Assembly: GCF_020740535.1 (NCBI RefSeq)
Contig: NZ_CP082362.1
Location: 4,586,501 to 4,650,500, forward strand
From: Streptomyces profundus
GTDB taxonomy: Bacteria; Actinomycetota; Actinomycetes; Streptomycetales; Streptomycetaceae
Direction of reading: 5' to 3'
DNA: 64,000 bases
The translations under genes were made by a program, and so were the position numbers. Below the pieces are notes generated by a model that saw only the letters and a list, made by a program, of their open reading frames with translations, did not search any database and was not told where the DNA came from. Of this stretch, positions 1-64,000 are shown piece after piece. Every line of letters begins with the position of its first letter. Position 1 is the stretch's first letter.

Positions 1-1262
1 TCGACGGCAACGTGGTGTTCGCCGACTGGAACGACAGCCGGCTGTTCTCCCTCCAGCTCGACGACGCGCGTGACTCGGTCACCGAGGTGACGCGGATCTT
101 CGAGGACATCGGCTTCAACCGTCCGCACGCCCTGGAGTTCGGCCCCGACGGCGCGCTCTACATCATCGAGTGGGGCAGCGGCTTCGGCGGCGACAACAGC
201 GACTCCGGCGTCTACCGCCTCGACTACGTGCAGGGGAACCGTTCCCCCGTCGCGAAGATCACCGCGGACCGCACCTCGGGGCCCGCTCCGCTGGAGGTCA
301 ACTTCGACTCCGAGGGGTCGCACGACCCGGACGGCACACCCGTGACGTTCGCGTGGGACTTCGACGGTGACGGCACCGTGGACAGCACCGAGGCGACGGG
401 CAGTCACACCTACACCGAGCCGGGCGGGTACACCGCGCGGCTCACCGTGACCGACGCCGACGGCAGCTCCGCGGTGTCCAACCTGACCATCGTGTCGGGC
501 AACACCGCTCCGGTGATCGAGGTCACCGCCCCGGTCGACGGCGGGTACTTCGACTTCGGCGACACCATCGCCTACGAGGTGTCCGTCACCGACGCGGAGG
601 ACGGCGAGGTCGACTGCCAGGACGTGGTGGTGCAGCCCGGGCTCGGCCATGACGAGCACTCCCACGGCTACGAGCAGTACCGGGGGTGCTCCGGCACCTT
701 CCCGCTGCCCGGCGACGAGGGGCACATCGGTGCCAACATCTTCGGCACCGTCACCGTCACCTACACCGACCAGGGCAACGGCGACGCTCCGGCGCTGACC
801 ACCCAGGAGGTGCTGGTGCTCCAGCCCAAGCACCGGGAGGCCGAGTACTTCGACAGCACCGGCCGGATCGAGTCCGCCGGCGGCGGCGGTGACCCGGGCG
901 TCTCGATCGAGGACACCGGCGACTCGGCCGGCGGTGGCAAGAACATCGGCCATATCGACGACGGTGACTGGTGGGCCTGGGAGCCGGCCAACCTCACCAA
1001 CATCGACGAGATCGGTCTGCGCGCGGCCACCAACCAGCTGGGCGCGACCGTCGAGGTCCGCACCGGGAACCCGGACACCGGGCCGACGGTGGCGACCATC
1101 GAGATGGAGTCCACCGGTGACTGGCAGGTCTACCAGGACTTCACCGGTGCGGTGAGCGGCGACTCGGTGACCGAGAGCGGCACGCTGTACTTCGTCAAGA
1201 CGACCGGCGAACTCAACGTCAACTGGGTTGAGTTCATCGGTCAGGGCATCACCGAGGACTGA
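1..1262 (+). CDS. C-terminal part of secreted glucose/sorbosone dehydrogenase-like protein with PKD and CBM6 domains (5' end outside window)
   Basis: The reading frame is open from the first bases of the window, so the gene starts upstream. The first ~75 residues look like the last blades of a PQQ-type sugar dehydrogenase propeller (GPDGALYIIEWG, then GVYRLDYV). A PKD domain follows at about residues 80-165 (FAWDFDGDGT, YTARLTVTD), then an Ig-like segment, then a CBM6-type carbohydrate-binding module from about 280 to the end (REAEYFDSTG, DDGDWWAWEP, LNVNWVEF). Streptomyces secretes large proteins with ThuA, propeller, PKD and CBM6 domains, and the ThuA-like gene close by fits that theme. The role is probably extracellular sugar or polysaccharide oxidation. 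The substrate cannot be read from the sequence. The domain calls are solid; the enzyme class rests on the family architecture because the catalytic part is missing. Confidence 0.8.
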   Translation, partial: DGNVVFADWNDSRLFSLQLDDARDSVTEVTRIFEDIGFNRPHALEFGPDGALYIIEWGSGFGGDNSDSGVYRLDYVQGNRSPVAKITADRTSGPAPLEVNFDSEGSHDPDGTPVTFAWDFDGDGTVDSTEATGSHTYTEPGGYTARLTVTDADGSSAVSNLTIVSGNTAPVIEVTAPVDGGYFDFGDTIAYEVSVTDAEDGEVDCQDVVVQPGLGHDEHSHGYEQYRGCSGTFPLPGDEGHIGANIFGTVTVTYTDQGNGDAPALTTQEVLVLQPKHREAEYFDSTGRIESAGGGGDPGVSIEDTGDSAGGGKNIGHIDDGDWWAWEPANLTNIDEIGLRAATNQLGATVEVRTGNPDTGPTVATIEMESTGDWQVYQDFTGAVSGDSVTESGTLYFVKTTGELNVNWVEFIGQGITED

Positions 1263-1290
1263 GCCCTCGTGATCCGCCCGCACTCGGGTT

Positions 1291-1327
1291 CCGCCCGGTC
1301 GTCCCCCTTCGGGGGCGGCCGGGCGGG
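1291..1327. terminator. Strong GC hairpin between convergent genes
   Basis: The arm at 1291-1307 and the arm at 1311-1327 pair almost completely around a TTC loop, with one bulge and one G-T wobble. No T-run follows, as is usual in high-GC actinomycetes. It lies between the end of the PKD/CBM6 gene and the end of the opposing oxidoreductase gene, so it probably terminates both. Confidence 0.65.
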
Positions 1328-1349
1328 CCCTGGTGGCCGGTTCGCCGGG

Positions 1350-2471
1350 TCAGCCGAGCGCGGCCACCGCGGACGGCCAGCCGGCCAGCCGCTCCCGTTC
1401 CACGGCGCCGGCCGTGGCCAACGCCTCCCGGTGGGCGGCCTCCAGCAGGTCGCCGATCACCACCCGCCGGTCCCGCGTCGCGGACTCGACCGCGGCGCAC
1501 ACCATGGCCAGCGTCCACACGTTGTCGTGCACCTCGCCCATCGGGGTGTGCCCGGTGCGCAGCGCGCGGACGAACTCGGCGAGCGAGCCGGCGATCCCCT
1601 TCCCCGCCGGCCTCTTCACCTCGGCGTCCGGGCCGGGCGACGGGGCGCCTTCGACCAGCGGCGGCCCCGTGCCGTCCCACAGCGCCGAGCCGTGTTCGGC
1701 GCTCAGCCGCCAGCGGCCGTTCCACGAGGTCTCGGCGCCCGGGCTGCACCAACTGCCGGTGTAGACATAGCGCGCGCCGTTCGCCATCTCGAAGACGGCG
1801 GTCGCGCCCGCGTCGCCCTCGTACCAGCTCCAGGGCGGGTTGTACGACGCGCAGTGGACCGCGATCGGCGCCGCGTCCACCAGCCATCTGGCGGTGTCGA
1901 ACGCGTGGATCGCCATGTCCACCAGCAGCGGCTGCGCCATGGTCTCGCGGAAACCGCCGAACGTGGGCGCCCGGAAGAACTCCGTGCCGAGCACGCCGAT
2001 CCGGCCGAGCCCCCTGGCTCGCTCCCTGAGGGCGAACAGCTCCGGGTGGTAGCGCCTGGACTGGCTGACCATCAGGAGCCGGCCGGTCGCCTCCGCGGCG
2101 GCGGTCAGCCGCAGCGCCTCGGGGAGCGTCCCGGCCAGCGGCTTCTCGCCCAGCACCGGCAGCCCGAGCGACAGTGCCTGGAGGGTCACCGGCAGATGCG
2201 CCTCCGGCACGGTGACGTCGATGACGGCGTCCGGACGGGTCCGCCGGGCCAGCGCGGCGAGGTCGGTGGAGACCGGCACCTCGGCGCGGCCCGCTTCCGC
2301 CAGCGCCGCCGTCGCCTTGGCCGGGGTGAGATCGACCAGCCCGACCAGCGCGGTGTCCTGGGCCTCCAGCACCGCGCGCAGCCAGGCGCGGCCCATGGCG
2401 CCGGCCCCCACCACCAGCACCCGCAGCGGTGCGCCGTCGTCGGGCAGGGTGGCGAACCGGGCTCCGGTCAC
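1350..2471 (-). CDS. Gfo/Idh/MocA-family oxidoreductase (ThuB-like)
   Basis: This is a 373-residue NAD(P)-dependent oxidoreductase of normal family length. The Rossmann motif GAGAMG lies at residues 22-27, and the family EKP signature (GEKPLAG) follows near residue 100. The C-terminal half is the usual beta-sheet substrate domain. The GTG start at 2471 overlaps the stop of the upstream ThuA-like gene as GTGA, which argues for translational coupling and rules out the much longer open frame extending upstream. ThuA and a Gfo/Idh/MocA enzyme together form the thuAB pair known from trehalose and disaccharide catabolism via 3-keto intermediates, so a role in sugar oxidation is likely. The exact sugar is unknown. 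The divergent LacI regulator probably controls the pair. Confidence 0.85.
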
Positions 2472-3235
2472 GCCGTCCCGCCGCCGTTCTCGAACCAACC
2501 GGCCTCGCTGTGAGTGAGCCGGGGCACCGCGCTGATCGCTTCGGGGGCGGCCCAGGCGACGGCGTTGGCGATCACCCGCCGCACCTGCGGATGGTGGTAG
2601 ACGGGGTACTCCTGGTCGCCGGGGCTGAAGTAGAAGATCCGGCCCTTCCCGCGCCGGAACGTGCAGCCGCTGCGGAAGACCTCGCCGCCCGTGAAGGAGC
2701 TGACGAAGACGAGCTCCTCGGGCGCGGGTATGTCGAAGAACTCGCCATAGGTCTCCTGCTGGTCGATGACGATCGGATGATCCACCCCGGCGGCGATCGG
2801 ATGGGTGGGGGCGACGGTCCACACCAGCTCGCGTTCCGCGGCGTTGCGCCAGCGCAGGGTGCAGGTGGTGCCCATGAGCCGGGTGAAGATCTTCGACCAG
2901 TGCCCGGAGTGCAGCACGATCAGGCCCATGCCGGCGAGGACCCGGCGGTGGACCCGGGTCACCACCTCGTCCGACACCTCGCGGTGGGTCAGCTGCCCCC
3001 ACCAGGTCAGCACGTCGGTCTCGGCGAGCGCCTCCTGGGTCAGCCCGTGCTCGGGATCGTCGAACGTGGCGGTGCGCACCAGGACCCGCTGGCCCAGATG
3101 CTCCTCGATCCCCTCGGCGACGGCGCCGTGGATGCCGTGCGGATATCTCTTGGCGACCTCGGGGTCCAGCTGTTCGTGGCGGCCCTCGTTCCATACGGTG
3201 ACACGCAGCGGCGGGGGGAGTGACGGTGACGACAT
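2468..3235 (-). CDS. ThuA-domain protein
   Basis: This 255-residue protein has the ThuA fold (glutamine-amidotransferase-like, without its Cys-His-Glu triad). Typical segments are [12 protein letters not shown] at the start, [24 protein letters not shown] and [16 protein letters not shown] near the C-terminus. ThuA-like proteins work with Gfo/Idh/MocA oxidoreductases on keto-sugars, and here the two genes overlap by 4 nt. The ATG at 3235 is used because it sits at the expected N-terminus. It is the first gene of a two-gene operon divergent from the LacI regulator, with a palindromic operator candidate about 85 bp upstream. Confidence 0.9.
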
Positions 3236-3319
3236 GGGCTCTCCAGTCGGGAGTACCGCTCAAGGTCGCGCCCCGCGTCGGCAGCGGGCCGGGCGTGGGA
3301 GTCGGCACGGTGTCGATCA

Positions 3320-3331
3320 GTTTTCGAAAAC
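3320..3331. promoter_or_regulatory. Candidate LacI-type operator (perfect palindrome)
   Basis: GTTTTCGAAAAC is a perfect 12-bp palindrome with the central CG typical of LacI-family operators. It lies in the divergent spacer between the ThuA-like gene and the LacI regulator. A related half-site, TCTCGAAAAG, occurs at 3481-3490, about 25 bp upstream of the regulator start. Repression of both directions by the neighbouring LacI protein is inferred. Confidence 0.5.
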
Positions 3332-3515
3332 AAGTCGTAGGGAAGCTAGATGTCGGGCGTCGGCCCGTCAAGACATGGGAGGGGACGGGACCTGGTCACC
3401 GTCCGTGGCCGCGCTGCCTGGGCGGCCGGCTCCTGGGGGACGGCGTCCGTGCGGGCCCTGGGCTTCCTCGGATTACAGTGTCTCGAAAAGTATCGGAAGA
3501 GCAGAGAATGGACTC

Positions 3516-4550
3516 GTGACCGAAAGCAGGATGCCCCGCCCCACGCTGGCGCACATCGCCGAGATGGCGGGCGTGTCGATCTCCACCGTCTCCAAGGTGC
3601 TCAACGGACGGGACGACGTCTCGCGGGACACCAGGACCAAGGTCGACGACGCGCTGCGCCGGCACCACTATGTGCGCCGTGGCACGTCCGCGTCCGAGCC
3701 CGGGATCCGCACCGTGGATCTGGTGCTGAGCGGGCTCGACGGCTCCTGGCCGGCCAGTGTCGCCAGCGGCATGGAGGCGGCGGCGTACGAGGCGGGCGTG
3801 CATGTGGCGATCTCCGTCGCCCGCTCGTCCGAGGCGGCCACCAACCACCGGGCGCAGGACTGGGTGGACCGGGTGCTGGAGCGCGGCAGCGCGGGTGTGG
3901 TGCTGGGGCTGATCGAGCCCAGCCAGGACCAGTTGGGGCGGCTGGCCCAGGCGCGGGTGCCCTGTGTGGTCATCGATCCGCTGAGCGATCCGCCGCCGGA
4001 CGTGATGTCGGTGGGCACCACCAACTGGGCGGGCGCCTACGAGGCGACCACTCATCTGCTGCAACGGGGGCACCGGAACATCGCGCTGGTCACGGGGCCG
4101 CCGCACCATCTGTACGCCCGGGCCAGGATGGCGGGTTACCGCTCCGCGATGGCGGCGGCGGGGCTCGACGTAGCCCCGGAGCAGGTGCGGCACGGCACCT
4201 ATGACCGGGCCAGCGGCGCCGAGCAGGTGCGGGCGCTGCTGGAGCTGCCCGACCGGCCGACCGCCATGTTCATCTGCTCGGACCATATGACCATCGGTGG
4301 CTATGAGGCCATCGCCGGCGCCGGCCTTCGGGTGCCCGACGACATCAGCGTGGTGGGCTTCGACGATCTGCCGGAGGCGCGTTGGGTCTCCCCCGCGCTC
4401 ACGACGGTGCGTCAGCCGCTGAAGGAGATGGGCGGCAGCGCCCTGCGCACGCTGGTCCGGCTGATGAACGGCGAGAAGCCGGAGAGCCCCCGCGTCGAAC
4501 TGGCCACCACCCTGGTGGTGCGGGACAGCACCGCCCCGGCCCGAAGCTGA
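3516..4550 (+). CDS. LacI-family transcriptional regulator
   Basis: This 344-residue regulator has the LacI helix-turn-helix near residues 10-55 (LAHIAEMAGVSISTVSKVLNG, the canonical recognition and hinge helices) followed by a periplasmic-binding-protein-like effector domain (VDLVLSGL, GVVLGLIEPS, DISVVGFDDLPEARWVSPALTTV). The GTG at 3516 is preferred, with an AGAG-type ribosome site upstream; the in-frame ATG at 3531 is an alternative that trims five residues. The open frame continues far upstream, but that part is non-coding shadow. The gene is divergent from the ThuA/ThuB-like pair and probably represses it in the absence of a sugar ligand. Confidence 0.93.
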   Translation: MTESRMPRPTLAHIAEMAGVSISTVSKVLNGRDDVSRDTRTKVDDALRRHHYVRRGTSASEPGIRTVDLVLSGLDGSWPASVASGMEAAAYEAGVHVAISVARSSEAATNHRAQDWVDRVLERGSAGVVLGLIEPSQDQLGRLAQARVPCVVIDPLSDPPPDVMSVGTTNWAGAYEATTHLLQRGHRNIALVTGPPHHLYARARMAGYRSAMAAAGLDVAPEQVRHGTYDRASGAEQVRALLELPDRPTAMFICSDHMTIGGYEAIAGAGLRVPDDISVVGFDDLPEARWVSPALTTVRQPLKEMGGSALRTLVRLMNGEKPESPRVELATTLVVRDSTAPARS

Positions 4551-4590
4551 GGCACGGGGCGGCGTCTCCCGCGCGTGGCCGGTCGACCGC

Positions 4591-5634
4591 TCAGTCGGTG
4601 GCGACGGCCGAGGCCAGTTGGGGCAGCAGTCCGTCGAGCGCCAGCGGGATGGAGAGCACGCTGGCCGCGCTGAACGCCTGGGAGATCTCGCCCTCGCCGT
4701 CCAGGAAGACGGCGCGGTCGTCCCTGACCACCTGGAGGGACTGGAGCAGCGGGTCGTCGAGCAGCTCGTCCAGGGTGTAGCCGATGGGGAAGAGCACCGC
4801 GAGCTCGGCGTCCAGCACCTCCACCTGCTCGGTCGCGACCGGCGCGTAGAAGCCCTCGGACGACGGGAGTTCGGCGACGGGCTGGTGCAGTTCGAAGCCG
4901 AGCTGGGCCAGCAGGTCGAAGCGCGCGTCGCCCGGCAGGCTGGCTCCGTACGCCTCGCCGAACTTGGATCCGGTGACCGCGCCGACCCCCTCGAACTCGG
5001 GGTGTTCGGCGGCGGCCTCGGCGATCCGCTCCTCGACCTCGGTCACCAGCCGCTCGCCGTCCTCCTCCCGGCCGAGCGCCTCGGCGACCAGCCTGGTCTG
5101 CGTCTCCCACGGGGTGGCGTAGGCCGGGGTGTCGGCGGGGGGCGAGACGGTGGGCGCGATGGAGGAGAGCCGCTCGTACTGCTCCTCGTCGTTGGCGGAG
5201 CGCGTGTTGAGGATCAGATCCGGCTCAAGCGACTGGATCTGCTCGTAGTTGAGCGCCTGGTTAACGTTCTCGATCACCTCGGGGGTCTCAGCCCCGAAGA
5301 GTTCGCTGGCCCAGGGGCCCACGCCCTTCTGCTCCTCGCCGAAGCCGAGCCAGTCGTAGACGGCGACGGGGGTGACGCCGAGCGCCAGCGCCGCCTCGGC
5401 GTCCGACCAGCCGAGCGCGACCACGGTCAGCTCGCCGTCCTCGGGCCGCGGGATGTCCACGGTGCCGAACGTGGTCTCCACCGAGGCGAGCAGCTCACCG
5501 CCGCCGGCCGCGTTGTCGGTGGCGCCGTCGCCCTCGCCGTCGTCGTCGCTTGAGCAGGCGGTCAGCAGCAGCCCGAGCGCGGCGGCGCCGGCGGCGACGG
5601 CCGTGGCACGGGGGAAGCGGATCAGGGAGTTCAT
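4591..5634 (-). CDS. Ferric-siderophore ABC transporter substrate-binding lipoprotein
   Basis: This 347-residue lipoprotein has a signal peptide ending in the lipobox LLTAC, with the lipidated Cys at residue 27, followed by an acidic flexible stretch. The mature part is a Peripla_BP_2 (FecB/FhuD-type) fold: VVALGWSDAEAALALGVTPVAV, LEPDLILNTR and the long linking helix LVTEVEERIAEAAAEH. It binds a ferric siderophore outside the membrane for the FecCD permeases encoded upstream. It is the last gene of a four-gene operon, 60 nt after the ATPase gene; binding-protein genes more often come first. Which siderophore it binds cannot be read from the sequence. Confidence 0.92.
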   Translation of the reverse strand: MNSLIRFPRATAVAAGAAALGLLLTACSSDDDGEGDGATDNAAGGGELLASVETTFGTVDIPRPEDGELTVVALGWSDAEAALALGVTPVAVYDWLGFGEEQKGVGPWASELFGAETPEVIENVNQALNYEQIQSLEPDLILNTRSANDEEQYERLSSIAPTVSPPADTPAYATPWETQTRLVAEALGREEDGERLVTEVEERIAEAAAEHPEFEGVGAVTGSKFGEAYGASLPGDARFDLLAQLGFELHQPVAELPSSEGFYAPVATEQVEVLDAELAVLFPIGYTLDELLDDPLLQSLQVVRDDRAVFLDGEGEISQAFSAASVLSIPLALDGLLPQLASAVATD

Positions 5635-5694
5635 GGCGTGACGGTCCTTCGGGTGAGAGGGGCGGAGGGGTACGGGGTGCGGAGGCGCGCGGGT

Positions 5695-6660
5695 TCAGAG
5701 GCGGGGGCGCCAGGGCCGGTCGGCGCGGGGGATCACCAGCGGGGTGCCGGTCTCCGGATCGTCGATGACCCGTGCGGGAACGCCGAAGACCTCGGCGACC
5801 AGCCGCTCGGTGACGACCTCGCCCGGCGCTCCCCGCTCGACGATCCGGCCGTCCTTCATGGCGATCAGATGGGTGGCGTATCTGGCGGCCTGGTTGAGGT
5901 CGTGCAGCACGACCACCAGGGTCCGGCCCTCCCGGTGCAGTTGGGCGCAGAGATCCAGCACGTCCAGCTGGTGGGCCAGGTCGAGGAAGGTGGTCGGCTC
6001 GTCCAGGAGCAGCAGGTCGGTCTGCTGCGCCAGCACCATCGCGATCCACACCCGTTGGCGCTGCCCGCCGGAGAGTTCCTCCACCAGCCGGCTGGAGAGC
6101 GGCGTCAGCCCGGTGGCTGCCAGCGCGTCCCGGACGGCGGCCTCGTCCCTGGTGGACCAGGGCCGGAGCGGCGACTGGTGCGGATGCCGTCCCCTGGAGA
6201 CCAGATCGACCACGGTGATGCCGTCGGGCGCGGTGGGGCTCTGCGGCAACTGGCCCAGCCTGCGGGCCAGTTCCTTGGTCTTCAGCCGCGCGATGTCCTC
6301 GTCCGCCAGGAGGACCAGGCCGGCCTCCGGGCGCAGCAGCCGCGCCAGGGCCCGCAGCAGGGTGCTCTTGCCGCAGGCGTTGGGACCCACGATCACCGTG
6401 AACGAGTTGTCCGGGATGTCCACGTCGAGGTCGGTCAGGATGGTGCGCCGGTCGTATCCGGCGGTCAGCCCGCGGGCGCCGAGCGGCGCGCCGCCGGGGC
6501 CCGCTTCGGGTGGGAGGAGGGTGTCGGTCAACGTCTCGGCCTCGGTCAACGTGTCGGTCCTGGTCGCGGTCGGGGGCGGTGCGGGGCGGTCGTCGGGCTC
6601 ATCACGCCGTTCCCCTTCGGGAGGATGACCACAGCAGCCAGACCAGATAGGCACCGCCAA
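5695..6660 (-). CDS. Ferric-siderophore ABC transporter ATP-binding protein
   Basis: This is a FecE/FepC-type ATPase with Walker A GPNACGKST, signature LSGGQRQR, Walker B LLLLDEPTTFLD and H-loop VVLHDLNQ. The ABC domain begins around residue 60. The start is uncertain: the longest frame opens with TTG at 6660 and an in-frame GTG follows at 6654, both inside the end of the upstream permease gene. No ATG occurs before the domain. A TTG near 6550 is also possible and would remove most of a Thr/Pro-rich leader not needed by the fold. It energises import by the two FecCD permeases. Confidence 0.9.
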   Translation of the reverse strand: MAVPIWSGCCGHPPEGERRDEPDDRPAPPPTATRTDTLTEAETLTDTLLPPEAGPGGAPLGARGLTAGYDRRTILTDLDVDIPDNSFTVIVGPNACGKSTLLRALARLLRPEAGLVLLADEDIARLKTKELARRLGQLPQSPTAPDGITVVDLVSRGRHPHQSPLRPWSTRDEAAVRDALAATGLTPLSSRLVEELSGGQRQRVWIAMVLAQQTDLLLLDEPTTFLDLAHQLDVLDLCAQLHREGRTLVVVLHDLNQAARYATHLIAMKDGRIVERGAPGEVVTERLVAEVFGVPARVIDDPETGTPLVIPRADRPWRPRL

Positions 6661-7666
6661 GGCAGACGGTGACCACGCCGACCGGCAGCTGGGACGGGGC
6701 GATCACGGTGCGGGCGATCAGGTCCCCGCAGGTCAGCAGCAGCGCGCCCATGGCGGCGGCCGGCAGCAGCCGGACCCCGCCGGCCCTCGTCAGCCGCATC
6801 GCCAGCTGGGGCGCGACCAGCGCGACAAAGGCGATCGGCCCGGCCACCGCCGTGACCACGGCCGTGAGCCCGATGCCCACCAGCAGCATCGCCAGCCGGG
6901 TCCGCTCGACCGGCACGCCCAGGGCCCGCGCCGCGTCGTCGCCCAGTTCGAGCAGCCGCATCCGGCCGGTCAGCACCAGACCGGCCGGCAGCAGCAGCGC
7001 CGCGGCGATCAGCACCGGCCACACCTCGGACCAGCCCACGTCGTTGAACGAGCCCGCGCCCCAGGTGGCGGCGGCGATGGCATCCTCACGCCGGAGGTTG
7101 ACCAGCAGATAGCTGTTGAGGGAGGTGAGCAGCGCGCTCACCCCGACGCCGACGACGATCAGCCGATAGCCCTGGACGCCGTGGCGGAACGCGAGCACAT
7201 AGACCAGCAGCCCGGTGCCGATGCCGCCGAGCAGGGCGCCCGCGGTGGTGCCGAGCTCGCTGCCGCCGATCAGCAGCGCGGCGAGCAGCGTGCCGGTGTA
7301 GGCGCCGGCGTTGAAGCCGATGATGTCGGGGCTGCCCAGCGGATTGCGGGTGAGGGACTGGAAGATCGCTCCGCTGGCGCCCAGCGCCGCGCCGCCGAGC
7401 AGCCCGATCAGCGCGCGTGGCAGCCGCCATTCCCGCACGACCCGGGTGACCCCTTCGTCGGCGTCGCCGGCCAGGGCGGCCAGCACCTCGCTCGGCGCGA
7501 TGGCCAGTTCGCCGATGGTCAGCGACCAGAGGCAGACGGCGAGCGCGACGAGCGCCAGCAGCGCGCTGACGGCGGCGACCCGCAGGTCGACCCGGGCCCA
7601 GGCGTCGGGCCAGGGCAGGCGCAGCAGCCGGGTGCGCGCCGGCCAGATCCGTTCGGTCGTGTTCAC
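6602..7666 (-). CDS. FecCD-family siderophore permease (second subunit)
   Basis: This 354-residue BtuC/FecCD-type permease has about nine or ten hydrophobic segments. Family landmarks are the WRLPRALIGLLGGAALGASGAIFQSLTRNPLGSPDIIGFNAGA block near residue 75 and the C-terminal GVVTVCLGGAYLVWLL segment. The GTG at 7666 overlaps the previous permease stop as GTGA. With the other permease it forms the membrane channel of the ferric-siderophore importer. Its end overlaps the possible starts of the ATPase gene. Confidence 0.93.
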   Translation of the reverse strand: MNTTERIWPARTRLLRLPWPDAWARVDLRVAAVSALLALVALAVCLWSLTIGELAIAPSEVLAALAGDADEGVTRVVREWRLPRALIGLLGGAALGASGAIFQSLTRNPLGSPDIIGFNAGAYTGTLLAALLIGGSELGTTAGALLGGIGTGLLVYVLAFRHGVQGYRLIVVGVGVSALLTSLNSYLLVNLRREDAIAAATWGAGSFNDVGWSEVWPVLIAAALLLPAGLVLTGRMRLLELGDDAARALGVPVERTRLAMLLVGIGLTAVVTAVAGPIAFVALVAPQLAMRLTRAGGVRLLPAAAMGALLLTCGDLIARTVIAPSQLPVGVVTVCLGGAYLVWLLWSSSRRGTA

Positions 7667-8721
7667 CGCGCGCCCCCTGGGCGCCGGCGGGTGAGCGCGA
7701 TCAGCAGCGGCGCGCCCAGGAAGGCGGTGACGACGCCGACCGGCAGCTCGGCCGGGACCAGCACCCGGCCCAGGATGTCGGCGGCGAGGAAGAGGACCGG
7801 CGCCGCCAGCAGGCTGGCCGGCAGTATCCGCCGCAGATCGGGCCCGACGACGGCGCGGACGCCGTGTGCGACCAGCAGTCCGAGGAACGAGATGGGCCCC
7901 GCGGCGGCGGTCGCCGCGCCGCAGAGCAGCGTCACCGCGAGCAGGCCGGTCAGCCGGGTGGTCACCACCCTGGTGCCGAGCGAGGCCGCCGCGTCGTCGC
8001 CCAGCGCCAGGCTGTTGAGCGAGCGGGGCAGCGCCAGCGCCAGCAGCGTGCCGGCGCCCACAAACGGCAGGATCGCGAGGACGGTGTCCCACTGCCGCCC
8101 CTGGAGGGAGCCGACCTGCCAGAACCTGACGCGGTCGAAGGTCTCGGGATCGATCAGGGTGACGGCGAAGGCGAGGCCGCTGAGCACGGCGCCCACGGCG
8201 ACGCCGGTGAGCACCAGCTTCGCCGCGCCGTGCGAGCCACGGCCGCCGGTGCCGACCGTGTACACGAGCACCGCGGTCGCGGCGGCGCCGGCCAGCGCGA
8301 GCCAGACCTGGCGGTCGGTGCCGTTCACCCCCAGGAACGCGGCGCCGAACGCGACGGCCGCGTAGGCGCCGGCGTTGACGCCGAGCAGCCCGGGGTCGGC
8401 CAGCGGGTTGCGGGTCAGGGCCTGCATGACGGCGCCGGCCAGGCCGAGGGCGGCCCCGACCAGCAGCGCCAGTACGGTCCTCGGCACCCGGTACTCGCGG
8501 ATCAGCAGCTCCGTCGTGGTGTCCCCGCTGCCGCGCCCGAGCAGGGCGTCGATGGTTTCGGCGATGCCGATCGACCCCGAGCCGACCAGCAGGCTGGCCG
8601 CGACCAGCGCGATCAGCAGCAGCGAACAGCCCAGCACGACGGCGCGCGCGCCGGGGCGCGAAGGCCGCTCGCGCGCCAGGTCAGCGTCCTGCGCGACGGC
8701 GGGCGACGCCGTGGGTGGCAT
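7663..8721 (-). CDS. FecCD-family siderophore permease (first subunit)
   Basis: This 352-residue permease is paralogous to the following gene and carries the RVPRTVLALLVGAALGLAGAVMQALTRNPLADPGLLGVNAGA block and a C-terminal ELPVGVVTAFLGAPLLIAL segment. The ATG at 8721 is chosen over a TTG at 8781 because GGAG lies seven bases upstream of it. It is the first gene of the importer operon and lies about 95 bp downstream of an iron box, so its expression should rise under iron limitation. Confidence 0.93.
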   Translation of the reverse strand: MPPTASPAVAQDADLARERPSRPGARAVVLGCSLLLIALVAASLLVGSGSIGIAETIDALLGRGSGDTTTELLIREYRVPRTVLALLVGAALGLAGAVMQALTRNPLADPGLLGVNAGAYAAVAFGAAFLGVNGTDRQVWLALAGAAATAVLVYTVGTGGRGSHGAAKLVLTGVAVGAVLSGLAFAVTLIDPETFDRVRFWQVGSLQGRQWDTVLAILPFVGAGTLLALALPRSLNSLALGDDAAASLGTRVVTTRLTGLLAVTLLCGAATAAAGPISFLGLLVAHGVRAVVGPDLRRILPASLLAAPVLFLAADILGRVLVPAELPVGVVTAFLGAPLLIALTRRRPGGAR

Positions 8722-8814
8722 GCTCGTGCTCCGGGGCGGTGAAGGGGACAACGGGGGAGTGCGGGGAGGAACAGGGGTCAACGGGGCGATCCAACAAGGG
8801 AACCGCCCTTGAAG

Positions 8815-8833
8815 TTAGGTTAGGCATCCCTAA
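8815..8833. promoter_or_regulatory. Iron box (DmdR/IdeR-type operator)
   Basis: TTAGGTTAGGCATCCCTAA matches the actinobacterial DmdR/IdeR/DtxR 19-bp consensus (TTAGGTTAGGCTCACCTAA) at all but the three central-right positions. It is placed directly upstream of the siderophore importer operon. Fe2+-loaded DmdR repressing this operon is established for the family and inferred here. Confidence 0.88.
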
Positions 8834-8890
8834 GTGGGCTCATCGTATGCGGGGCCCCCAAGTGGCGCAATCGCGCCGATGTGACGCCGG

Positions 8891-9694
8891 CTATCGCGGA
8901 TCGGACAGCTGCGCCTGGTGGTGCGCGCTCGGCGCATGGCCGGTCACCCGCCGAAAGGCGACGGTGAACGCGCTCGGGCTGGTGTAGCCCACGGCCCGCG
9001 CCACCTCGGCCACCGGGGTTCCCCCGGCCAGCAGCGCGAGCGCCAGATGCACCCGGAGCACCGCACGCCACGCGGAGAAGCTCAGCCCGGTGGAGTCGGC
9101 GAAGGCGCGGGCCAGCGTCCGGGTGCTCACCCCGAGCTGCGCGGCCCAGTCGGCCAGGCCGCGCTCGTCGGCCGGATCGGCCGCGACGGCCGCCGCGATC
9201 TCCCGGACCCTGGGGTCGTCCGGCAGCACCACATGGTGGTCACGTGGGGCCGGACGCAGCAGGTCGAAGACGACCGCCTCGGCCCGCGCCCTGGCGTCCG
9301 GGGCGAGCTCGGCGTCCGTCAGATGCAGCAGCAGCTCGTGGAGCAGCGGAGTGACCTCGACCGGGACCGGCTCACGTGGCACATCGGTGGCGGCGGACGG
9401 GGCGAAGAAGCCGGCGTGGTAGCTGGTGCCGTCCGCCGCGCTGCCGGCGTGTCCGACGCCGGCCGGTATCCACAGGCCGACCCGCGTCGGCAGCGCCCAA
9501 CGCCGGGCGCCGATCGAGACGTTGAGCACCCCCCGCACGCTCCAGATCAGCTCGTGCACCGGGTGGCTGTGCGCGGTCCAGCGGGTGGGGCGGGTCAGCG
9601 TCTCGGCCTCGCCGACGATGCCGAACGGGATGCGCGGCTCGCCCGCCGGGCTCCTCGTCTCGGTGCCCACCACGCGCCGCGCGCCGCCGCCCAT
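8891..9694 (-). CDS. AraC-family regulator with N-terminal cupin domain
   Basis: This 267-residue protein has an N-terminal cupin-like sensor with HSHPVHELIWSVRG near residues 42-55, and a C-terminal AraC DNA-binding domain with two helix-turn-helix units (DWAAQLGVSTRTLARAFADSTG and VAEVARAVGYTSPSAFTVAFRRVTG). The ATG at 9694 has a strong GAGGGGGA ribosome site. It is co-directional with, and just upstream of, the siderophore importer. AraC regulators beside siderophore systems often sense the ferri-siderophore, but control of this operon is only inferred. A separate transcript is likely because the iron box lies between them. Confidence 0.9.
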   Translation of the reverse strand: MGGGARRVVGTETRSPAGEPRIPFGIVGEAETLTRPTRWTAHSHPVHELIWSVRGVLNVSIGARRWALPTRVGLWIPAGVGHAGSAADGTSYHAGFFAPSAATDVPREPVPVEVTPLLHELLLHLTDAELAPDARARAEAVVFDLLRPAPRDHHVVLPDDPRVREIAAAVAADPADERGLADWAAQLGVSTRTLARAFADSTGLSFSAWRAVLRVHLALALLAGGTPVAEVARAVGYTSPSAFTVAFRRVTGHAPSAHHQAQLSDPR

Positions 9695-9765
9695 CGCCGT
9701 CCCCCTCCACGCGCCGCCCTGTTTCGGCCAGCCAGCGTAGCCGGGGGCGCCGGCCGGACAGGCCC

Positions 9766-10017
9766 TCAGTCGATCCAGATCCAGATCGCGTAGACGACGA
9801 AGAACGCCACGAAGAGCGCCGTCAGCACCCAGACGGCGGTGAGCGGCACGGCGGCCCAGCCCCTGCTCGGGGCGGGCTCCTCGTCGGGGCCTGTGAACGA
9901 GGTGCCGCTCTCCGCCGGCGGCGTCTCGCCCGGCGCGGTCTCACCGACGCGGCCTGGGGCGCCCGGACGGTACCCGGGCGTGTGATCCGGATCGGGATCC
10001 GGGTTCGGGTCAGTCAT
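9766..10017 (-). CDS. Small single-pass membrane protein (DUF6480-like)
   Basis: This 83-residue protein has an Asp/Pro-rich N-terminus (NPDPDPDHTPG), a GETPPAESGTSFTGP segment and one C-terminal membrane helix (VWVLTALFVAFFVVYAIWIW). The layout strongly resembles the DUF6480 family of actinomycetes, which has no known function. It starts at the ATG at 10017. The following 230 bp upstream (to 10247) hold no convincing gene on either strand. Confidence 0.7.
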   Translation of the reverse strand: MTDPNPDPDPDHTPGYRPGAPGRVGETAPGETPPAESGTSFTGPDEEPAPSRGWAAVPLTAVWVLTALFVAFFVVYAIWIWID

Positions 10018-10247
10018 GGCCGACGGGTACCAACCTGGACGGTTACTACACCCGACGCCGTCCGGAAAGCGGAAACAACGCGGCGGAGAGGGGCGGCGAC
10101 GAAATCGCCGGGAACTTTCTCCCGCTTCCAGGCGACACCGCCGAAGGATCTTTTCGCGCCCTCGGGCATTTCCCCGTCCAGGGCCCGGCGGTAATTCCCG
10201 ACGGGCGAAAAAGGGCGCAAGGAAAACCGTTGTCAGGTGACGCGACG

Positions 10248-11366
10248 TCAACTCCGGTCGGCCGGGGAGGTCGCCGCCGGCTCCTCGTCCTGGGCGGGCT
10301 TTCGGGTGCCGGCGTTCCCGCGAGGGCGCAGGCGGATGACGACGGCGACGACGGCCAGCGTGAACAGCAGCAGGCCCAGCCAGAGCACCCACTTCTCCGG
10401 CCAGGGCGGCGGGGAGGAACCGCCCTCGGGGGAGCGACCGCCGTCGATGCCGGTGACGACGACCGCCACCAGGCCGAGGAGGGTGGCCCCCACCACGATC
10501 CGGCCGGCCAGCCGCGCGCTGATCGGCAACGCGCGGTCGCGGCGGCTCGACTCGCCCAGCCGGAGCCGCTCGCCCGAGCGGGCCGGGGAGAGCAGCCGCC
10601 AGAGCAGTAGACCGGCGATGGGTATCTGGGTCAGCCAGAGGAAGGTGCGGAACGGGCCGTCGTACCATGCCTGGCTGCTGTACAGCAGGGTGTGCCAGGC
10701 GCTGAGGATATAGACCACGATGACAAAGCGGTGCACGGCCAGCCACATCCGGGGGCCGGTGCGGTGGCGCAGGTAGAACGCCAGGCCCAGCGGGATGGCG
10801 AGGTAGAGCGCGAGCAGCCCGACCAGGATGGCGACCCGCCCGGTGCCGGTGGCGTATCCGCCGGGCACGAAGCTGTCGACGAAGGCCGTCCACACACTGC
10901 GCCCGAACGACCAGCTCTCCCGGTTGTCCCTGATCTGGTCGGTGAAGAAGAAGAACGCGTGCATGAACATCAGCCCGATGGTGGTCAGGCTGGTGGTGCG
11001 GTGCCACTTCTCCAGGCGGGCGGCCGGCAGCCAGCCCCAGCGGGGGCGTGGCCCCGAGCGCATCAGCCCGAACACCACGGTGATGTAGGCCCACAGCATC
11101 GCCGACCAGCCGAATGCCTGGCACATCCAGTACATCCAGAACTTGTCGGCGTCCGCGAGCATCGGCATGATCTTGATCGTCGCCGAACTGCCGTTCTCCA
11201 CGCGGACATAGAGCAGCCAGTAGATCAACCCGGTGATCACCAGGGCCAGCGAGGCATCGGGCACCGCGGCCCGAAGATCGGCGCGGAGACCGGCCCAGTC
11301 GAAGCGAGCCCGGCGCTTTCGCTCCCGTTTTGGGGAGGAGACCGCCGATTCGGAGACCTCTGCCAT
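10248..11366 (-). CDS. Ferric-reductase-like polytopic membrane protein
   Basis: This 372-residue protein has about eight hydrophobic helices. Paired histidines sit in membrane segments (EKWHRTTSLTTIGLMFMHAFFFF, then WLAVHRFVIVVYILSAWHTLLY), as in the heme-binding transmembrane domain of ferric reductases and NADPH oxidases. No FAD/NAD-binding half follows; the C-terminus is a last helix plus a charged tail, so an electron donor partner would be needed. The ATG at 11366 has GGAGT just upstream; a GTG lies one codon before it. The name is based on the histidine pattern and topology. A cytochrome-b-like function is the main alternative. Confidence 0.65.
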   Translation of the reverse strand: MAEVSESAVSSPKRERKRRARFDWAGLRADLRAAVPDASLALVITGLIYWLLYVRVENGSSATIKIMPMLADADKFWMYWMCQAFGWSAMLWAYITVVFGLMRSGPRPRWGWLPAARLEKWHRTTSLTTIGLMFMHAFFFFTDQIRDNRESWSFGRSVWTAFVDSFVPGGYATGTGRVAILVGLLALYLAIPLGLAFYLRHRTGPRMWLAVHRFVIVVYILSAWHTLLYSSQAWYDGPFRTFLWLTQIPIAGLLLWRLLSPARSGERLRLGESSRRDRALPISARLAGRIVVGATLLGLVAVVVTGIDGGRSPEGGSSPPPWPEKWVLWLGLLLFTLAVVAVVIRLRPRGNAGTRKPAQDEEPAATSPADRS

Positions 11367-11633
11367 CACACAACTCCGTTTTCCGTATGGCTCGCCGACG
11401 GGTCATCAAGGTGAATGTCCCGTGGCGACATGGTGGCCCCGCGCTCCCTGCCGTGAAGAATAACGACGTTCTCTCCGCAGAGGAAGACATCGATCCTGTT
11501 TCGGATTTCCCACAACCGACGGGAAATTGGGGGAGAAAACTGGTGGGGGGCGGGAACTTGTGCGCCGTCGGAAACGACGCCCGGGCCCCGGACGCGGCGG
11601 CGTCCGGGGCCCGGGGCGGAGAGGGAGGGAGCG

Positions 11634-14042
<2,409 letters not shown>

Positions 14043-14114
14043 GTGCTCTCCCTCGTCGTGGCGGGGCCCCCGCCTTCGGTGTGGTGCCGCGGGTGTGGAC
14101 GGACCCGACGCGGG

Positions 14115-14530
<416 letters not shown>

Positions 14531-14531
<1 letters not shown>

Positions 14532-14980
14532 CACGCTAGACGCGGTCCAGGCGGCCCCGCTTCTCGATTCCTGACCGGTCTGGTCACCTGTTGCGCCAGA
14601 CACGACGGTATGCCGGCGGTGGCGCTCGCCGCCTCCCGCCGGTAGACGCTGGGCGGCATGCCGACCAGCTCGGTGAACCGGCTGCTGAAGGTGCCGAGCG
14701 AGGAGCACCCGACCGTGAAGCAGACCTCGGTGACGCTGAGGTCCCCCCGGCGCAGCAGCGCCATCGCGCGCTCGATGCGGCGCGTCATCAGGTAGGCGTA
14801 CGGCGACTCACCGTAGGCGAGCCGGAACTCACGGCTCAGATGCCCGGCCGACATGTTCACCCCCCGGGCGAGGGCCTCGACGTTCAACGGCTGCGCGTGC
14901 TCCCGATCGATCCGGTCACGCACCTGGCGCAGCAGCGCGAAGTCGCGCAGCCGCTGGGCCGGATCGCTTCTGCTGGTCAC
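14531..14980 (-). CDS. AraC-family regulator, DNA-binding domain only
   Basis: This 149-residue protein consists almost only of the AraC double helix-turn-helix (LNVEALARGVNMSAGHLSREFRLAYGESPYAYL, then VTEVCFTVGCSSLGTFSSRFTELVGMPPSVYRR). The GTG at 14980 gives the compact protein; the longer open frame upstream is Arg/Pro-rich and lacks domain features. It lacks a sensor domain, as in SoxS/MarA-type short regulators. It is coupled by a 1-nt overlap to the VOC gene downstream, which it probably regulates. Confidence 0.88.
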
Positions 14981-15285
14981 AGCCGCGATGGTGCCACGGC
15001 CGCCTCCGGCGAGGCCAGCCGCGCCCCCGCGGGCGTCGCCTCCAGCGGGGTTCGGGGCGGTGCGCCGAGAGCCCGGTCGGGGCGTGTGGCGCGCCCGGCG
15101 GGGTTTGGGGCAGGGCCCCGGGGGGCCGGTCCCGGGACGGTTGGCTCGGGGGTGGCCGGTCGCCGTGTTCACGGTGGTGGGGCGCCGTGGGGGAACTTTT
15201 CCGGGTGGGGGCACGACCAGTTCTTGCGTGGGGTGTCCGTCGCGTCGGCGTCGTGCCCGACCCGGCCGTCGAACGGAGGTCACTC
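14981..15285. other. Divergent intergenic region, 305 bp, no gene
   Basis: This spacer between the short AraC regulator and the MFS gene is very G-rich. I see the ribosome site of the MFS gene (GGAGG at its 3' end) but no convincing -10/-35 pair, operator or small gene. Confidence 0.5.
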
Positions 15286-16494
15286 ATGGGCGGGCGCCGC
15301 GTCAGAGCCGCGTCACCGCCGGAGGCACTCGGTGGCGCGCGGTTCGCGCTGCTCGCCGGCGGGCTGCTCGTCAACGTCGGCACCTTCGCGGTCTACCCGT
15401 ATCTGGCCGTGCTGCTGCGGGACCGGCTCGGCGTCGGGATGGCCCAGGTCGGCGTCGTCCTCGGGATCGCCACGCTGGCCCAGTTCGCCAGCGCCCCCCT
15501 CACCGCCGCGTTCGCCGAACGCTTCGGGCTGAAGCGGACGTTGACGCTCGCCACGTTCGGCTATCTGCTCGGTGCCGCCGCCTATCTGGGTGGGGTCGGC
15601 CGGCCCGCGCTGACGCTGCTCGGGCTCTTGCTGAGCTGCGGCGCCGGCGCGCTCTACTCGCCCGCCTACCGGGGCTATCTGGTGCAGTCCGCCGGCGTCG
15701 ACGAGCGTCCGAGGCTGGTGTCCGCCGGCAACGCGGCCGGCCAGCTGGGCATCGCCCTCGGGCCCGTCGTCGGGGCCTTCCTCCTGCACGAACCGACCCG
15801 GCTCTTCGCCCTGACCACCGTGCTCTACGCCTCGCTCGCCATCGGCCACTGCCTGCTGCGGCCCGAGCCGCCGCTCGATCAGGGGCCGGCCGTCGAGCCG
15901 TTCCGCCGGGTGCTGCGCGGCGTTGCGGTGCTGCCGTTCGCGGTGACCGTGCTGACCCACTACCTCTACATGCAGTTCTACCAGTACCTCTCGATCTTTG
16001 TGGACGGCCGGCTGCCGACCACCCTCTTCGGCGTGATCATGATGGGATACGCGCTCGGACTGGCCCTGGGGCAGCCGCTGTTGGCGCGGCGGATCGGTCT
16101 GGCGCGGTATCCGGCGGCGATGGCGGCGGGCTTCGGCTGCATGGCCCTGGGCATGGTGGCGATCGCCGGCGGAAGCGCCGCCGGGGTGGCGGTCGGCGCG
16201 CTGGCGATGAGCGGCGGCACGGCCGTGCTGTTCCTGAAGAACGACCTGGAGGCGTTGGCCTCCTCGCGGCGCTCGGCCACCGTGACCTTCGGCCAGCAGC
16301 GGCTCGCGGTCGGCATCGGCGCGCTGGCCAGCGGCGTGCTCGGCGGCAACCTCTACGGTCTCCTCGAACGCGCCGACCAGCTCGCTTGGTTCTGGCTGGC
16401 CGTCGCCGCCCAGTGCCTCCTGCTCCCGCCGCTGGCGCTGCTGGCCGGCCGCCGGCTCAGCCGTCCGAGGCGGCCGGCCGCTCGTAGACCGTGA
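15286..16494 (+). CDS. MFS transporter (12-TM drug-efflux type)
   Basis: This 402-residue protein has twelve hydrophobic segments. MFS landmarks include the loop between helices 2 and 3 (AAFAERFGLKRTL), the internal RPRLVSAGNAAGQLGIALGPVVGAFLL of helix 5 and a charged cytoplasmic middle loop. The ATG at 15286 has a clear GGAGG ribosome site (ACGGAGGTCACTC before ATG), so the upstream in-frame ATG at 15187 is not used. It is probably a proton-driven exporter of an unidentified small molecule. Its 3' end overlaps the opposing methyltransferase gene by 38 bp. Confidence 0.9.
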   Translation: MGGRRVRAASPPEALGGARFALLAGGLLVNVGTFAVYPYLAVLLRDRLGVGMAQVGVVLGIATLAQFASAPLTAAFAERFGLKRTLTLATFGYLLGAAAYLGGVGRPALTLLGLLLSCGAGALYSPAYRGYLVQSAGVDERPRLVSAGNAAGQLGIALGPVVGAFLLHEPTRLFALTTVLYASLAIGHCLLRPEPPLDQGPAVEPFRRVLRGVAVLPFAVTVLTHYLYMQFYQYLSIFVDGRLPTTLFGVIMMGYALGLALGQPLLARRIGLARYPAAMAAGFGCMALGMVAIAGGSAAGVAVGALAMSGGTAVLFLKNDLEALASSRRSATVTFGQQRLAVGIGALASGVLGGNLYGLLERADQLAWFWLAVAAQCLLLPPLALLAGRRLSRPRRPAARRP

Positions 16495-17215
16495 CATAGG
16501 AGCCCTCGCCACGGAACGGCTCCCCGCGCCAACCGCCCCACCGATGACGGCGTTCCAGGCCCGCCAGGCGGGCCATCAGATCGAGTTCGGCCGGCCAGGC
16601 GTACCGCATGAACGCCGGCGCCAGCCGGATCCCGCCGTCGCTGATCAGCACGTGGTGGCCCTCGAAGCGCTGCTCGACCGGATCGTGGCGCACGGCGGTG
16701 AGCCGGACATGGTCCAGGCCCACCTGGTGCGCCTCCACCCGCTGGTTCCGGTCGTAGCGCGCCACATCGGGCATCGGGCACTCCAGCACGAACCGGCCGC
16801 CGGGCAGCAGCCGCCTGGCCACGTTGGTGAAGCAGCGGACCTGCTCCTCCTGCGTCAGCAGGAAGAAGAAGGTGGAGAACACCACGAAGACCATGGCGAA
16901 CGCCGCGTCGGTGTCCGGGTCGACGTCCGCCATGTCGCCGATGGCCACCGGGATGTGCTCCCCGCCCGGCTTGGCGCGCATCCGGGCCACCATCGCCGCC
17001 GAGGCGTCGACGCCCCACAGGTCGACCCCGCGCGCCGCCAGCGGGATCGTCACCCGCCCCGTGCCGACGGCCAGTTCGAGCACCGGGCCCGCCGGGCCCT
17101 CCTCGATCAGCCCGGCCAACGCGTCGACGGCCTCGGTGGGGTCGAGCGTGGCGTGCCACTCGTCGTAGATGTCGGCGTTCAACTCGCCATAGGTCTCCGG
17201 ACCGTGGTTCTCCAC
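16457..17215 (-). CDS. Class I SAM-dependent methyltransferase
   Basis: This 252-residue protein has motif I VLELAVGTGRVTIPLA near residue 48, the acidic residue ending strand 2 (GVDASAAMV), motif II GDMADV and post-motif GGRFVLECPMP. The GTG at 17215 has GGAAG upstream and begins VENHGPETYGELNADIYDEWH, the usual N-terminal helix of this group. The longer frame to 17284 adds a low-complexity leader. The substrate is unknown; relatives modify small molecules. It is convergent with the MFS gene and overlaps it at the 3' ends. Confidence 0.9.
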   Translation of the reverse strand: MENHGPETYGELNADIYDEWHATLDPTEAVDALAGLIEEGPAGPVLELAVGTGRVTIPLAARGVDLWGVDASAAMVARMRAKPGGEHIPVAIGDMADVDPDTDAAFAMVFVVFSTFFFLLTQEEQVRCFTNVARRLLPGGRFVLECPMPDVARYDRNQRVEAHQVGLDHVRLTAVRHDPVEQRFEGHHVLISDGGIRLAPAFMRYAWPAELDLMARLAGLERRHRWGGWRGEPFRGEGSYVTVYERPAASDG

Positions 17216-17330
17216 GAGGCTTCCTTCCCGACACGGTTGGGGGCGACGGCCCGAAGGGCCGCCGATCGCCGAGGGCACACCCAACAGGTCGGCCCGCCGG
17301 GCGGCGAAGTTCCCGCCCGGGCCCGGGCTT

Positions 17331-18239
17331 CTACGGTCGCAGCACGAACCGTCCGCGCACGCCGCCCTCGGCGACCGCGCGGTGCGCGGCGGCGACCTGG
17401 TCGAGCGGCAGGACGGCGTGCACCCGTGCCGGCAACTCCCCCCGCGCGGTGGCGTCCAGCAGTGCGGCGAGCCTGGCGCGGTCCGGCTCGACCCCCACCA
17501 CCTCCACGGTCACGCCGCGTTCGGCGGCCGGCGCCATGCCCGGCCGCACCCCGACGAAGAGGCCGCCGTCGGCGACCAGCGCGACGCCCTCCTCCTGGAG
17601 CGTGGCGGCGTCGGCCACCGCGTCCCAACCGGGGGTGGCCGTCGTCAGGAACTCGGCGCCGAGGCCGCGCACGAACTCCTCGTCCGCCGCCCGCGCCAGC
17701 CCGGTGACCCGCCAGCCGCGCTCCGCCGCCAGCGACAGGACGTAGCCGCCGACCGCGCCGGCGGCGCCGGTCACCAGCAGGCTCCGCCCGGCGCCTTCGC
17801 CGAGCAGGTCGACGATCCCGGCGGCGGTCAGGCCGTTGAGGGGGACGGCGGCTGCCTCGGTCAGGTCGAGCCCGTCGGGCACCGGCGCCGTGTCCCGCGC
17901 GGGGACGACCAACTGTTCGGCGTAGGTGCCGAAGTCGCGGTCGAACCCGGTGACGAGCCCGGCGACGCGGCTGCCGACGGGCAGGTCCACGTCCGGGCCC
18001 GTGGCGACGACGGTGCCGGCGAAGTCCCAGCCGAGCCCGGTGTGTTCGGGCTGGTTGACGAGGCCCAGCTGGTGGAACACCCCGGCGACGACGCCGAGGT
18101 CGACGGGGTTGACCGCGGCCCCCGCGATCGCGACCCGGACCTCTCCCGGCCCGGGTTCCACCACGGGCACGTCGGTGATCTCGATGGCGTCGGGGCCGCC
18201 GGGGGTGCGGATGACCGCCGTGCGGAAGGTGCTGGGCAT
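17331..18239 (-). CDS. NADP-dependent quinone-oxidoreductase-like MDR protein
   Basis: This 302-residue zinc-free medium-chain dehydrogenase/reductase has an N-terminal GroES-like domain (GEVRVAIAGAAVNPVDLGV, GLGWDFAGTVVATG) and a Rossmann domain with LLVTGAAGAVGGYVLSLAAERGW. The C-terminus ends in the typical AHRAVAEGGVRGRFVL. The ATG at 18239 has a GGAGG ribosome site. It is divergent from an HxlR-type regulator with a dyad-symmetric operator candidate between them, an arrangement typical of electrophile- or quinone-responsive reductases. Confidence 0.92.
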   Translation of the reverse strand: MPSTFRTAVIRTPGGPDAIEITDVPVVEPGPGEVRVAIAGAAVNPVDLGVVAGVFHQLGLVNQPEHTGLGWDFAGTVVATGPDVDLPVGSRVAGLVTGFDRDFGTYAEQLVVPARDTAPVPDGLDLTEAAAVPLNGLTAAGIVDLLGEGAGRSLLVTGAAGAVGGYVLSLAAERGWRVTGLARAADEEFVRGLGAEFLTTATPGWDAVADAATLQEEGVALVADGGLFVGVRPGMAPAAERGVTVEVVGVEPDRARLAALLDATARGELPARVHAVLPLDQVAAAHRAVAEGGVRGRFVLRP

Positions 18240-18335
18240 GTTCGCCTCCGGTGGAAGGCCGCCCGCTGGGGCAGCCGTGCTGGGGGATGACCGTGCTGTG
18301 ACTCCACAATGGTTGGGTAACTCCCCAAGGGGAAG

Positions 18336-18355
18336 TAGGCACTTACAGGTGCGTA
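18336..18355. promoter_or_regulatory. Candidate HxlR-type operator
   Basis: TAGGCACTTACAGGTGCGTA is a 20-bp imperfect dyad with the pattern TA-GCAC-T..A-GTGC-TA (7 of 10 half-positions complementary). It lies in the 151-bp spacer between the MDR reductase and the HxlR regulator, close to the regulator start. Binding by the neighbouring regulator is inferred. Confidence 0.45.
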
Positions 18356-18390
18356 GCCCACCTCGTGGGAAGAGTGAGAGGGGACGGTCG

Positions 18391-18834
18391 ATGCCGACGA
18401 CGACGGCGGCCCAGCGGCGGGAGCGGGCCAAGGGGGAGTACGACGCGTTCTTCGCCGGCTGCCCCAGCCGCCAACTCCTCGACCGGATCTCCGGCAAGTG
18501 GGTGGCGCTGGTGCTGGCGGCGCTCGGCAGTGACGGCCCGCATCCGGAGGGGGTGCGCCCGGGCGAGCCCAGGGCGTTGCGCTACTCGGAGCTCTCCCGC
18601 CGGCTGGCCGGCGTCAGCCAGAAGATGCTCACCCAGACGCTGCGCTCCCTGGAGCGCGACGGCCTGCTCACCCGCACGGTGACGCCGACCGTGCCGGTCA
18701 CCGTCACCTACGAGTTGACGGATCTGGGGCTCTCGCTCCACGAGGTGATGCGGGGCGTCAAGGTGTGGGCGGAGGCGCATATGGACGAGGTGCGCACCCA
18801 CCGCGAGAGCTACGACGGCCGCGAGGACGTCTGA
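18391..18834 (+). CDS. HxlR-family winged-helix regulator
   Basis: This 147-residue protein carries the HxlR signature: a cysteine just before the domain (GCPSRQLLDRISGKWVALVLAAL), then RYSELSRRLAGVSQKMLTQTLRSLERDGLLTR and PVTVTYELTDLGLSL. The conserved N-terminal Cys (about residue 26) may act as a redox or electrophile sensor, as known in this family. The ATG at 18391 follows a GAGAGGGG ribosome site. It is divergent from the MDR oxidoreductase and probably controls both genes. Confidence 0.93.
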   Translation: MPTTTAAQRRERAKGEYDAFFAGCPSRQLLDRISGKWVALVLAALGSDGPHPEGVRPGEPRALRYSELSRRLAGVSQKMLTQTLRSLERDGLLTRTVTPTVPVTVTYELTDLGLSLHEVMRGVKVWAEAHMDEVRTHRESYDGREDV

Positions 18835-18969
18835 CGCGGCACGTTCTCCCCGGTGGGAGCGGTTCAGCGCGGTATTGTCCACGCCCCGCGCTGAATTGTT
18901 CGAACCCCGCCCCTACGCTGTGGTCAGTGAGTCAGCCGGATGGGGCGGAGGGACGCCGCCCCTGACGGC

Positions 18970-18977
18970 AAGCGCTT
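18970..18977. promoter_or_regulatory. Candidate LacI-type half-palindrome upstream of pectate lyase
   Basis: AAGCGCTT is a perfect 8-bp palindrome with the GCGC centre seen in operators of LacI-type sugar regulators. It lies in the 446-bp gap before the pectate lyase gene, about 300 bp from its start. No cognate regulator gene is adjacent. The site could be chance. Confidence 0.3.
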
Positions 18978-19027
18978 ACTCGCCGCCCGCTCGGCGGCCA
19001 TCGCCACCCCCCTCTCTCCACCCCCCA

Positions 19028-19074
19028 TTCCCCCTTTCTCCCTTCCCCCCTTCTCCCCTTCTCCCCTTCTCCCT
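19028..19074 (+). repeat. 47-nt pure polypyrimidine tract with tandem TTCTCCCC units
   Basis: Every base from 19028 to 19074 on this strand is C or T. From 19051 the octamer TTCTCCCC recurs in tandem. The tract lies in the gene-free stretch 18835-19280 upstream of the pectate lyase. Its leader position could affect transcription or translation, but no function is known. Confidence 0.7.
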
Positions 19075-19280
19075 GTTCTTCCTTCACCGCACCTCATCTC
19101 AGCTCCGCCCGACCAGGAGCTGACCCCCCGATCTGATGAGCGCTCCGCAGGGGCGGTGACCTCGGCATGCCGCGTCCCCTTCGGTCACCCGACGCCCCCG
19201 CGTCTGCTCGGCGTGCCCTCCGGGGCGCGGCCGACAGCACGTCGTGCACCCGCTGTTCGAAGACGAAAGGCGAACCCAGG

Positions 19281-20822
19281 ATGAGACAACCAATCGCGCT
19301 GCGACTCAAGTTCCTCGCGGCGTCGGCTCTGATGGCCATGGTGGCCACCACCGGTGTGGTGCTCTCGGCGCCCGCGGCGTCGGCGGCCACCGGCTCGGCG
19401 ACCGGCTACGCGACCCAGAACGGTGGCACCACCGGCGGCGCCGGCGGCCAGACCGTCCGCGTCAGCACGGGCACGGGCATCCACGAGGCCCTGTGCGGCC
19501 GGGCGAGCAGCAGCACCCCGATCGTCATCGAGGTCCAGGGGACCATCAACCACGGCAACACCAGCAAGGTGTCCGGTGGCAGCTGCAACACCGCCGACAA
19601 TGTGATCGAACTCAAGCAGATCAGCAATGTCACGCTTGTCGGTGTCGGAAACGGCGCTGTCTTCGATCAGTTGGGCATCCACGTCCGGGAGTCCAGCAAC
19701 ATCATCATCCAGAATGTGACCGTCCGGAACGTCAAGAAGTCCGGTTCGCCGACGTCCAACGGCGGTGACGCCATCGGCATGGAGGCGAACGTCCGCAACG
19801 TCTGGGTCGACCATGTCACCCTGGAGGCGTCGGGCGGCGAGTCGGAGGGCTTCGACGGCCTCTTCGACCTGAAGAACAACACGCAGTACGTCACGCTGTC
19901 CTACAGCATCCTGCGCAACTCGGGCCGGGGCGGGCTGGTCGGCTCCAGCGAGAGCGACACGTCGAACGGCTACATCACGTACCACCACAACCTGTACGAG
20001 AACATCGACTCCCGTGCGCCCCTGCTGCGCGGCGGCATCGGTCACATGTACAACAACCACTATCTGAGCGTCAACGACTCCGGGATCAACTCCCGGGCCG
20101 GCGCGCGCGCCAGGGTGGACAGCAACTACTTCGAGGACTCCAAGGACGTCCTCGGCACCTTCTACACCAACGAGGCCGGCTACTGGCAGGTCAACGGCAA
20201 CATCTTCGACAACGTGACCTGGTCCAGCCCGGGGAACCAGAACAACCCGGCCGGCCCCAACCCGCAGTCCAACACGTCGGTCTCCATCCCCTACTCCTTC
20301 AGCCCCGACGCCGCCAACTGCGTGCCGAGCGTGGTGCGCGACACCGCCGGCGCCAACAAGGGCAACCGGGTGTCGGACGGCAACTGCACGCCGCAGAACC
20401 CGGACCCGACCGACCCGCCGGACCCCACCGACCCGCCGGACCCGACGGACCCGCCCGGTGGCACCAACCTCAGCCTCGGCGGTGACTCCGACGGCAGCAG
20501 CAAGGCCAGCGGCACCTCCTACGGCCATGTGCGGGACGGCAACCTCAACACCTACTGGTCGCCGACCGGTTCGACCGGCTCCATCTCGATCAAGTGGGGC
20601 ACGGCGACCGCCGTCTCCGCCGTCAACATCGTTGAGGCCGCCGGTTCGGCCGGCACCATCGGGAACTGGCGGCTGCTGAACGCCGACACCGGCGCCGTGC
20701 TGGCCACCGGCAACGGGGCCGGCGCCGTCACCTTCGCCACCACCTCGCTGCGCAAGATCACCTTCGAGATCAGCAGCGCGAGCGGCACGCCGAGGGTCGC
20801 CGAGTACGAGACCTACGCGTAG
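19281..20822 (+). CDS. Secreted pectate lyase (PL1) with C-terminal discoidin-like carbohydrate-binding domain
   Basis: This 513-residue exported enzyme has a signal peptide of about 35 residues ending APAASA. The PL1 parallel beta-helix covers about residues 40-370 with family motifs VWVDHVTLE, FDGLFDLKNNTQYVTLSYSIL, ITYHHNLYENIDSRAPLLRGG and HMYNNHY; the Arg of SRAP is the expected catalytic base region and the Asp residues bind Ca2+. A PDPTDPP-type linker (about 374-394) leads to a ~115-residue domain resembling F5/8 type C (CBM32-like) modules. It cleaves polygalacturonate by beta-elimination outside the cell. A small ribosome site (GAAAGG) precedes the ATG. Confidence 0.92.
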   Translation: MRQPIALRLKFLAASALMAMVATTGVVLSAPAASAATGSATGYATQNGGTTGGAGGQTVRVSTGTGIHEALCGRASSSTPIVIEVQGTINHGNTSKVSGGSCNTADNVIELKQISNVTLVGVGNGAVFDQLGIHVRESSNIIIQNVTVRNVKKSGSPTSNGGDAIGMEANVRNVWVDHVTLEASGGESEGFDGLFDLKNNTQYVTLSYSILRNSGRGGLVGSSESDTSNGYITYHHNLYENIDSRAPLLRGGIGHMYNNHYLSVNDSGINSRAGARARVDSNYFEDSKDVLGTFYTNEAGYWQVNGNIFDNVTWSSPGNQNNPAGPNPQSNTSVSIPYSFSPDAANCVPSVVRDTAGANKGNRVSDGNCTPQNPDPTDPPDPTDPPDPTDPPGGTNLSLGGDSDGSSKASGTSYGHVRDGNLNTYWSPTGSTGSISIKWGTATAVSAVNIVEAAGSAGTIGNWRLLNADTGAVLATGNGAGAVTFATTSLRKITFEISSASGTPRVAEYETYA

Positions 20823-20836
20823 CGGCCCCCAAGACC

Positions 20837-20869
20837 CCCGGTCAGGGCAGCGAGGCTGCTCTGGCCGGG
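20837..20869 (+). terminator. Hairpin after pectate lyase
   Basis: CCCGGTCAGGGCAGC (20837-20851) pairs with GCTGCTCTGGCCGGG (20855-20869) around a GAG loop, 13 of 15 positions complementary. It starts 15 bp after the stop codon. There is no T-run. Confidence 0.7.
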
Positions 20870-20915
20870 CGTTGGCGCGCGGCCGGCGCCCCGGCCGGCG
20901 GTGCACAATGGGGCG

Positions 20916-21293
20916 ATGTTCAGTAGCGGACCCAACAGCGCCCGCCGCAACGGGCGTTGGTTGCTCATCGGATGCGCCGTGGCGCTCGTGGCGGTCGTCG
21001 TCACCGTGGTCGTGCTGGCCACGGGCGACGAGGAGGACAGCAAGTGGGAGGCCTGCGCCTACTACTCCGACCACATGCAGGAACTGGCCGAGGCCACCTC
21101 GGACCGTGGCGTCCACGCCGAGCGGATCGACGGATGGGCGCGGGACTCGGACGACGCCGAGTTCCGGGAGGCCGCCGCCGAACTGGTGTCCCTGGGCGAG
21201 GGGGAGTACGACCAGGACGCCTGGCTCAACTCGATCGTCGACTTCGGCATCGCCTGCTACGGGCTGCCGGAGGGGCCGGAAACGGGCTCCTGA
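20916..21293 (+). CDS. Small membrane-anchored protein of unknown function
   Basis: This 125-residue protein has one membrane helix (about residues 14-36, WLLIGCAVALVAVVVTVVVLA) and an acidic extracellular part with two cysteines (EACAYYSDH and GIACYGLPEG) that could form a disulfide. The ATG at 20916 is used; an in-frame GTG lies 15 bp upstream. I do not recognise the family. It follows the pectate lyase terminator, so it is probably transcribed alone. Its 3' end overlaps the opposing MFS gene by 37 bp. Confidence 0.6.
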   Translation: MFSSGPNSARRNGRWLLIGCAVALVAVVVTVVVLATGDEEDSKWEACAYYSDHMQELAEATSDRGVHAERIDGWARDSDDAEFREAAAELVSLGEGEYDQDAWLNSIVDFGIACYGLPEGPETGS

Positions 21294-22675
21294 GCTGGGC
21301 GCCTCGGGGGGCGGACGACCGCCGCGAGCAGCAGATAGGCAACGGCGGTCGCCGCCAGCGCCGTCCCGTAGCCGGCGGAGAGCGCCGCCGCGTCGCCCTG
21401 GCCGTCCCCGGTCAGCGCGGTCGCGCCGGCGGCCAGCGAGACCAGGGCGGCGAAACCCAGCGTGGGCCCGGTCTCCACGGCCGCGTTGAGCAGGCCGCCG
21501 GCGACGCCGGCGTGCGAGCTCGGCACCCCGTCGAGGGCGAGCACGGCGCCGGCGGAGAAGAGCAGCGTCACCCCCGCGGGAAAGAGCAGCATCCCCGCCA
21601 ACAGCGCGGCCGAGTAGGTGTTCTGGACGCCGATCAGGCTCAGCAGGGCCAGCCCGACCGAAGCGGTCAGCAGCCCGAGGAGGGCGGTGCGCCGGGGACC
21701 CCACGCGGAGGTCACCCGCCCCGAGACGGCCGAGGCCGCCAACAGGACCGCCGCGTAGGGGAGATACGCCGTCGACGTGCCCAACGGGGAGAGCCCGACG
21801 TTCTGTTGGAGATGCAGCGGCAGGAAGTACGACAGGGAGAAGACCCCGGCGGCCCCGGCGCCCAGCGCGACCAGGCCCGTCAGCCGCCCCGCCGAGCCGA
21901 ACAGCCACAGCGGGACCAGCGGATCGTCGCCGCGCCGGTCCAGGGCGGCGAAGCCCAGCAGGGCCACGGCGCCGGCGAGCAGCAGCGCGAGCGCCGTCCA
22001 GCGCGCCGAGGGCGAGGTGACGCGGATCAGCCCGTAACAGCAGGCGGCCAGCCCACAGGTGACCAGCGCCGCGCCGCGCACATCGACCCGCTGACCGGCC
22101 ACCGGCCGCGTCGCCGGCAGCCGGCGCACCGCCGCCAGCGCCACCGTCACCACCAGGACGGGCACCGCGGTCACCCAGCGCCAGGAGGCGAAGGCCACCA
22201 CGGGCCCGGCGGCCACCAGACCCAGCGCCCCGCCGGCGGCGGGCAGCGCACCCCAGAGGGCCACCGCCCGGCGCCGCGCCCCCGCATCGTCGAACAGACC
22301 GCCGGCCAGCGCCAGCGCGGCCGGCGCGGCCAGCGCCGCACCCGCCCCCTGCGCGAACCTGGCCGCGACCAGCGAGCCGAACCCCACCGCCACACCCACC
22401 CCCACCGAACCGGCCACGAACACCCCACAGCCGGCCCCGAACACCGCCCGATGCCCGTACACATCCCCCAACCGGCCGCCGAGCAGCAGCAGTCCGCAGA
22501 AGGACACCGGATAGGCGGCGCTGACCAGCGCCAGCTCGTCGGCGGTCAACGACAGCGCCTCGCGCACCTCGGGCAGCGCCACCCCGAGCACCATCATCGC
22601 CATCAGCAGCGCCGCCTGGACCGAGGCGAGCAGCGTGAACAGCGCGCGCCCGCCGACCGCCATGTCGGTCCTCAC
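21257..22675 (-). CDS. MFS transporter (DHA2/EmrB-QacA type)
   Basis: This 472-residue protein has about fourteen hydrophobic helices. The MFS motif A appears as LGGRLGDVYGHRAVF and helix 5 motif as ALWGALPAAGGALGLVAAGPVVAFASWRWV, typical of 14-TM drug:H+ antiporters. The GTG at 22675 overlaps the kinase stop as GTGA; the ATG at 22663 is a possible alternative start. Coupling to a sensor-type kinase gene suggests the exporter may be controlled by, or serve with, that kinase. Confidence 0.88.
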   Translation of the reverse strand: MRTDMAVGGRALFTLLASVQAALLMAMMVLGVALPEVREALSLTADELALVSAAYPVSFCGLLLLGGRLGDVYGHRAVFGAGCGVFVAGSVGVGVAVGFGSLVAARFAQGAGAALAAPAALALAGGLFDDAGARRRAVALWGALPAAGGALGLVAAGPVVAFASWRWVTAVPVLVVTVALAAVRRLPATRPVAGQRVDVRGAALVTCGLAACCYGLIRVTSPSARWTALALLLAGAVALLGFAALDRRGDDPLVPLWLFGSAGRLTGLVALGAGAAGVFSLSYFLPLHLQQNVGLSPLGTSTAYLPYAAVLLAASAVSGRVTSAWGPRRTALLGLLTASVGLALLSLIGVQNTYSAALLAGMLLFPAGVTLLFSAGAVLALDGVPSSHAGVAGGLLNAAVETGPTLGFAALVSLAAGATALTGDGQGDAAALSAGYGTALAATAVAYLLLAAVVRPPRRPAQEPVSGPSGSP

Positions 22676-24573
22676 CCGGCGGCGTTGACGGTCGCCTCGG
22701 TCACGGCGCACTCCGCCAGGCCGTGGCGCTCCATGATCTCCGCGTAGGTGCCGTCGTCCATCAGCGTCTGGAGGGCCTCCTGGACCACGTCGCGCAGCGC
22801 CTCCTCGTTGGCGTTGACCGCGATGCCGAACGGGATGACCTCCCACTGCTCCCCGGCCACCACCAGATCCTCGGCCCGTTCGCCCTCGCTCGTGTGGTGG
22901 GCGGCGGTCAGATAGCTGACCAGCGCGCCGTCGGCGTCCCCGTTCCGCACCGCCTCGAACATGGCCAGCTCGTCGGTCATCGGCCGCACGTCGATGCCCT
23001 GGCCGCAGTTGTCGATGGTCGCCTCGACCAGGTCGACCAGTTCGTCGCTCGGCCAGGTCACCACCGTGCCGCCGCACAGCTCCGGGAGGCCGGTGGTGTT
23101 CCCCGAGGTCTCGTTCACCAGGAGGACATTGCCGGCCTGGTAGTAGTCCACCAGGTCGAGGCCCTGCTGCCTGGTCCACTCGGTGTCCGCCAGATCGAAG
23201 GCGAGGTCCACCTGGCCGGCGAGCACCACCGTCTCCAGCTGAAGGAACTCCACCTGCTGGAAGACGAGTTCGACGCCGAGGAACTCGCCGATGGCGGCGG
23301 CGATCTCGCGGTCCACGCCGGCCGCCTCGTCGTCCGGATAGGAGAGCGGGGGGTGGGGCCCGGGGGTGGCCACCGTGATCGTGCCCGCCTCCAGGATCTC
23401 GGCCGGGAGCCCGTCGTGCGACGGCGGTTCCGGGTCGCCGGTGGCGGGTTCCCCGCCTTCGGCGGTGGGCGTCTCCGAGGCGCCCAGGCCCGTCGGCTCG
23501 TCCTCGTCGCCCAGCCGGGTCACCACCACGGCCACCACCAGCGCGGTCACCACGGCGACCGCCGCAGCCGCCAGCGCGGCGCGGCGGCCACGGCGGGCCG
23601 GGGGAGCGGGGGGTGCCGAGGGCGGTGGCAACGGCGGGAAGTCGGGTGCCGGGGGCGGTGGTGGGGCGGTCGGCGGGTCCTCGACGGCGAGCAGCCGGAC
23701 CGCCTCCCGCCCCAGCCGGGCGGCCAGGGCGGTGGGGAGCCAGCCGCCCGCCGGATGCGTCTCGGTGTGCGCCTGGGCCAGCCGGCTGACCTGGTCGACG
23801 GTGGGCCGGGCCGCCGGGTCCCTGGCCAGGCAGGCGACCGCCAGCTCGCGCAACGAACCGTCCAGCGCGCCGAGTTCGGGCTCCTCGTGCAGGACGCGGT
23901 AGAGCACCACGTGTGCGGGCACCTCGCCGCCGGAGAACGGCGCCGTGCCGGTCGCCGCGTGCACCAGCACCGCGCCCAGGCTGAACACGTCGGCCGCCGG
24001 GGTCAGTTCGCCGGCCCGCGCCTGCTCGGGTGCCATGAACCCCGGCGAGCCGAGCACCGAACCCGTCCTGGTCGCCACCGAGGCGTCCACCGCCTTGGCG
24101 ACGCCGAAGTCGATCACCAGGGGACCGTCCAGCGTCACCATCACATTGGACGGCTTCAGATCGCGGTGGATCAGCCCCGCGGCGTGGACGGCGCGCAGCG
24201 CCTCGCTCAGCCCCCAGACCAGCGGCCAGAGGGTGCTCGCCGGCAGCGGGCCGTGCGGCGACTCCACCACCTCCCGCAGCGTCGGGCCCGGCACAAAGCC
24301 GGTGGCCACCCACGGGCGTTCGGAGGCGGTGTCCGCGTCGAGGACCGGTGCCGTCCACCGGCCGCCGACCCGCTGGGCCGCGGCGACCTCGCGGGCGAAC
24401 CTGCGGCGGAAGTCGGGATCCTCGGCCAGCCCCGGGTGCACCAGCTTCACCGCGACCAGCCGGCCGCCGGCGGCGCGCCCGAGATAGACCCGCCCCATGC
24501 CGCCGGCGCCCAGCCGGGCCAGTAAGCGGTAGGCGCCCACCGTGGCCGGATCGCCCGGCCTCAACTCCTGCAC
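22672..24573 (-). CDS. Membrane Ser/Thr protein kinase with extracellular solute-binding (SBP_bac_3-like) domain
   Basis: This 633-residue protein has a PknB-type kinase at about residues 12-270: glycine loop LGAGGMGRVY, catalytic Lys43 (VAVKL), HRDLKPSN with Asp138, DFG at 155-157, and GSPGFMAPEQ. A Pro-rich juxtamembrane stretch (300-326) precedes a single membrane helix (about 332-352). Outside, after an acidic Thr/Pro linker, residues ~391-625 read like a family-3 amino-acid-type binding protein (EILEAGTITVATPGPHPPLSY, GVDREIAAAIGEFLGVELVF, GQVDLAFDLADTEWTRQQGLDLVDYY, GIAVNANEEALRDVVQEALQTLMDDGTY). It is probably a ligand-sensing kinase. It is the first gene of a two-gene operon with the MFS exporter. 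Confidence 0.9.
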   Translation of the reverse strand: MQELRPGDPATVGAYRLLARLGAGGMGRVYLGRAAGGRLVAVKLVHPGLAEDPDFRRRFAREVAAAQRVGGRWTAPVLDADTASERPWVATGFVPGPTLREVVESPHGPLPASTLWPLVWGLSEALRAVHAAGLIHRDLKPSNVMVTLDGPLVIDFGVAKAVDASVATRTGSVLGSPGFMAPEQARAGELTPAADVFSLGAVLVHAATGTAPFSGGEVPAHVVLYRVLHEEPELGALDGSLRELAVACLARDPAARPTVDQVSRLAQAHTETHPAGGWLPTALAARLGREAVRLLAVEDPPTAPPPPPAPDFPPLPPPSAPPAPPARRGRRAALAAAAVAVVTALVVAVVVTRLGDEDEPTGLGASETPTAEGGEPATGDPEPPSHDGLPAEILEAGTITVATPGPHPPLSYPDDEAAGVDREIAAAIGEFLGVELVFQQVEFLQLETVVLAGQVDLAFDLADTEWTRQQGLDLVDYYQAGNVLLVNETSGNTTGLPELCGGTVVTWPSDELVDLVEATIDNCGQGIDVRPMTDELAMFEAVRNGDADGALVSYLTAAHHTSEGERAEDLVVAGEQWEVIPFGIAVNANEEALRDVVQEALQTLMDDGTYAEIMERHGLAECAVTEATVNAAG

Positions 24574-24671
24574 GACGCCCCCCCCGTAGCCCCTGGCCGA
24601 AGCATGTCCTTCGATCCTGCCATGCCGGTCGGCGACTGGTAGCGTGCCGGGACGGCGAGAGGGGTGGGGCG

Positions 24672-25400
24672 ATGGGGCCTGGGGCGATCAGCCTGGAGAA
24701 GGTGCGGGCCGTGGGGGGCGAAGCGCTGGCCGGCGCCTACGAGTCGGCGCGTGTCTCGCTGGCCAAGCTGGGGCTGGGCGGCCAACGCGCCGCCGTCTAC
24801 CTGGTGTTGGACCGGTCGGGGTCGATGCGCCCCTACTACCGGGACGGTACGGTGCAGCATCTCGCCGAGCAGGCGCTCGCGCTCTCGGCGAACCTGGACG
24901 ACGACGGCGTGGTGCCGGTGGTCTTCTTCTCCACCGATGTGGACGGCGTCGCCGAGCTCTCGCTCGACGCCTACCGGGGCCGGATCGCCGCGCTGCACGA
25001 CTCCTACGGACACATGGGGCGCACCAACTACCACCTCGCGATGCGCGCCGTCATCGACCACCACGCCGCGTCGGGCGGCGCGGACCCGGCGTTCGTCATC
25101 TTCCAGACGGACGGCGGCCCGACGTCCCGCCGGGCCGCCGAGCAGCTGCTGTGCGAGGCGTCGCGGCTGCCGATCTTCTGGCAGTTCGTGGGCTTCGGCG
25201 AGCCGGACGACCGACAGTTCGCGTTTCTGCGGAAGTTGGACGAGCTGCCGGTGCCCGCCAGGCGCGCCGTGGACAACGCCGGCTTCTTCGCCGCCGGCAC
25301 CGCCCCGGGGGCCTGGAGCGACTCGGACCTCTACGACCGGCTGATGGAGGAGTTCCCCGACTGGCTCGCGGCGAGCCGCGCGGCCGGCATCGTCCGCTGA
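24672..25400 (+). CDS. VWA-domain (TerF-like) protein
   Basis: This 242-residue cytoplasmic protein has a von Willebrand A fold with the MIDAS motif DRSGSM at about residues 48-53, a conserved Thr (GRTNYHLAM) and the third MIDAS Asp (FVIFQTDGGPTSR). The sequence resembles the VWA domain attached to TerF tellurium-resistance proteins. The ATG at 24672 follows GAGAGGGG. It is divergent from the kinase and convergent with the MoxR-AAA operon; VWA plus MoxR ATPase is a recurrent chaperone-like pairing, so the two may work together. Confidence 0.85.
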   Translation: MGPGAISLEKVRAVGGEALAGAYESARVSLAKLGLGGQRAAVYLVLDRSGSMRPYYRDGTVQHLAEQALALSANLDDDGVVPVVFFSTDVDGVAELSLDAYRGRIAALHDSYGHMGRTNYHLAMRAVIDHHAASGGADPAFVIFQTDGGPTSRRAAEQLLCEASRLPIFWQFVGFGEPDDRQFAFLRKLDELPVPARRAVDNAGFFAAGTAPGAWSDSDLYDRLMEEFPDWLAASRAAGIVR

Positions 25401-25418
25401 CGAAAGGCCCGGTGGAGG

Positions 25419-26267
25419 TCAGCCGGAGCGGACCAGACCGAGGTCGACGAACATGTCCTGGCACCAGGCGAGCGCCGACTCCAACGTCTCCCACTGGTCC
25501 TCCGTCTTGTCGAGATACGGCAGGACGTAGGCGTTCTCCACGCCGTCCGGCAGATCGTCCGGGTAGCAGGTGAACGGCAGCTGACCGTAGTTGGCGTCCA
25601 CCATCGTCCGGGCGATCGGCTCGGGCTGGACGTCCCAGACGGCGAACCAGAGGCGACGCAGCATCGCCGGATGCGCCATGGCGAAGATCAGCCGGCCCAG
25701 GTCGAGCGGCTCCGACGGCGAGATCACCCGCGCGACCGCGAGATGCCGCTCACCGCCCGGGTTGCTGGCCCACCCCGACCAGACCTCGACGCTGTGCCCG
25801 GCCCCCACGATCGCGGAGCAGAGCGCGGCCAGCGCCAACCCCCGGTGCTGGATGTAGGCGTTGGGCGTGGTGGCGGCGCAGACCGCCGGCACCAGCAGCG
25901 TCACCACCCGGCCCACGGTGGTCGTCACCTGCGGCACGGCGTCGATCATGCACTCGGGCTCGCCGGCCAGATAGGCCGCGATGTCCACCTCGCTGCCGGT
26001 GACGTCCCAGCGCGGCTCCAGCACGGTGGTCCGCACCCGCTGCCCGGTGCGTTCCCGCAGCGTGGCGATGCTGACATCGGTCTCCGGCAGCGCCCTGACC
26101 CAGCCGTCGGTGGCCAGGCGCAGCGCCTCGGCGAAGCCCCCGCCGGCCCACTCGTCGTCCTTCTTGCGGGAGTGCCCGTCGGGCAGCCACGTCGGCCCGG
26201 CGGCCAGTTCGAGGAACTCCCCCCAGGACCAGATCGGCGGCAGCCGAACCGGGGTGGCCGGCCTCAT
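25419..26267 (-). CDS. Conserved protein coupled to MoxR ATPase (DUF7192-like)
   Basis: This 282-residue protein has no membrane segment or signal peptide. Notable stretches are SWGEFLELAAGPTWLPDGHSRKKDDEWAGG near the start and CMIDAVPQVTTTVGRVVTLLVPAVCAA in the middle. It resembles proteins annotated as DUF7192, found beside AAA ATPases in actinomycetes and phages; this recall is tentative. The ATG at 26267 overlaps the AAA gene stop as ATGA, so the two are translationally coupled. Function unknown; a substrate or adaptor of the ATPase is the obvious guess. Confidence 0.65.
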   Translation of the reverse strand: MRPATPVRLPPIWSWGEFLELAAGPTWLPDGHSRKKDDEWAGGGFAEALRLATDGWVRALPETDVSIATLRERTGQRVRTTVLEPRWDVTGSEVDIAAYLAGEPECMIDAVPQVTTTVGRVVTLLVPAVCAATTPNAYIQHRGLALAALCSAIVGAGHSVEVWSGWASNPGGERHLAVARVISPSEPLDLGRLIFAMAHPAMLRRLWFAVWDVQPEPIARTMVDANYGQLPFTCYPDDLPDGVENAYVLPYLDKTEDQWETLESALAWCQDMFVDLGLVRSG

Positions 26268-27433
26268 CCGCCGTCCCCGGCCGTCTCCTCCGGGTCGAGC
26301 GCCGCGCGGTGCGCCGCCGACAGGCCGCGCAACACCCGCCACTCCATGACCTGTTCGACGCGCGCGCCGGCTTCGAGCAGCTTGGCGGAGTCGATGCTGG
26401 CGCGGGGCGAGAACATCACCGGCAGCCGCTTCCGCTCGGCCGCCGACCGCAGCCGCCGCACCCGCTCCAGCACGGCGCGGGCCGCCAGCGGCTGGGACGG
26501 GGCGTGGGCCAGCGTCAGCCGCTCCTCAAGCCGCTCGTCCACCGGCACCTCGACGATGGTGAACCGGTCCAGGGTGGCCGCGTCCAGCGCCTGCCGGCCG
26601 GTGTACTGCCGGTCGGGTCCTGTGCCGTAGGTGTTCGCCGTCGCGATCACCCGGAAGTCGGGGTGCGCGTCGACCATGTCGTCGGCGAACGCGCAGACGC
26701 CGAGCGAGAGGGCCTGGTTCAGCTCGGACAGCAGCCCGGGGTGCCCGGCGTCCAACTCGTCGAGCAGCATCACCCCGCCGTGCTCGAACGCCCGGCGGAA
26801 CGGGGTGGGGTGGTAGGTGCCGTGCGCGTCGTAGTAGCCGAAGATCTTGCTCATCGGCGTGGTCGGGCCCAGGGAGATCGCGTGGAATTCCAGGCCGAGC
26901 GCGGTGGCGACCTGCTGGGCCAGCATGGACTTCCCGGTGCCGGCCGGGCCGACCAGCAGCGCGTGGCAGCGGGCCTTCAGCACCAGCAGCACATCGGGCA
27001 GCACCCGGTGGCTCGTCTCGGGGAGCCGGACGGAGGGGCCGTGGCCGGTGTTGATCTCGATCACCGGCGGCACCGCCTCCTGGAACATCTGCTCCGCCCG
27101 GGCGCGGGCGAAGGCCAGGAAGTCGAGCTTGGTCCGCTCCAGGGCGCGCTGCGCGTTCCGCTCGCCGACCTCGGCGGCCTCGGCGAGCAGCCGGAGCCTG
27201 AACTCCCCGTCGTCCGCCAGCCGTTCGTCGATCCACCGGGACACCAGGCCCTCGTCCGGCTCCACCGCCGCCTGCTCGACGGCGGACTCGACGGCCGTCT
27301 CCACGGCGGCCTTGACGTGGTCGTCGACGGCCAGCCGCAGCGGCCCGGGACCACCGCCCACGGGGTTCTCCCAGGCGTCCTTGACCGCGTCCCAGGCCAG
27401 GTTCCTTATCCTTGCTTCCGTTCTGGCGCGCAT
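26264..27433 (-). CDS. MoxR-type AAA+ ATPase
   Basis: This 389-residue protein has an N-terminal helical region and a AAA+ module from about residue 140: Walker A GPAGTGKS, Walker B VMLLDELDAG, sensor 1 VIATANTYG, and the arginine-containing ALDAATLDRF segment. The fold matches MoxR/CbbQ/dynein-related (AAA_5) ATPases, which remodel or activate partner proteins together with VWA proteins. The ATG at 27433 has an outstanding ribosome site (GGGAGGAAAGGG). It leads the coupled DUF gene and lies opposite the VWA gene. Confidence 0.9.
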   Translation of the reverse strand: MRARTEARIRNLAWDAVKDAWENPVGGGPGPLRLAVDDHVKAAVETAVESAVEQAAVEPDEGLVSRWIDERLADDGEFRLRLLAEAAEVGERNAQRALERTKLDFLAFARARAEQMFQEAVPPVIEINTGHGPSVRLPETSHRVLPDVLLVLKARCHALLVGPAGTGKSMLAQQVATALGLEFHAISLGPTTPMSKIFGYYDAHGTYHPTPFRRAFEHGGVMLLDELDAGHPGLLSELNQALSLGVCAFADDMVDAHPDFRVIATANTYGTGPDRQYTGRQALDAATLDRFTIVEVPVDERLEERLTLAHAPSQPLAARAVLERVRRLRSAAERKRLPVMFSPRASIDSAKLLEAGARVEQVMEWRVLRGLSAAHRAALDPEETAGDGG

Positions 27434-27483
27434 CGTTCCCTTTCCTCCCCCGATCTCCACACCGGGCCATTCTCCGCGGGTCG

Positions 27484-28518
27484 TCAGGCCGGGGGCCGGC
27501 AGCCCAGGCGTTCGGCCTCCGTGGTGGCGTAGATCCGGAGCAGCGCCGGCAGGTCGATCTCCTCGGCGTCCCGGCGGCTCAGATGCCTGCCCTGGGCCAT
27601 GACCCAGACGGTGCGGTCGCCGCACTCCAGGCCGACCACCGGGTGGCGCTGATACTCCTCCGCGTAGCGGAACGGCCCCTCGAAGTCCGGGTCCTGGACG
27701 GTCAGGACGCGGAACCGCTGCTCCCCGTCGTCCGGGTCACCGCTACAGATGCGGAACGGGCCGCCCGTCGGGCCGGCCGTGGACCGCGGCAGCCAGTCGG
27801 GGCTCGGGGTGCCGGTGTCGCAGAACTCGTCCCCGTCGCCGCTGTACTCGCTCCCGGACGGTTCCTCGGTCAGCAGCGGTGCGCCGTCGGTCGGGTAGGA
27901 GCCGAGGCAACCGTGGTCGTCCAGGACGGCGTTGGTCACCAGGAGGGCGGCGCGGGCCACGGCGTCCCGCTCGGGTTGGAGGTACCGGCCCTGCGCGTGG
28001 ACGCTGACCACCCGGGCGCGTGCCTCGCCCGTGCCCTGGGCGGGGCGGCAGTCGGGGGCCAGCTTCACCCAGGCCCTGGTCTGCCCGCCCAGCCCGACGG
28101 GGGCTCCGGCGTACGGGAGCAGATGGGGGTGCAGGAACTCCCGCGCCCAGGTGCCGTCCACGTCGTAGTCGTCGATCGGCCCGACGGTGACGGTGAGCTG
28201 CTTCTTGAACTCCTCGCCCAGCACGACGCGGCACTCCGCGTGGTAGCCGCTGAGCGGGGTCTCGCCGTGGGCGACGGTGAGGTCGTTGGTCTCCCTGGAG
28301 AGGGTGTCGACCAGGTCGTCGAGGGAGAGGGCGCCCCAGCAGTACGCGTCGGCCTCGTCGCCGCGCGCCCGGTCGACGCCCTCGGGGACGCCCACGCCGA
28401 GCAGCAGTCCGGCCAGCAGGCAGAGGAGCAGGGCCAGTGGGCGGCGGGGGCGCTTCGGCGGGGCGGCGGGCGCGGTCTCTCCCGGTGTCGCGGGCGTCGG
28501 GTCCTCGTGCTCAGGCAT
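27484..28518 (-). CDS. Membrane-anchored secreted protein, paralogue of the upstream gene
   Basis: This 344-residue protein has one N-terminal membrane helix (about residues 28-45, PLALLLCLLAGLLLGVGV) and an extracellular part with about eight cysteines, beginning CWGALSLDDLV. The overall plan matches the upstream gene product (CWGAWDGL right after the helix; AECRVVLGEEFKKQLTVTV versus CEIVVTLTDED; similar Cys spacing; ERLGC versus HRGC at the end), so the pair is probably a tandem duplication. Its ATG at 28518 overlaps the upstream gene by 8 nt. No known domain is recognised. It lies just upstream of the MoxR operon. Confidence 0.7.
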   Translation of the reverse strand: MPEHEDPTPATPGETAPAAPPKRPRRPLALLLCLLAGLLLGVGVPEGVDRARGDEADAYCWGALSLDDLVDTLSRETNDLTVAHGETPLSGYHAECRVVLGEEFKKQLTVTVGPIDDYDVDGTWAREFLHPHLLPYAGAPVGLGGQTRAWVKLAPDCRPAQGTGEARARVVSVHAQGRYLQPERDAVARAALLVTNAVLDDHGCLGSYPTDGAPLLTEEPSGSEYSGDGDEFCDTGTPSPDWLPRSTAGPTGGPFRICSGDPDDGEQRFRVLTVQDPDFEGPFRYAEEYQRHPVVGLECGDRTVWVMAQGRHLSRRDAEEIDLPALLRIYATTEAERLGCRPPA

Positions 28519-29698
28519 CGGGGGCCACTCCCTCGCAGCCGCGGTGCGGCCCCACCGCGCGCACATAGTCGGTGAGCAGGGCGGGGGCGTCCGCCTCGGC
28601 CTCGGCGAAGGCCGCGAACAGGGTCGGCGCCGACTCCCCGCCGCCGTAGGCGCATTCGGCGGTGGTCACGGCCAACGGGCCGCCGTGCACCGCCGATCCG
28701 GCCCAGCCGTCGACCGGCAGCGCGTCAAGACCGTCGGCGATCGCTGTCAGCAGCCGGATCATCTCCGGGTCGACCGTGCTGAAGAGCACCGTGCCCGACG
28801 TCGCCGGGCCGAAGGCGTTCTCGTTCCCCTCCAGCATGTCGTAGCCGCTGCGCCGCGCGGAGCCCGAGCAGGTCTGGTCCGCGTTCCCGACGCCGACCGA
28901 GGTGGTCCACTCGTGGAAGGTCACCTCGCGGGCGCGTGACGTCAGCAGGTCGGGCGGCGGCTGGCCGGCCTCGGGCAGCTCCGGGTTGCCGCAGAGCGGC
29001 AGTTCACCCGTGGCGGTGGAGGGGTGCTGGCCCACGGGAGCCACGGACGATCCGTCCGCCGTGTCCGCCGCGCAGCCCGCCTCGGCCATGCCCTGGCGTG
29101 CGACGCCGGCCAGCAGCTGGGCCATATGGGACGGGCTGCTCGCCGGCCGCGAGCCGTGCGAGGCGTCGCCCCTGCCGAGCGTGACATCGCTGTAGCGGGT
29201 GATCATCGTCACCACGGCGGGCCGGCCGTCGATCTGGCACCGTTCGGGCAGCACCAGCAGGCCGTGCTCGGCCGACACGCTGCCCGACAGCCCGTCGGTC
29301 AGCGGCGCCGAGTCGCCCCTGAGATGCTCCAACGTCCAGGTGGCCAGCTCGTCGTGGCCCTCGGGGAGGGCGCCGTAGGAGACTTCGAGCCGGTGCTGCC
29401 AGGGCTCGTCCCCGTCCTCGTCGTCCTCGTCCGTCAACGTCACGACGATCTCGCACGCGCCCCGTGGGTCCTCCCGTGAGGGCGGCGATCCCGAGGCCGT
29501 GACATCCCCACCGGACCAGGGGGGCCTGAGCCCGTCCCAGGCGCCCCAGCAGCCGCTGTCCCCGTCGCCGTCCGAGCCGAGGATCAGCGCCGCGCCCGCG
29601 GCTGCGGCGAGCGCCGCCGTGCCGCCGCAAAGAAGCCATCGCTTCCTCCGGCCGCGCCGCTTGGCCGTGTTCTTGTCTCCCGACAGGGCTTCGGACAC
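28511..29698 (-). CDS. Membrane-anchored secreted protein, first of a paralogous pair
   Basis: This 395-residue protein has a basic N-terminus (TAKRRGRRKRWLL), one membrane helix (about 20-42) and a Cys-rich extracellular domain starting CWGAWDGLRPPW. It is similar in plan to the downstream product, with which it overlaps by 8 nt, and probably forms a complex or alternative version of it. Function unknown. The two may be transcribed with the MoxR ATPase (51-bp gap), making a four-gene unit facing the VWA gene. Confidence 0.7.
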   Translation of the reverse strand: MSEALSGDKNTAKRRGRRKRWLLCGGTAALAAAAGAALILGSDGDGDSGCWGAWDGLRPPWSGGDVTASGSPPSREDPRGACEIVVTLTDEDDEDGDEPWQHRLEVSYGALPEGHDELATWTLEHLRGDSAPLTDGLSGSVSAEHGLLVLPERCQIDGRPAVVTMITRYSDVTLGRGDASHGSRPASSPSHMAQLLAGVARQGMAEAGCAADTADGSSVAPVGQHPSTATGELPLCGNPELPEAGQPPPDLLTSRAREVTFHEWTTSVGVGNADQTCSGSARRSGYDMLEGNENAFGPATSGTVLFSTVDPEMIRLLTAIADGLDALPVDGWAGSAVHGGPLAVTTAECAYGGGESAPTLFAAFAEAEADAPALLTDYVRAVGPHRGCEGVAPDA

Positions 29699-29814
29699 CG
29701 TGTTCTCCCCCGTTCACCGGCGCCGGTTGGCCAGCCGATTCTAGGTGGCGCCCCGTTTCCTCCCGCCGGCGGGTGTGCGACTGCAATGCTTCGCAGGGTG
29801 CCGCCTGACGGCCG

Positions 29815-29851
29815 TCGCCCCCGTCGGGCGGCCGAGACCTGACGGGGGCGA
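29815..29851 (-). terminator. Terminator of the CUT1 sugar-importer operon
   Basis: TCGCCCCCGTC (29815-29825) and GACGGGGGCGA (29841-29851) are perfectly complementary over 11 bp with a 15-nt loop. The hairpin lies 21 bp beyond the stop of the last permease gene on the minus strand. Confidence 0.75.
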
Positions 29852-29872
29852 GGGGACGCGGGCCGAGCGGGG

Positions 29873-30775
29873 TCAGCTCTTGACGGACCCCGACATCAGG
29901 CCGCCGATGAAGTACTTGCCGAGGACGATGTACACCAGCAGGGTCGGCAGGGAGGCGAAGAGCGCTCCCGCCATGGAGACCCCGTAGTTCTGGAGCAGCG
30001 CGCCGTTGGCGAGGTTGTTCAGGGCGAGCGTCACCGGGCCGTTCTGGCTGGAGGAGAAGAACACCGCGAAGAGGAAGTCGTTCCAGGCCGAGGTGAACTG
30101 CCAGATCAGCACGACCACGAAGCTCGGCAGCGACAGCGGCAGGATCACCGAAGCGTAGGTGCGCAGCAGCCCGGCGCCGTCGATCCGTGCGGCCTCGATC
30201 AGCTCGTGCGGGATCGTCTGGTAGTAGTTCCGGAAGATCAGAGTGGTGATGGGGATGCCGAACACCACATGCAGCAGGATCAACGTGGGGATGCCGCTGG
30301 GCAGCGACAGGTCCAGCACCAGCTCGTTCAGCGGGATGATCACGGCCTGGTAGGGGATGAACATCCCGAACAGGATCAGGGTGAACACCAGGTTCGCCCC
30401 GCGGAACGTCCAGCGCGCCAGCACGAAGCCGTTGAGGGAGCCCAGCACCGCGGCGAGGATCGCCGAGGGCACCACCATCTGGAGGGTGCGCCAGATCGAC
30501 GGGGCCAGCGCGTCCCACGCCGTCCGCCAGTTGTCGAGCGTCCAGTTGGACGGCAGGTTCCAGGCGCGCTCGGGCGACGCGTCGCCTGGGCCCTTGAAGC
30601 TCGTCACCAGCAGCACATAGACGGGTATCAGGACGATCAGCAGGAAGAAGAGCAGCGCGGCGTAGCGCAGGGTGCGCGCGAGGCTGAACCCCTTGCCGCG
30701 CCGGCCGCCGTTCGACCGGCCCGGCTGGCCAGCGGTCTCCTTCGGCGGGGCCGCCCGGGTGGAGAGCGTGGCCAT
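29873..30775 (-). CDS. Sugar ABC transporter permease (MalG/MsmG type)
   Basis: This 300-residue protein has six membrane helices and the cytoplasmic EAA loop IEAARIDGAGLLRTYASVILPLSLP that contacts the ATPase. Its ATG at 30775 overlaps the stop of the partner permease by one base (TGATG). It is a CUT1-family oligosaccharide importer subunit. No ATPase gene is present in the operon; in Streptomyces a shared ATPase (MsiK) usually serves such importers, so the same is inferred here. Confidence 0.93.
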   Translation of the reverse strand: MATLSTRAAPPKETAGQPGRSNGGRRGKGFSLARTLRYAALLFFLLIVLIPVYVLLVTSFKGPGDASPERAWNLPSNWTLDNWRTAWDALAPSIWRTLQMVVPSAILAAVLGSLNGFVLARWTFRGANLVFTLILFGMFIPYQAVIIPLNELVLDLSLPSGIPTLILLHVVFGIPITTLIFRNYYQTIPHELIEAARIDGAGLLRTYASVILPLSLPSFVVVLIWQFTSAWNDFLFAVFFSSSQNGPVTLALNNLANGALLQNYGVSMAGALFASLPTLLVYIVLGKYFIGGLMSGSVKS

Positions 30776-31674
30776 CACTTCTCCTTGCGATTCGTGCGGA
30801 TGAGATAGGGCACGACCACCACGGCCACGATGACCAGCAGGATCGACCCGATGGCGGCGGCGTTGGCGTAGTCGAAGCTCGACTTGTAGATGTACATGTC
30901 GATGGCGGGAACCTTGGTCTGGTAGTTCGCCGGCTTCGAGATGGACATGATCAGGTCGAAGGACTTCAGCGACATGTGCCCGATGATGATCAGCGCCGAG
31001 AGCGCGACCGGCGAGAGCTGGGGGAACAGCACATGCCGGTAGAGCTGCCAGGTGGTGGTGCCGTCCATCCGCGCGGCCTCGCGCAACTCCTCGGGGATGC
31101 CGCGGAAGCCCGCCAGGAACAGCGCCATCACATAGCCGGACAGTTGCCAGATCGCCGGTATCGCGATCGCGGTGATGCCGTAGTCGACGTTGTTCCACCA
31201 GTTGTTCTGGAGGAAGTCGAGGCCGACCATCTGGAACAGCCGGTTGAGCCCGGTGGCGCTCTGGTCCTGACCGGAGTTCAGCAGCCACCGCCACACCACA
31301 CCGGAGGCGATGAAGGACACCGCCATCGGGAAGAGGTAGATCGAGCGGAAGATGCTCTCGCCCCTGATCGGCCGCTCCAGCAGCCAGGCCCACACGAAGC
31401 CCATGAGCAGCGTGCCGCCGAGGAAGAGCAGCGTGTAGAGCGCCAGGTTCTTCAAGGAGTGCTGGAACGCCTCGTTGCCGAGGAGGTCGAAGTAGTTCTT
31501 GAACCAGACGTTGCTCGACGGCTCCTGGCCGGTCGTCTGGGCGGCGGTGTGGATGTCGGTCGTCGACGTCCCGAAGTTCACGGCGATGAGCCCGTAGACG
31601 AAGATGCCCACCAGGATCAGCGAAGGAGCCAGCAGCAGCAGCGGCGGCCCGACTCGTTTGACGGATTTGATCAT
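30775..31674 (-). CDS. Sugar ABC transporter permease (MalF/MsmF type)
   Basis: This 299-residue CUT1 permease has six membrane helices, a periplasmic loop after helix 1 and the EAA loop REAARMDGTTTWQLYRHVLFPQLSP. It forms the heterodimeric channel with the following MalG-type subunit, to which it is coupled by a 1-nt overlap. It is separated from the binding-protein gene by 131 bp holding two strong hairpins. Confidence 0.93.
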   Translation of the reverse strand: MIKSVKRVGPPLLLLAPSLILVGIFVYGLIAVNFGTSTTDIHTAAQTTGQEPSSNVWFKNYFDLLGNEAFQHSLKNLALYTLLFLGGTLLMGFVWAWLLERPIRGESIFRSIYLFPMAVSFIASGVVWRWLLNSGQDQSATGLNRLFQMVGLDFLQNNWWNNVDYGITAIAIPAIWQLSGYVMALFLAGFRGIPEELREAARMDGTTTWQLYRHVLFPQLSPVALSALIIIGHMSLKSFDLIMSISKPANYQTKVPAIDMYIYKSSFDYANAAAIGSILLVIVAVVVVPYLIRTNRKEK

Positions 31675-31689
31675 CGATGTCTCCCTGGA

Positions 31690-31735
31690 GCGCCGTGGCG
31701 CGTCGTCGCGGGGGGTCGACGGCGCGCCACGGCGC
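31690..31735 (-). promoter_or_regulatory. Intercistronic hairpin 1 (13-bp perfect stem)
   Basis: GCGCCGTGGCGCG (31690-31702) is perfectly complementary to CGCGCCACGGCGC (31723-31735) with a 20-nt loop. It lies between the permease genes and the binding-protein gene. Such structures commonly protect or attenuate the message so that the binding protein is made in excess. Confidence 0.7.
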
Positions 31736-31748
31736 GGTCCGGAATCCG

Positions 31749-31794
31749 GCCCTGGGCCGGTGTCCGATGTCCGCGTGGGACACCGGCCCAGGGC
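31749..31794 (-). promoter_or_regulatory. Intercistronic hairpin 2 (17-bp perfect stem)
   Basis: GCCCTGGGCCGGTGTCC (31749-31765) pairs perfectly with its complement at 31778-31794 around a 12-nt loop. It begins 12 bp beyond the binding-protein stop, so it could be a partial terminator or a 3' stabiliser of the binding-protein message. Confidence 0.8.
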
Positions 31795-31805
31795 GGAGGC
31801 CCGAC

Positions 31806-33107
31806 TCAGCCGGCGGCGGTCGCCGCGGCGAGTTCCGACTGGAACGTCGAGAGGTTGGAGGCCCCGGACGTGAACTTGCTGGTGGCGTCCGTCACGGCGT
31901 TCAGCGTGGACACCGGGGTGGCGGCGCCGTGGGCCAGCGAGGAGACGATGGTGTCCTGGGCGAACGAGTCGATGGCCGTCTGCTGGTACTCCGAGAAGTC
32001 CGCCGGGTCGGCGTCGGTGCGCGCCGGGATGGAGCCCTTGGCCGCGTTGAACGCGGTCTGGCCCTCAAGCGAGGCGACCGTCTCCAGCCAGGCGTGCGCG
32101 CCGCCCGCGTTCGGGGCGCCGACCGGCAGGGTGAACGAGTCGGCGAGGAAGTCGAAGACGCCCTCGGTGCCCGGGACGGGGACGGCGGTGAAGTCCGTGC
32201 CGAACTCCTTGCCCTGCTCCTCGAAGGCGGCGACCGCCCAGTCGCCCATCACGTTGAAGGCGGCGTTGCCGTCGATCACCAGCTGGGTGGCCTCGGGCCA
32301 GTCCAGGCCGTCCCGGTCGCCGTTGGTGTAGCTCATGGCCTGCTCGAAGTCCTCAAGAGCCGCGGTGACCTCGGCGCCCTCCCAGTCCGTGGTCCCGTCC
32401 CAGAGCCCGTTGTAGGCGTCCGGGCCCAGGTCGGCGAGGAGGATCGTCTCCAGCAGGTGGACCTGCGTCCACGCGGTGGCGACGGAGAGCGGGGTCACGC
32501 CCGCCTCCTGGAGCGCGTCCAGGTCGGCGAACCAGTCGTCGAGCGAGTCGTAGGCGGCGTTCGGGTCGAGACCGTTCTCCTCCAGCACGCTCGGGTTGGT
32601 CCAGAGCACGTTCGCCCGGTGGATGTTGGAGGGGATGGAGTAGATGTTCCCCTCGTGGGTGAGCCGCTCCACCAGGTCGGCGGGGAAGGCCTCACGCAGG
32701 TCGAACTCGTCGTAGAGGTCGGAGACGTCCTCCAGCTGGCCCGCGTTGATGTAGTCCAGCAGCTCCATGCCGGCGTGCGCCTGGAAGGTGTCCGGCGGGT
32801 CGTTGGCCTGGAGGCGGGACTGGAGCAGGTCCTTGGCCGCCGAGCCGGCACCGCCGGCCACGGCCCCGTTCACGAACTCCGTGTCCGGGTGCTGCTCGTC
32901 GAAGGCGGCGACCAGGGCGTCGAGGCCCGCCTTCTCCGAACCGGCCGCCCACCAGGTGAAGACCTCGACCTCGGCGGACGAGTCGCCGCCGCCGGAGCCG
33001 CCCGACCCGCCGCCGTTGTCGTTGGAGCTGCCGCTGCACGCCGTGAGTGTCAGGGCGGTGATGGCGGCGCCCGCCACCAGCACGCTGGTTCTGCGATTGA
33101 CCCGCAT
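31806..33107 (-). CDS. Sugar ABC transporter substrate-binding lipoprotein
   Basis: This 433-residue CUT1-type extracellular binding protein has a signal peptide with lipobox LTAC (Cys24) and a Ser/Gly/Asn-rich spacer. The mature domain shows VEVFTWWAAGSEKAGLDALVAAFDEQHPDTEF, LQSRLQANDPPDTFQAH and AAFNVMGDWAVAAFEEQG, typical of family-1 solute-binding proteins. A GGAAAA ribosome site precedes the ATG. It is the first gene of the operon, divergent from the ROK regulator. The sugar is unknown; the neighbouring xylose-type system suggests plant-derived saccharides. Confidence 0.93.
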   Translation of the reverse strand: MRVNRRTSVLVAGAAITALTLTACSGSSNDNGGGSGGSGGGDSSAEVEVFTWWAAGSEKAGLDALVAAFDEQHPDTEFVNGAVAGGAGSAAKDLLQSRLQANDPPDTFQAHAGMELLDYINAGQLEDVSDLYDEFDLREAFPADLVERLTHEGNIYSIPSNIHRANVLWTNPSVLEENGLDPNAAYDSLDDWFADLDALQEAGVTPLSVATAWTQVHLLETILLADLGPDAYNGLWDGTTDWEGAEVTAALEDFEQAMSYTNGDRDGLDWPEATQLVIDGNAAFNVMGDWAVAAFEEQGKEFGTDFTAVPVPGTEGVFDFLADSFTLPVGAPNAGGAHAWLETVASLEGQTAFNAAKGSIPARTDADPADFSEYQQTAIDSFAQDTIVSSLAHGAATPVSTLNAVTDATSKFTSGASNLSTFQSELAAATAAG

Positions 33108-33241
33108 GAGTTTTCCTTACGCCTTCGTTGCCGTATCGGGGGATCGGCGCGCATGGGGATGAGTCGCCGAACCGAGCGCCGCCCGCGCCCTCGTGCTGTC
33201 GGCGCCCGCGTCGTCCGGCGCTCATCAAAGAACTCCCCGAG

Positions 33242-33253
33242 CTTGAAGTCAAG
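33242..33253. promoter_or_regulatory. Candidate ROK operator in divergent spacer
   Basis: CTTGAAGTCAAG is an inverted repeat (5-bp arms, 2-bp centre) in the 280-bp spacer between the sugar-binding lipoprotein gene and the ROK regulator. The A/T-rich neighbourhood differs from the rest of the window. Binding by the ROK protein is inferred. Confidence 0.4.
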
Positions 33254-33387
33254 AAGTAAATCCAAAGAAGCTCTCATCGCGAGGTTGCAGTCGGATTACG
33301 TATCCAAGCTCGCCCGGCGTCGCCGTCCTCCAGGGACTCCTCGCGAGGGGATCCCCAAGTGGCACGTCAGCCGCTATCCTTCTCGCT

Positions 33388-34572
33388 GTGCGCGCTGACC
33401 GGGTGACACCTGGCTCGCAGACTTCACTACGTGAGGCCAACCGAGCCCGCATCGTGAGTGCTGTCCAACGCCGGGGATCGCTCACGCAGATCGAGCTGGC
33501 CGGCGTCACAGGGCTGTCCCCGGCGACCGTCTCCAACATCGTCAAGGAGCTGACGGCCGGCGGCGTCCTGCACACCTCCCCCTCCACCCGCAGCGGCCGG
33601 CGCGCCCTCCAGGTCACCCTGGCGCGCAACCTCGGCCTGGTCGCCGGAGTCCACTTCGGCACCCGTTCCCTGCGGGTCGCGCTCGCCGACGCCTCGATGC
33701 GGGTCCTCGGCGACCAGTCGATGCCGCTCGCGCCCGACCACCGGGCGGACGCCGGGCTGCGCCGCGCCGCGCTGCTGATCATGGAGATGGTCGAGTCCCT
33801 GGACGCCAGCCCCGACGAACTGCTCGCCGTGGGCATCTGCCTCCCCGCCCCGGTCGACCGGCGCACCGGGCGGATCACCGCGCTCGGCATGCTGCGCGGC
33901 TGGGACGGCGCCTCGGTGCCCGAGATCATCGCCGAGGAGCTGGCCGTCCCCGTCGGCATCGACAACGACGCCAACCTCGGCGCGCTCGCCGAGACCCGCT
34001 TCGGCGCCGCCGTCGGCCGCGACTCCGTCGCCTACCTCCGGGTCTCGCACCGCGTCGGCGGCGGGCTCATCCTCGGCGGCCAACTCGTCCACGGCCGCGC
34101 GGGCGGCGCCGGCGAGATAGGGCATGTGACGATCGACGAGAGCGGCCCCATCTGCCGCTGCGGCAATCGGGGTTGCCTGGAGACCTTCGTCGGCGCGCCC
34201 GCCCTCCTGGAGATGCTGACCGCCAGCCACGGCCACCTCACCCTGCGCGATGTGATCGCCCGCGCCAAGGAAGGCGACCCGGGCTGCCGCCGGGTCCTCT
34301 CCGACACCGGGCAACACCTCGGCGTCGCCGCCGCCAACCTGTGCAACCTCGTCGACCCGGAGATCGTCGTCGTCGGCGGCCAGCTCTCCGGGGCCGGCGA
34401 GATCCTGCTCGGCCCGATGCGGACCGTCGTCGAACAGCGCACCATGGCCAGCACGGCGGGCCGCGTCGAGGTCGTCGCCGCCGAGCTCGGCGCGGCGGCC
34501 GAGGTGCGCGGCGCCCTCGCCATCGCCCTCGACACGGCCGGCGTCGCCAGCGCGCCGCGGGCGGGCGGATGA
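33388..34572 (+). CDS. ROK-family transcriptional regulator (XylR-like)
   Basis: This 394-residue protein has an N-terminal winged helix-turn-helix (about residues 22-70, SLTQIELAGVTGLSPATVSNIVKELTAGG) and a C-terminal ROK sugar-kinase-like domain with the zinc motif CRCGNRGCLE near residue 255 and phosphate-binding GGGLILGG. The kinase DNDAN motif (GIDNDANLGALAE) is present. The GTG at 33388 starts a Ser/Arg-rich leader before the HTH. Its stop overlaps xylF as ATGA, so the regulator is co-transcribed with the transporter it probably controls. Confidence 0.93.
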   Translation: MRADRVTPGSQTSLREANRARIVSAVQRRGSLTQIELAGVTGLSPATVSNIVKELTAGGVLHTSPSTRSGRRALQVTLARNLGLVAGVHFGTRSLRVALADASMRVLGDQSMPLAPDHRADAGLRRAALLIMEMVESLDASPDELLAVGICLPAPVDRRTGRITALGMLRGWDGASVPEIIAEELAVPVGIDNDANLGALAETRFGAAVGRDSVAYLRVSHRVGGGLILGGQLVHGRAGGAGEIGHVTIDESGPICRCGNRGCLETFVGAPALLEMLTASHGHLTLRDVIARAKEGDPGCRRVLSDTGQHLGVAAANLCNLVDPEIVVVGGQLSGAGEILLGPMRTVVEQRTMASTAGRVEVVAAELGAAAEVRGALAIALDTAGVASAPRAGG

Positions 34573-35711
34573 GCGGGCGCCCCGCCGACCCGTATGCGCG
34601 CCTCAGCTCACATCGCACCGCGCTGGTCGCGGCCGTCTGCGCCCTGGTGCTGACGCTGACCGCCGCCGTGCTGGTGTCCGCGGCCACGCGCGAGGAGCCG
34701 CCCGAGGGCGCCATCGCGCTGCTGCTCCCCGAGGTGAAGACGGCCCGCTACGAGACCACCGACCGGCCCGCGTTCCTCGGCGTCGTCGAACAGCGCTGCC
34801 CCGCCTGCGCCGTCTACTACGCCAACGCCGACCAGGACGCCGCCACCCAGCAGCAGCAGGCCGAGTCGATGCTCGCGCGCGGCGCCGACGTCCTGGTGCT
34901 CGACGCCGTGGACACGGTGGCGGCCGTCAGCATCGTCCAGGAGGCGAAGCGCCACGGGGTGCCGGTGATCGCCTACGATCGCTTCATCGCCGACGCCGAT
35001 GTGGACTACTACGTCTCCTTCGACAGCGAGCTGATCGGCTACCTCCAGGGCACCGCCCTGGTCAGCGCGGTCAGGGAGCGCGGACCACGCGCGGACGGGC
35101 GCCCGCCGGGGGTCCTGCTGGTCCACGGCTCGCCGACCGACCCCAACGCGGCGCGGCTCGCCGCCGGAGTCCACCGGGCGCTCGACGGAGAGGACATCGA
35201 GGTGCTCGCCGAGTACGACACCCCCGACTGGAGCCCCGACATGGCCACCGACTGGGTCGAGAGCCGGCTGACCGAGTTCGCCGACCGCGTCGACGGCGTC
35301 TACGCCGCCAACGACGGCACGGCGGGGGGCGCGATCGCCGCCATGAAGGCCGCCGGATTCGACCCCGTGCCGCCCGTCACCGGGCAGGACGGCGAGCTGG
35401 CCGCGGCCCAGCGCATCATCTCGGGCGACCAGCACATGACCGTCTACAAGGCCACGACCGAGCAGGCCCGCACCGCCGCCGAGCTGGCCGTACGCGTCCT
35501 GCGCGGCGAGACGCCCCGCACCACGGCCGTGATCGACGGAGTCCCGAGCCTGCTGCTCGCCCCCCGCGCGGTCGGCGCCGACGACGTGGAACGCGTCCTG
35601 ATCGTCGGCGGCGTGCACACCACAGAGGAGATCTGCACCCGCCACTACGCCGCTGACTGCGCCCGGCTCGGGCTCGGCACGGACCGGGAGACGCGGGAAG
35701 AGACGACATGA
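34569..35711 (+). CDS. xylF: D-xylose-type ABC transporter substrate-binding protein
   Basis: This 380-residue periplasmic-type binding protein has an N-terminal hydrophobic signal or anchor (residues 20-40) without a lipobox cysteine. The xylose-binding signature is clear: QQQQAESMLARGADVLVLDAVD and IAYDRFIADADVDYYVSFDSE, then VYAANDGTAGGAIAAMKAAG and TVYKATTEQARTAAELAV. It captures xylose or a similar pentose for XylGH. The ATG overlaps the ROK stop and its own stop overlaps xylG. Without a lipobox, retention at the membrane would depend on an uncleaved anchor. Confidence 0.88.
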   Translation: MSGRPADPYARLSSHRTALVAAVCALVLTLTAAVLVSAATREEPPEGAIALLLPEVKTARYETTDRPAFLGVVEQRCPACAVYYANADQDAATQQQQAESMLARGADVLVLDAVDTVAAVSIVQEAKRHGVPVIAYDRFIADADVDYYVSFDSELIGYLQGTALVSAVRERGPRADGRPPGVLLVHGSPTDPNAARLAAGVHRALDGEDIEVLAEYDTPDWSPDMATDWVESRLTEFADRVDGVYAANDGTAGGAIAAMKAAGFDPVPPVTGQDGELAAAQRIISGDQHMTVYKATTEQARTAAELAVRVLRGETPRTTAVIDGVPSLLLAPRAVGADDVERVLIVGGVHTTEEICTRHYAADCARLGLGTDRETREETT

Positions 35712-36481
35712 ACACGCCCGCTTCCTCCCGTCCGGCGCCCGTGCTGTCCCTGCGCGACGTCTCCAGGAACTTCGGCGGCGTCCGCGCCCTGGTCGGCATC
35801 GACCTCGACATCCACCCGCGCGAGGTGCTGGGCGTCGTCGGCGACAACGCCGCCGGCAAGTCGACGCTCGCCGGCGTGATCGCCGGGGTCTACCGTCCCG
35901 ACGCCGGGCGGCTGCTGCTCGACGGCGAGGAGGTGGTGTTCAACTCGCCGGCGGACGCCAGGAACCACGGCATCGCCGCCGTCTTCCAGAACCTGGCGCT
36001 CTGTGACAACCTCGACGTCGTCGAGAACCTCTTCCTCGGACACGAGCCCACGCGCGGCGGGTTCCTCGACGAGGTCGCCATGGAGCGCGAGGCCTGGGAG
36101 CTGCTGGGGCAGCTGGCCACCAGCGTGCCATCGGTGCGGGTGCCCGTGCGGACCCTCTCCGGCGGGCAGCGGCAGGTCGTCGCCGTGGCGCGCGCCCTGC
36201 TCGGCTCGCCCCGGGTCGTCGTCCTCGACGAGCCGACCGCCGCGCTCGGCATCCGCCAGACCGCCGAGGTCCTCAACCTGGTGGAGCGGCTGCGCGAACG
36301 CGGCCTCGCCGTCGTCCTCATCAGCCACCAGGCCGTCGACCTCCAGGCCGTCGCCGACCGGTTCGTCGTGCTGCGCCTGGGCAAGGTCGGCGGCGAACTG
36401 GACGCGGCGAGCGCCGGATACGAGGACCTCCTCGCCGCGATGACCGGGGTCAGCCGCCCCAGTGGCAGGAGACCGCGATGA
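35708..36481 (+). CDS. xylG: D-xylose-type ABC transporter ATP-binding protein
   Basis: This 257-residue protein has a single ABC domain, half of the two-domain XylG/RbsA of enterobacteria, as is common in actinomycete relatives. Walker A is GDNAAGKST, signature LSGGQRQ, Walker B VVVLDEPTAALG and H-loop ISHQ. Overlaps of 4 nt with xylF and xylH support one translationally coupled operon. Confidence 0.92.
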   Translation: MNTPASSRPAPVLSLRDVSRNFGGVRALVGIDLDIHPREVLGVVGDNAAGKSTLAGVIAGVYRPDAGRLLLDGEEVVFNSPADARNHGIAAVFQNLALCDNLDVVENLFLGHEPTRGGFLDEVAMEREAWELLGQLATSVPSVRVPVRTLSGGQRQVVAVARALLGSPRVVVLDEPTAALGIRQTAEVLNLVERLRERGLAVVLISHQAVDLQAVADRFVVLRLGKVGGELDAASAGYEDLLAAMTGVSRPSGRRPR

Positions 36482-37737
36482 CCCACGGCCCCGCCTCACC
36501 CGTGCGGGAACGCGCCGCCGGGAGCGGCGAGGCCCTGCCGGGACTGCTGCGCATCCTCCCCGACCGGGATCTGGGCGCGGTGCCGGCGCTGGTGGTCCTC
36601 TTCCTGATCTGGGTCGTCTTCGGCATCGTCAACCCGGCGTTCCTCTCCGCCGAGAACCTCGTCAACCTGACCCTCCAGAGCGCCCCCACCGGCATGATCG
36701 CGCTCGGCGTGGTCATCGTCCTGCTGGTCGGGCAGATCGACCTCTCGGTCGGCTCGGTCAGCGGCCTCGCCGCCGCCGTCGTCGGCGTCACCACGGGCCT
36801 GCACGACTGGCCCGTCGGCGTCGGCATCCTGCTCGCGCTGGCCGTCGGCGTCCTGGTCGGCCTCGGCTACGGATTCTGCGCCACCAGGCTCGGGCTGCCC
36901 AGCCTGGTGCTGACGCTCGCCGGGCTGCTGGTCCTCGCCGGGGTGCAGCTGCGGGTGCTCGGCCCTCAGGGATCGATCAACCTGCCCTTCGAGTCACGGC
37001 TCGTGTGGTTCGCCCAGCAGGGCTTTCTGCCGCCGCTCGTGGCCTGGGCGCTGGTCGTCCTCACGGTCGCGGCGGTCGCCGCCAGCCAGTGGGTGCGGCG
37101 CTCCCGGCGGGTGCGCGCCGGCCTGCCGAGCATCAGCCTGGCCCAGTTCGCCGGGCGCACCGCCGCTCTCGCCGCGCTGCTCTCCGCCACCGTCGCCTAT
37201 CTCGGCACGGCACGCGGCATCGGCTATCCGGTGGTCCTGTTCGTCTCGCTCGTCGCGCTGGTCGATGTGGCGCTGCGCAGGACCAGGTGGGGGCGTTCGG
37301 TGCGCGCGGTGGGCGGCGACCGACGATCCGCCCTGCTGGCGGGCGTCGCGGTCCGCCGCACCACGGTGTCCTGCTTCATCGCCTGTTCGACGCTGGCCGC
37401 GCTCGGCGGCGTCCTCGCGGCGGGGCGGCTCGCCGCCGCGAACCAGGGCACGGGCGGCGCGGAGACGTACCTCACCGCCATCGCCGCCGCCGTGATCGGC
37501 GGCACCAGCCTCTTCGGCGGCCGGGGCAGCGCCTGGTCGGCGCTGGTCGGCGTCCTCGTCATCACGTCGATCTCCAGCGGCCTCACGCTGCTCGACCTGG
37601 ACACCGCCTCGCGCTACATCGTGACGGGCCTCGTCCTCGCCCTGGCCCTCGCCGCCGACACCCACCTCCGCGCCGGCCCCGACCGCCCCGACCTCGCCTC
37701 CGGCATCCGAGGCCGCGGCGGTCGCCCCTGGTGGTGA
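36478..37737 (+). CDS. xylH: D-xylose-type ABC transporter permease
   Basis: This 419-residue BPD_transp_2 family permease has about ten membrane helices. Family stretches include GQIDLSVGSVSGLAAAVVGV and YLTAIAAAVIGGTSLFGGRGSAWSALVGVL. An Arg-rich cytoplasmic loop sits at about residues 200-215. It is the last gene of the rok-xylFGH operon. The 211 bp after it, before the convergent SGNH gene, contain weak inverted repeats but no gene. Confidence 0.93.
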   Translation: MTHGPASPVRERAAGSGEALPGLLRILPDRDLGAVPALVVLFLIWVVFGIVNPAFLSAENLVNLTLQSAPTGMIALGVVIVLLVGQIDLSVGSVSGLAAAVVGVTTGLHDWPVGVGILLALAVGVLVGLGYGFCATRLGLPSLVLTLAGLLVLAGVQLRVLGPQGSINLPFESRLVWFAQQGFLPPLVAWALVVLTVAAVAASQWVRRSRRVRAGLPSISLAQFAGRTAALAALLSATVAYLGTARGIGYPVVLFVSLVALVDVALRRTRWGRSVRAVGGDRRSALLAGVAVRRTTVSCFIACSTLAALGGVLAAGRLAAANQGTGGAETYLTAIAAAVIGGTSLFGGRGSAWSALVGVLVITSISSGLTLLDLDTASRYIVTGLVLALALAADTHLRAGPDRPDLASGIRGRGGRPWW

Positions 37738-37948
37738 CGGGCGGTCGTTCCTCGGGCGGGGCACCCGCGCGGTGGCGCGCCCTCGTGGCCCCGAGGCGGA
37801 GAGCCGGTGACGGCGTGGGCCGTGGGAAAGCCGGCGTCTCCTCTGGGCGCGTCCGGTGCGCCGGAGGCCGTCGGCCGTTCGGGATCGGGAATATCCGAGG
37901 GGCGCCGGCGCGAATTGTTGGAACTCCCTTAGCCGGCCGGCGGATTCG

Positions 37949-38664
37949 TCACCCGGGCAGCTTGGCCGCGACCGATCCGGCCCATCGGCGGTAGCCGGAG
38001 CCCGAGGGGTGGAAGCCGTCCCGGGAGAAGAAGTCCGAACCGATCGGCAGCAGTTCCTCGGAATCGATCCACCGCGCCCCTGGCCGCTCACCACAGATCC
38101 GCCGGGACACCTCGTCCAGGGCCCGCGCCCGCTCGTCCAGATAGCGCCCCAACGTCCTCGGCAGCGAGGGGAACGCCCGGAACGGCGGGATGCCCGGCAC
38201 GATCACCTGGCCGGCGCGCCCGGCCAACTCGTCGACGACGGCCGCCAGATCCTCGCTCCACTCCCGGGGGAGCGGCGGGAGAGCACGTCGTTCACCCCGG
38301 CCAGCAGCACCACCGTGTCGAACCTCCCTTCGAGCTGGGGCAGCAGCCGGTGTCTGACGCGCCGCGCCGTCGCTCCGTGCAGGCCGACGACCTCCCAGGC
38401 GACGGGGCGTTTGGTGCGTGCCGCCAACTCCCGCGCCAGGCAACCGGGGAACCCGTCGGCATGGGAGTCGACCCCGCAGCCGGCCGCCGTCGACTCGCCC
38501 AGCACCCCGAGCCGCAGCGCGTCACCCGAGGCCGGGCCCGAGGCCGCGTCGCCGCCCGCGGGAACCCTGCCCGCGAGCGGCCCGGCCGCCGGGGGCAGGA
38601 CCTCGGTGGCGGACCGCACACGCAGGCCCTGCACGGCGACGACCGGCAACAACAGCGGATTCAC
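37949..38664 (-). pseudogene. SGNH/GDSL hydrolase gene interrupted by a frameshift
   Basis: Two overlapping frames together encode one SGNH hydrolase of about 238 residues. The first (38664 to about 38270) carries block I LGVLGESTAAG with the nucleophile Ser and block III LLAGVNDVL. The second (to 37949) begins PREWSEDLAAVVDEL and carries block V DFFSRDGFHPSGSGY with the catalytic Asp and His. Joining requires one extra base in the five-C run at 38266-38270 (coding strand TCCCCCGGG). All catalytic blocks are intact, so it is either a very recent mutation, phase variation in a homopolymer, or a sequencing error. The likely start is the GTG at 38664. Confidence 0.8.
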
Positions 38665-39068
38665 GCGACACCCATCTCGTCGGGGGCTCCTCCGGGCTCC
38701 CTCCGACCGGTCAGTCGGGTGCCCGATACCTCGCGAGCATGGCACGGGCGCCGAGATCCCCTCAAGGCGGTCCCGGGCGGCGCCGAAGCCGGTCCCCGGC
38801 CGGAGTGCGGGGGAGCGCCGGGCGAATCCGGCCGTGGATCGTCCCGGCCCGAACGGGCAGCCAACGGGCCCTCGCTGCCCGAATGTCGAGGTCGCGCGCC
38901 CGAACTTGCGTGGACTGACGGGGCTCCAGAGAATTCAGAGGTTCTCTTGAGCTCAGTTCAGTCCCGACTCTTCTATAAATGAACTTCCGCAACTCAACGG
39001 AAACTTCGGCGGGTTCGACGCGACATAGCCTCAGAAGCCCCTTCCAGTGCGCCGTTGGAGCAGCAGCG
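38665..39068. other. Divergent intergenic region, 404 bp, no gene
   Basis: This region lies between the SGNH gene and the sigma factor gene. Near the sigma gene it is unusually A/T-rich. AGAGAA (38928-38933) and TTCTCT (38942-38947) form an inverted repeat, TTGAGC starts at 38947 and a TATAAA lies at 38974-38979; the latter two are too far apart (21 bp) for a standard promoter. An in-frame ATG at 38979 could extend the sigma factor by 30 residues but lacks a ribosome site. Confidence 0.45.
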
Positions 39069-39674
39069 ATGTCCCACGCCCAATCGCCTCACCACCCTCT
39101 TCCCCGGCCGGCCGCCCTGCCACCGGCGCCGGTCGGCCGGCCGGTGGCCCGTGCCCACCCGAGACTCCCGGCGGCCGAGCGGTACCGCGACCGGCTGCTC
39201 CGGTACGTCAGACGTCTGACGGCCGGCGATCCGCACCGCGCCGAGGACATCGTCCAGGAGACGATGCTGCGCGCCTGGCTGGCCGCCGAGGAGTTCAGCG
39301 GGGAGTTCGCCGGCAAGCAGGAACCCTCCCGGAACGACGACCGGCTCGCCGCCTGGCTGCATGTCGTCGCCCGCAACCTCGCCTTCGACGCCCACCGCCG
39401 CGAGCGGAGCGTTCCGGCGGGCATCATGCCCACCGGTCTGCTCGGACAGGCCGACGAGGGCGTCGACGTGGCCGAGGCCGTCGTCAACCGGGTGGCGATC
39501 ACCCGCGCGTTGGCCGGCCTCAGCCCGCTCCACCGCGACGTGCTGGTCCACGTCCACCTGTGCGACCACTCCCGCGCCGACACCGCACGCCTCCTGGGGA
39601 TACCCGGGGGGACCGTCAAATCCAGGGCGCACTACGCCCTGTCCGCCCTGCGACGGGAGTTCCCGGCAGCATGA
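39069..39674 (+). CDS. ECF sigma factor (SigL-like)
   Basis: This 201-residue sigma-70 family protein has region 2 at about residues 38-105 (YRDRLLRYVRRLTAGDPHRAEDIVQETMLRAW, AWLHVVARNLAFDAHRRERS) and region 4 at about 140-195 (LSPLHRDVLVHVHLCDHSRADTARLLGIPGGTVKSRAHYALSALR). The ATG at 39069 has GGAG upstream. No zinc-binding anti-sigma factor (HxxxCxxC) follows; the next gene, overlapping by 4 nt (ATGA), encodes an anchored protein. It probably directs transcription of the secretion locus that follows. Confidence 0.92.
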   Translation: MSHAQSPHHPLPRPAALPPAPVGRPVARAHPRLPAAERYRDRLLRYVRRLTAGDPHRAEDIVQETMLRAWLAAEEFSGEFAGKQEPSRNDDRLAAWLHVVARNLAFDAHRRERSVPAGIMPTGLLGQADEGVDVAEAVVNRVAITRALAGLSPLHRDVLVHVHLCDHSRADTARLLGIPGGTVKSRAHYALSALRREFPAA

Positions 39675-40915
39675 GGTCAGCCGATCCACTGGAGTTCCTG
39701 AGCCGGCACCGGGAGACCATCTTCCGGATCCTCGGCATCGTCGCGGTGCTGCTGGTGATCTTCCTGATCATCCGCGCCGTGGCCATGCGGATGGGCGGCT
39801 GGAAGGCCGCCAGGGACCGCGTGCGCCGCGAGTGCGCCATCACCGCGCACGCCTTCGCCGCGCCGGTGCGGTCCTGGCTGCGGTACCGGCGCTCGCTGCG
39901 GGTGCTGGTCCACGGGCTGCGCGCCCCCGCGACCTGGCGCGACGCCGAACGGGCCCTGGCCGCCGCCCGGCAGGCCGCGGGCCCCGAGGGCGCCCGGCCG
40001 TACGCGGTGCTGGTCGCCGGCCACACCGTGACCGTCCTCCTCGCCGGCCAGCGGATCCCGCCTCCCGGGGCCGACCCCTGGTGGGTCGCCGACGACGACG
40101 AGACCGACCACTGGAGCGCGGAACGCGCCGATCTGCCGCCGGTGGTGCCGGTGCCCGACCAGGAGCACCCGGTGCTGGTCGCGGTCGGCGAGGTGGGCGG
40201 CTGGTGCGCGTTCCTCGACCTGGCCGTCGGGCCGCCGATGGTCTGCGTCGACGGGGAGCGGCGCGCCGCCACCGCCCTGCACCAGGCCGTCGCGGCGCAG
40301 TTGGACGTGCGGCTGCCGAAGGACACGGTGGTGGTGGCCGAGGGGGTGCACCGGGCGTTCGAAGGGCCGCCGATCCGCACCGCCTACCGCGCCGCCGCCC
40401 GCCTCGGGCCCCGCTCCGGGCTCGCCCCGTTCCTGGTCGGCGCCGAGCTGCCGGCCCCGATGCCCCCCGAACTGGTCGCGCCGCCCGCGGAGTTCCCCGG
40501 GCTGCGACTGCTGCTGCTGGGGGAGGGCCGCGGCTACGCGCGCACCCTGCTGAACGACCGGACGGGGCAGATCCAGCTGGTCGGGACGCCCCTGGTGGCC
40601 GAGGGCAACGCGCTCAGCCGCGCCATCGCCCGGGTGCTGCCGCTGATCCCGCCCGTGCTGCCGCCCGACCTCGGCGGCGACGCGTCCAGCACCGCCCGCG
40701 TCTTCGCCGAGCTGGACGACGAACTCGACGCCGAGCTGGACGGGGAGCTGCCCGGCGAGGACGCCGTGCGGCGGCCCGCCGCCCCGCCCGTCGCCCTCGT
40801 CCCAGGACCGCCGTCCCCCGAGCGCGAGGACGAGCCGGAGCCCGTGAGCGCGCCGAGGGCCGACGTCGACGAGGAGGAGGCGCCCGTGCCCTCCCCCAGC
40901 CCAGGGCGCCCCTGA
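39671..40915 (+). CDS. Membrane-anchored protein of T7SS-like locus, unknown function
   Basis: This 414-residue protein has a single N-terminal membrane helix (about 17-38, TIFRILGIVAVLLVIFLIIRAVAM) followed by a large soluble domain and a Pro/Glu-rich C-terminal tail. The soluble part reads like an alpha/beta domain (ARPYAVLVAGHTVTVLLAG, VVPVPDQEHPVLVAVGEVGG, LRLLLLGEGRGYARTLL). Position (one membrane helix, next to the EccC-type ATPase) invites comparison with EccE, but I see no sequence support for that. The ATG overlaps the sigma stop. Co-expression with the sigma factor and ATPase is very likely. Confidence 0.7.
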   Translation: MRSADPLEFLSRHRETIFRILGIVAVLLVIFLIIRAVAMRMGGWKAARDRVRRECAITAHAFAAPVRSWLRYRRSLRVLVHGLRAPATWRDAERALAAARQAAGPEGARPYAVLVAGHTVTVLLAGQRIPPPGADPWWVADDDETDHWSAERADLPPVVPVPDQEHPVLVAVGEVGGWCAFLDLAVGPPMVCVDGERRAATALHQAVAAQLDVRLPKDTVVVAEGVHRAFEGPPIRTAYRAAARLGPRSGLAPFLVGAELPAPMPPELVAPPAEFPGLRLLLLGEGRGYARTLLNDRTGQIQLVGTPLVAEGNALSRAIARVLPLIPPVLPPDLGGDASSTARVFAELDDELDAELDGELPGEDAVRRPAAPPVALVPGPPSPEREDEPEPVSAPRADVDEEEAPVPSPSPGRP

Positions 40916-40957
40916 CCGTCGCGCATCCCCCCGTCCCTGACACCCGTTGGACTGCCC

Positions 40958-43900
40958 GTGAAGCTCACCGTGACCACCGCCGACTCCCAGGGGCGGCGCA
41001 CGGACCATCTGCTGGACCTGCCGGGCGACACCACCGTCGGCGAACTCGCCGCCGCGCTGGACACACCCCGTCTCTACCTCGGCGAGGAGGCGCTGGACTC
41101 CGGGACGCCGCTGGGCGCCGGCGGCGTCCGCGACGGCGTGTTGCTGGGCCTGGACGGCCCGGCGCCGCCCGTCCCCGACGCCGCACGGGCCTGGCGGCCC
41201 CCGGCGTCCGACCCGGTGTTGCTGGAGCTGCGGCATGTCTCGGGCCCGGGAGCCGGGCAGGTGTGGCCGCTCGGCCCCGGCAGCCACGAGGTGGGCACCG
41301 ACCGTCGCTGCTCGCTCCGCCTCCCCTCGCCCGACGGCGAGGCGCCGGGCCCAGCGGCGGACTTGGGGGAGGGGGAGGAGGACCCCGGCACCCCTGAGTC
41401 CGGCACCTGGATCATCGTGCACACGGACGGCTCGGTGCGGTTCCGGCTGCCGGCGGACGCCGACCCGCTCCGGTGCGGCCTGCGCAGCCTCACCCCGCCG
41501 CCGCCCGTGGACCCGGAGACCGGCACGCCGCTCACCGACGAGGAGCCCGCGGGGCCGAGGGACGGCGGGCCAGGCGGCCACAGCGCCGAACCTCCGCCGG
41601 CGGGCCCCGACGGGCTGCCCCTGGAGCCGCCGCTGCCGCCCCCCGGGTACCGCCCGCCGCCGGACGACGGCTCCCACGACTGGCCCGCCTTCGCCGACCT
41701 CGCCCTCGGTGACCATCTGCTGCGGCTGGCGCCCAGGTTCGAGCCCGACGCCGCCGTCCGACCCGCGCCGGACGGGCTCACCATCGAGTACAGCCGGCCG
41801 CCGCGCATCCTGCCGCACCTGGACGCCGAGAACCTCAACCTGCCGGCACCCCCACCGCCGCCAGGGCCACGGCCGTTCCCGTTCATGCTGATGATCTCCC
41901 CCATGGTCATGGGCTTCGCCATGGTGGCGCTCTTCCGTTCCTTCTACTTCCTGATCCTCATCCTGTTCACCCCGCTGATGGCGGTGGGCAACTGGCTGAT
42001 GGGGCGCCGGGGCAACCGCAAGCAACACGCGGAGCAGCTCCGCAGGTTCCGGCTGCGCCGGGCCGCCCTGGAGCGGGAGATGCGCCGCGCGACGGTGGAG
42101 GAACGCCGGCAGCGGAACACCGCCTCGCCCGATCCCGCGTCCCTGCTGCTCACCGTCAAGGGCCCGGGCCACCAGCTGTGGGAACGGCGCCGCCACCACG
42201 GGGACTATCTGACCCTGCGCCTCGGCGTGGTGAACCGCGCCTCGCTCAAACGCATCAGCGACCAGGCCAGGGAGAGCAACCACCGGCAGGTGCACTGGCG
42301 GCTGTCCGACGTGCCCATCGGCGCCGAGCTGCCGATGCTCGGCGTCATCGGCCTCACCGGCACCCCCGACACCGTGCGGGCCGTGGCTCGTTGGGCCATC
42401 ATCCAGTCCGCCGTCCTGCACAGCCCCCGCGACCTGCGGATCGTCGTGCTCACCGACGAGGAGCACCTTGCCGACTGGGCCTGGGTGCGCTGGCTCCAGC
42501 ATCTGCGCCCCGCCCGCGCCGGCGCCGCGACGACGCCGCTCGTCGCGCTGGGCCGCGACCCGGCGTCCACCCGCCAGCGCGTCGGCGAGCTCTACGCGGA
42601 CCTCCAGTCCCGCGCGGCGGTCTCCGGGAAGTCCACGGGCGACGCGGCCGTCGCCCCGGGGGAGCCGGACATCCTGGTCGTCCTGGACGGCGCCTACCGG
42701 CTGCGCGAGGTGCCGGGGATGATCGGCGTCCTCACCCAGGGGCCGCCCCTGCGGATCTACAGCCTCTGCCTGGACGAACGCGAGTCGCTGCTCCCCGAGG
42801 AGTGCACCTCGGTCGTCACCGCGAGCGGCAACCAGCTGACGATGCGCGTCTCGGGGGCCCCCGCCGTCTCCGGTATCCGTGCCGACCAGGTCACGCCCGA
42901 GTGGTGCGAGGGGACCGCCCGCGCGCTGGCGCCGCTGCGCGACGTCACCGTGGAGGTCGAGGCGGGAATCCCCGCCGAGGTGCGGCTGCTGCCGCTGCTC
43001 GGCCAGGAGCCGCCGGACCCGGCGGCCCTGGTGCGGGCGTGGCAACGCCAGCCCGCCAGCACGGCGTTCCCCGTCGGCGCTGGACACGACGGCACCGCCC
43101 AGCTGGACCTGGTGGCGGACGGGCCGCACGCCCTGATCGGCGGCACCACGGGGTCGGGCAAGTCGGAGCTGCTCCAGACGATGATCGCCTCGCTGGCCGC
43201 GGTGAACCGGCCCGACGAGCTGACGTTCGTGCTCATCGACTACAAGGGCGGCAGCGCGTTCCGCGAGTGCGCCGAACTCCCCCACACCCTGGGGATGATC
43301 ACCGACCTCGACGGGCATCTGGTGGAGCGCGCGCTGGCCTCGCTGGACGCCGAGCTGCGCCGCCGCGAGCAGCTGCTGGCCGACGTGGAGGTGAAGGACC
43401 ACAAGGAGTACCGGGCCAAGCGCGCCCGGGAGCCCGAACTGCCGGCGCTGCCCAGGCTGTTGCTGATCATCGACGAGTTCGCCACGCTGGTGCGGGAGCA
43501 GGTGGAGTTCGTGCCGGGGCTGGTCAGCCTCGCGCAGCGGGGCCGCTCCCTGGGCCTGCACCTGGTGCTGGCCACGCAGCGCCCGGCGGGCGCCGTCTCC
43601 AACGAGATCCGCGCCAACACCAACCTCCGGGTCGCCCTGCGCGTCACCGACCGGATGGAGAGCACGGACATCATCAACGCGCCGACGGCCGCCGCGATCT
43701 CCCCGGCCACTCCCGGCCGGGCCCTGGTCCGCAGGGGTGACGGGCCGCCGCTGCCGTTCCAGACGGCCTGGGTCGGCGCCGAACGGCCAGACGAGGACCC
43801 GGACGCGCCGGGCGCCAGGACCGTGCCGCGCACCGTGCAGGGTGTGGAGCTGAGCCCGGAGCGGCTCGGCCATCCGCTGCCGGCGGCCAGGGTCATCCAC

Positions 43901-45679
43901 GAGGGCGGCGATCCGATCGCGGACGCGGCGGACGCCGACGAGGCCGACGAACACGACGCCGACGAGGCAACGGGCGAGAAGGGCGCCGCGCCCGTCGACC
44001 CCGCCACCGATCTGAGCGCGCTGGTGGCGACCGTCCGGGCGGCGACGGAAGCCCTGGAGGACTTCGAGACCCAGCCCAGGCCCTGGCTGCCGCCGCTGCC
44101 GGAGGAGCTGCCGCTCACCGGCCCCGAGCAGGACCCGCACCCCGGGGCCGCCGCGCTGCCGCCGGTGCCCTACATCCTCTTCGACGTGCCGAGCCGGCAG
44201 GAACAGCGGCTCGGGCACATCGAGTTCGGCACCTTCGGCCACCTCTACGTGATCGGCGCGCCGCGCTCGGGGCGCACCCAGACGCTGCGCACCATCGCGG
44301 GCTCGGCCGCCCTGCACCTGACCACCGACCAGCTGCACGTCTACGGCATCGACGCGGCCGGCGGCGGCCTGGCGCCGCTTGAGGCCCTGCCGCACTGCGG
44401 CGCCGTGGTGCCCCGGCACGACGCCGAGCGCCTTGAGCGGCTGGTGCGCCGGCTGGTCACGGAGCTGACCGACCGCCAGCAGGTCATCGCCCGGCAGGGC
44501 GTGACATCGCTGCCGGAGGCGCGGGCCCGGCTGCCCAGGGAGGAACGCCCGCCGCATCTGCTGCTGTTGATCGACGGCTGGGACGCCCTGGTGAGCCAGT
44601 GGGAGAAGCAGGACGGCGGCCGGCTCACCGAGGAGATGTTGCGGCTGCTGCGGGAGGGCGCCACGGCCGGCGTCCATGTGATCGCCACCTCGGAGCGGAT
44701 GCTGCTCGGCGGCCGTCCGGGCCAGCACAACGACCGGCGCCTCCTGCTGCGTCAGTCCGACCGGATGGACTACGCCATCGTGGGCGTCAACCGGCGTGCG
44801 GTGCCGGAGCAGGTGCCGGCCGGGCGGGGCTGGGCGACGCCCGGCGCCATCGAGGGACAGATCCTCACCCTGCCGCTCTCGGCCCTCGCCAAGGGCGGCG
44901 ACCAGGCCGACGTGGTGCGGGCCATCGGTCGGCAGGCGACGATCAGGGACGGCGGAGTGGCGGACGAGCTGCGCCCGTTCAGCGTCGCAGCGCTGCCCGA
45001 GGCGATCGGCTTCCAGGAGGCCGCCGACCAGATCGACGAGGCGGCCCGCCGCCCGCTGTGGGCGCTGCTCGGGATGGGCGGCGACACCGGCGGGGCGTTG
45101 GGCCACGACTTCGCCACCGGCTCCGGGTCCTTCCTGGTGGCGGGCCCGCCGCACAGCGGGCGTTCCACCACGCTCGCCGCGATGTGCGTCTCGCTGGTGA
45201 CCGGCGGCACCTCGCTGGTGGTGCTGACGCCCAGGGAGTCGCCGCTGCGGCGGCTCGCCGCGCACGGCCTGGCGCGGGTGATCGACGATGTCGATCCGGA
45301 TCCCGAGGCGTTGGAGGCGGCGCTGGACGCGCTGGCGGGCCGGCCGACCGTGGTGGTGGTCGACGACGCCGAACTGCTGGTGAACACCCGGGTGGACGGT
45401 CCGCTGCGGAAGGTCGCCTCGGCCGGCCGGGACCGGGGCCTCGGGCTGCTGCTGGCAGGACCGGCCGACGGCATGTCCAGCCTGGGCTGGATCGGCATCG
45501 CCCGTCGGGGCCGGCGCGGGCTGCTGCTGGCGCCCAAGGCCCTGAACGAGGGCGAGTTGATCGGCGCCCGGCTGACGCCCGACCACCTGCGTCCCCCGGC
45601 CGTTCCTGGCCGCGCCTGGACGGCCGACCCCGCCGGGCGGCTGCTGGCGGTGCAGGTGCCGCTGACCGTGCTCCAGTGA
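40958..45679 (+). CDS. EssC/EccC-type FtsK/SpoIIIE ATPase of a type VII-like secretion system
   Basis: This 1,573-residue motor protein begins with a beta-grasp (ubiquitin/YukD)-like stretch (residues 1-65), then an FHA-like domain (about 85-185, SGPGAGQVWPLGPGSHEVGTDRRCSLRL), a Pro-rich spacer and two membrane helices (about 308-348). Three FtsK/SpoIIIE modules follow: D1 with Walker A GGTTGSGKSELL near 728 and Walker B LLLIIDEFATL, D2 with degenerate GAPRSGRTQTL near 1100, D3 with AGPPHSGRSTTL near 1395. D1 is the only one with a canonical GKS, as expected for the energising domain; D2 and D3 bind substrates in the known systems. GTG start at 40958. FHA domains are typical of the Firmicute EssC rather than mycobacterial EccC. 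Confidence 0.92.
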   Translation: MKLTVTTADSQGRRTDHLLDLPGDTTVGELAAALDTPRLYLGEEALDSGTPLGAGGVRDGVLLGLDGPAPPVPDAARAWRPPASDPVLLELRHVSGPGAGQVWPLGPGSHEVGTDRRCSLRLPSPDGEAPGPAADLGEGEEDPGTPESGTWIIVHTDGSVRFRLPADADPLRCGLRSLTPPPPVDPETGTPLTDEEPAGPRDGGPGGHSAEPPPAGPDGLPLEPPLPPPGYRPPPDDGSHDWPAFADLALGDHLLRLAPRFEPDAAVRPAPDGLTIEYSRPPRILPHLDAENLNLPAPPPPPGPRPFPFMLMISPMVMGFAMVALFRSFYFLILILFTPLMAVGNWLMGRRGNRKQHAEQLRRFRLRRAALEREMRRATVEERRQRNTASPDPASLLLTVKGPGHQLWERRRHHGDYLTLRLGVVNRASLKRISDQARESNHRQVHWRLSDVPIGAELPMLGVIGLTGTPDTVRAVARWAIIQSAVLHSPRDLRIVVLTDEEHLADWAWVRWLQHLRPARAGAATTPLVALGRDPASTRQRVGELYADLQSRAAVSGKSTGDAAVAPGEPDILVVLDGAYRLREVPGMIGVLTQGPPLRIYSLCLDERESLLPEECTSVVTASGNQLTMRVSGAPAVSGIRADQVTPEWCEGTARALAPLRDVTVEVEAGIPAEVRLLPLLGQEPPDPAALVRAWQRQPASTAFPVGAGHDGTAQLDLVADGPHALIGGTTGSGKSELLQTMIASLAAVNRPDELTFVLIDYKGGSAFRECAELPHTLGMITDLDGHLVERALASLDAELRRREQLLADVEVKDHKEYRAKRAREPELPALPRLLLIIDEFATLVREQVEFVPGLVSLAQRGRSLGLHLVLATQRPAGAVSNEIRANTNLRVALRVTDRMESTDIINAPTAAAISPATPGRALVRRGDGPPLPFQTAWVGAERPDEDPDAPGARTVPRTVQGVELSPERLGHPLPAARVIHEGGDPIADAADADEADEHDADEATGEKGAAPVDPATDLSALVATVRAATEALEDFETQPRPWLPPLPEELPLTGPEQDPHPGAAALPPVPYILFDVPSRQEQRLGHIEFGTFGHLYVIGAPRSGRTQTLRTIAGSAALHLTTDQLHVYGIDAAGGGLAPLEALPHCGAVVPRHDAERLERLVRRLVTELTDRQQVIARQGVTSLPEARARLPREERPPHLLLLIDGWDALVSQWEKQDGGRLTEEMLRLLREGATAGVHVIATSERMLLGGRPGQHNDRRLLLRQSDRMDYAIVGVNRRAVPEQVPAGRGWATPGAIEGQILTLPLSALAKGGDQADVVRAIGRQATIRDGGVADELRPFSVAALPEAIGFQEAADQIDEAARRPLWALLGMGGDTGGALGHDFATGSGSFLVAGPPHSGRSTTLAAMCVSLVTGGTSLVVLTPRESPLRRLAAHGLARVIDDVDPDPEALEAALDALAGRPTVVVVDDAELLVNTRVDGPLRKVASAGRDRGLGLLLAGPADGMSSLGWIGIARRGRRGLLLAPKALNEGELIGARLTPDHLRPPAVPGRAWTADPAGRLLAVQVPLTVLQ

Positions 45680-45685
45680 GAAGGG

Positions 45686-45722
45686 CCCCTGGCACGGCGC
45701 CGGTTCGGCACCGTGCCGGGGG
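45686..45722. terminator. Bidirectional hairpin between converging secretion genes
   Basis: CCCCTGGCACGG (45686-45697) pairs with CCGTGCCGGGGG (45711-45722), 12 bp with one wobble and a 13-nt loop. It lies seven bases after the ATPase stop and just before the end of the opposing small-substrate operon. Confidence 0.75.
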
Positions 45723-45727
45723 AGCGG

Positions 45728-46171
45728 TCAGCCCTGGGTGATCGAGCTGCGGTCGTCGTTCCAGGTGACGGGCGTGCCGCCCAGATCACCGCCGGGCGGT
45801 TGCCAGGGCGGCGCGTCGGGAGTGTCGGTCTCCACCTCGTCGGCGGTCAGTTCGAGACCGCCCTCGCCGTCGATGCTGGAGAGCGTCGCGGCGAAGAGCG
45901 CGGAGTCGTTGCTCTTGAAGGCGTCGTTGATGCCGGTGAACAGATTGGCCCAGTTCTGGATGTTGCTGGCCGCCATCTGCATGGACTTGCTGAACTCCTC
46001 GTAAGCGGTCTTCAGCGCGGGACTGGCCTGTTCCAGGTAGAGGCCGTTGTCCAGCAGCGTGCCCACCTTGGCGAGGAGGTCGTAGATCTCCGGCACGATG
46101 ATGTTGCACTGCGCGCTGAGCTTGCTCGATGTCTCGGCGATGCCGGCGTAGTCGGCTGAGATGTCTGCCAT
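45728..46171 (-). CDS. WXG100-superfamily-like protein without WXG motif
   Basis: This 147-residue protein has a ~100-residue helical hairpin (MADISADYAGIAETSSKLSAQC ... SPALKTAYEEFSKSMQMAASNIQNWANLFTGINDAF) followed by an acidic Pro/Gly tail. Size, start and helix pattern fit ESAT-6/WXG100 partners, but the turn reads LDNGLYLEQA, with no Trp-X-Gly. It is the last of three genes on the minus strand and converges on the EssC/EccC-type gene. It is probably secreted or a chaperone-like partner of the giant protein; no experimental basis is visible. Confidence 0.7.
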   Translation of the reverse strand: MADISADYAGIAETSSKLSAQCNIIVPEIYDLLAKVGTLLDNGLYLEQASPALKTAYEEFSKSMQMAASNIQNWANLFTGINDAFKSNDSALFAATLSSIDGEGGLELTADEVETDTPDAPPWQPPGGDLGGTPVTWNDDRSSITQG

Positions 46172-46178
46172 GCCCGCC

Positions 46179-46484
46179 TCACTTCGGGTTGCGGATGTTC
46201 TCCGCGTACTGCTGGTCGAAGTCGATCATGCCGTTCTTGATCTCCACGAACTGATTCGCGAAGCCCTCGATCGCCTTGCACAGCTGCTGGAGCTGCTCGT
46301 GCAGGAGGTTGTACTGGTCGGTGATCGCCGCGTTGGTCTCCGGCAGCACCAGGGAGCTGCCCAGGGCGTCGGTGATCGCCGCATGGGCCGCGTCGACGGC
46401 CGGCTCGATGGTGTTGGTCCTGGAGTTGTTCATCGCGGACGCCGCTTCGTCCACGTCCTCGTAGGTGATGCTGATGTTGGGCAT
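46179..46484 (-). CDS. Short ESAT-6-size helical protein of T7SS-like locus
   Basis: This 101-residue, all-helical protein (ISITYEDVDEAASAMNNSRTNTIEPAVDAAHAAI, then turn LGSSLVLPETNAAI, then a second long helix ending MIDFDQQYAENIRNPK) has exact WXG100 length and layout but lacks the WXG turn; SLVLPE takes its place, paralleling LYLEQA of the neighbour. The ATG has GGAAG upstream. It is likely a heterodimer partner of the adjacent product, as EsxA/EsxB-type pairs are encoded side by side. Confidence 0.75.
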   Translation of the reverse strand: MPNISITYEDVDEAASAMNNSRTNTIEPAVDAAHAAITDALGSSLVLPETNAAITDQYNLLHEQLQQLCKAIEGFANQFVEIKNGMIDFDQQYAENIRNPK

Positions 46485-46547
46485 GAGGGCTCACTTCCTG
46501 TCGTGGCTGGCTGCTGGTGGTGCGGGCCGGGGCCGCTGGGGAGGGGC

Positions 46548-47528
46548 TCAGTCCTCCACCTCCTCCCAGTCCGACTCCCACTTCTTGTCGTCCGGACCGC
46601 TCTTGGGGTCCCTGGTGTACTCGGTGACCGTGACCTCCTCGTCGCCGTCGTCGTCCGTGGTGGTCGTGGTCACCTTCTGGGTGCCGGACCCGTCGTCCTC
46701 GATGGTGTACTCGGCCACGCTCTCGGTGCCGTCGGGGCCGATGGTGGTGACCGTGTAGTCGCGGCGGTCGAAGGTGTCGTCGTCGTCCGCCGGGCCGCTC
46801 GGGTCGGGCGGTCCCTCGTACTCGACCGTCGTGGTGACCGTCCTGCCGTCCGAGGTCTCGATGACGGTCTTCTCCTCGGTGACGTTGTACTCGTCGTCGT
46901 AGGTGAGGTACACGTCGACGCTGCTGCCGTCCTCATCGGTGATCTGGACGCGGTTCGGCGGGTGCTCCGGCGGCTTGTCGGGCTCGGGTCCCGGCCACGG
47001 CGGCCGGCCGTCGCCCAGGTCCTTCTGCCACTGCTCGCACCAGCCCGGGGGGTCGTCCACCGAGCAGACCTCCGCCGGGTCGGCGTCCGGATGCTCGGCG
47101 AAGTAGTCGCCGGCGCCGATCTCCTCGGCGTAGTCGTCCCAGGTCTCCTTCTTCTCCTCCCAGTCCGAGTACGCCTCGCGCTCCCCGAGCCACTTGTCCA
47201 GCTCCGAGTAGCCGGTCATGGTCATGGCGCCGGCGGCGATCCCGGCGTCCTGCTCCAGCAGCACGTCGGCGACCCCGCCGAACATGTCGCCGAACTGCTT
47301 CAACTTGTCCTTGCCGTCGTTGATCCGCGTCTTGGACAGCCCGTAGAAGACCTGGAACTGGTACGAGAGGTTGTAGTTGCCGAAGATCGACTGGTTGGAG
47401 CTGGCGGTCCCGTCGCCGATCTCCTGCCACGCGTCCGCGCCGCCCGCCGAGTCGGCCCGGTCCGCCAGGTCGTGCAGCCCCCGCTTCATGGCGTAGAGCT
47501 TGTCGTAGTCCATGGCGAAGTCGGCCAT
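46548..47528 (-). CDS. Putative secreted acidic protein of T7SS-like locus
   Basis: This 326-residue protein starts with a ~100-residue helical region of T7SS-substrate type (MADFAMDYDKLYAMKRGLHDLADRADSAGG ... LKQFGDMFGGVADVLLEQDAGIAAGAMTMTG). A Trp/Glu-rich segment follows and then about 150 residues of acidic, Thr-rich beta-hairpin repeats (VTEEKTVIETSDGRTVTTTVEYEG, GTQKVTTTTTDDDGDEEVTVTEYT). It ends WESDWEEVED. No known domain is recognised. The ATG at 47528 has GAGGGAGG upstream. It is the first gene of the three-gene operon divergent from the giant gene, sharing a 196-bp promoter region. Confidence 0.75.
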   Translation of the reverse strand: MADFAMDYDKLYAMKRGLHDLADRADSAGGADAWQEIGDGTASSNQSIFGNYNLSYQFQVFYGLSKTRINDGKDKLKQFGDMFGGVADVLLEQDAGIAAGAMTMTGYSELDKWLGEREAYSDWEEKKETWDDYAEEIGAGDYFAEHPDADPAEVCSVDDPPGWCEQWQKDLGDGRPPWPGPEPDKPPEHPPNRVQITDEDGSSVDVYLTYDDEYNVTEEKTVIETSDGRTVTTTVEYEGPPDPSGPADDDDTFDRRDYTVTTIGPDGTESVAEYTIEDDGSGTQKVTTTTTDDDGDEEVTVTEYTRDPKSGPDDKKWESDWEEVED

Positions 47529-47724
47529 CGCGCCTCCCTCCACTGCCGGTTGTCCAACGCCCCCGCCCGGGTGCGTCTCCACCCCCTCCACGCACCAGCC
47601 CGGCGGAAGGTTCAGCCGGCGCGGAAATCCGGTGAACCCCCGGGCGCTCTCGTGCGTAGAGCTTGCGAGGGGCGCCCCCGGCGAGCCCTCACCGTCGTCG
47701 CCCGCGAAGGGAAGGGACCAGGAC

Positions 47725-50700
47725 ATGCCTCGACCTCCGGACTGGAGCGCGCTCGATCTGGGCAGCGACCCGACCCCGGGGGACCCGGACCGGCTGGAGG
47801 CGCTGATCGAGGCGCAGAAGGCCATCGTCGACCTCGCCACCGAACTCGACGACGACCTCGAAGAGCTGATGCGGGAGAACAGCGAGTTCTTCATCGGCAA
47901 GACGGCGGAGGCGCTGCGCGAGGAGATGGACGACCGGGTGCGCAAGTTCGTCCAGAGCTTCGCCGAGGCGCACGAGTCGGTCCGCACGGCGCTGACCACC
48001 TACCACGAGGCGATGGTCACCCAACAGGGCATCGCCGACGGGGCGTTGAGCGCCGTCGACGGCATGGACGAGGACGACGCCGAGTTCGCCGGGCACAAGG
48101 AGACCGCCGAGAACGCCGGGGACGCCCTGGAGGCGGCGGCGGCCACGGCGGCCAGCGCCATCCAGGAGGCCGGCTCCAACATCAGCTCGATGATCGACCC
48201 GTGTGAGGCGTTCTGGAAGTTCCTCCAGTTCTTCGTGATCGCGCTGATCCTCCCGGCGATCATCCTGGGCGGGCCGACCGCCATCCTCTTCCTCACCCTG
48301 AGCGCGGTCCTGCTGGTGAAGACCGCCATCGACTTCGCCGGCGGCCGGGCGAGCGTCACCGAACTCGTCCTCTCCGTCCTCGGCATGCTGGTGCCCACCA
48401 CCAGGGGCCTCAACGTGGCCGGTATCACCCGGGCGATCAGCAACTTCGGCAGCAAGGGCTGGGCGGGCGCCGGCGGTTCCTTCCGGCAGCTGGTGATCAA
48501 CGTGGGGAAGGGCTCCTGGGGCTCCTTCAAGGGAGCCGGCAGCATCATCGCCAACACCCACAAGCACCTGAGGATCGGCGGCGCCTGGTCCAGCAGCCCC
48601 ATGGCCCTCAAGATGACCTGGGTCAAGGACTTCGGCACCTATATCGCCGCCCACTTCACCCGGTACGGCTGGACGGCGATCTTCCTCCCCGTGAACGTCG
48701 GCGAGATCGGCGTCAAGTCCTTCTCCGGGCTGGCCAGCGCCTTCAAGATCTCGCTGTGGAACCGCGGCGTCCTCGGCCAGTACCGGGCCGGCGCCGTCGT
48801 GCACGGCACCAACGTCATCGACGTGCGCGCCCTGCACGGCTTCGACAACATGGGCCGCCCCCAGGTCAACTCGGCCCTGTGGGCGCGCTACCAGCCGGGC
48901 GGCTCCAACGTGGCCAACTACCTCGCCGCGCCCCCGAAGCACGCCTGGAGCAACGTCAGCGGCGCCCCCATCATCACCATCGGGGGCGGCTTCACCCCGT
49001 CCAGCGCGTTCGGCTCCGTCGCCGACCTCACGCTGGCGCCCCCCACGCCCGGCAACTCCTCCACCGTCTCCCTGCTCGGGCCTGGCGGCCGGTCCCCGAT
49101 CCCGTCGCCCAACTCCTCGGTGGCCGATCTGTCGCTCCCCACCCCGACGCTGCCCAGGGGCCTGGACCGTCCGGGCGGCACCATGAACGACCTGCCCACC
49201 CAACAGGGGGGCCAGGGCGGATCGATGGCCGACCTGCGGCCCGTGCAGCCGATCGCGGTGAGCTTCGCCGACCAGGGGCGCGGCCTCGCCCCGCCGAGCC
49301 CCGTCGTCGCCAACACCACGGCCGACGGCATCGGCAACACGGCGGGCGACTTCTACATCGCGGGCACGCCCACCGTCGTCACCCACATGCCCTCGCCCAG
49401 CGGGCAGATCGTCGGCGTCCAGACGCCGATGCCCGCCAGCATGCCGACGCCCACCGCGATCACCACCCCCACGGCGACCCCGACGCCGGCCGGCGCCTCC
49501 GTCACCTCCACGACGCCCGTCGTCACCGCGACCCCGACCCCGACAACGACGCCCGCCCCCACCGCCACGACCACCTCGGCCATCAGCGGCGGCGTCACCC
49601 CGACCTCGATGCCGAACGGCAGCACCGTCCACGTCGGCGGCATCGTGCCCAACGGCAGCGTCGGCGCCGGTGGCAACGCCACGATCGACGTGTCGCAGGG
49701 CTCGTTCTCCCCGATCCGGCTCCAGGACGGGGCGGACGGGTCGCGGATCGCGTCCGCCGGCGGCTCCCAGGGCCAGCTGCCCGTCGTCAACATCGGCGGG
49801 ACGCAGCAGTTGGGCGAGATGTCGCCCATGCCGGCGGCCGGCGTCACCCCCGCGCGCGGCGACGTGAGCGGCATCACCGCCGCCCACCACGGCGGCGGCA
49901 ACGTCCCGGGCGCGCTGTCGGGGGGGCAGCCCGTCTCGTTCGTCGGCGGGCAGTCGGGGGTCCCGGGCGGCGCCGGCCGTGGCACGGCGGGGGACGGCGC
50001 CCAGGATCTCAACCTCGGCTCGGTGTCACCGATCCCGGTGCACTTCGCCGACCAGGGCAGGGGCCTCGGCACCCCGGACATCGCCCAGGCCGGCGCGGGC
50101 GCCCGCCAGTTCGCCGACACGCACCTGGGCCCGGTGGACGCGCCGGCGGCCCCGGGCGCGCGGGGGACCGCGCCGGAGGGGAACCCCGGCGCCGTCACCG
50201 ACGACGTGGTGGCCGTGGTGCCGACGGTCAGGCCGCTGCCGTCCGCGTCCGGCGGCGGCCAACTCGGCGATCTCCCCGGGCAGGCGGGCGGCGGCGCCGT
50301 CGGCCGCCCCGGCGGTGCGTCGGTGGCGCAGGCCACCGGCGACCTCGCCGCTCCCACCCAGGCGCTCGTCCCACCGGTGAACGCCGGGGCCGTGGGCGGC
50401 AGCGGCGCCGCGCCGGCGGTCCGTCAGACCGTCGGGGAGATCACCACCCCGGTCGACGGCATCCGGCCGGTCAACCTCAGCGCCGTCGGCACCCGCGCCG
50501 CCGCCCCGGTCGAGGGCGTCCCGACCGCCCCGCCCCGCGCGGGGGACGGCGCCGGGGCCGAGGGCGGGCCGCCCGGCCGCCAGGGCGGCCAGGCAGAGCC
50601 CGGCTCCGGCGTGGTGACGGTGGAGAGCATCGCCCCGCTGGCCAGGTCCGCCACCCCGACGAACACCCCGCCGCCCGCCGCGACTTCGCAGGCCCTGGTG

Positions 50701-53700
50701 CCGGACGGGCCGCCGCCGCCCGCGCCGGCCCGGGCGGGCGGCGGCGGCCCGGCCGCGATACCGCCGGGCGCCGGAGCGCACCCCCACGGGGCCGGGCCGC
50801 TGGCCGGCCACACCGTGGTCACGCCGCCGGGCGCCACGCCCTGGCTGGTCGGCCCCGGTGGGGCACGGGTCGTGGGCGCCGACGCCACCCGGGTCGGCGA
50901 CCTCGGCTGGTCGTTCACCGCCCCGGGGCAGCGGGTCGGGGCCGTGGTGGACTCCTCGGGCCAGCGCACCCACGACGTGGTGCCGCTGACCGGGCGGGGC
51001 GACCAGACGACCGGGGAGTTCGCCGCCGTGCCGCTGGGCGGCGACCGCACCCCGATCCTCCTCAGCCGTCAGGGCGAGCCGGACCCCGCCCCCGTCGGGT
51101 TCCTCGGCGACTCCTTCGCCGTCCACCGTCCGGGCGGCACCATCCACTTCCACGATCTGGACGGCGCGCTGCTCGGCAGCTCCCACCGGCTGCCGGGCCC
51201 GGGCGGCCACGCGCTGATGGTCGACCCGGGGGCGCGGCGCGCCTATGTGGCCGGCCCGGACGGGGAGCCGCTGGCCGGCGCCCAGGTCAGGCGGATCGGC
51301 GGCGACGGGCTGCTGGTCGAGCGCCCCGGGCGGCCCGCGCTGCTCGTCGGCGCCGACGGCGTCCGCACCCACGACGTGATCCGGCTGCCCGAACAGGGCG
51401 GCCACCGCTGGACGTTGGCGATCCCCAGCGAAGGGCACCGAGGCGGCCCCGTGCTGATCAGGGGCGTCGACGAGGTCGTCCCCGCCGGCCCCGGCGGTTC
51501 GGTGACCCCCCTCGGCCAGCACGGCAACCTGGTGCGGATCGGCGGCGGGGCGCCGCTGCTCGTGGACGACGCGGGCCGCGTCGCCCCGGCGGTGACGCTC
51601 AAGAACCGGAACGGCGACGTCACCGATCTGGTGCTCGCCCCGGCGGCCGGCCGCACCGAGGCGCCCGCCGTGTACCGGAGCGACGGCCGGCTCTTCAGCG
51701 ACGAGGTGACGAGCGGGTTCGACGGCAACCGGATCGTCGTCCAGAGCGCCGCCACCTACACCGTGCACGGCCCCGACGGCGCCCTGCTGGGCTCGGGCGC
51801 TGGCCGCGCCGGCGGCCCGCTCGGCGCGGGCAACCGGCTGACGGTCCCCGGGCCCGGCGGCCGTCCGGGGGTCGTCGGCCCCGACGGCGCCCCGGTGCCG
51901 GGCGCGGCCGTCGTCCCCTGGGACGGGGACGCGTTCCTGGTGCGGGTGCCGGGCCAGCGCCCCGGCGTGGTCGACGCCTCGGGCGTCCACACCCACGACG
52001 CGATCCGGCTCGGCACGGGCAACGGCGACCCCCACGGCTTTGTCACCGTGCCGCTGCGCGACGGCGGCACCCCCACGGTGCACGGTCCCGACGGCCGGCC
52101 GATGCCGCATGTGACGGCGGGCGTCGACGGCTCCTCGCTCACCATCCGCCCGGCGGGCGGGAGCACCACCACGCTCTACGACCTGACGGGCGGCTTCAAC
52201 GGGCTGCGGCACCAGCTGGTCGGCGGCCACGAGATGGTCCTGTCCGCCGGCGCGGCGCCCCGGGTCGTCGACGCGGCGGGGCAGCCGGTGCCGGGCTCGT
52301 CCGTGGCCCGGGTCGGCGACGGCGCGGGACACCTGGTGCGGGTGCCGGGCCATGACCCGGTCGTCATCGACGCCGCCACCGGGGCCCGCACCCACGACGT
52401 GGTGGAGCTGCCGGGCCAACCGGGCGCGGCGGCCGACGAGTTCGTGCTCATCCCCAGGGGCGGCACCGGCCCCGCCGTCGTGGTCCACGCCGACGGCCGG
52501 CTCGTGGACGGTTCGCTGGTGACTCCGCTGAGCACCGGCGAACACCTGGTGAAGACCGGCGACACGACCCGCCTGATCGGCGCGGACGGCTCCGTCGGCC
52601 ACACGGTGCGGACGCTGACCGGCCAGCAGGGGCGCCCGGACCTGCTGGTGCTGGTCCGCTCCGACGGCCAGGTCTACCCCCACCCGCGCGACGTGGACGG
52701 GGTCCCGCTCACGGACCGGCGGGTGGAGTACCGGGAGTCGACGCCCCAGCCCACGCGCGCGAATCCCCATCCGGCGACGGAACGCCAATTCAGCGTCTAC
52801 ACCGCCGACAACCGGGGCGCGCACTTCTCGGCGGACACCGGCCGGTTCACCGGCGAGGGTCCCGGCGGCGCCGGGATGCACCGGGTCGGCCCCGACGAGT
52901 ACCGGCTGCTCGGCCCCGAGGACCAGGCGGCGGTCCGGCGGCAGCTCATCGAGTCGTCCGGCCGTCCCACCGTCACACCGCCGGGCCTGGACGACACCGA
53001 CCGGATCGTCTTCATGATGCCCACCACGCGGATCGACCCGCCCGTCCAGGGCCGGCCAGCCGTGGACCCGGCGGGGGCGCACCCCCACGGTGGGCTGCCG
53101 CTGGGCCGCGCGGACGGCGACGGGCCCCAGGACTTCCTCGTCACCCCGGAGGCCGGCGGTCCGCCCGTGCTGCGGGGCCCGGCGGGGGAGGTCAGGGGCG
53201 AGGCGCCGACGGTCGAGGGGAACACCGTCACCGTGGTCCGGGGGAACATCACCCACCGGTACGACGCGACAACCGGCGACTGGCGGCTGCGCACCCACCA
53301 GTTCGACGCCGGCCCCTGGGCCAACCACGAGGTGCGGGTGCCCAACACCGCGCTCGACGCCGACGCCAGGCCCGCCCTCGTGGACCGCGCCACCGGACAG
53401 CCGGTGCCCGGCACCTCCGTGGACGAGCTGGGCGACCAGAGCTTCCGCGTCACCCACGACACGCACGGCGGCGGCGTGGTGGTGGACCGTGCCGGCGCCG
53501 AACTCGGCACCAGCCAACGCCTGTGGGACTTCCAGGGCCAGGCCACCGACGACTACGTCCTCGTGCCCGCCCGAGGCGCCGACCCGGGCGCCGCCGCGAC
53601 CCCGCCACCGCCGGTGCTCCAGACGCGCGGCGGCGACGTGATCGACGGGGCCCGGGTGATCCCGACCGGGGACGGCCACCGGGTGACCAGGGTGGGCTCC

Positions 53701-56700
53701 CCGGAGACGGTCGCCGTGCACGGCCCGGGCGGCCGGCTCCAGCACCTCGACCACGGCATCAGGGGCGGCACCGCGCTCGACGGCAACCGGCTGATCGTGC
53801 CCCCAGGGGGCAACGCGCGGGTGGTGGACGACACGGGCAGGCCCGTGCCGGGGACCGAGGTGGTGGCGACCCGCCCCGATGAGCATCTGATCACCACCGG
53901 CGACGAGTTGATCGGGCTCGGCCGCACCGGCGGCGCCGCCGACGTGCCGCTCCCGCTCGGCGGCCGGCACGCCGACGGGCCGGATCTGACCCTGCACACC
54001 GGGACCGGCGGCGCCGGGCCACGGGTGGTCGAGCGGCAGCCGGGCGGCCAGGTCCAGATCGCGGGCGCCGGGGAGATCACGTTCGCCGGCCGGGAGATCC
54101 AGATCGTCCGGGGCACGAGCACCGCCGTGCACGACGCGGCGGGCGGCGCGCTGCTCCGCGATGTCCACCGCGTCGCCGGGACGCCCGGCTTCGACGCCGC
54201 CGACCTGGTGGTCCCAGGCCCCGGCGCCCGCGCCGGGGACGGCGCGCCCCGGCTGGTGCGGGCCGGCGCCGAGGTGCCGGGCAGCCAGGTCAGCGAACTC
54301 CCGGGCGGCGGCTACCTGGTGCGGGCCGACGGCACCCAGCGGGTGCTGGACCAGCACGCCCAGCCGCACCCTGGCGCCCTGCCGGTGACGCTCCCCGACG
54401 GCACGGCCGGCATCGCCGTCCGCTCCCAACAGGCGGACGGACGGCATCTGTTCATCGACTCCAACGGCCGCCTGGACGGCCACCACAACCCGCGGTTCGA
54501 CACGGCGGACGACGGCACCGGGACCCTCGGCGTCACCTGGGAGCGCGGCACCCTCGACTACCGGATCACGGCGGGCGAGGCCGGCCCCGGCAGCCAACTG
54601 GTCCAGGAGAGCTACCCGGTGCGGGGCGGCGGGCCCGCCAGGACGCTGGAGATCGACCACCGGGGCGGCGCCCCGGTCGCCCAGTTCCGCGCCGGGGACG
54701 GGACGACGACCCCCGCCGTCCCGCAGCGCTGGGACGGCTACGCCGGCTACCGGGCCGAGGCGGGCGACGGCGGCGCCCACACCGTGGTCACCCACCGGGG
54801 CCAGGTCACCCACAGCGCCGTGCCGCTGTCCCCCCGCCACGGCGATCCGGACGCCTTCGTCTTCCGGCCGGTCGCCGACGGCCCCGGCGGCCCCGGCGGC
54901 CCCGTGCTGCGCCAGCCGGACGGCGCCGGCCACCCGGCGCGGTTCCACCCGGGCCGCGACAGCTGGGAGTTCACCAACGACGCCGGCGTCACCCGCCGGC
55001 ACGGGCTCGACGGCGGCTTCGTCGAGGAGACCTTCACCGCCAGGGGCGGGACGTTCAACAACTACCGGCTACGGCTGCCCGCCGACCTTACGGGGGCCAC
55101 CGTCCGGCCCCCCGGCGGCCGGCGTGAGATTCCGGTCACCGTCGTCCCCCAGGCCGACGGCGGTATGCGGGTGCACCACAACACCCTGCACGCCGCCGTC
55201 AACCCGGCCACCGGCGCCGTGACCCACGAGGTGCTCACCCTCAGCAGGGCCGGCGACGCCCGGCCACCGACGCATGTCTTCACCGATGTGGCCGACCACC
55301 GGACGCTGCCGGCGCCCCGCGCGGACGACGGCGCCGACGTGCCGAACACCACCGTCCACCGGACGGCGGACGACGATGTCCTGCTGCGTCGGACGGACAA
55401 CCCGACGACCGAGTACTTCGACGGCGTCACCGGCGCCTTCCGGTTCACCGAGACGACGCTGGACGGCGCGGGGGACGCCCTGCCGGGGACGTTGGTCCGC
55501 ACCCATGAGACGGTCCGCGACGGCCAGGTCTTCCGCGCCTTCGACCTGCTGAACCACGACAGGACCGCGGTCGGCGGCTGGTCGGTGACGGGCCGCCAGG
55601 CGATACCGACCAGCCCGGACCCGGGCACCGGCGTCCGGGTGCGCAACGCGGACCGCTCCGAGACCTGGGTGATCGACGCCCGCGGCCGGGTCGTCGTCCA
55701 TATCGGCGCGGCCGACGCCGCCACCCACGTCCGGGTCGGCCGCGTCTTCGACTGGGAGGGCGGCGGCCCGCCCACGGTCACCACCCACCGGGTGGTCGCC
55801 CTGGGCGACAGCGGTGGCCGGCGCTTCTTCGACGTCGACGCGGCGGGCCGGCCGGGGGCGGTGCGCGACGGCGAGCTGAACCGGCTCGACGGCCAACGAC
55901 TCACCCCGGAGGGCGCCAACTTCCGCTCCACCGAGCACGCCGCCGGACTGCGGGACGGCGAGTGGAAGGACTACGGCATCGACGGCCGCCTGGTGGAGCA
56001 GCGGATCAACATCGTCAACCGGGGCGTGCGCCAGGACGACCACTTCTACAAGGTCACCTACCAGCACGACGCCGGCGGGAAGATCACCGGCGGCACCTGG
56101 GAGCACTGGCGTCCCAACCCCGCCTACCGGCCCCCGGCCGACGGGGCGCCGGCCACGGTCCCCCGCTCCGTCGCGCCACCGCCCGTCGCGCCCCTGCTGG
56201 ACCGGGGCCGAGTGGACGTCAAGGGCGTCAACGAGGGGCATATCACCCTGCTCACCAACAACGTCGACGGCCTGCGCGGCTTCGTCTTCGAACGCCGCCC
56301 GCTGCCCGGCGGCGGCAGCCTGGACGCGCACGCGCCCGGCACGGTCGAGAGCTTCGTCAACACCTACGGCGGGGTGCGGATCGGCAAGAACCAGCGCGAA
56401 CGCTGGCAGGAGCTGGACGTGAACGGGAACGCGGCCGGGCACGGCATCCGGATCTGGGGCACCAGCAAGAAGACGTTCTTCGACTACCACGACGGCTGGC
56501 ACATCTCCCGCTCCCAGTCCGGCCCCGTCCACCACTACCGGGAGACCCCGCAGGGCGGCTACATCCTGGCCCACCGCGATCCGGGCAACGCGTTCTCGTT
56601 CAAGGCCGGCGAACAGGGCCGCTGGTACCGCTACGACGCCGACTTCGCGCCGCAGGCCACGGGGGAGCGCCGCTGGGGGGCGTTCGGCCACGGCTGGAGG

Positions 56701-59544
56701 GACCGGATGCCCGATCCGCGGACCGGCGATCTCAGCCTGGTGGGCGAGAAGACCGGCGGATACGCCACCCACAACATCCGCAACTTCCAGTCCTTCGAGC
56801 TGGGCGGGGACGGGCTGCCCAAGGCGAACGGCGGCTGGATCACCGTCTCCCCGCAGGGCAAGGAGACCAGCGTCGGCCGGGTCGAGCCCGACGGGGGCAT
56901 GTTCCGGAACCACCGGAACGCCGAGCAGCGCCCGCCGAACTTCTACCGCTGGCTGCTCTCCCCTGAGTTCCGCAACGTGGACACCGGCGCCCGCGAGGGG
57001 CTGCACTTCCTGCTGCCGAACGGGTTCTTCCACCGGAACCACCGCTTCACCACCGACGGCAACCACGCGGCCTTCATGATGGACAGCCGGTACCAGACGT
57101 TCGACTTCCAACGCACCAACGCCGCCGGGGAGATCGTCCAGCGGGGCATCCAGGGCATCAGCTCGCGCGGCTGGAACACCGTCACGGTGCCGTCCGGCGG
57201 GCGGATATCGGGGGAGACCAGGCCGCTGACCAACGGCAACACCCTCACCGTGGGCGACGATGTCGCGCTGCCACCCGGCGCCGTCCGGCACGCCGACCAC
57301 CTGCCCTGGACGGAGGGCCCCGGCAAGCTGTCCGGACACCGGACCTTCGACACCGAGCACTTCGTCAATCCGCCGGCCGGCGTCAACAAGGACCGCAACC
57401 AAGTGGCCTGGCAGGACCAGTTCCGCGCCGACGTCCCCCCGAACGGCGACTGGTACACCAGGGCGGCCGGCGCCGAGTGGCAGGTCGCCCGGATGGGCTT
57501 CAAGGACGGCAACATCCTCGACTTCCGCCCCCGCCCCGCCGAACGGCCCGCCGGCACGGCCGGCAACGGCGACCTCGACTTCCAGCGCACCGTGCACGGC
57601 GACCACCCCGCCCCGGCGGGCGGCAACCGGCCGGCCGCCAACGCCTACACGCACAGCGACTGGGTCCTCTACAACCACCACGGGAAGCTGCTGGGCCGCC
57701 AGGACACCTTCCCCGGCATCGGGCCCGGCGGCGCCGACCTCCAGGTCGTCAGCCGCTACAAGGACAGCCCCCTGGGGGCAGGGAAGATCGCCTGGACGGG
57801 GAGCGACGGGACCAGCGGATACCGCAAGCTCGCCTCGCGGAACGACATGGGCCACCACAACTACTTCGACCGCGAGTCCTACCGGGACTTCGTCAACACC
57901 CCGACCGGCCCTCAACTGGTGCGCGAGGTGCGGCTGTTGGGGGACAACACCACCGTGGTCTCCTGGAGGTCGCGGGCCGGTGCCGACGGTGCGCCGGACG
58001 AGTGGCGCTGGAACAAGGTCGACCGCCACGGCAACATCATGTCCTTCGGCGCCCCCGAGCAGCGGATCAGGCACTGGTTCGACGACATGCGGCGCTGGGA
58101 GGACCGCGTCGTGGACATCCCCGCCGGCCGCGCCGACCCGCCGGCGGGCGCCTACACCAGCCCCGGTGGCGGTCACACCGTCGTCCAGGAGCTGCCCGTG
58201 GAGGTCGGCAGCGCCCTGCGGCAGGCGTTCAACTACAAGCCGCTGCGCACCCGGGAGTACTTCCCCGACCCCGCCAGCCTGACCGGCCTCGGCCGCACCC
58301 AGGACAACCTCCGTGCCCTCACCTGGAAGGAGTTCGAGGGCGGCGCCGTGGCCCGCCGCAAGACCCCGTTCGGCGACGACGGCTCGTTCCAGGAGCTGGA
58401 GAGCATGTCCAAGCAGTGGCGGCGCTGGGTCCTGGACACCGAGACCAACCAGTGGAAGGTGATCACCGAGCGGTCGGTCGCCGGCTATGTGCGGGAGCTG
58501 CCCGCCTCGTCGTTCACCGCCGAGGGCGCCGGCCGGTTCGCCGGCGACCTCCGGTACTCCGGTCGGGAGACGTACTACATCGGCGTCATGAACGAGTACC
58601 GCGGCTTCGAGCGGATGTACCGACAGCCACGGCGCACCCCCTGGGGGTCGCCGGTGACGGAGACCGGCGAGTCCACCTACACCCCGTTCGCGGTGCGGAA
58701 CATCCAGCACATGTTGGTCGAGTTCGGGCAGGAGTTCGTCCTCGACTTCCTGGTGACCCTGGCCGTCCTGGCCGCCCTGCCGGGCGAGTTCACCTGGACC
58801 GACGTGGCGCAGGCCGCGTTGAGCGCGACGATCTCCAGCTCCGTCAAGACCAGCTTCATCGGAGCCCACAACCTGGCCGCCCAGCACACCCAGTTCCGGC
58901 TCGGGCTCAACTGGCAGGACCGGGGCTTCCCCTACCGGTTCCGCCAGGACGACGACGACTGGGCGGGCGAGTGGGCGTCGAACGAGTTCGTGCTCCGCTG
59001 GCGCGGCGGCACCTACGACTTCATCAAGGACGGCTTCGTCGCCGCGCCGCTCGGCGCCTTCCTCGGCAACCTGGCCGCCCTGGAGGTCTTCGGCATCAAG
59101 GACTCCGAGGGCAACAGGCACGACGTCTCGATCAGCGAGGCCGCCCTGCTGGCCGGCGCCGCCGCCGCCAGCGCGGCGTTCGGCACGGTGGTCACCGGCA
59201 TCGCGAAGAACTCGCTCCAGAACACCGCCGCCACCCGCTGGTACCACCGGCAGGGGGCCATCGACTTCACGTTCGCGCCGATCGTCACCAAGTTCATCGA
59301 CAAGTCCATCGGCATCCTCGTCCTGGCGCCCTTCGTCCGCGACTCGATCGGCGTCGTCCCGCCCACGACCGGCGTCCAGGCGGGCACCCCGGTGGAACCC
59401 CCGCCCCTCCCGGACGGGTCCGTGGTGGCGGCGGCCATGCTGGAGCCCCCGCCCCTGCCCGAGTTCGGCACCGACCTTCCCGTCCTCGGCCACCTGAGCC
59501 CCTACCCGCCGCCCGTGATGCCCGACTGGGAGAACACACCGTGA
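47725..59544 (+). CDS. Giant (3,939-residue) T7SS-associated protein with beta-rich repeats
   Basis: This single uninterrupted 11.8-kb gene starts at the ATG at 47725 (GAAGGGA ribosome site). Residues 1-160 are helical and resemble T7SS-substrate leaders (FFIGKTAEALREEMDDRVRKF). Two or three membrane helices lie at about 163-210. From ~420 to ~1040 the chain is Pro/Thr/Gly/Ser-rich, with TP-rich runs at 572-622 and the motif FADQGRGL twice (~513 and ~773). From ~1040 to ~2250 degenerate modules recur, marked by PVPGxxV (near 1183, 1391, 1522, 1893, 2040, 2183) and THD(V/A)(V/I) (near 1080, 1214, 1422, 1555). Then ~1,400 residues rich in Trp/Tyr/Asn/Gly beta-type sequence, a hydrophobic region at about 3665-3880 and a Pro-rich tail. 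No toxin or enzyme domain is recognised. It overlaps the next gene by 4 nt. Confidence 0.85.
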   Translation: MPRPPDWSALDLGSDPTPGDPDRLEALIEAQKAIVDLATELDDDLEELMRENSEFFIGKTAEALREEMDDRVRKFVQSFAEAHESVRTALTTYHEAMVTQQGIADGALSAVDGMDEDDAEFAGHKETAENAGDALEAAAATAASAIQEAGSNISSMIDPCEAFWKFLQFFVIALILPAIILGGPTAILFLTLSAVLLVKTAIDFAGGRASVTELVLSVLGMLVPTTRGLNVAGITRAISNFGSKGWAGAGGSFRQLVINVGKGSWGSFKGAGSIIANTHKHLRIGGAWSSSPMALKMTWVKDFGTYIAAHFTRYGWTAIFLPVNVGEIGVKSFSGLASAFKISLWNRGVLGQYRAGAVVHGTNVIDVRALHGFDNMGRPQVNSALWARYQPGGSNVANYLAAPPKHAWSNVSGAPIITIGGGFTPSSAFGSVADLTLAPPTPGNSSTVSLLGPGGRSPIPSPNSSVADLSLPTPTLPRGLDRPGGTMNDLPTQQGGQGGSMADLRPVQPIAVSFADQGRGLAPPSPVVANTTADGIGNTAGDFYIAGTPTVVTHMPSPSGQIVGVQTPMPASMPTPTAITTPTATPTPAGASVTSTTPVVTATPTPTTTPAPTATTTSAISGGVTPTSMPNGSTVHVGGIVPNGSVGAGGNATIDVSQGSFSPIRLQDGADGSRIASAGGSQGQLPVVNIGGTQQLGEMSPMPAAGVTPARGDVSGITAAHHGGGNVPGALSGGQPVSFVGGQSGVPGGAGRGTAGDGAQDLNLGSVSPIPVHFADQGRGLGTPDIAQAGAGARQFADTHLGPVDAPAAPGARGTAPEGNPGAVTDDVVAVVPTVRPLPSASGGGQLGDLPGQAGGGAVGRPGGASVAQATGDLAAPTQALVPPVNAGAVGGSGAAPAVRQTVGEITTPVDGIRPVNLSAVGTRAAAPVEGVPTAPPRAGDGAGAEGGPPGRQGGQAEPGSGVVTVESIAPLARSATPTNTPPPAATSQALVPDGPPPPAPARAGGGGPAAIPPGAGAHPHGAGPLAGHTVVTPPGATPWLVGPGGARVVGADATRVGDLGWSFTAPGQRVGAVVDSSGQRTHDVVPLTGRGDQTTGEFAAVPLGGDRTPILLSRQGEPDPAPVGFLGDSFAVHRPGGTIHFHDLDGALLGSSHRLPGPGGHALMVDPGARRAYVAGPDGEPLAGAQVRRIGGDGLLVERPGRPALLVGADGVRTHDVIRLPEQGGHRWTLAIPSEGHRGGPVLIRGVDEVVPAGPGGSVTPLGQHGNLVRIGGGAPLLVDDAGRVAPAVTLKNRNGDVTDLVLAPAAGRTEAPAVYRSDGRLFSDEVTSGFDGNRIVVQSAATYTVHGPDGALLGSGAGRAGGPLGAGNRLTVPGPGGRPGVVGPDGAPVPGAAVVPWDGDAFLVRVPGQRPGVVDASGVHTHDAIRLGTGNGDPHGFVTVPLRDGGTPTVHGPDGRPMPHVTAGVDGSSLTIRPAGGSTTTLYDLTGGFNGLRHQLVGGHEMVLSAGAAPRVVDAAGQPVPGSSVARVGDGAGHLVRVPGHDPVVIDAATGARTHDVVELPGQPGAAADEFVLIPRGGTGPAVVVHADGRLVDGSLVTPLSTGEHLVKTGDTTRLIGADGSVGHTVRTLTGQQGRPDLLVLVRSDGQVYPHPRDVDGVPLTDRRVEYRESTPQPTRANPHPATERQFSVYTADNRGAHFSADTGRFTGEGPGGAGMHRVGPDEYRLLGPEDQAAVRRQLIESSGRPTVTPPGLDDTDRIVFMMPTTRIDPPVQGRPAVDPAGAHPHGGLPLGRADGDGPQDFLVTPEAGGPPVLRGPAGEVRGEAPTVEGNTVTVVRGNITHRYDATTGDWRLRTHQFDAGPWANHEVRVPNTALDADARPALVDRATGQPVPGTSVDELGDQSFRVTHDTHGGGVVVDRAGAELGTSQRLWDFQGQATDDYVLVPARGADPGAAATPPPPVLQTRGGDVIDGARVIPTGDGHRVTRVGSPETVAVHGPGGRLQHLDHGIRGGTALDGNRLIVPPGGNARVVDDTGRPVPGTEVVATRPDEHLITTGDELIGLGRTGGAADVPLPLGGRHADGPDLTLHTGTGGAGPRVVERQPGGQVQIAGAGEITFAGREIQIVRGTSTAVHDAAGGALLRDVHRVAGTPGFDAADLVVPGPGARAGDGAPRLVRAGAEVPGSQVSELPGGGYLVRADGTQRVLDQHAQPHPGALPVTLPDGTAGIAVRSQQADGRHLFIDSNGRLDGHHNPRFDTADDGTGTLGVTWERGTLDYRITAGEAGPGSQLVQESYPVRGGGPARTLEIDHRGGAPVAQFRAGDGTTTPAVPQRWDGYAGYRAEAGDGGAHTVVTHRGQVTHSAVPLSPRHGDPDAFVFRPVADGPGGPGGPVLRQPDGAGHPARFHPGRDSWEFTNDAGVTRRHGLDGGFVEETFTARGGTFNNYRLRLPADLTGATVRPPGGRREIPVTVVPQADGGMRVHHNTLHAAVNPATGAVTHEVLTLSRAGDARPPTHVFTDVADHRTLPAPRADDGADVPNTTVHRTADDDVLLRRTDNPTTEYFDGVTGAFRFTETTLDGAGDALPGTLVRTHETVRDGQVFRAFDLLNHDRTAVGGWSVTGRQAIPTSPDPGTGVRVRNADRSETWVIDARGRVVVHIGAADAATHVRVGRVFDWEGGGPPTVTTHRVVALGDSGGRRFFDVDAAGRPGAVRDGELNRLDGQRLTPEGANFRSTEHAAGLRDGEWKDYGIDGRLVEQRINIVNRGVRQDDHFYKVTYQHDAGGKITGGTWEHWRPNPAYRPPADGAPATVPRSVAPPPVAPLLDRGRVDVKGVNEGHITLLTNNVDGLRGFVFERRPLPGGGSLDAHAPGTVESFVNTYGGVRIGKNQRERWQELDVNGNAAGHGIRIWGTSKKTFFDYHDGWHISRSQSGPVHHYRETPQGGYILAHRDPGNAFSFKAGEQGRWYRYDADFAPQATGERRWGAFGHGWRDRMPDPRTGDLSLVGEKTGGYATHNIRNFQSFELGGDGLPKANGGWITVSPQGKETSVGRVEPDGGMFRNHRNAEQRPPNFYRWLLSPEFRNVDTGAREGLHFLLPNGFFHRNHRFTTDGNHAAFMMDSRYQTFDFQRTNAAGEIVQRGIQGISSRGWNTVTVPSGGRISGETRPLTNGNTLTVGDDVALPPGAVRHADHLPWTEGPGKLSGHRTFDTEHFVNPPAGVNKDRNQVAWQDQFRADVPPNGDWYTRAAGAEWQVARMGFKDGNILDFRPRPAERPAGTAGNGDLDFQRTVHGDHPAPAGGNRPAANAYTHSDWVLYNHHGKLLGRQDTFPGIGPGGADLQVVSRYKDSPLGAGKIAWTGSDGTSGYRKLASRNDMGHHNYFDRESYRDFVNTPTGPQLVREVRLLGDNTTVVSWRSRAGADGAPDEWRWNKVDRHGNIMSFGAPEQRIRHWFDDMRRWEDRVVDIPAGRADPPAGAYTSPGGGHTVVQELPVEVGSALRQAFNYKPLRTREYFPDPASLTGLGRTQDNLRALTWKEFEGGAVARRKTPFGDDGSFQELESMSKQWRRWVLDTETNQWKVITERSVAGYVRELPASSFTAEGAGRFAGDLRYSGRETYYIGVMNEYRGFERMYRQPRRTPWGSPVTETGESTYTPFAVRNIQHMLVEFGQEFVLDFLVTLAVLAALPGEFTWTDVAQAALSATISSSVKTSFIGAHNLAAQHTQFRLGLNWQDRGFPYRFRQDDDDWAGEWASNEFVLRWRGGTYDFIKDGFVAAPLGAFLGNLAALEVFGIKDSEGNRHDVSISEAALLAGAAAASAAFGTVVTGIAKNSLQNTAATRWYHRQGAIDFTFAPIVTKFIDKSIGILVLAPFVRDSIGVVPPTTGVQAGTPVEPPPLPDGSVVAAAMLEPPPLPEFGTDLPVLGHLSPYPPPVMPDWENTP

Positions 59545-61841
59545 CCGACGACCGCATCCGCGTCGCGCCCCGCACCAGGGGCGCGCACCGGACCATCACC
59601 CAGGCCCTCGGCGCGGCCCCGGACGGGGCGGTGATCAGCATCGCGCCGGGCGAGTACCACGAGTCCTTCCGACTGATCCGCCGGGTGACGCTGGTCCCGC
59701 AGTACGGCAACGGCTCGGTGACCATCGCCGTGCCGGCGGCGGCCGGCGCGCTGACCGTCGCCGCCCCCAACTGCCGGGTCCGCGGCCTGGTCGTCCGGGG
59801 CACCGACCCGGGGGAGACGCTGCTGCGCGTCGAGGACGCGGCCGGCCTGACCCTGGAGGACTGCCTCGTCACCCACGGCCGGGCCGAGGTGCTGGGCTCG
59901 CGCACCGTCGTGCCGGGGGCGGGCCGGCCGGTCGGCGACATCCCGCTCGACCACGACCTGGCCACCGAGCTGGCCGACCCCACGGCCGGCGGCGTCCTGG
60001 TGACCCGCCGCACCCGGCTGCGGGCCGCCCGCCACACGGCGCTGCATGTCACGGGCGACGCGCTGGCCCGTCTTGACGACACCAGCATCATGGACGTGGA
60101 GGGGATCGGCGTCGCCGTCTCGGGGTCCGCCGTGCTCCGCGCCGACCAGCTGCGGGTGCACGGGGGTTCGGGCTCGGCGCTGCGGGCCCTGGACGCCTCC
60201 CGGGTGCTGCTGCGCGGCAGCGGCCTCTTCGGCGCCGGCCGCAACGGGGTGCTGGTGCAGGACGCGGCGGAGGCGCTGCTGACCGACTGCCGGGTCGAGA
60301 ACGCGGCCCGCTCCGCCGTGCGTCTCGACCACACGGCGCGCGCCCAGATCGAGGAGTCCACCCTCGCCGGCGCCAGGCTGTCGGGCGTCGAAGTCCGCGA
60401 CCAGGCACGGGTGATGATGCGCGGCGTCCGGATCAGCGGCGGCGAGACGGGGGTGCGTCTGCGCTCCCAGGAGGAGTCGGTGCTGCTGCACTGCTCGGTG
60501 ACGGGCCAGCAGGGCAACGGCATCGAGCTGGCGGCCGGCGCCGACCCGCGCGTGCGCGGGGTGCGGGTGGCCCGCACCGGCAAACACGGGGTGAGCGTCG
60601 GCGAGAGCTCCCGTGGCACGTTCGACCACTGCGATGTGATCGCCAGCGGCTTCCCCTCGATCCATGTCGGCAGGGACGCGGCGCCCCGCTTCCGTGGCTG
60701 CCGGGTCTTCGACTCCGCGCACGACCTCGGCGTCGCCGAGGACGCCAACCCGACGTTCGAGAACTGCGTGGCGATCAACGTCGCCGCACCCCGGCTCCCC
60801 GGCGCCCCGCGCGGCGGCGCCGCCGCGCCAGGCGCCAGGCAGCCGGGTCCTGGCCGCCAGGGCCGGGACGCAGGGCCGCCCCGTGGGCCCCAGGGGCCCA
60901 CGGGGCCCGCGGGGCCCACGCGCTCCGGCGGGCGGGCCGCGGCCACGCCCTCCGGCCAGGCCGCGACCGCGCCGGGGTCGGCGCACCCCCGGCAGGGCTC
61001 CGACGACGACGCGCCCGAGGTCGAGTCGCTGACCGATCTGCTGGCGGAGCTGGACGAGTTGGTGGGTCTTGAGAACGTCAAGCGGGACGTCGGCGGCATG
61101 GTCAAGCTGATGCAGACCGTCCGGATGCGGCAGGAGGCCGGGCTGCCGGCGCCGCCGCTCAGCCGCCATCTGGTGTTCGCCGGCAACCCCGGCACCGGCA
61201 AGACCACCGTGGCCCGGCTCTACGGCCGGCTGCTGCACGCCCTCGGGCTGCTCTCCCGGGGCCATCTGGTGGAGGTCGACCGCAGCGCGCTCGTCGGCGA
61301 GTACATCGGCCACACGGGCCCCAAGACCACCGAGGCGTTCCAACGGGCGCGCGGCGGCGTGCTGTTCATCGACGAGGCGTACGCGCTGACGCCCCCGGGG
61401 GTCGCGCAGGACTTCGGCATGGAGGCCATCGCCACCCTGGTGAAGCTGATGGAGGACCACCGCGACGAGGTCGTCGTCATCGCCGCCGGCTACCCGGAGG
61501 AGATGGACCGCTTCATCGGCTCCAACCCGGGCCTCGCGTCCCGGTTCACCCGCAGCCTGCTGTTCACCGACTACTCGACGGAGGAGCTGGTGCGGATCGT
61601 GGAGCACCACGCGCGCCGGCACCGCTACGACCTCACCGAGGGAGCCCGCTCCGCGCTCGCCACCCACATCGGGGCCATCCCCAGGGGCGAGCGCTTCGGC
61701 AACGGACGCACCGCGCGCCAGCTCTTCCAGCAGATGACGGAGCACCAGGCGATGCGGGTCGCCGAACTGACCGCGCCCAAGGACCAGGAGCTGATGGCCC
61801 TGGACGAGAACGACCTGCCCGTGCCCCTGTCCACGTCCTGA
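59541..61841 (+). CDS. Fusion of right-handed beta-helix and EccA/CbxX-type AAA+ ATPase
   Basis: This 766-residue protein has an N-terminal pectin-lyase-like beta-helix (about 1-410: repeated short strands such as RNGVLVQDAAEALLTDCRVENAARSAVRLDH), a collagen-like Gly-Pro-rich linker (about 430-475, GPQGPTGPAGPTR) and a CbxX/CfxQ AAA+ domain (about 495-766) with LVGLENVKRDV, Walker A FAGNPGTGKTT, Walker B GVLFIDEAYAL, sensor GSNPGLASRF and GRTARQLFQQ. The AAA part matches EccA of ESX systems, which handles substrates in the cytoplasm. The GTG at 59541 overlaps the giant gene stop (GTGA), a strong hint that the two proteins act together. Confidence 0.92.
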   Translation: MTDDRIRVAPRTRGAHRTITQALGAAPDGAVISIAPGEYHESFRLIRRVTLVPQYGNGSVTIAVPAAAGALTVAAPNCRVRGLVVRGTDPGETLLRVEDAAGLTLEDCLVTHGRAEVLGSRTVVPGAGRPVGDIPLDHDLATELADPTAGGVLVTRRTRLRAARHTALHVTGDALARLDDTSIMDVEGIGVAVSGSAVLRADQLRVHGGSGSALRALDASRVLLRGSGLFGAGRNGVLVQDAAEALLTDCRVENAARSAVRLDHTARAQIEESTLAGARLSGVEVRDQARVMMRGVRISGGETGVRLRSQEESVLLHCSVTGQQGNGIELAAGADPRVRGVRVARTGKHGVSVGESSRGTFDHCDVIASGFPSIHVGRDAAPRFRGCRVFDSAHDLGVAEDANPTFENCVAINVAAPRLPGAPRGGAAAPGARQPGPGRQGRDAGPPRGPQGPTGPAGPTRSGGRAAATPSGQAATAPGSAHPRQGSDDDAPEVESLTDLLAELDELVGLENVKRDVGGMVKLMQTVRMRQEAGLPAPPLSRHLVFAGNPGTGKTTVARLYGRLLHALGLLSRGHLVEVDRSALVGEYIGHTGPKTTEAFQRARGGVLFIDEAYALTPPGVAQDFGMEAIATLVKLMEDHRDEVVVIAAGYPEEMDRFIGSNPGLASRFTRSLLFTDYSTEELVRIVEHHARRHRYDLTEGARSALATHIGAIPRGERFGNGRTARQLFQQMTEHQAMRVAELTAPKDQELMALDENDLPVPLSTS

Positions 61842-61856
61842 CCCCGAGGCAACCAG

Positions 61857-62723
61857 ATGACACGAAAGCGACAACAGTCCGCACCTCGGTTCGCGGCGGC
61901 CTTCGCGCGCAGACCGGCCGTGGCACGCCGGGGACTGCTGCCGGGGCGGCGGGTGTTCACCTCCCTGGTCTGGGGGGTCGCCCTGGTGGCGCTGATCGTC
62001 GGCTCGGTCCGGCTCGTCGGCGTCGTGCTGCCGGGTGGCGACCAGGGCGAACCCGTGGCCGCCCCCGCGCCCACCGCGCCGCCCCCCGAACCCGAGCCCG
62101 AGCCGGCACCCGTGCTCGAAGGGCCGGCGGAACCGCCCGAGGAGCCGACCGAGGAGCCCGAGGAGGAACCGGAGCCGGACCCCGAGCCCGACCCCGCCCC
62201 GCCGCCGCCCCCCGACCCCGAACCGGACCCGGACCCGGATCCGGAGCCAGACCCCGAGCCCGATCCGGACCCGGAGCTCCTCCGCGAGGAGAACGGCCTC
62301 CCCCAGGTCGGCGGCGTCTACGCGCTCCAGAACGCCACCAGATGCCTGGACGTGCCGAACAGCACCACCGAGGTGGGCGGGCCGATCCAGCAGTGGAACT
62401 GCAACGGCAGCGACGCCCAGCAGTGGCTGGTCGGCGGGACCGACCAGCCGGACACCTTCACGCTGTCGGCCATGGGCAACTGCCTGGACCTGCCGTTCGG
62501 CAGCACGGAGCACGGCATCGACATGATGATGTGGCAGTGCAACGGGTCGGAGCCCCAGAAGTGGCGGATCGAGCCACTCGGCGACGGCGCCGTGCAACTG
62601 GTCGCGGTCCTCAGCAACTACTGCCTTGAGGTGCCGAACGCCTCCGTGAGCCTCGGCGAGAAGGTCCGCCAGTGGGGGTGCAACGGCACCCCCGCCCAGA
62701 CCTGGCGCCTGCACCGCCTCTGA
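61857..62723 (+). CDS. Membrane-anchored ricin-type lectin
   Basis: This 288-residue protein has a basic N-terminus, one membrane helix (about 34-56), a ~75-residue Glu/Asp/Pro stalk (EPDPDPDPEPDPE) and a C-terminal beta-trefoil. Three QxW-type repeats are visible: IQQWNCNGSDAQQW, MMMWQCNGSEPQKW and VRQWGCNGTPAQTW, each preceded by a C-L-D/E-V/L-P strand (RCLDVPNS, NCLDLPFG, YCLEVPNA). It should display a carbohydrate-binding head outside the membrane. It starts 15 bp after the AAA fusion stop and is probably the last gene of that operon. A small hairpin (TGACGC-G-GCGTCA) overlaps its stop. Confidence 0.9.
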   Translation: MTRKRQQSAPRFAAAFARRPAVARRGLLPGRRVFTSLVWGVALVALIVGSVRLVGVVLPGGDQGEPVAAPAPTAPPPEPEPEPAPVLEGPAEPPEEPTEEPEEEPEPDPEPDPAPPPPPDPEPDPDPDPEPDPEPDPDPELLREENGLPQVGGVYALQNATRCLDVPNSTTEVGGPIQQWNCNGSDAQQWLVGGTDQPDTFTLSAMGNCLDLPFGSTEHGIDMMMWQCNGSEPQKWRIEPLGDGAVQLVAVLSNYCLEVPNASVSLGEKVRQWGCNGTPAQTWRLHRL

Positions 62724-62730
62724 CGCGGCG

Positions 62731-63108
62731 TCAGCGGCGATGCGGCTCTGGCTCGCCGACCCGCGGCCCGTCCGCCTCCACCCAGGCGTGCGCGGCGAAC
62801 GGCGGTGTCCGCACGCCGCCGCACCAGCTCGGCCAGACCCCCGCATCCGGCCCAGCGGGACGGTGGCGAGGGAGCGCGGCAGGCGGAACGTGCCCGCGCC
62901 GTGGGTGCTGGTCGCCGTCACCTCGGTGCGGCAGCCGCGCGAGCAACCGCGCGACGAGCGCGCGGACGTCCTCGGCCGCCCGGTCCTCGTCGACCGGCTG
63001 CTTCCTGGACGGTTCGGCGGCGATCGGCTGCTCGTCGGTGCCGCCCGGCAGGGCATGGCTGAGGAGGCCCTTGGCGCAGGTCAGGCATCGGCCGTCGGCG
63101 GTGGACGC
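62731..63108 (-). pseudogene. Decayed lasso-peptide B1/B2 (RRE / transglutaminase-like protease) remnant
   Basis: The C-terminal frame ends VWPSWCGGVRTPPFAAHAW then VEADGPRVGEPEPHRR, a close match to the end of actinomycete lasso-peptide B2 proteins (catalytic His in AHAW). The preceding part of B2 is found in another frame (GAGTFRLPRSLATV then PLGRMRG), so a frameshift lies near 62840, and the expected catalytic Cys before LPRS is replaced. Further upstream the frame open from 63108 contains RAAEDVRALVARLLARL, like the end of a PqqD/B1 domain. No start codon of ordinary type, precursor peptide or asparagine-synthetase gene is present. It looks like debris of a lasso cluster. The bases 63109-63185 hold no gene. 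Confidence 0.6.
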
Positions 63109-63185
63109 CTACCGCGGAACCAGGCGGTTCAATCGTGGTGATCATCATAATGTCGCTTAGCGCGACCCCGGGTTACTTTCCTTCG

Positions 63186-64000
63186 GTGACTGTCTCCCAA
63201 CTCCCCGTAGAGTTAAGCCCCCTGACCTCGTCCGCCGCACTCACCCAGCTGCTGTTCGACGCGCGGGAGGACCTCCACGAGCCGTGGCGTCGCCTCTTCG
63301 GCTCGGCCGCGTTCGCCTACCAGGAGGGACTGACACACCAGGAGCGCACGGAGCTGTCGTACCGGCGGCTGCGTGTGGTGAACGCGGCGCTGCCCGACCC
63401 CTGGGCCCTGGCCGGTGACGCCGAGGCGCTGAGCGCACTGCACGAGTGGGCCGGAGTGGCGGACGCGGGCCTGACGACGATCCTCAGCATCCACTACAAC
63501 CTGTTCCTCGGGAGCCTGCGCGAACACGACCACGGCGACCGGGATCTGGGGCCCTACCTGCGGATGGAGCGGGTCGGCACCTTCCTCTGCACCGAGCAGG
63601 CGCACGGGAACGACGCGCCTCAGCTACAGACCACGGCCACCCTCGATCGGGCCACGGGCACCCTCACGCTCGACACGCCGACCCCGGGGGCACGCAAGTG
63701 GATGCCCAACACATCGAGCGTCGGCGGCCCGAAGGACGCGCTGGTGGCGGCGCGGCTGGTGATCGACGACGCGGACCACGGCGTCTTCCTCTTCCTGACG
63801 CCGCTCACCGACGCGAGCGGGCGCCATCTGCCGGGCGTCGAGGTCGAACCGCTCCCGCAGACCGCCAGCAGCCCCGTGGACCACTGCGCCACCTCGTTCC
63901 ACGGCGTCCGACTGCCTTGGACGGCCATGCTCCAGGGCGACCACGGGCGCCTGACGCCCGAGGGCGGGTTCACCTCCTCCCTGGGGAGCTCCCGCAAACG
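63186..64000 (+). CDS. Acyl-CoA oxidase/dehydrogenase-like flavoprotein (3' end outside window)
   Basis: 271 codons are visible. The protein starts VTVSQLPVELSPLTSSAALTQLLFD and shows acyl-CoA oxidase features: LTHQERTELSYRRLRVVNAAL, YLRMERVGTFLCTEQAHGND (where the flavin-contacting Thr is expected), TATLDRATGTLTLDTPTPGARKWMPN and GVFLFLTPLTDASG. The enzyme would oxidise an acyl thioester. The GTG at 63186 is the only plausible start, but no clear ribosome site precedes it. Codon 10 is TTA (63213-63215), rare in Streptomyces and read by the bldA tRNA, suggesting expression tied to development or secondary metabolism. Confidence 0.85.
   Translation, partial: MTVSQLPVELSPLTSSAALTQLLFDAREDLHEPWRRLFGSAAFAYQEGLTHQERTELSYRRLRVVNAALPDPWALAGDAEALSALHEWAGVADAGLTTILSIHYNLFLGSLREHDHGDRDLGPYLRMERVGTFLCTEQAHGNDAPQLQTTATLDRATGTLTLDTPTPGARKWMPNTSSVGGPKDALVAARLVIDDADHGVFLFLTPLTDASGRHLPGVEVEPLPQTASSPVDHCATSFHGVRLPWTAMLQGDHGRLTPEGGFTSSLGSSRK

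Follow-up and report, generated by a model that had tools for sequence, protein, structure and literature searches.

The window, a 64,000-nucleotide stretch of the 7.65-Mb, single-contig genome of Streptomyces profundus, contains an open frame of 3,939 codons ended by a stop, which encodes the giant protein listed with its parts and neighboring genes in Table 1. Given that the window is 73% GC and that long open frames arise by chance at this composition (antisense ORFs of 1,969 and 1,658 codons are also present), the openness of the frame alone is weak evidence for a gene. The frame was judged real because of the GC at its codon positions (0.72/0.56/0.96, frame counted from 47512, with a strong codon bias), the 45 homologues found among many actinobacterial relatives, and dN/dS. 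Compared with the copy of Streptomyces sp. NBRC 109706, a 98% match whose locus begins near residue 90, overall dN and dS are 0.029 and 0.059, and dN/dS, with approximate region borders, is ~0.32 in the N-terminal part, ~0.67 in the stalk, ~0.56 in the middle and ~0.25 in the C-terminal part, which is the lowest region of the protein. The same evidence rules out a chance ORF, and a frameshift artefact is ruled out by an independent assembly (L095) that is open over 3,842 codons and 94% identical. The uninterrupted 3,939-residue gene described in a first-pass annotation of this DNA is thus confirmed. The same open frame reaches back to an in-frame ATG at 47512. We favor 47725 as the true start because it carries the M[PA]R.xDW motif conserved in the family and is preceded by a purine-rich stretch.

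Table 1. The giant gene, the parts of its protein, the genes of its cluster and the longest relative (window coordinates unless a genome and contig are given).
Feature	Coordinates	Strand	Basis
ECF-type sigma factor, first gene of cluster; stop overlaps next start	38979..39674	+	Pfam Sigma70_r2/r4; TIGR02937 over cut-off
M, 414 aa, single membrane helix near the N-terminus (by inspection), matching no family	39671..40915	+	Profile searches
EssC/EccC-type FtsK/SpoIIIE ATPase, 1,573 aa	40958..45679	+	PF01580, 195 bits
Small protein, 147 aa, ESX-like by place and size; no family at cut-off	45728..46171	-	Position, size
WXG100-like protein, 101 aa	46179..46484	-	WXG100 22.1 bits, below cut-off 27.3
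Protein of 326 aa with acidic tail (by inspection)	46548..47528	-	Translation
Giant protein, 3,939 aa	47725..59544	+	Open frame, codon-position GC, homologues, dN/dS
Residues 1-155, T7SS signal-like domain (DW..L...DPTPGD)	47725..48189	+	Sequence, HHalign
Cys160 codon, sole cysteine of the protein	48202..48204	+	Sequence
Residues 165-232, membrane hairpin with GG plus the next segment, common to T7SS RHS toxins	48217..48420	+	Sequence, HHalign
Residues 420-1020, Pro/Thr/Gly-rich stalk, weak constraint	48982..50784	+	Composition, dN/dS
Residues 1021-2208, array of degenerate repeats that varies in length across the family	50785..54348	+	Self-comparison in pieces
Residues 2700-3650, conserved beta-rich region	55822..58674	+	Conservation, predicted structure
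Residues 3655-3874, conserved tip, five predicted long helices	58687..59346	+	Conservation, predicted structure
Beta-helix and EccA/SpoVK-like AAA protein, GTG start overlaps stop of giant	59541..61841	+	PF13229, PF00004, PF17866
Pro/Glu-rich protein, hydrophobic N-terminal segment (by inspection), ricin-B lectin domain	61857..62723	+	PF14200, PF00652
Giant of genome G129 (L057/L056/L123/L124)	G129:C1:1375714-1423391	minus	Open frame from leader start

The layout read from the letters in the first-pass annotation, with a T7SS-type leader, membrane helices, a Pro/Thr-rich stalk, degenerate modules and a C-terminal region, held up part by part. Residues 3-251, which span the GG hairpin and the next segment, aligned with the N-termini of T7SS RHS toxins with an HHalign probability of 99.6 (E 1.1e-24, 244 columns). 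This alignment indicates that the leader and hairpin of the giant are homologous to those of RHS toxins carrying T7SS_signal. The T7SS_signal model itself (PF21725) gave no match in the giant at E ≤ 1 over the whole protein, or at E ≤ 10 over residues 1-240; of 15 chosen relatives, 8 matched it at E ≤ 0.01 and 2 matched LXG at the same threshold. The cut-off of this model is 27 bits, just above the 25.5 bits of an RHS toxin of the same genome (L089) and below the 28.2 and 31.3 bits of the relatives P0038 and L176. Self-similar pieces of the giant are confined to residues 496-2208 and are diverged (28-49% identity in the rows shown), and the conserved C-terminal stretch comprises 1,200 residues that end in the five predicted long helices. 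Searched over its whole length at E ≤ 1 for Pfam and E ≤ 0.1 for NCBIfam, the protein matched no family, in agreement with the earlier statement that no enzyme or toxin domain could be recognized, and nothing significant came from PDB profile searches started from alignments of its C- and N-terminal parts. Judged by these searches, the giant of the window is a version without a recognized enzyme.

The same genome has six further open frames with a related start, each 1,512-1,568 codons long. The frame L089:14629-19161 contains RHS repeats and DUF6531 in addition to the PF21725 match just under cut-off, and a second frame (L092, from 515) shares 58% identity with it across the body. Both RHS toxins are located within ~10 kb of a second EssC-type ATPase (L089:6880-11454), so that the L089 toxin, like the giant, has an EssC-type ATPase gene nearby. 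No giant was found at this second locus, where ordinary RHS toxins are present instead. A genome-wide search for EccB and FtsK/SpoIIIE genes revealed a separate ESX locus with EccB at 0.82 Mb. The T7SS_signal RHS toxins of Streptomyces, such as that of L089, have a homologous leader and hairpin, preceded by a cysteine in most; they are, however, ~1,500 aa long with clear RHS repeats, an RHS core and DUF6531, whereas the giant is without these and has a conserved C-terminus.

Among its 3,939 residues the giant has a single cysteine, Cys160, placed shortly ahead of the membrane hairpin, while there are 8 in the 1,573 residues of the ATPase, 7 in the 766 of the AAA protein and 8 in the 1,510 of the L089 RHS toxin. 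In our first set (the window giant, P0001, and 45 others), two proteins have no N-terminus; all 44 others carry the cysteine, and in 43 it is the sole one. A wide set of 130 proteins unites a C-terminal search with an N-terminal search; 128 match the N-terminal HMM, 111 of which have a cysteine at positions 130-200 that is the sole one in 80. The N-terminal search alone (105 proteins) gave 88 and 58, respectively. We had considered that the cysteine might be special to giants, an idea that was dropped as RHS toxins carry one too: an alignment of 11 RHS-type N-termini shows at least 90% conservation at this position, and in another comparison the cysteine is present in 10 of the 11 readable rows out of 12. 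EspA, a small protein, is a mycobacterial ESX-1 substrate with which the giant shares the possession of a single cysteine. EspA is reported to form a disulfide homodimer through its sole cysteine after export (PMC2891827). The likeness concerns the single cysteine and we claim no homology; by this analogy, the giant is perhaps disulfide-dimerized outside the cell.

The cluster was counted by tblastn (E ≤ 1e-3) in 31 loci from 30 genomes, all selected for holding a giant, with further loci, mostly on short contigs, left out. The EssC/EccC-type ATPase was matched in 28 of the 31, in 25 of them at 736 bits or more. The match in G040 is partial (132 bits) and located at the end of the sequence stretch; G036 and G050 have a short N-terminal match only (78 and 50 bits), the ATPase body not being found in the stretch searched; and the three loci without a match have just 1.65-3.3 kb of upstream sequence. 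The AAA gene was found in 29 loci and, with a separate one in G129, in 30 of 31; it is missing in G040 and lies on the opposite side of the giant in G044, G047 and G050. In 30 Streptomyces loci, an AAA-gene match lies 3' of the giant on the same strand within ~1.3 kb in all 30, that of L107 being a 35-residue piece only. Matches to the ECF sigma gene (weak and elsewhere in G042) and to M were each found in 23 loci, to the 147-aa, 101-aa WXG100-like and 326-aa proteins in 25, 17 and 15, to the ricin-B lectin gene in 19 (several weak or distant), and to the C-terminal part of the giant in 25. These counts bear out that the giant goes together with an EssC-type ATPase and with an AAA protein like EccA, as noticed in the first-pass annotation. 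Homologues away from T7SS genes, for which a neighborhood check had been proposed, are not routine in this count, G036 and G050 having the short N-terminal ATPase match.

The ATPase scores 525 bits with TIGR03928, under the EssC equivalog cut-off of 778, and is also below the cut-offs of the EccC models; it belongs to the FtsK/SpoIIIE family, and its PDB relatives include EccC5 and YukB. The AAA protein scores 230 bits with the EccA model TIGR03922 (cut-off 467), which matches the AAA part only, the N-terminus being a beta-helix. M travels with the ATPase and may be a diverged T7SS membrane component. A second copy of the Pro/Glu-rich ricin-B protein (66% identity, minus strand) is found at L091:5892-6794, ~7 kb beyond the cluster. 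A defence system was considered and rejected: PADLOC, run on six neighbors without the giant itself, returned matches of the FtsK/HerA and AAA types together with one to ZorA at 15 bits.

The near-constant co-occurrence of the giant with the ATPase and AAA genes is what a structural part of the secretion machine, such as a needle, tape measure or envelope conduit, would show, and the membrane hairpin near the N-terminus and the ruler-like combination of fixed ends and varying length also fit the undescribed surface or export apparatus suggested in the first-pass annotation. Its leader, however, is a signal of the substrate type, ordinary RHS toxins accompany the second EssC-type locus of the genome in place of a giant, and some relatives contain enzymes of toxin type. 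The RHS-toxin-like leader and hairpin, the weak structural hits described below and the giant multi-toxin proteins noted in 2012 (PMC3482391) also argue against an apparatus. A machine part is thus very improbable, and the giant reads as a substrate or effector carrier of the locus.

The tip HMM matched 99 of the 128 giants of the wide set, or 76 of 105 when the N-terminal search is taken by itself, the tip ending at most 133 residues (median 27) from the C-end. Among 392 Streptomyces genomes, 31 gave a match to the C-terminal 440 residues at E ≤ 0.001, of which two are marginal. A short carrier of the tip was rejected as a reading: its sole candidates lie in G090 and G151 (~600 codons, E ~1e-3), and the G090 ORF looks unrelated by inspection; a weak hint of a common origin of the tip and the N-terminal hairpin was not upheld on re-check.

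With the predicted model of the C-terminal part, the first 12 Foldseek PDB hits were RHS/teneurin/Tc proteins, the best at E 4e-10; they are weak, with TM-scores near 0.1. Together with the N-terminal homology and the collinear order of signal, hairpin, beta body and C-terminal domain, these hits would fit a strongly diverged RHS toxin, in which the middle and the C-terminal beta part would form an outsized RHS-like shell enclosing the helical tip as toxin. Against this reading, Pfam recognized no RHS/YD repeats in the giant or the 15 relatives, and HHalign of the C-terminal part against RHS was negative. Of the motifs that mark the RHS core, DPxG is absent from residues 2400-3700 and PxxxxDPxGL from the whole giant. 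An RHS core followed by a variable toxin was not what we found, the C-terminus being conserved in most relatives, and PDB profile, Pfam and HHalign searches gave no sequence match of the C-terminal third to RHS or a toxin, the homology that the first-pass annotation had named as telling against its own reading. A diverged RHS toxin is accordingly improbable.

Total length in the family ranges from ~2,200 to 15,831 residues while both ends tend to stay fixed; the wide-set lengths, 2,176 to 6,709, are close to the bounds set by the search. The upper limit is given by G129 (single contig), whose frame, counted from where its leader begins, encodes the leader and tip of the family and only two cysteines. 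Self-similar stretches take up 13,189 of its residues, some of them being 95% identical across 300 residues. It is among the longest bacterial frames known to us.

No enzyme was found by Pfam in the 15 relatives scanned, and the Tox-PL in the UniRef name of P0010 was dropped, there being no such Pfam hit at E ≤ 0.01. In the wider family, P0075 (Kribbella amoyensis, 5,188 aa; source name RtxA toxin/VgrG1 family protein) has the leader, a tip at 4733-5131 and a precomputed PF16671 match, and its piece 1251-1557 matches the VgrG chains 4dtd, 4dtl and 4e1f at E 4e-65. Both PF16671 and these chains being actin-cross-linking domains, P0075 probably carries such a domain. P0128, without a tip match, has Gln_amidase (glutamine deamidase) at 1813-1916 and, by eye, a Fic-like motif near its end. 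At the end of the second giant locus of G083 (L182) there is a match (E 1.1e-12) to the second half of the scabin-like ADP-ribosyltransferase model PF22596. Precomputed Pfam assignments also include PF05547 in P0085, P0089, P0092 and P0093, PF13582 in P0093 and PF22596 in P0127; PF05547 being peptidase M6 and PF13582 reprolysin, some relatives probably carry peptidase domains. P0130, with 15 cysteines and six other accessions, is an outlier. The loci of G036, G110, G072, G084 and the second one of G083 have the cluster genes and N-terminus in common with the window but no match to the C-terminal part of its giant. In these loci (L174-L183) other C-terminal halves are found, those of G036, G110 and G072 being alike and enzyme-like by inspection.

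The giant could instead be a surface fibre that serves the cell itself: exported by the T7SS and anchored in membrane or wall, it would act as an adhesin or as a layer of aerial hyphae or spores, with the tip as binding or assembly domain and no neighbor harmed. The conserved tip and Pro/Thr stalk, the adjoining lectin gene, the ECF sigma factor and a drift in length as expected of stalks are consistent with a fibre, which keeps a real share because the window giant, like the 15 relatives scanned, shows no enzyme. Its N-terminus, however, is common to toxins, an actin-cross-linking-type domain lies inside P0075 between leader and tip, and Pfam recognized no wall-binding or sorting domain in the giant. 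We regard a fibre as possible, on the unlikely side.

Because of the cluster, the N-terminus and the enzymes in relatives, we prefer a substrate class with a common base and a changeable interior over an apparatus part or a simple fibre. The explanation that we put first, at about even probability, is that the giant is a dedicated substrate of the EssC-type T7SS cluster, of an effector or carrier class related N-terminally to RHS polymorphic toxins. The EssC-type ATPase would recognize the DPTPGD leader, to which the small WXG100-like proteins are probably paired. For the steps that follow, we infer that the beta-helix/AAA protein would unfold or recycle the substrate complex, and that the chain would be exported while the GG-containing hairpin holds or inserts its base in the membrane. 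Outside the cell, Cys160 may form a disulfide with a second copy of the giant. The Pro/Thr stalk and repeat array would be a spacer, drifting in length through duplications, with cargo enzymes in the interior or at the end of some relatives. The C-terminal beta region and five-helix tip may contact and perturb a target membrane, leading to killing or to cargo entry.

Giant size and toxin-type cargo are already known. Zhang et al. (2012; PMC3482391) reported giant actinobacterial multi-toxin proteins, the longest toxin being SACTE_5178 (13,652 aa), and divided polymorphic toxins into stalked and unstalked. The family described here resembles those giants in size, actinobacterial host and the toxin-type enzymes of some relatives; it differs in that the reported ones have multiple toxin domains (PMC3482391), whereas in the window giant Pfam recognized none and some relatives have one or two.

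Membrane toxicity of the kind proposed for the tip has precedents in TelE and TspA, which are much smaller than the giant. Both are reported to be T7SS substrates with an LXG leader and toxicity to membranes (TelE, PMC10434224; TspA, PMC7456083); both are Firmicute proteins, unlike the actinobacterial giant. In the titles and abstract openings of open-licence papers, we found no description of the cluster of the giant, of constant ends with lengths of up to 15,831 residues, or of the lone cysteine.

MARTX-type toxins have fixed ends, with interchangeable effector domains inside, and use another secretion route. The giants resemble them in fixed ends and interior effectors, the VgrG-like domain of P0075 included; they differ in secretion route, and no RTX repeat or autoprocessing protease was recognized in the giant by Pfam. 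More tentatively, a separate actinobacterial T7SS branch with one cluster per giant substrate might supply MARTX-like carriers, made of a lone-cysteine base for export and dimerization, a tip active on membranes and an interior to which repeats (for a total of up to 15,831 residues) or enzymes are added. If so, Gram-positive bacteria would have in these carriers a contact weapon that is ruler-like and whose cargo can be swapped.

Giants that are named hypothetical proteins in Streptomyces, Kitasatospora and other actinobacteria are linked by the present results to a single conserved secretion cluster, and to a mechanism that can be tested. The natural range of ~2,200 to 15,831 residues lets the effect of length in a contact weapon or fibre be tested, and the position-fixed, mostly lone cysteine offers a handle for studying the dimerization of T7SS substrates. 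The cluster is established for the genomes of the 31-locus count, while Kribbella and the Micromonospora group are known from proteins alone. The giants of Micromonospora, Solwaraspora and Plantactinospora (P0106-P0109, P0111, P0115, P0117 and P0122), which gave no tip match, are ~5,100-5,700 residues long and have the leader and a cysteine at 165-182.
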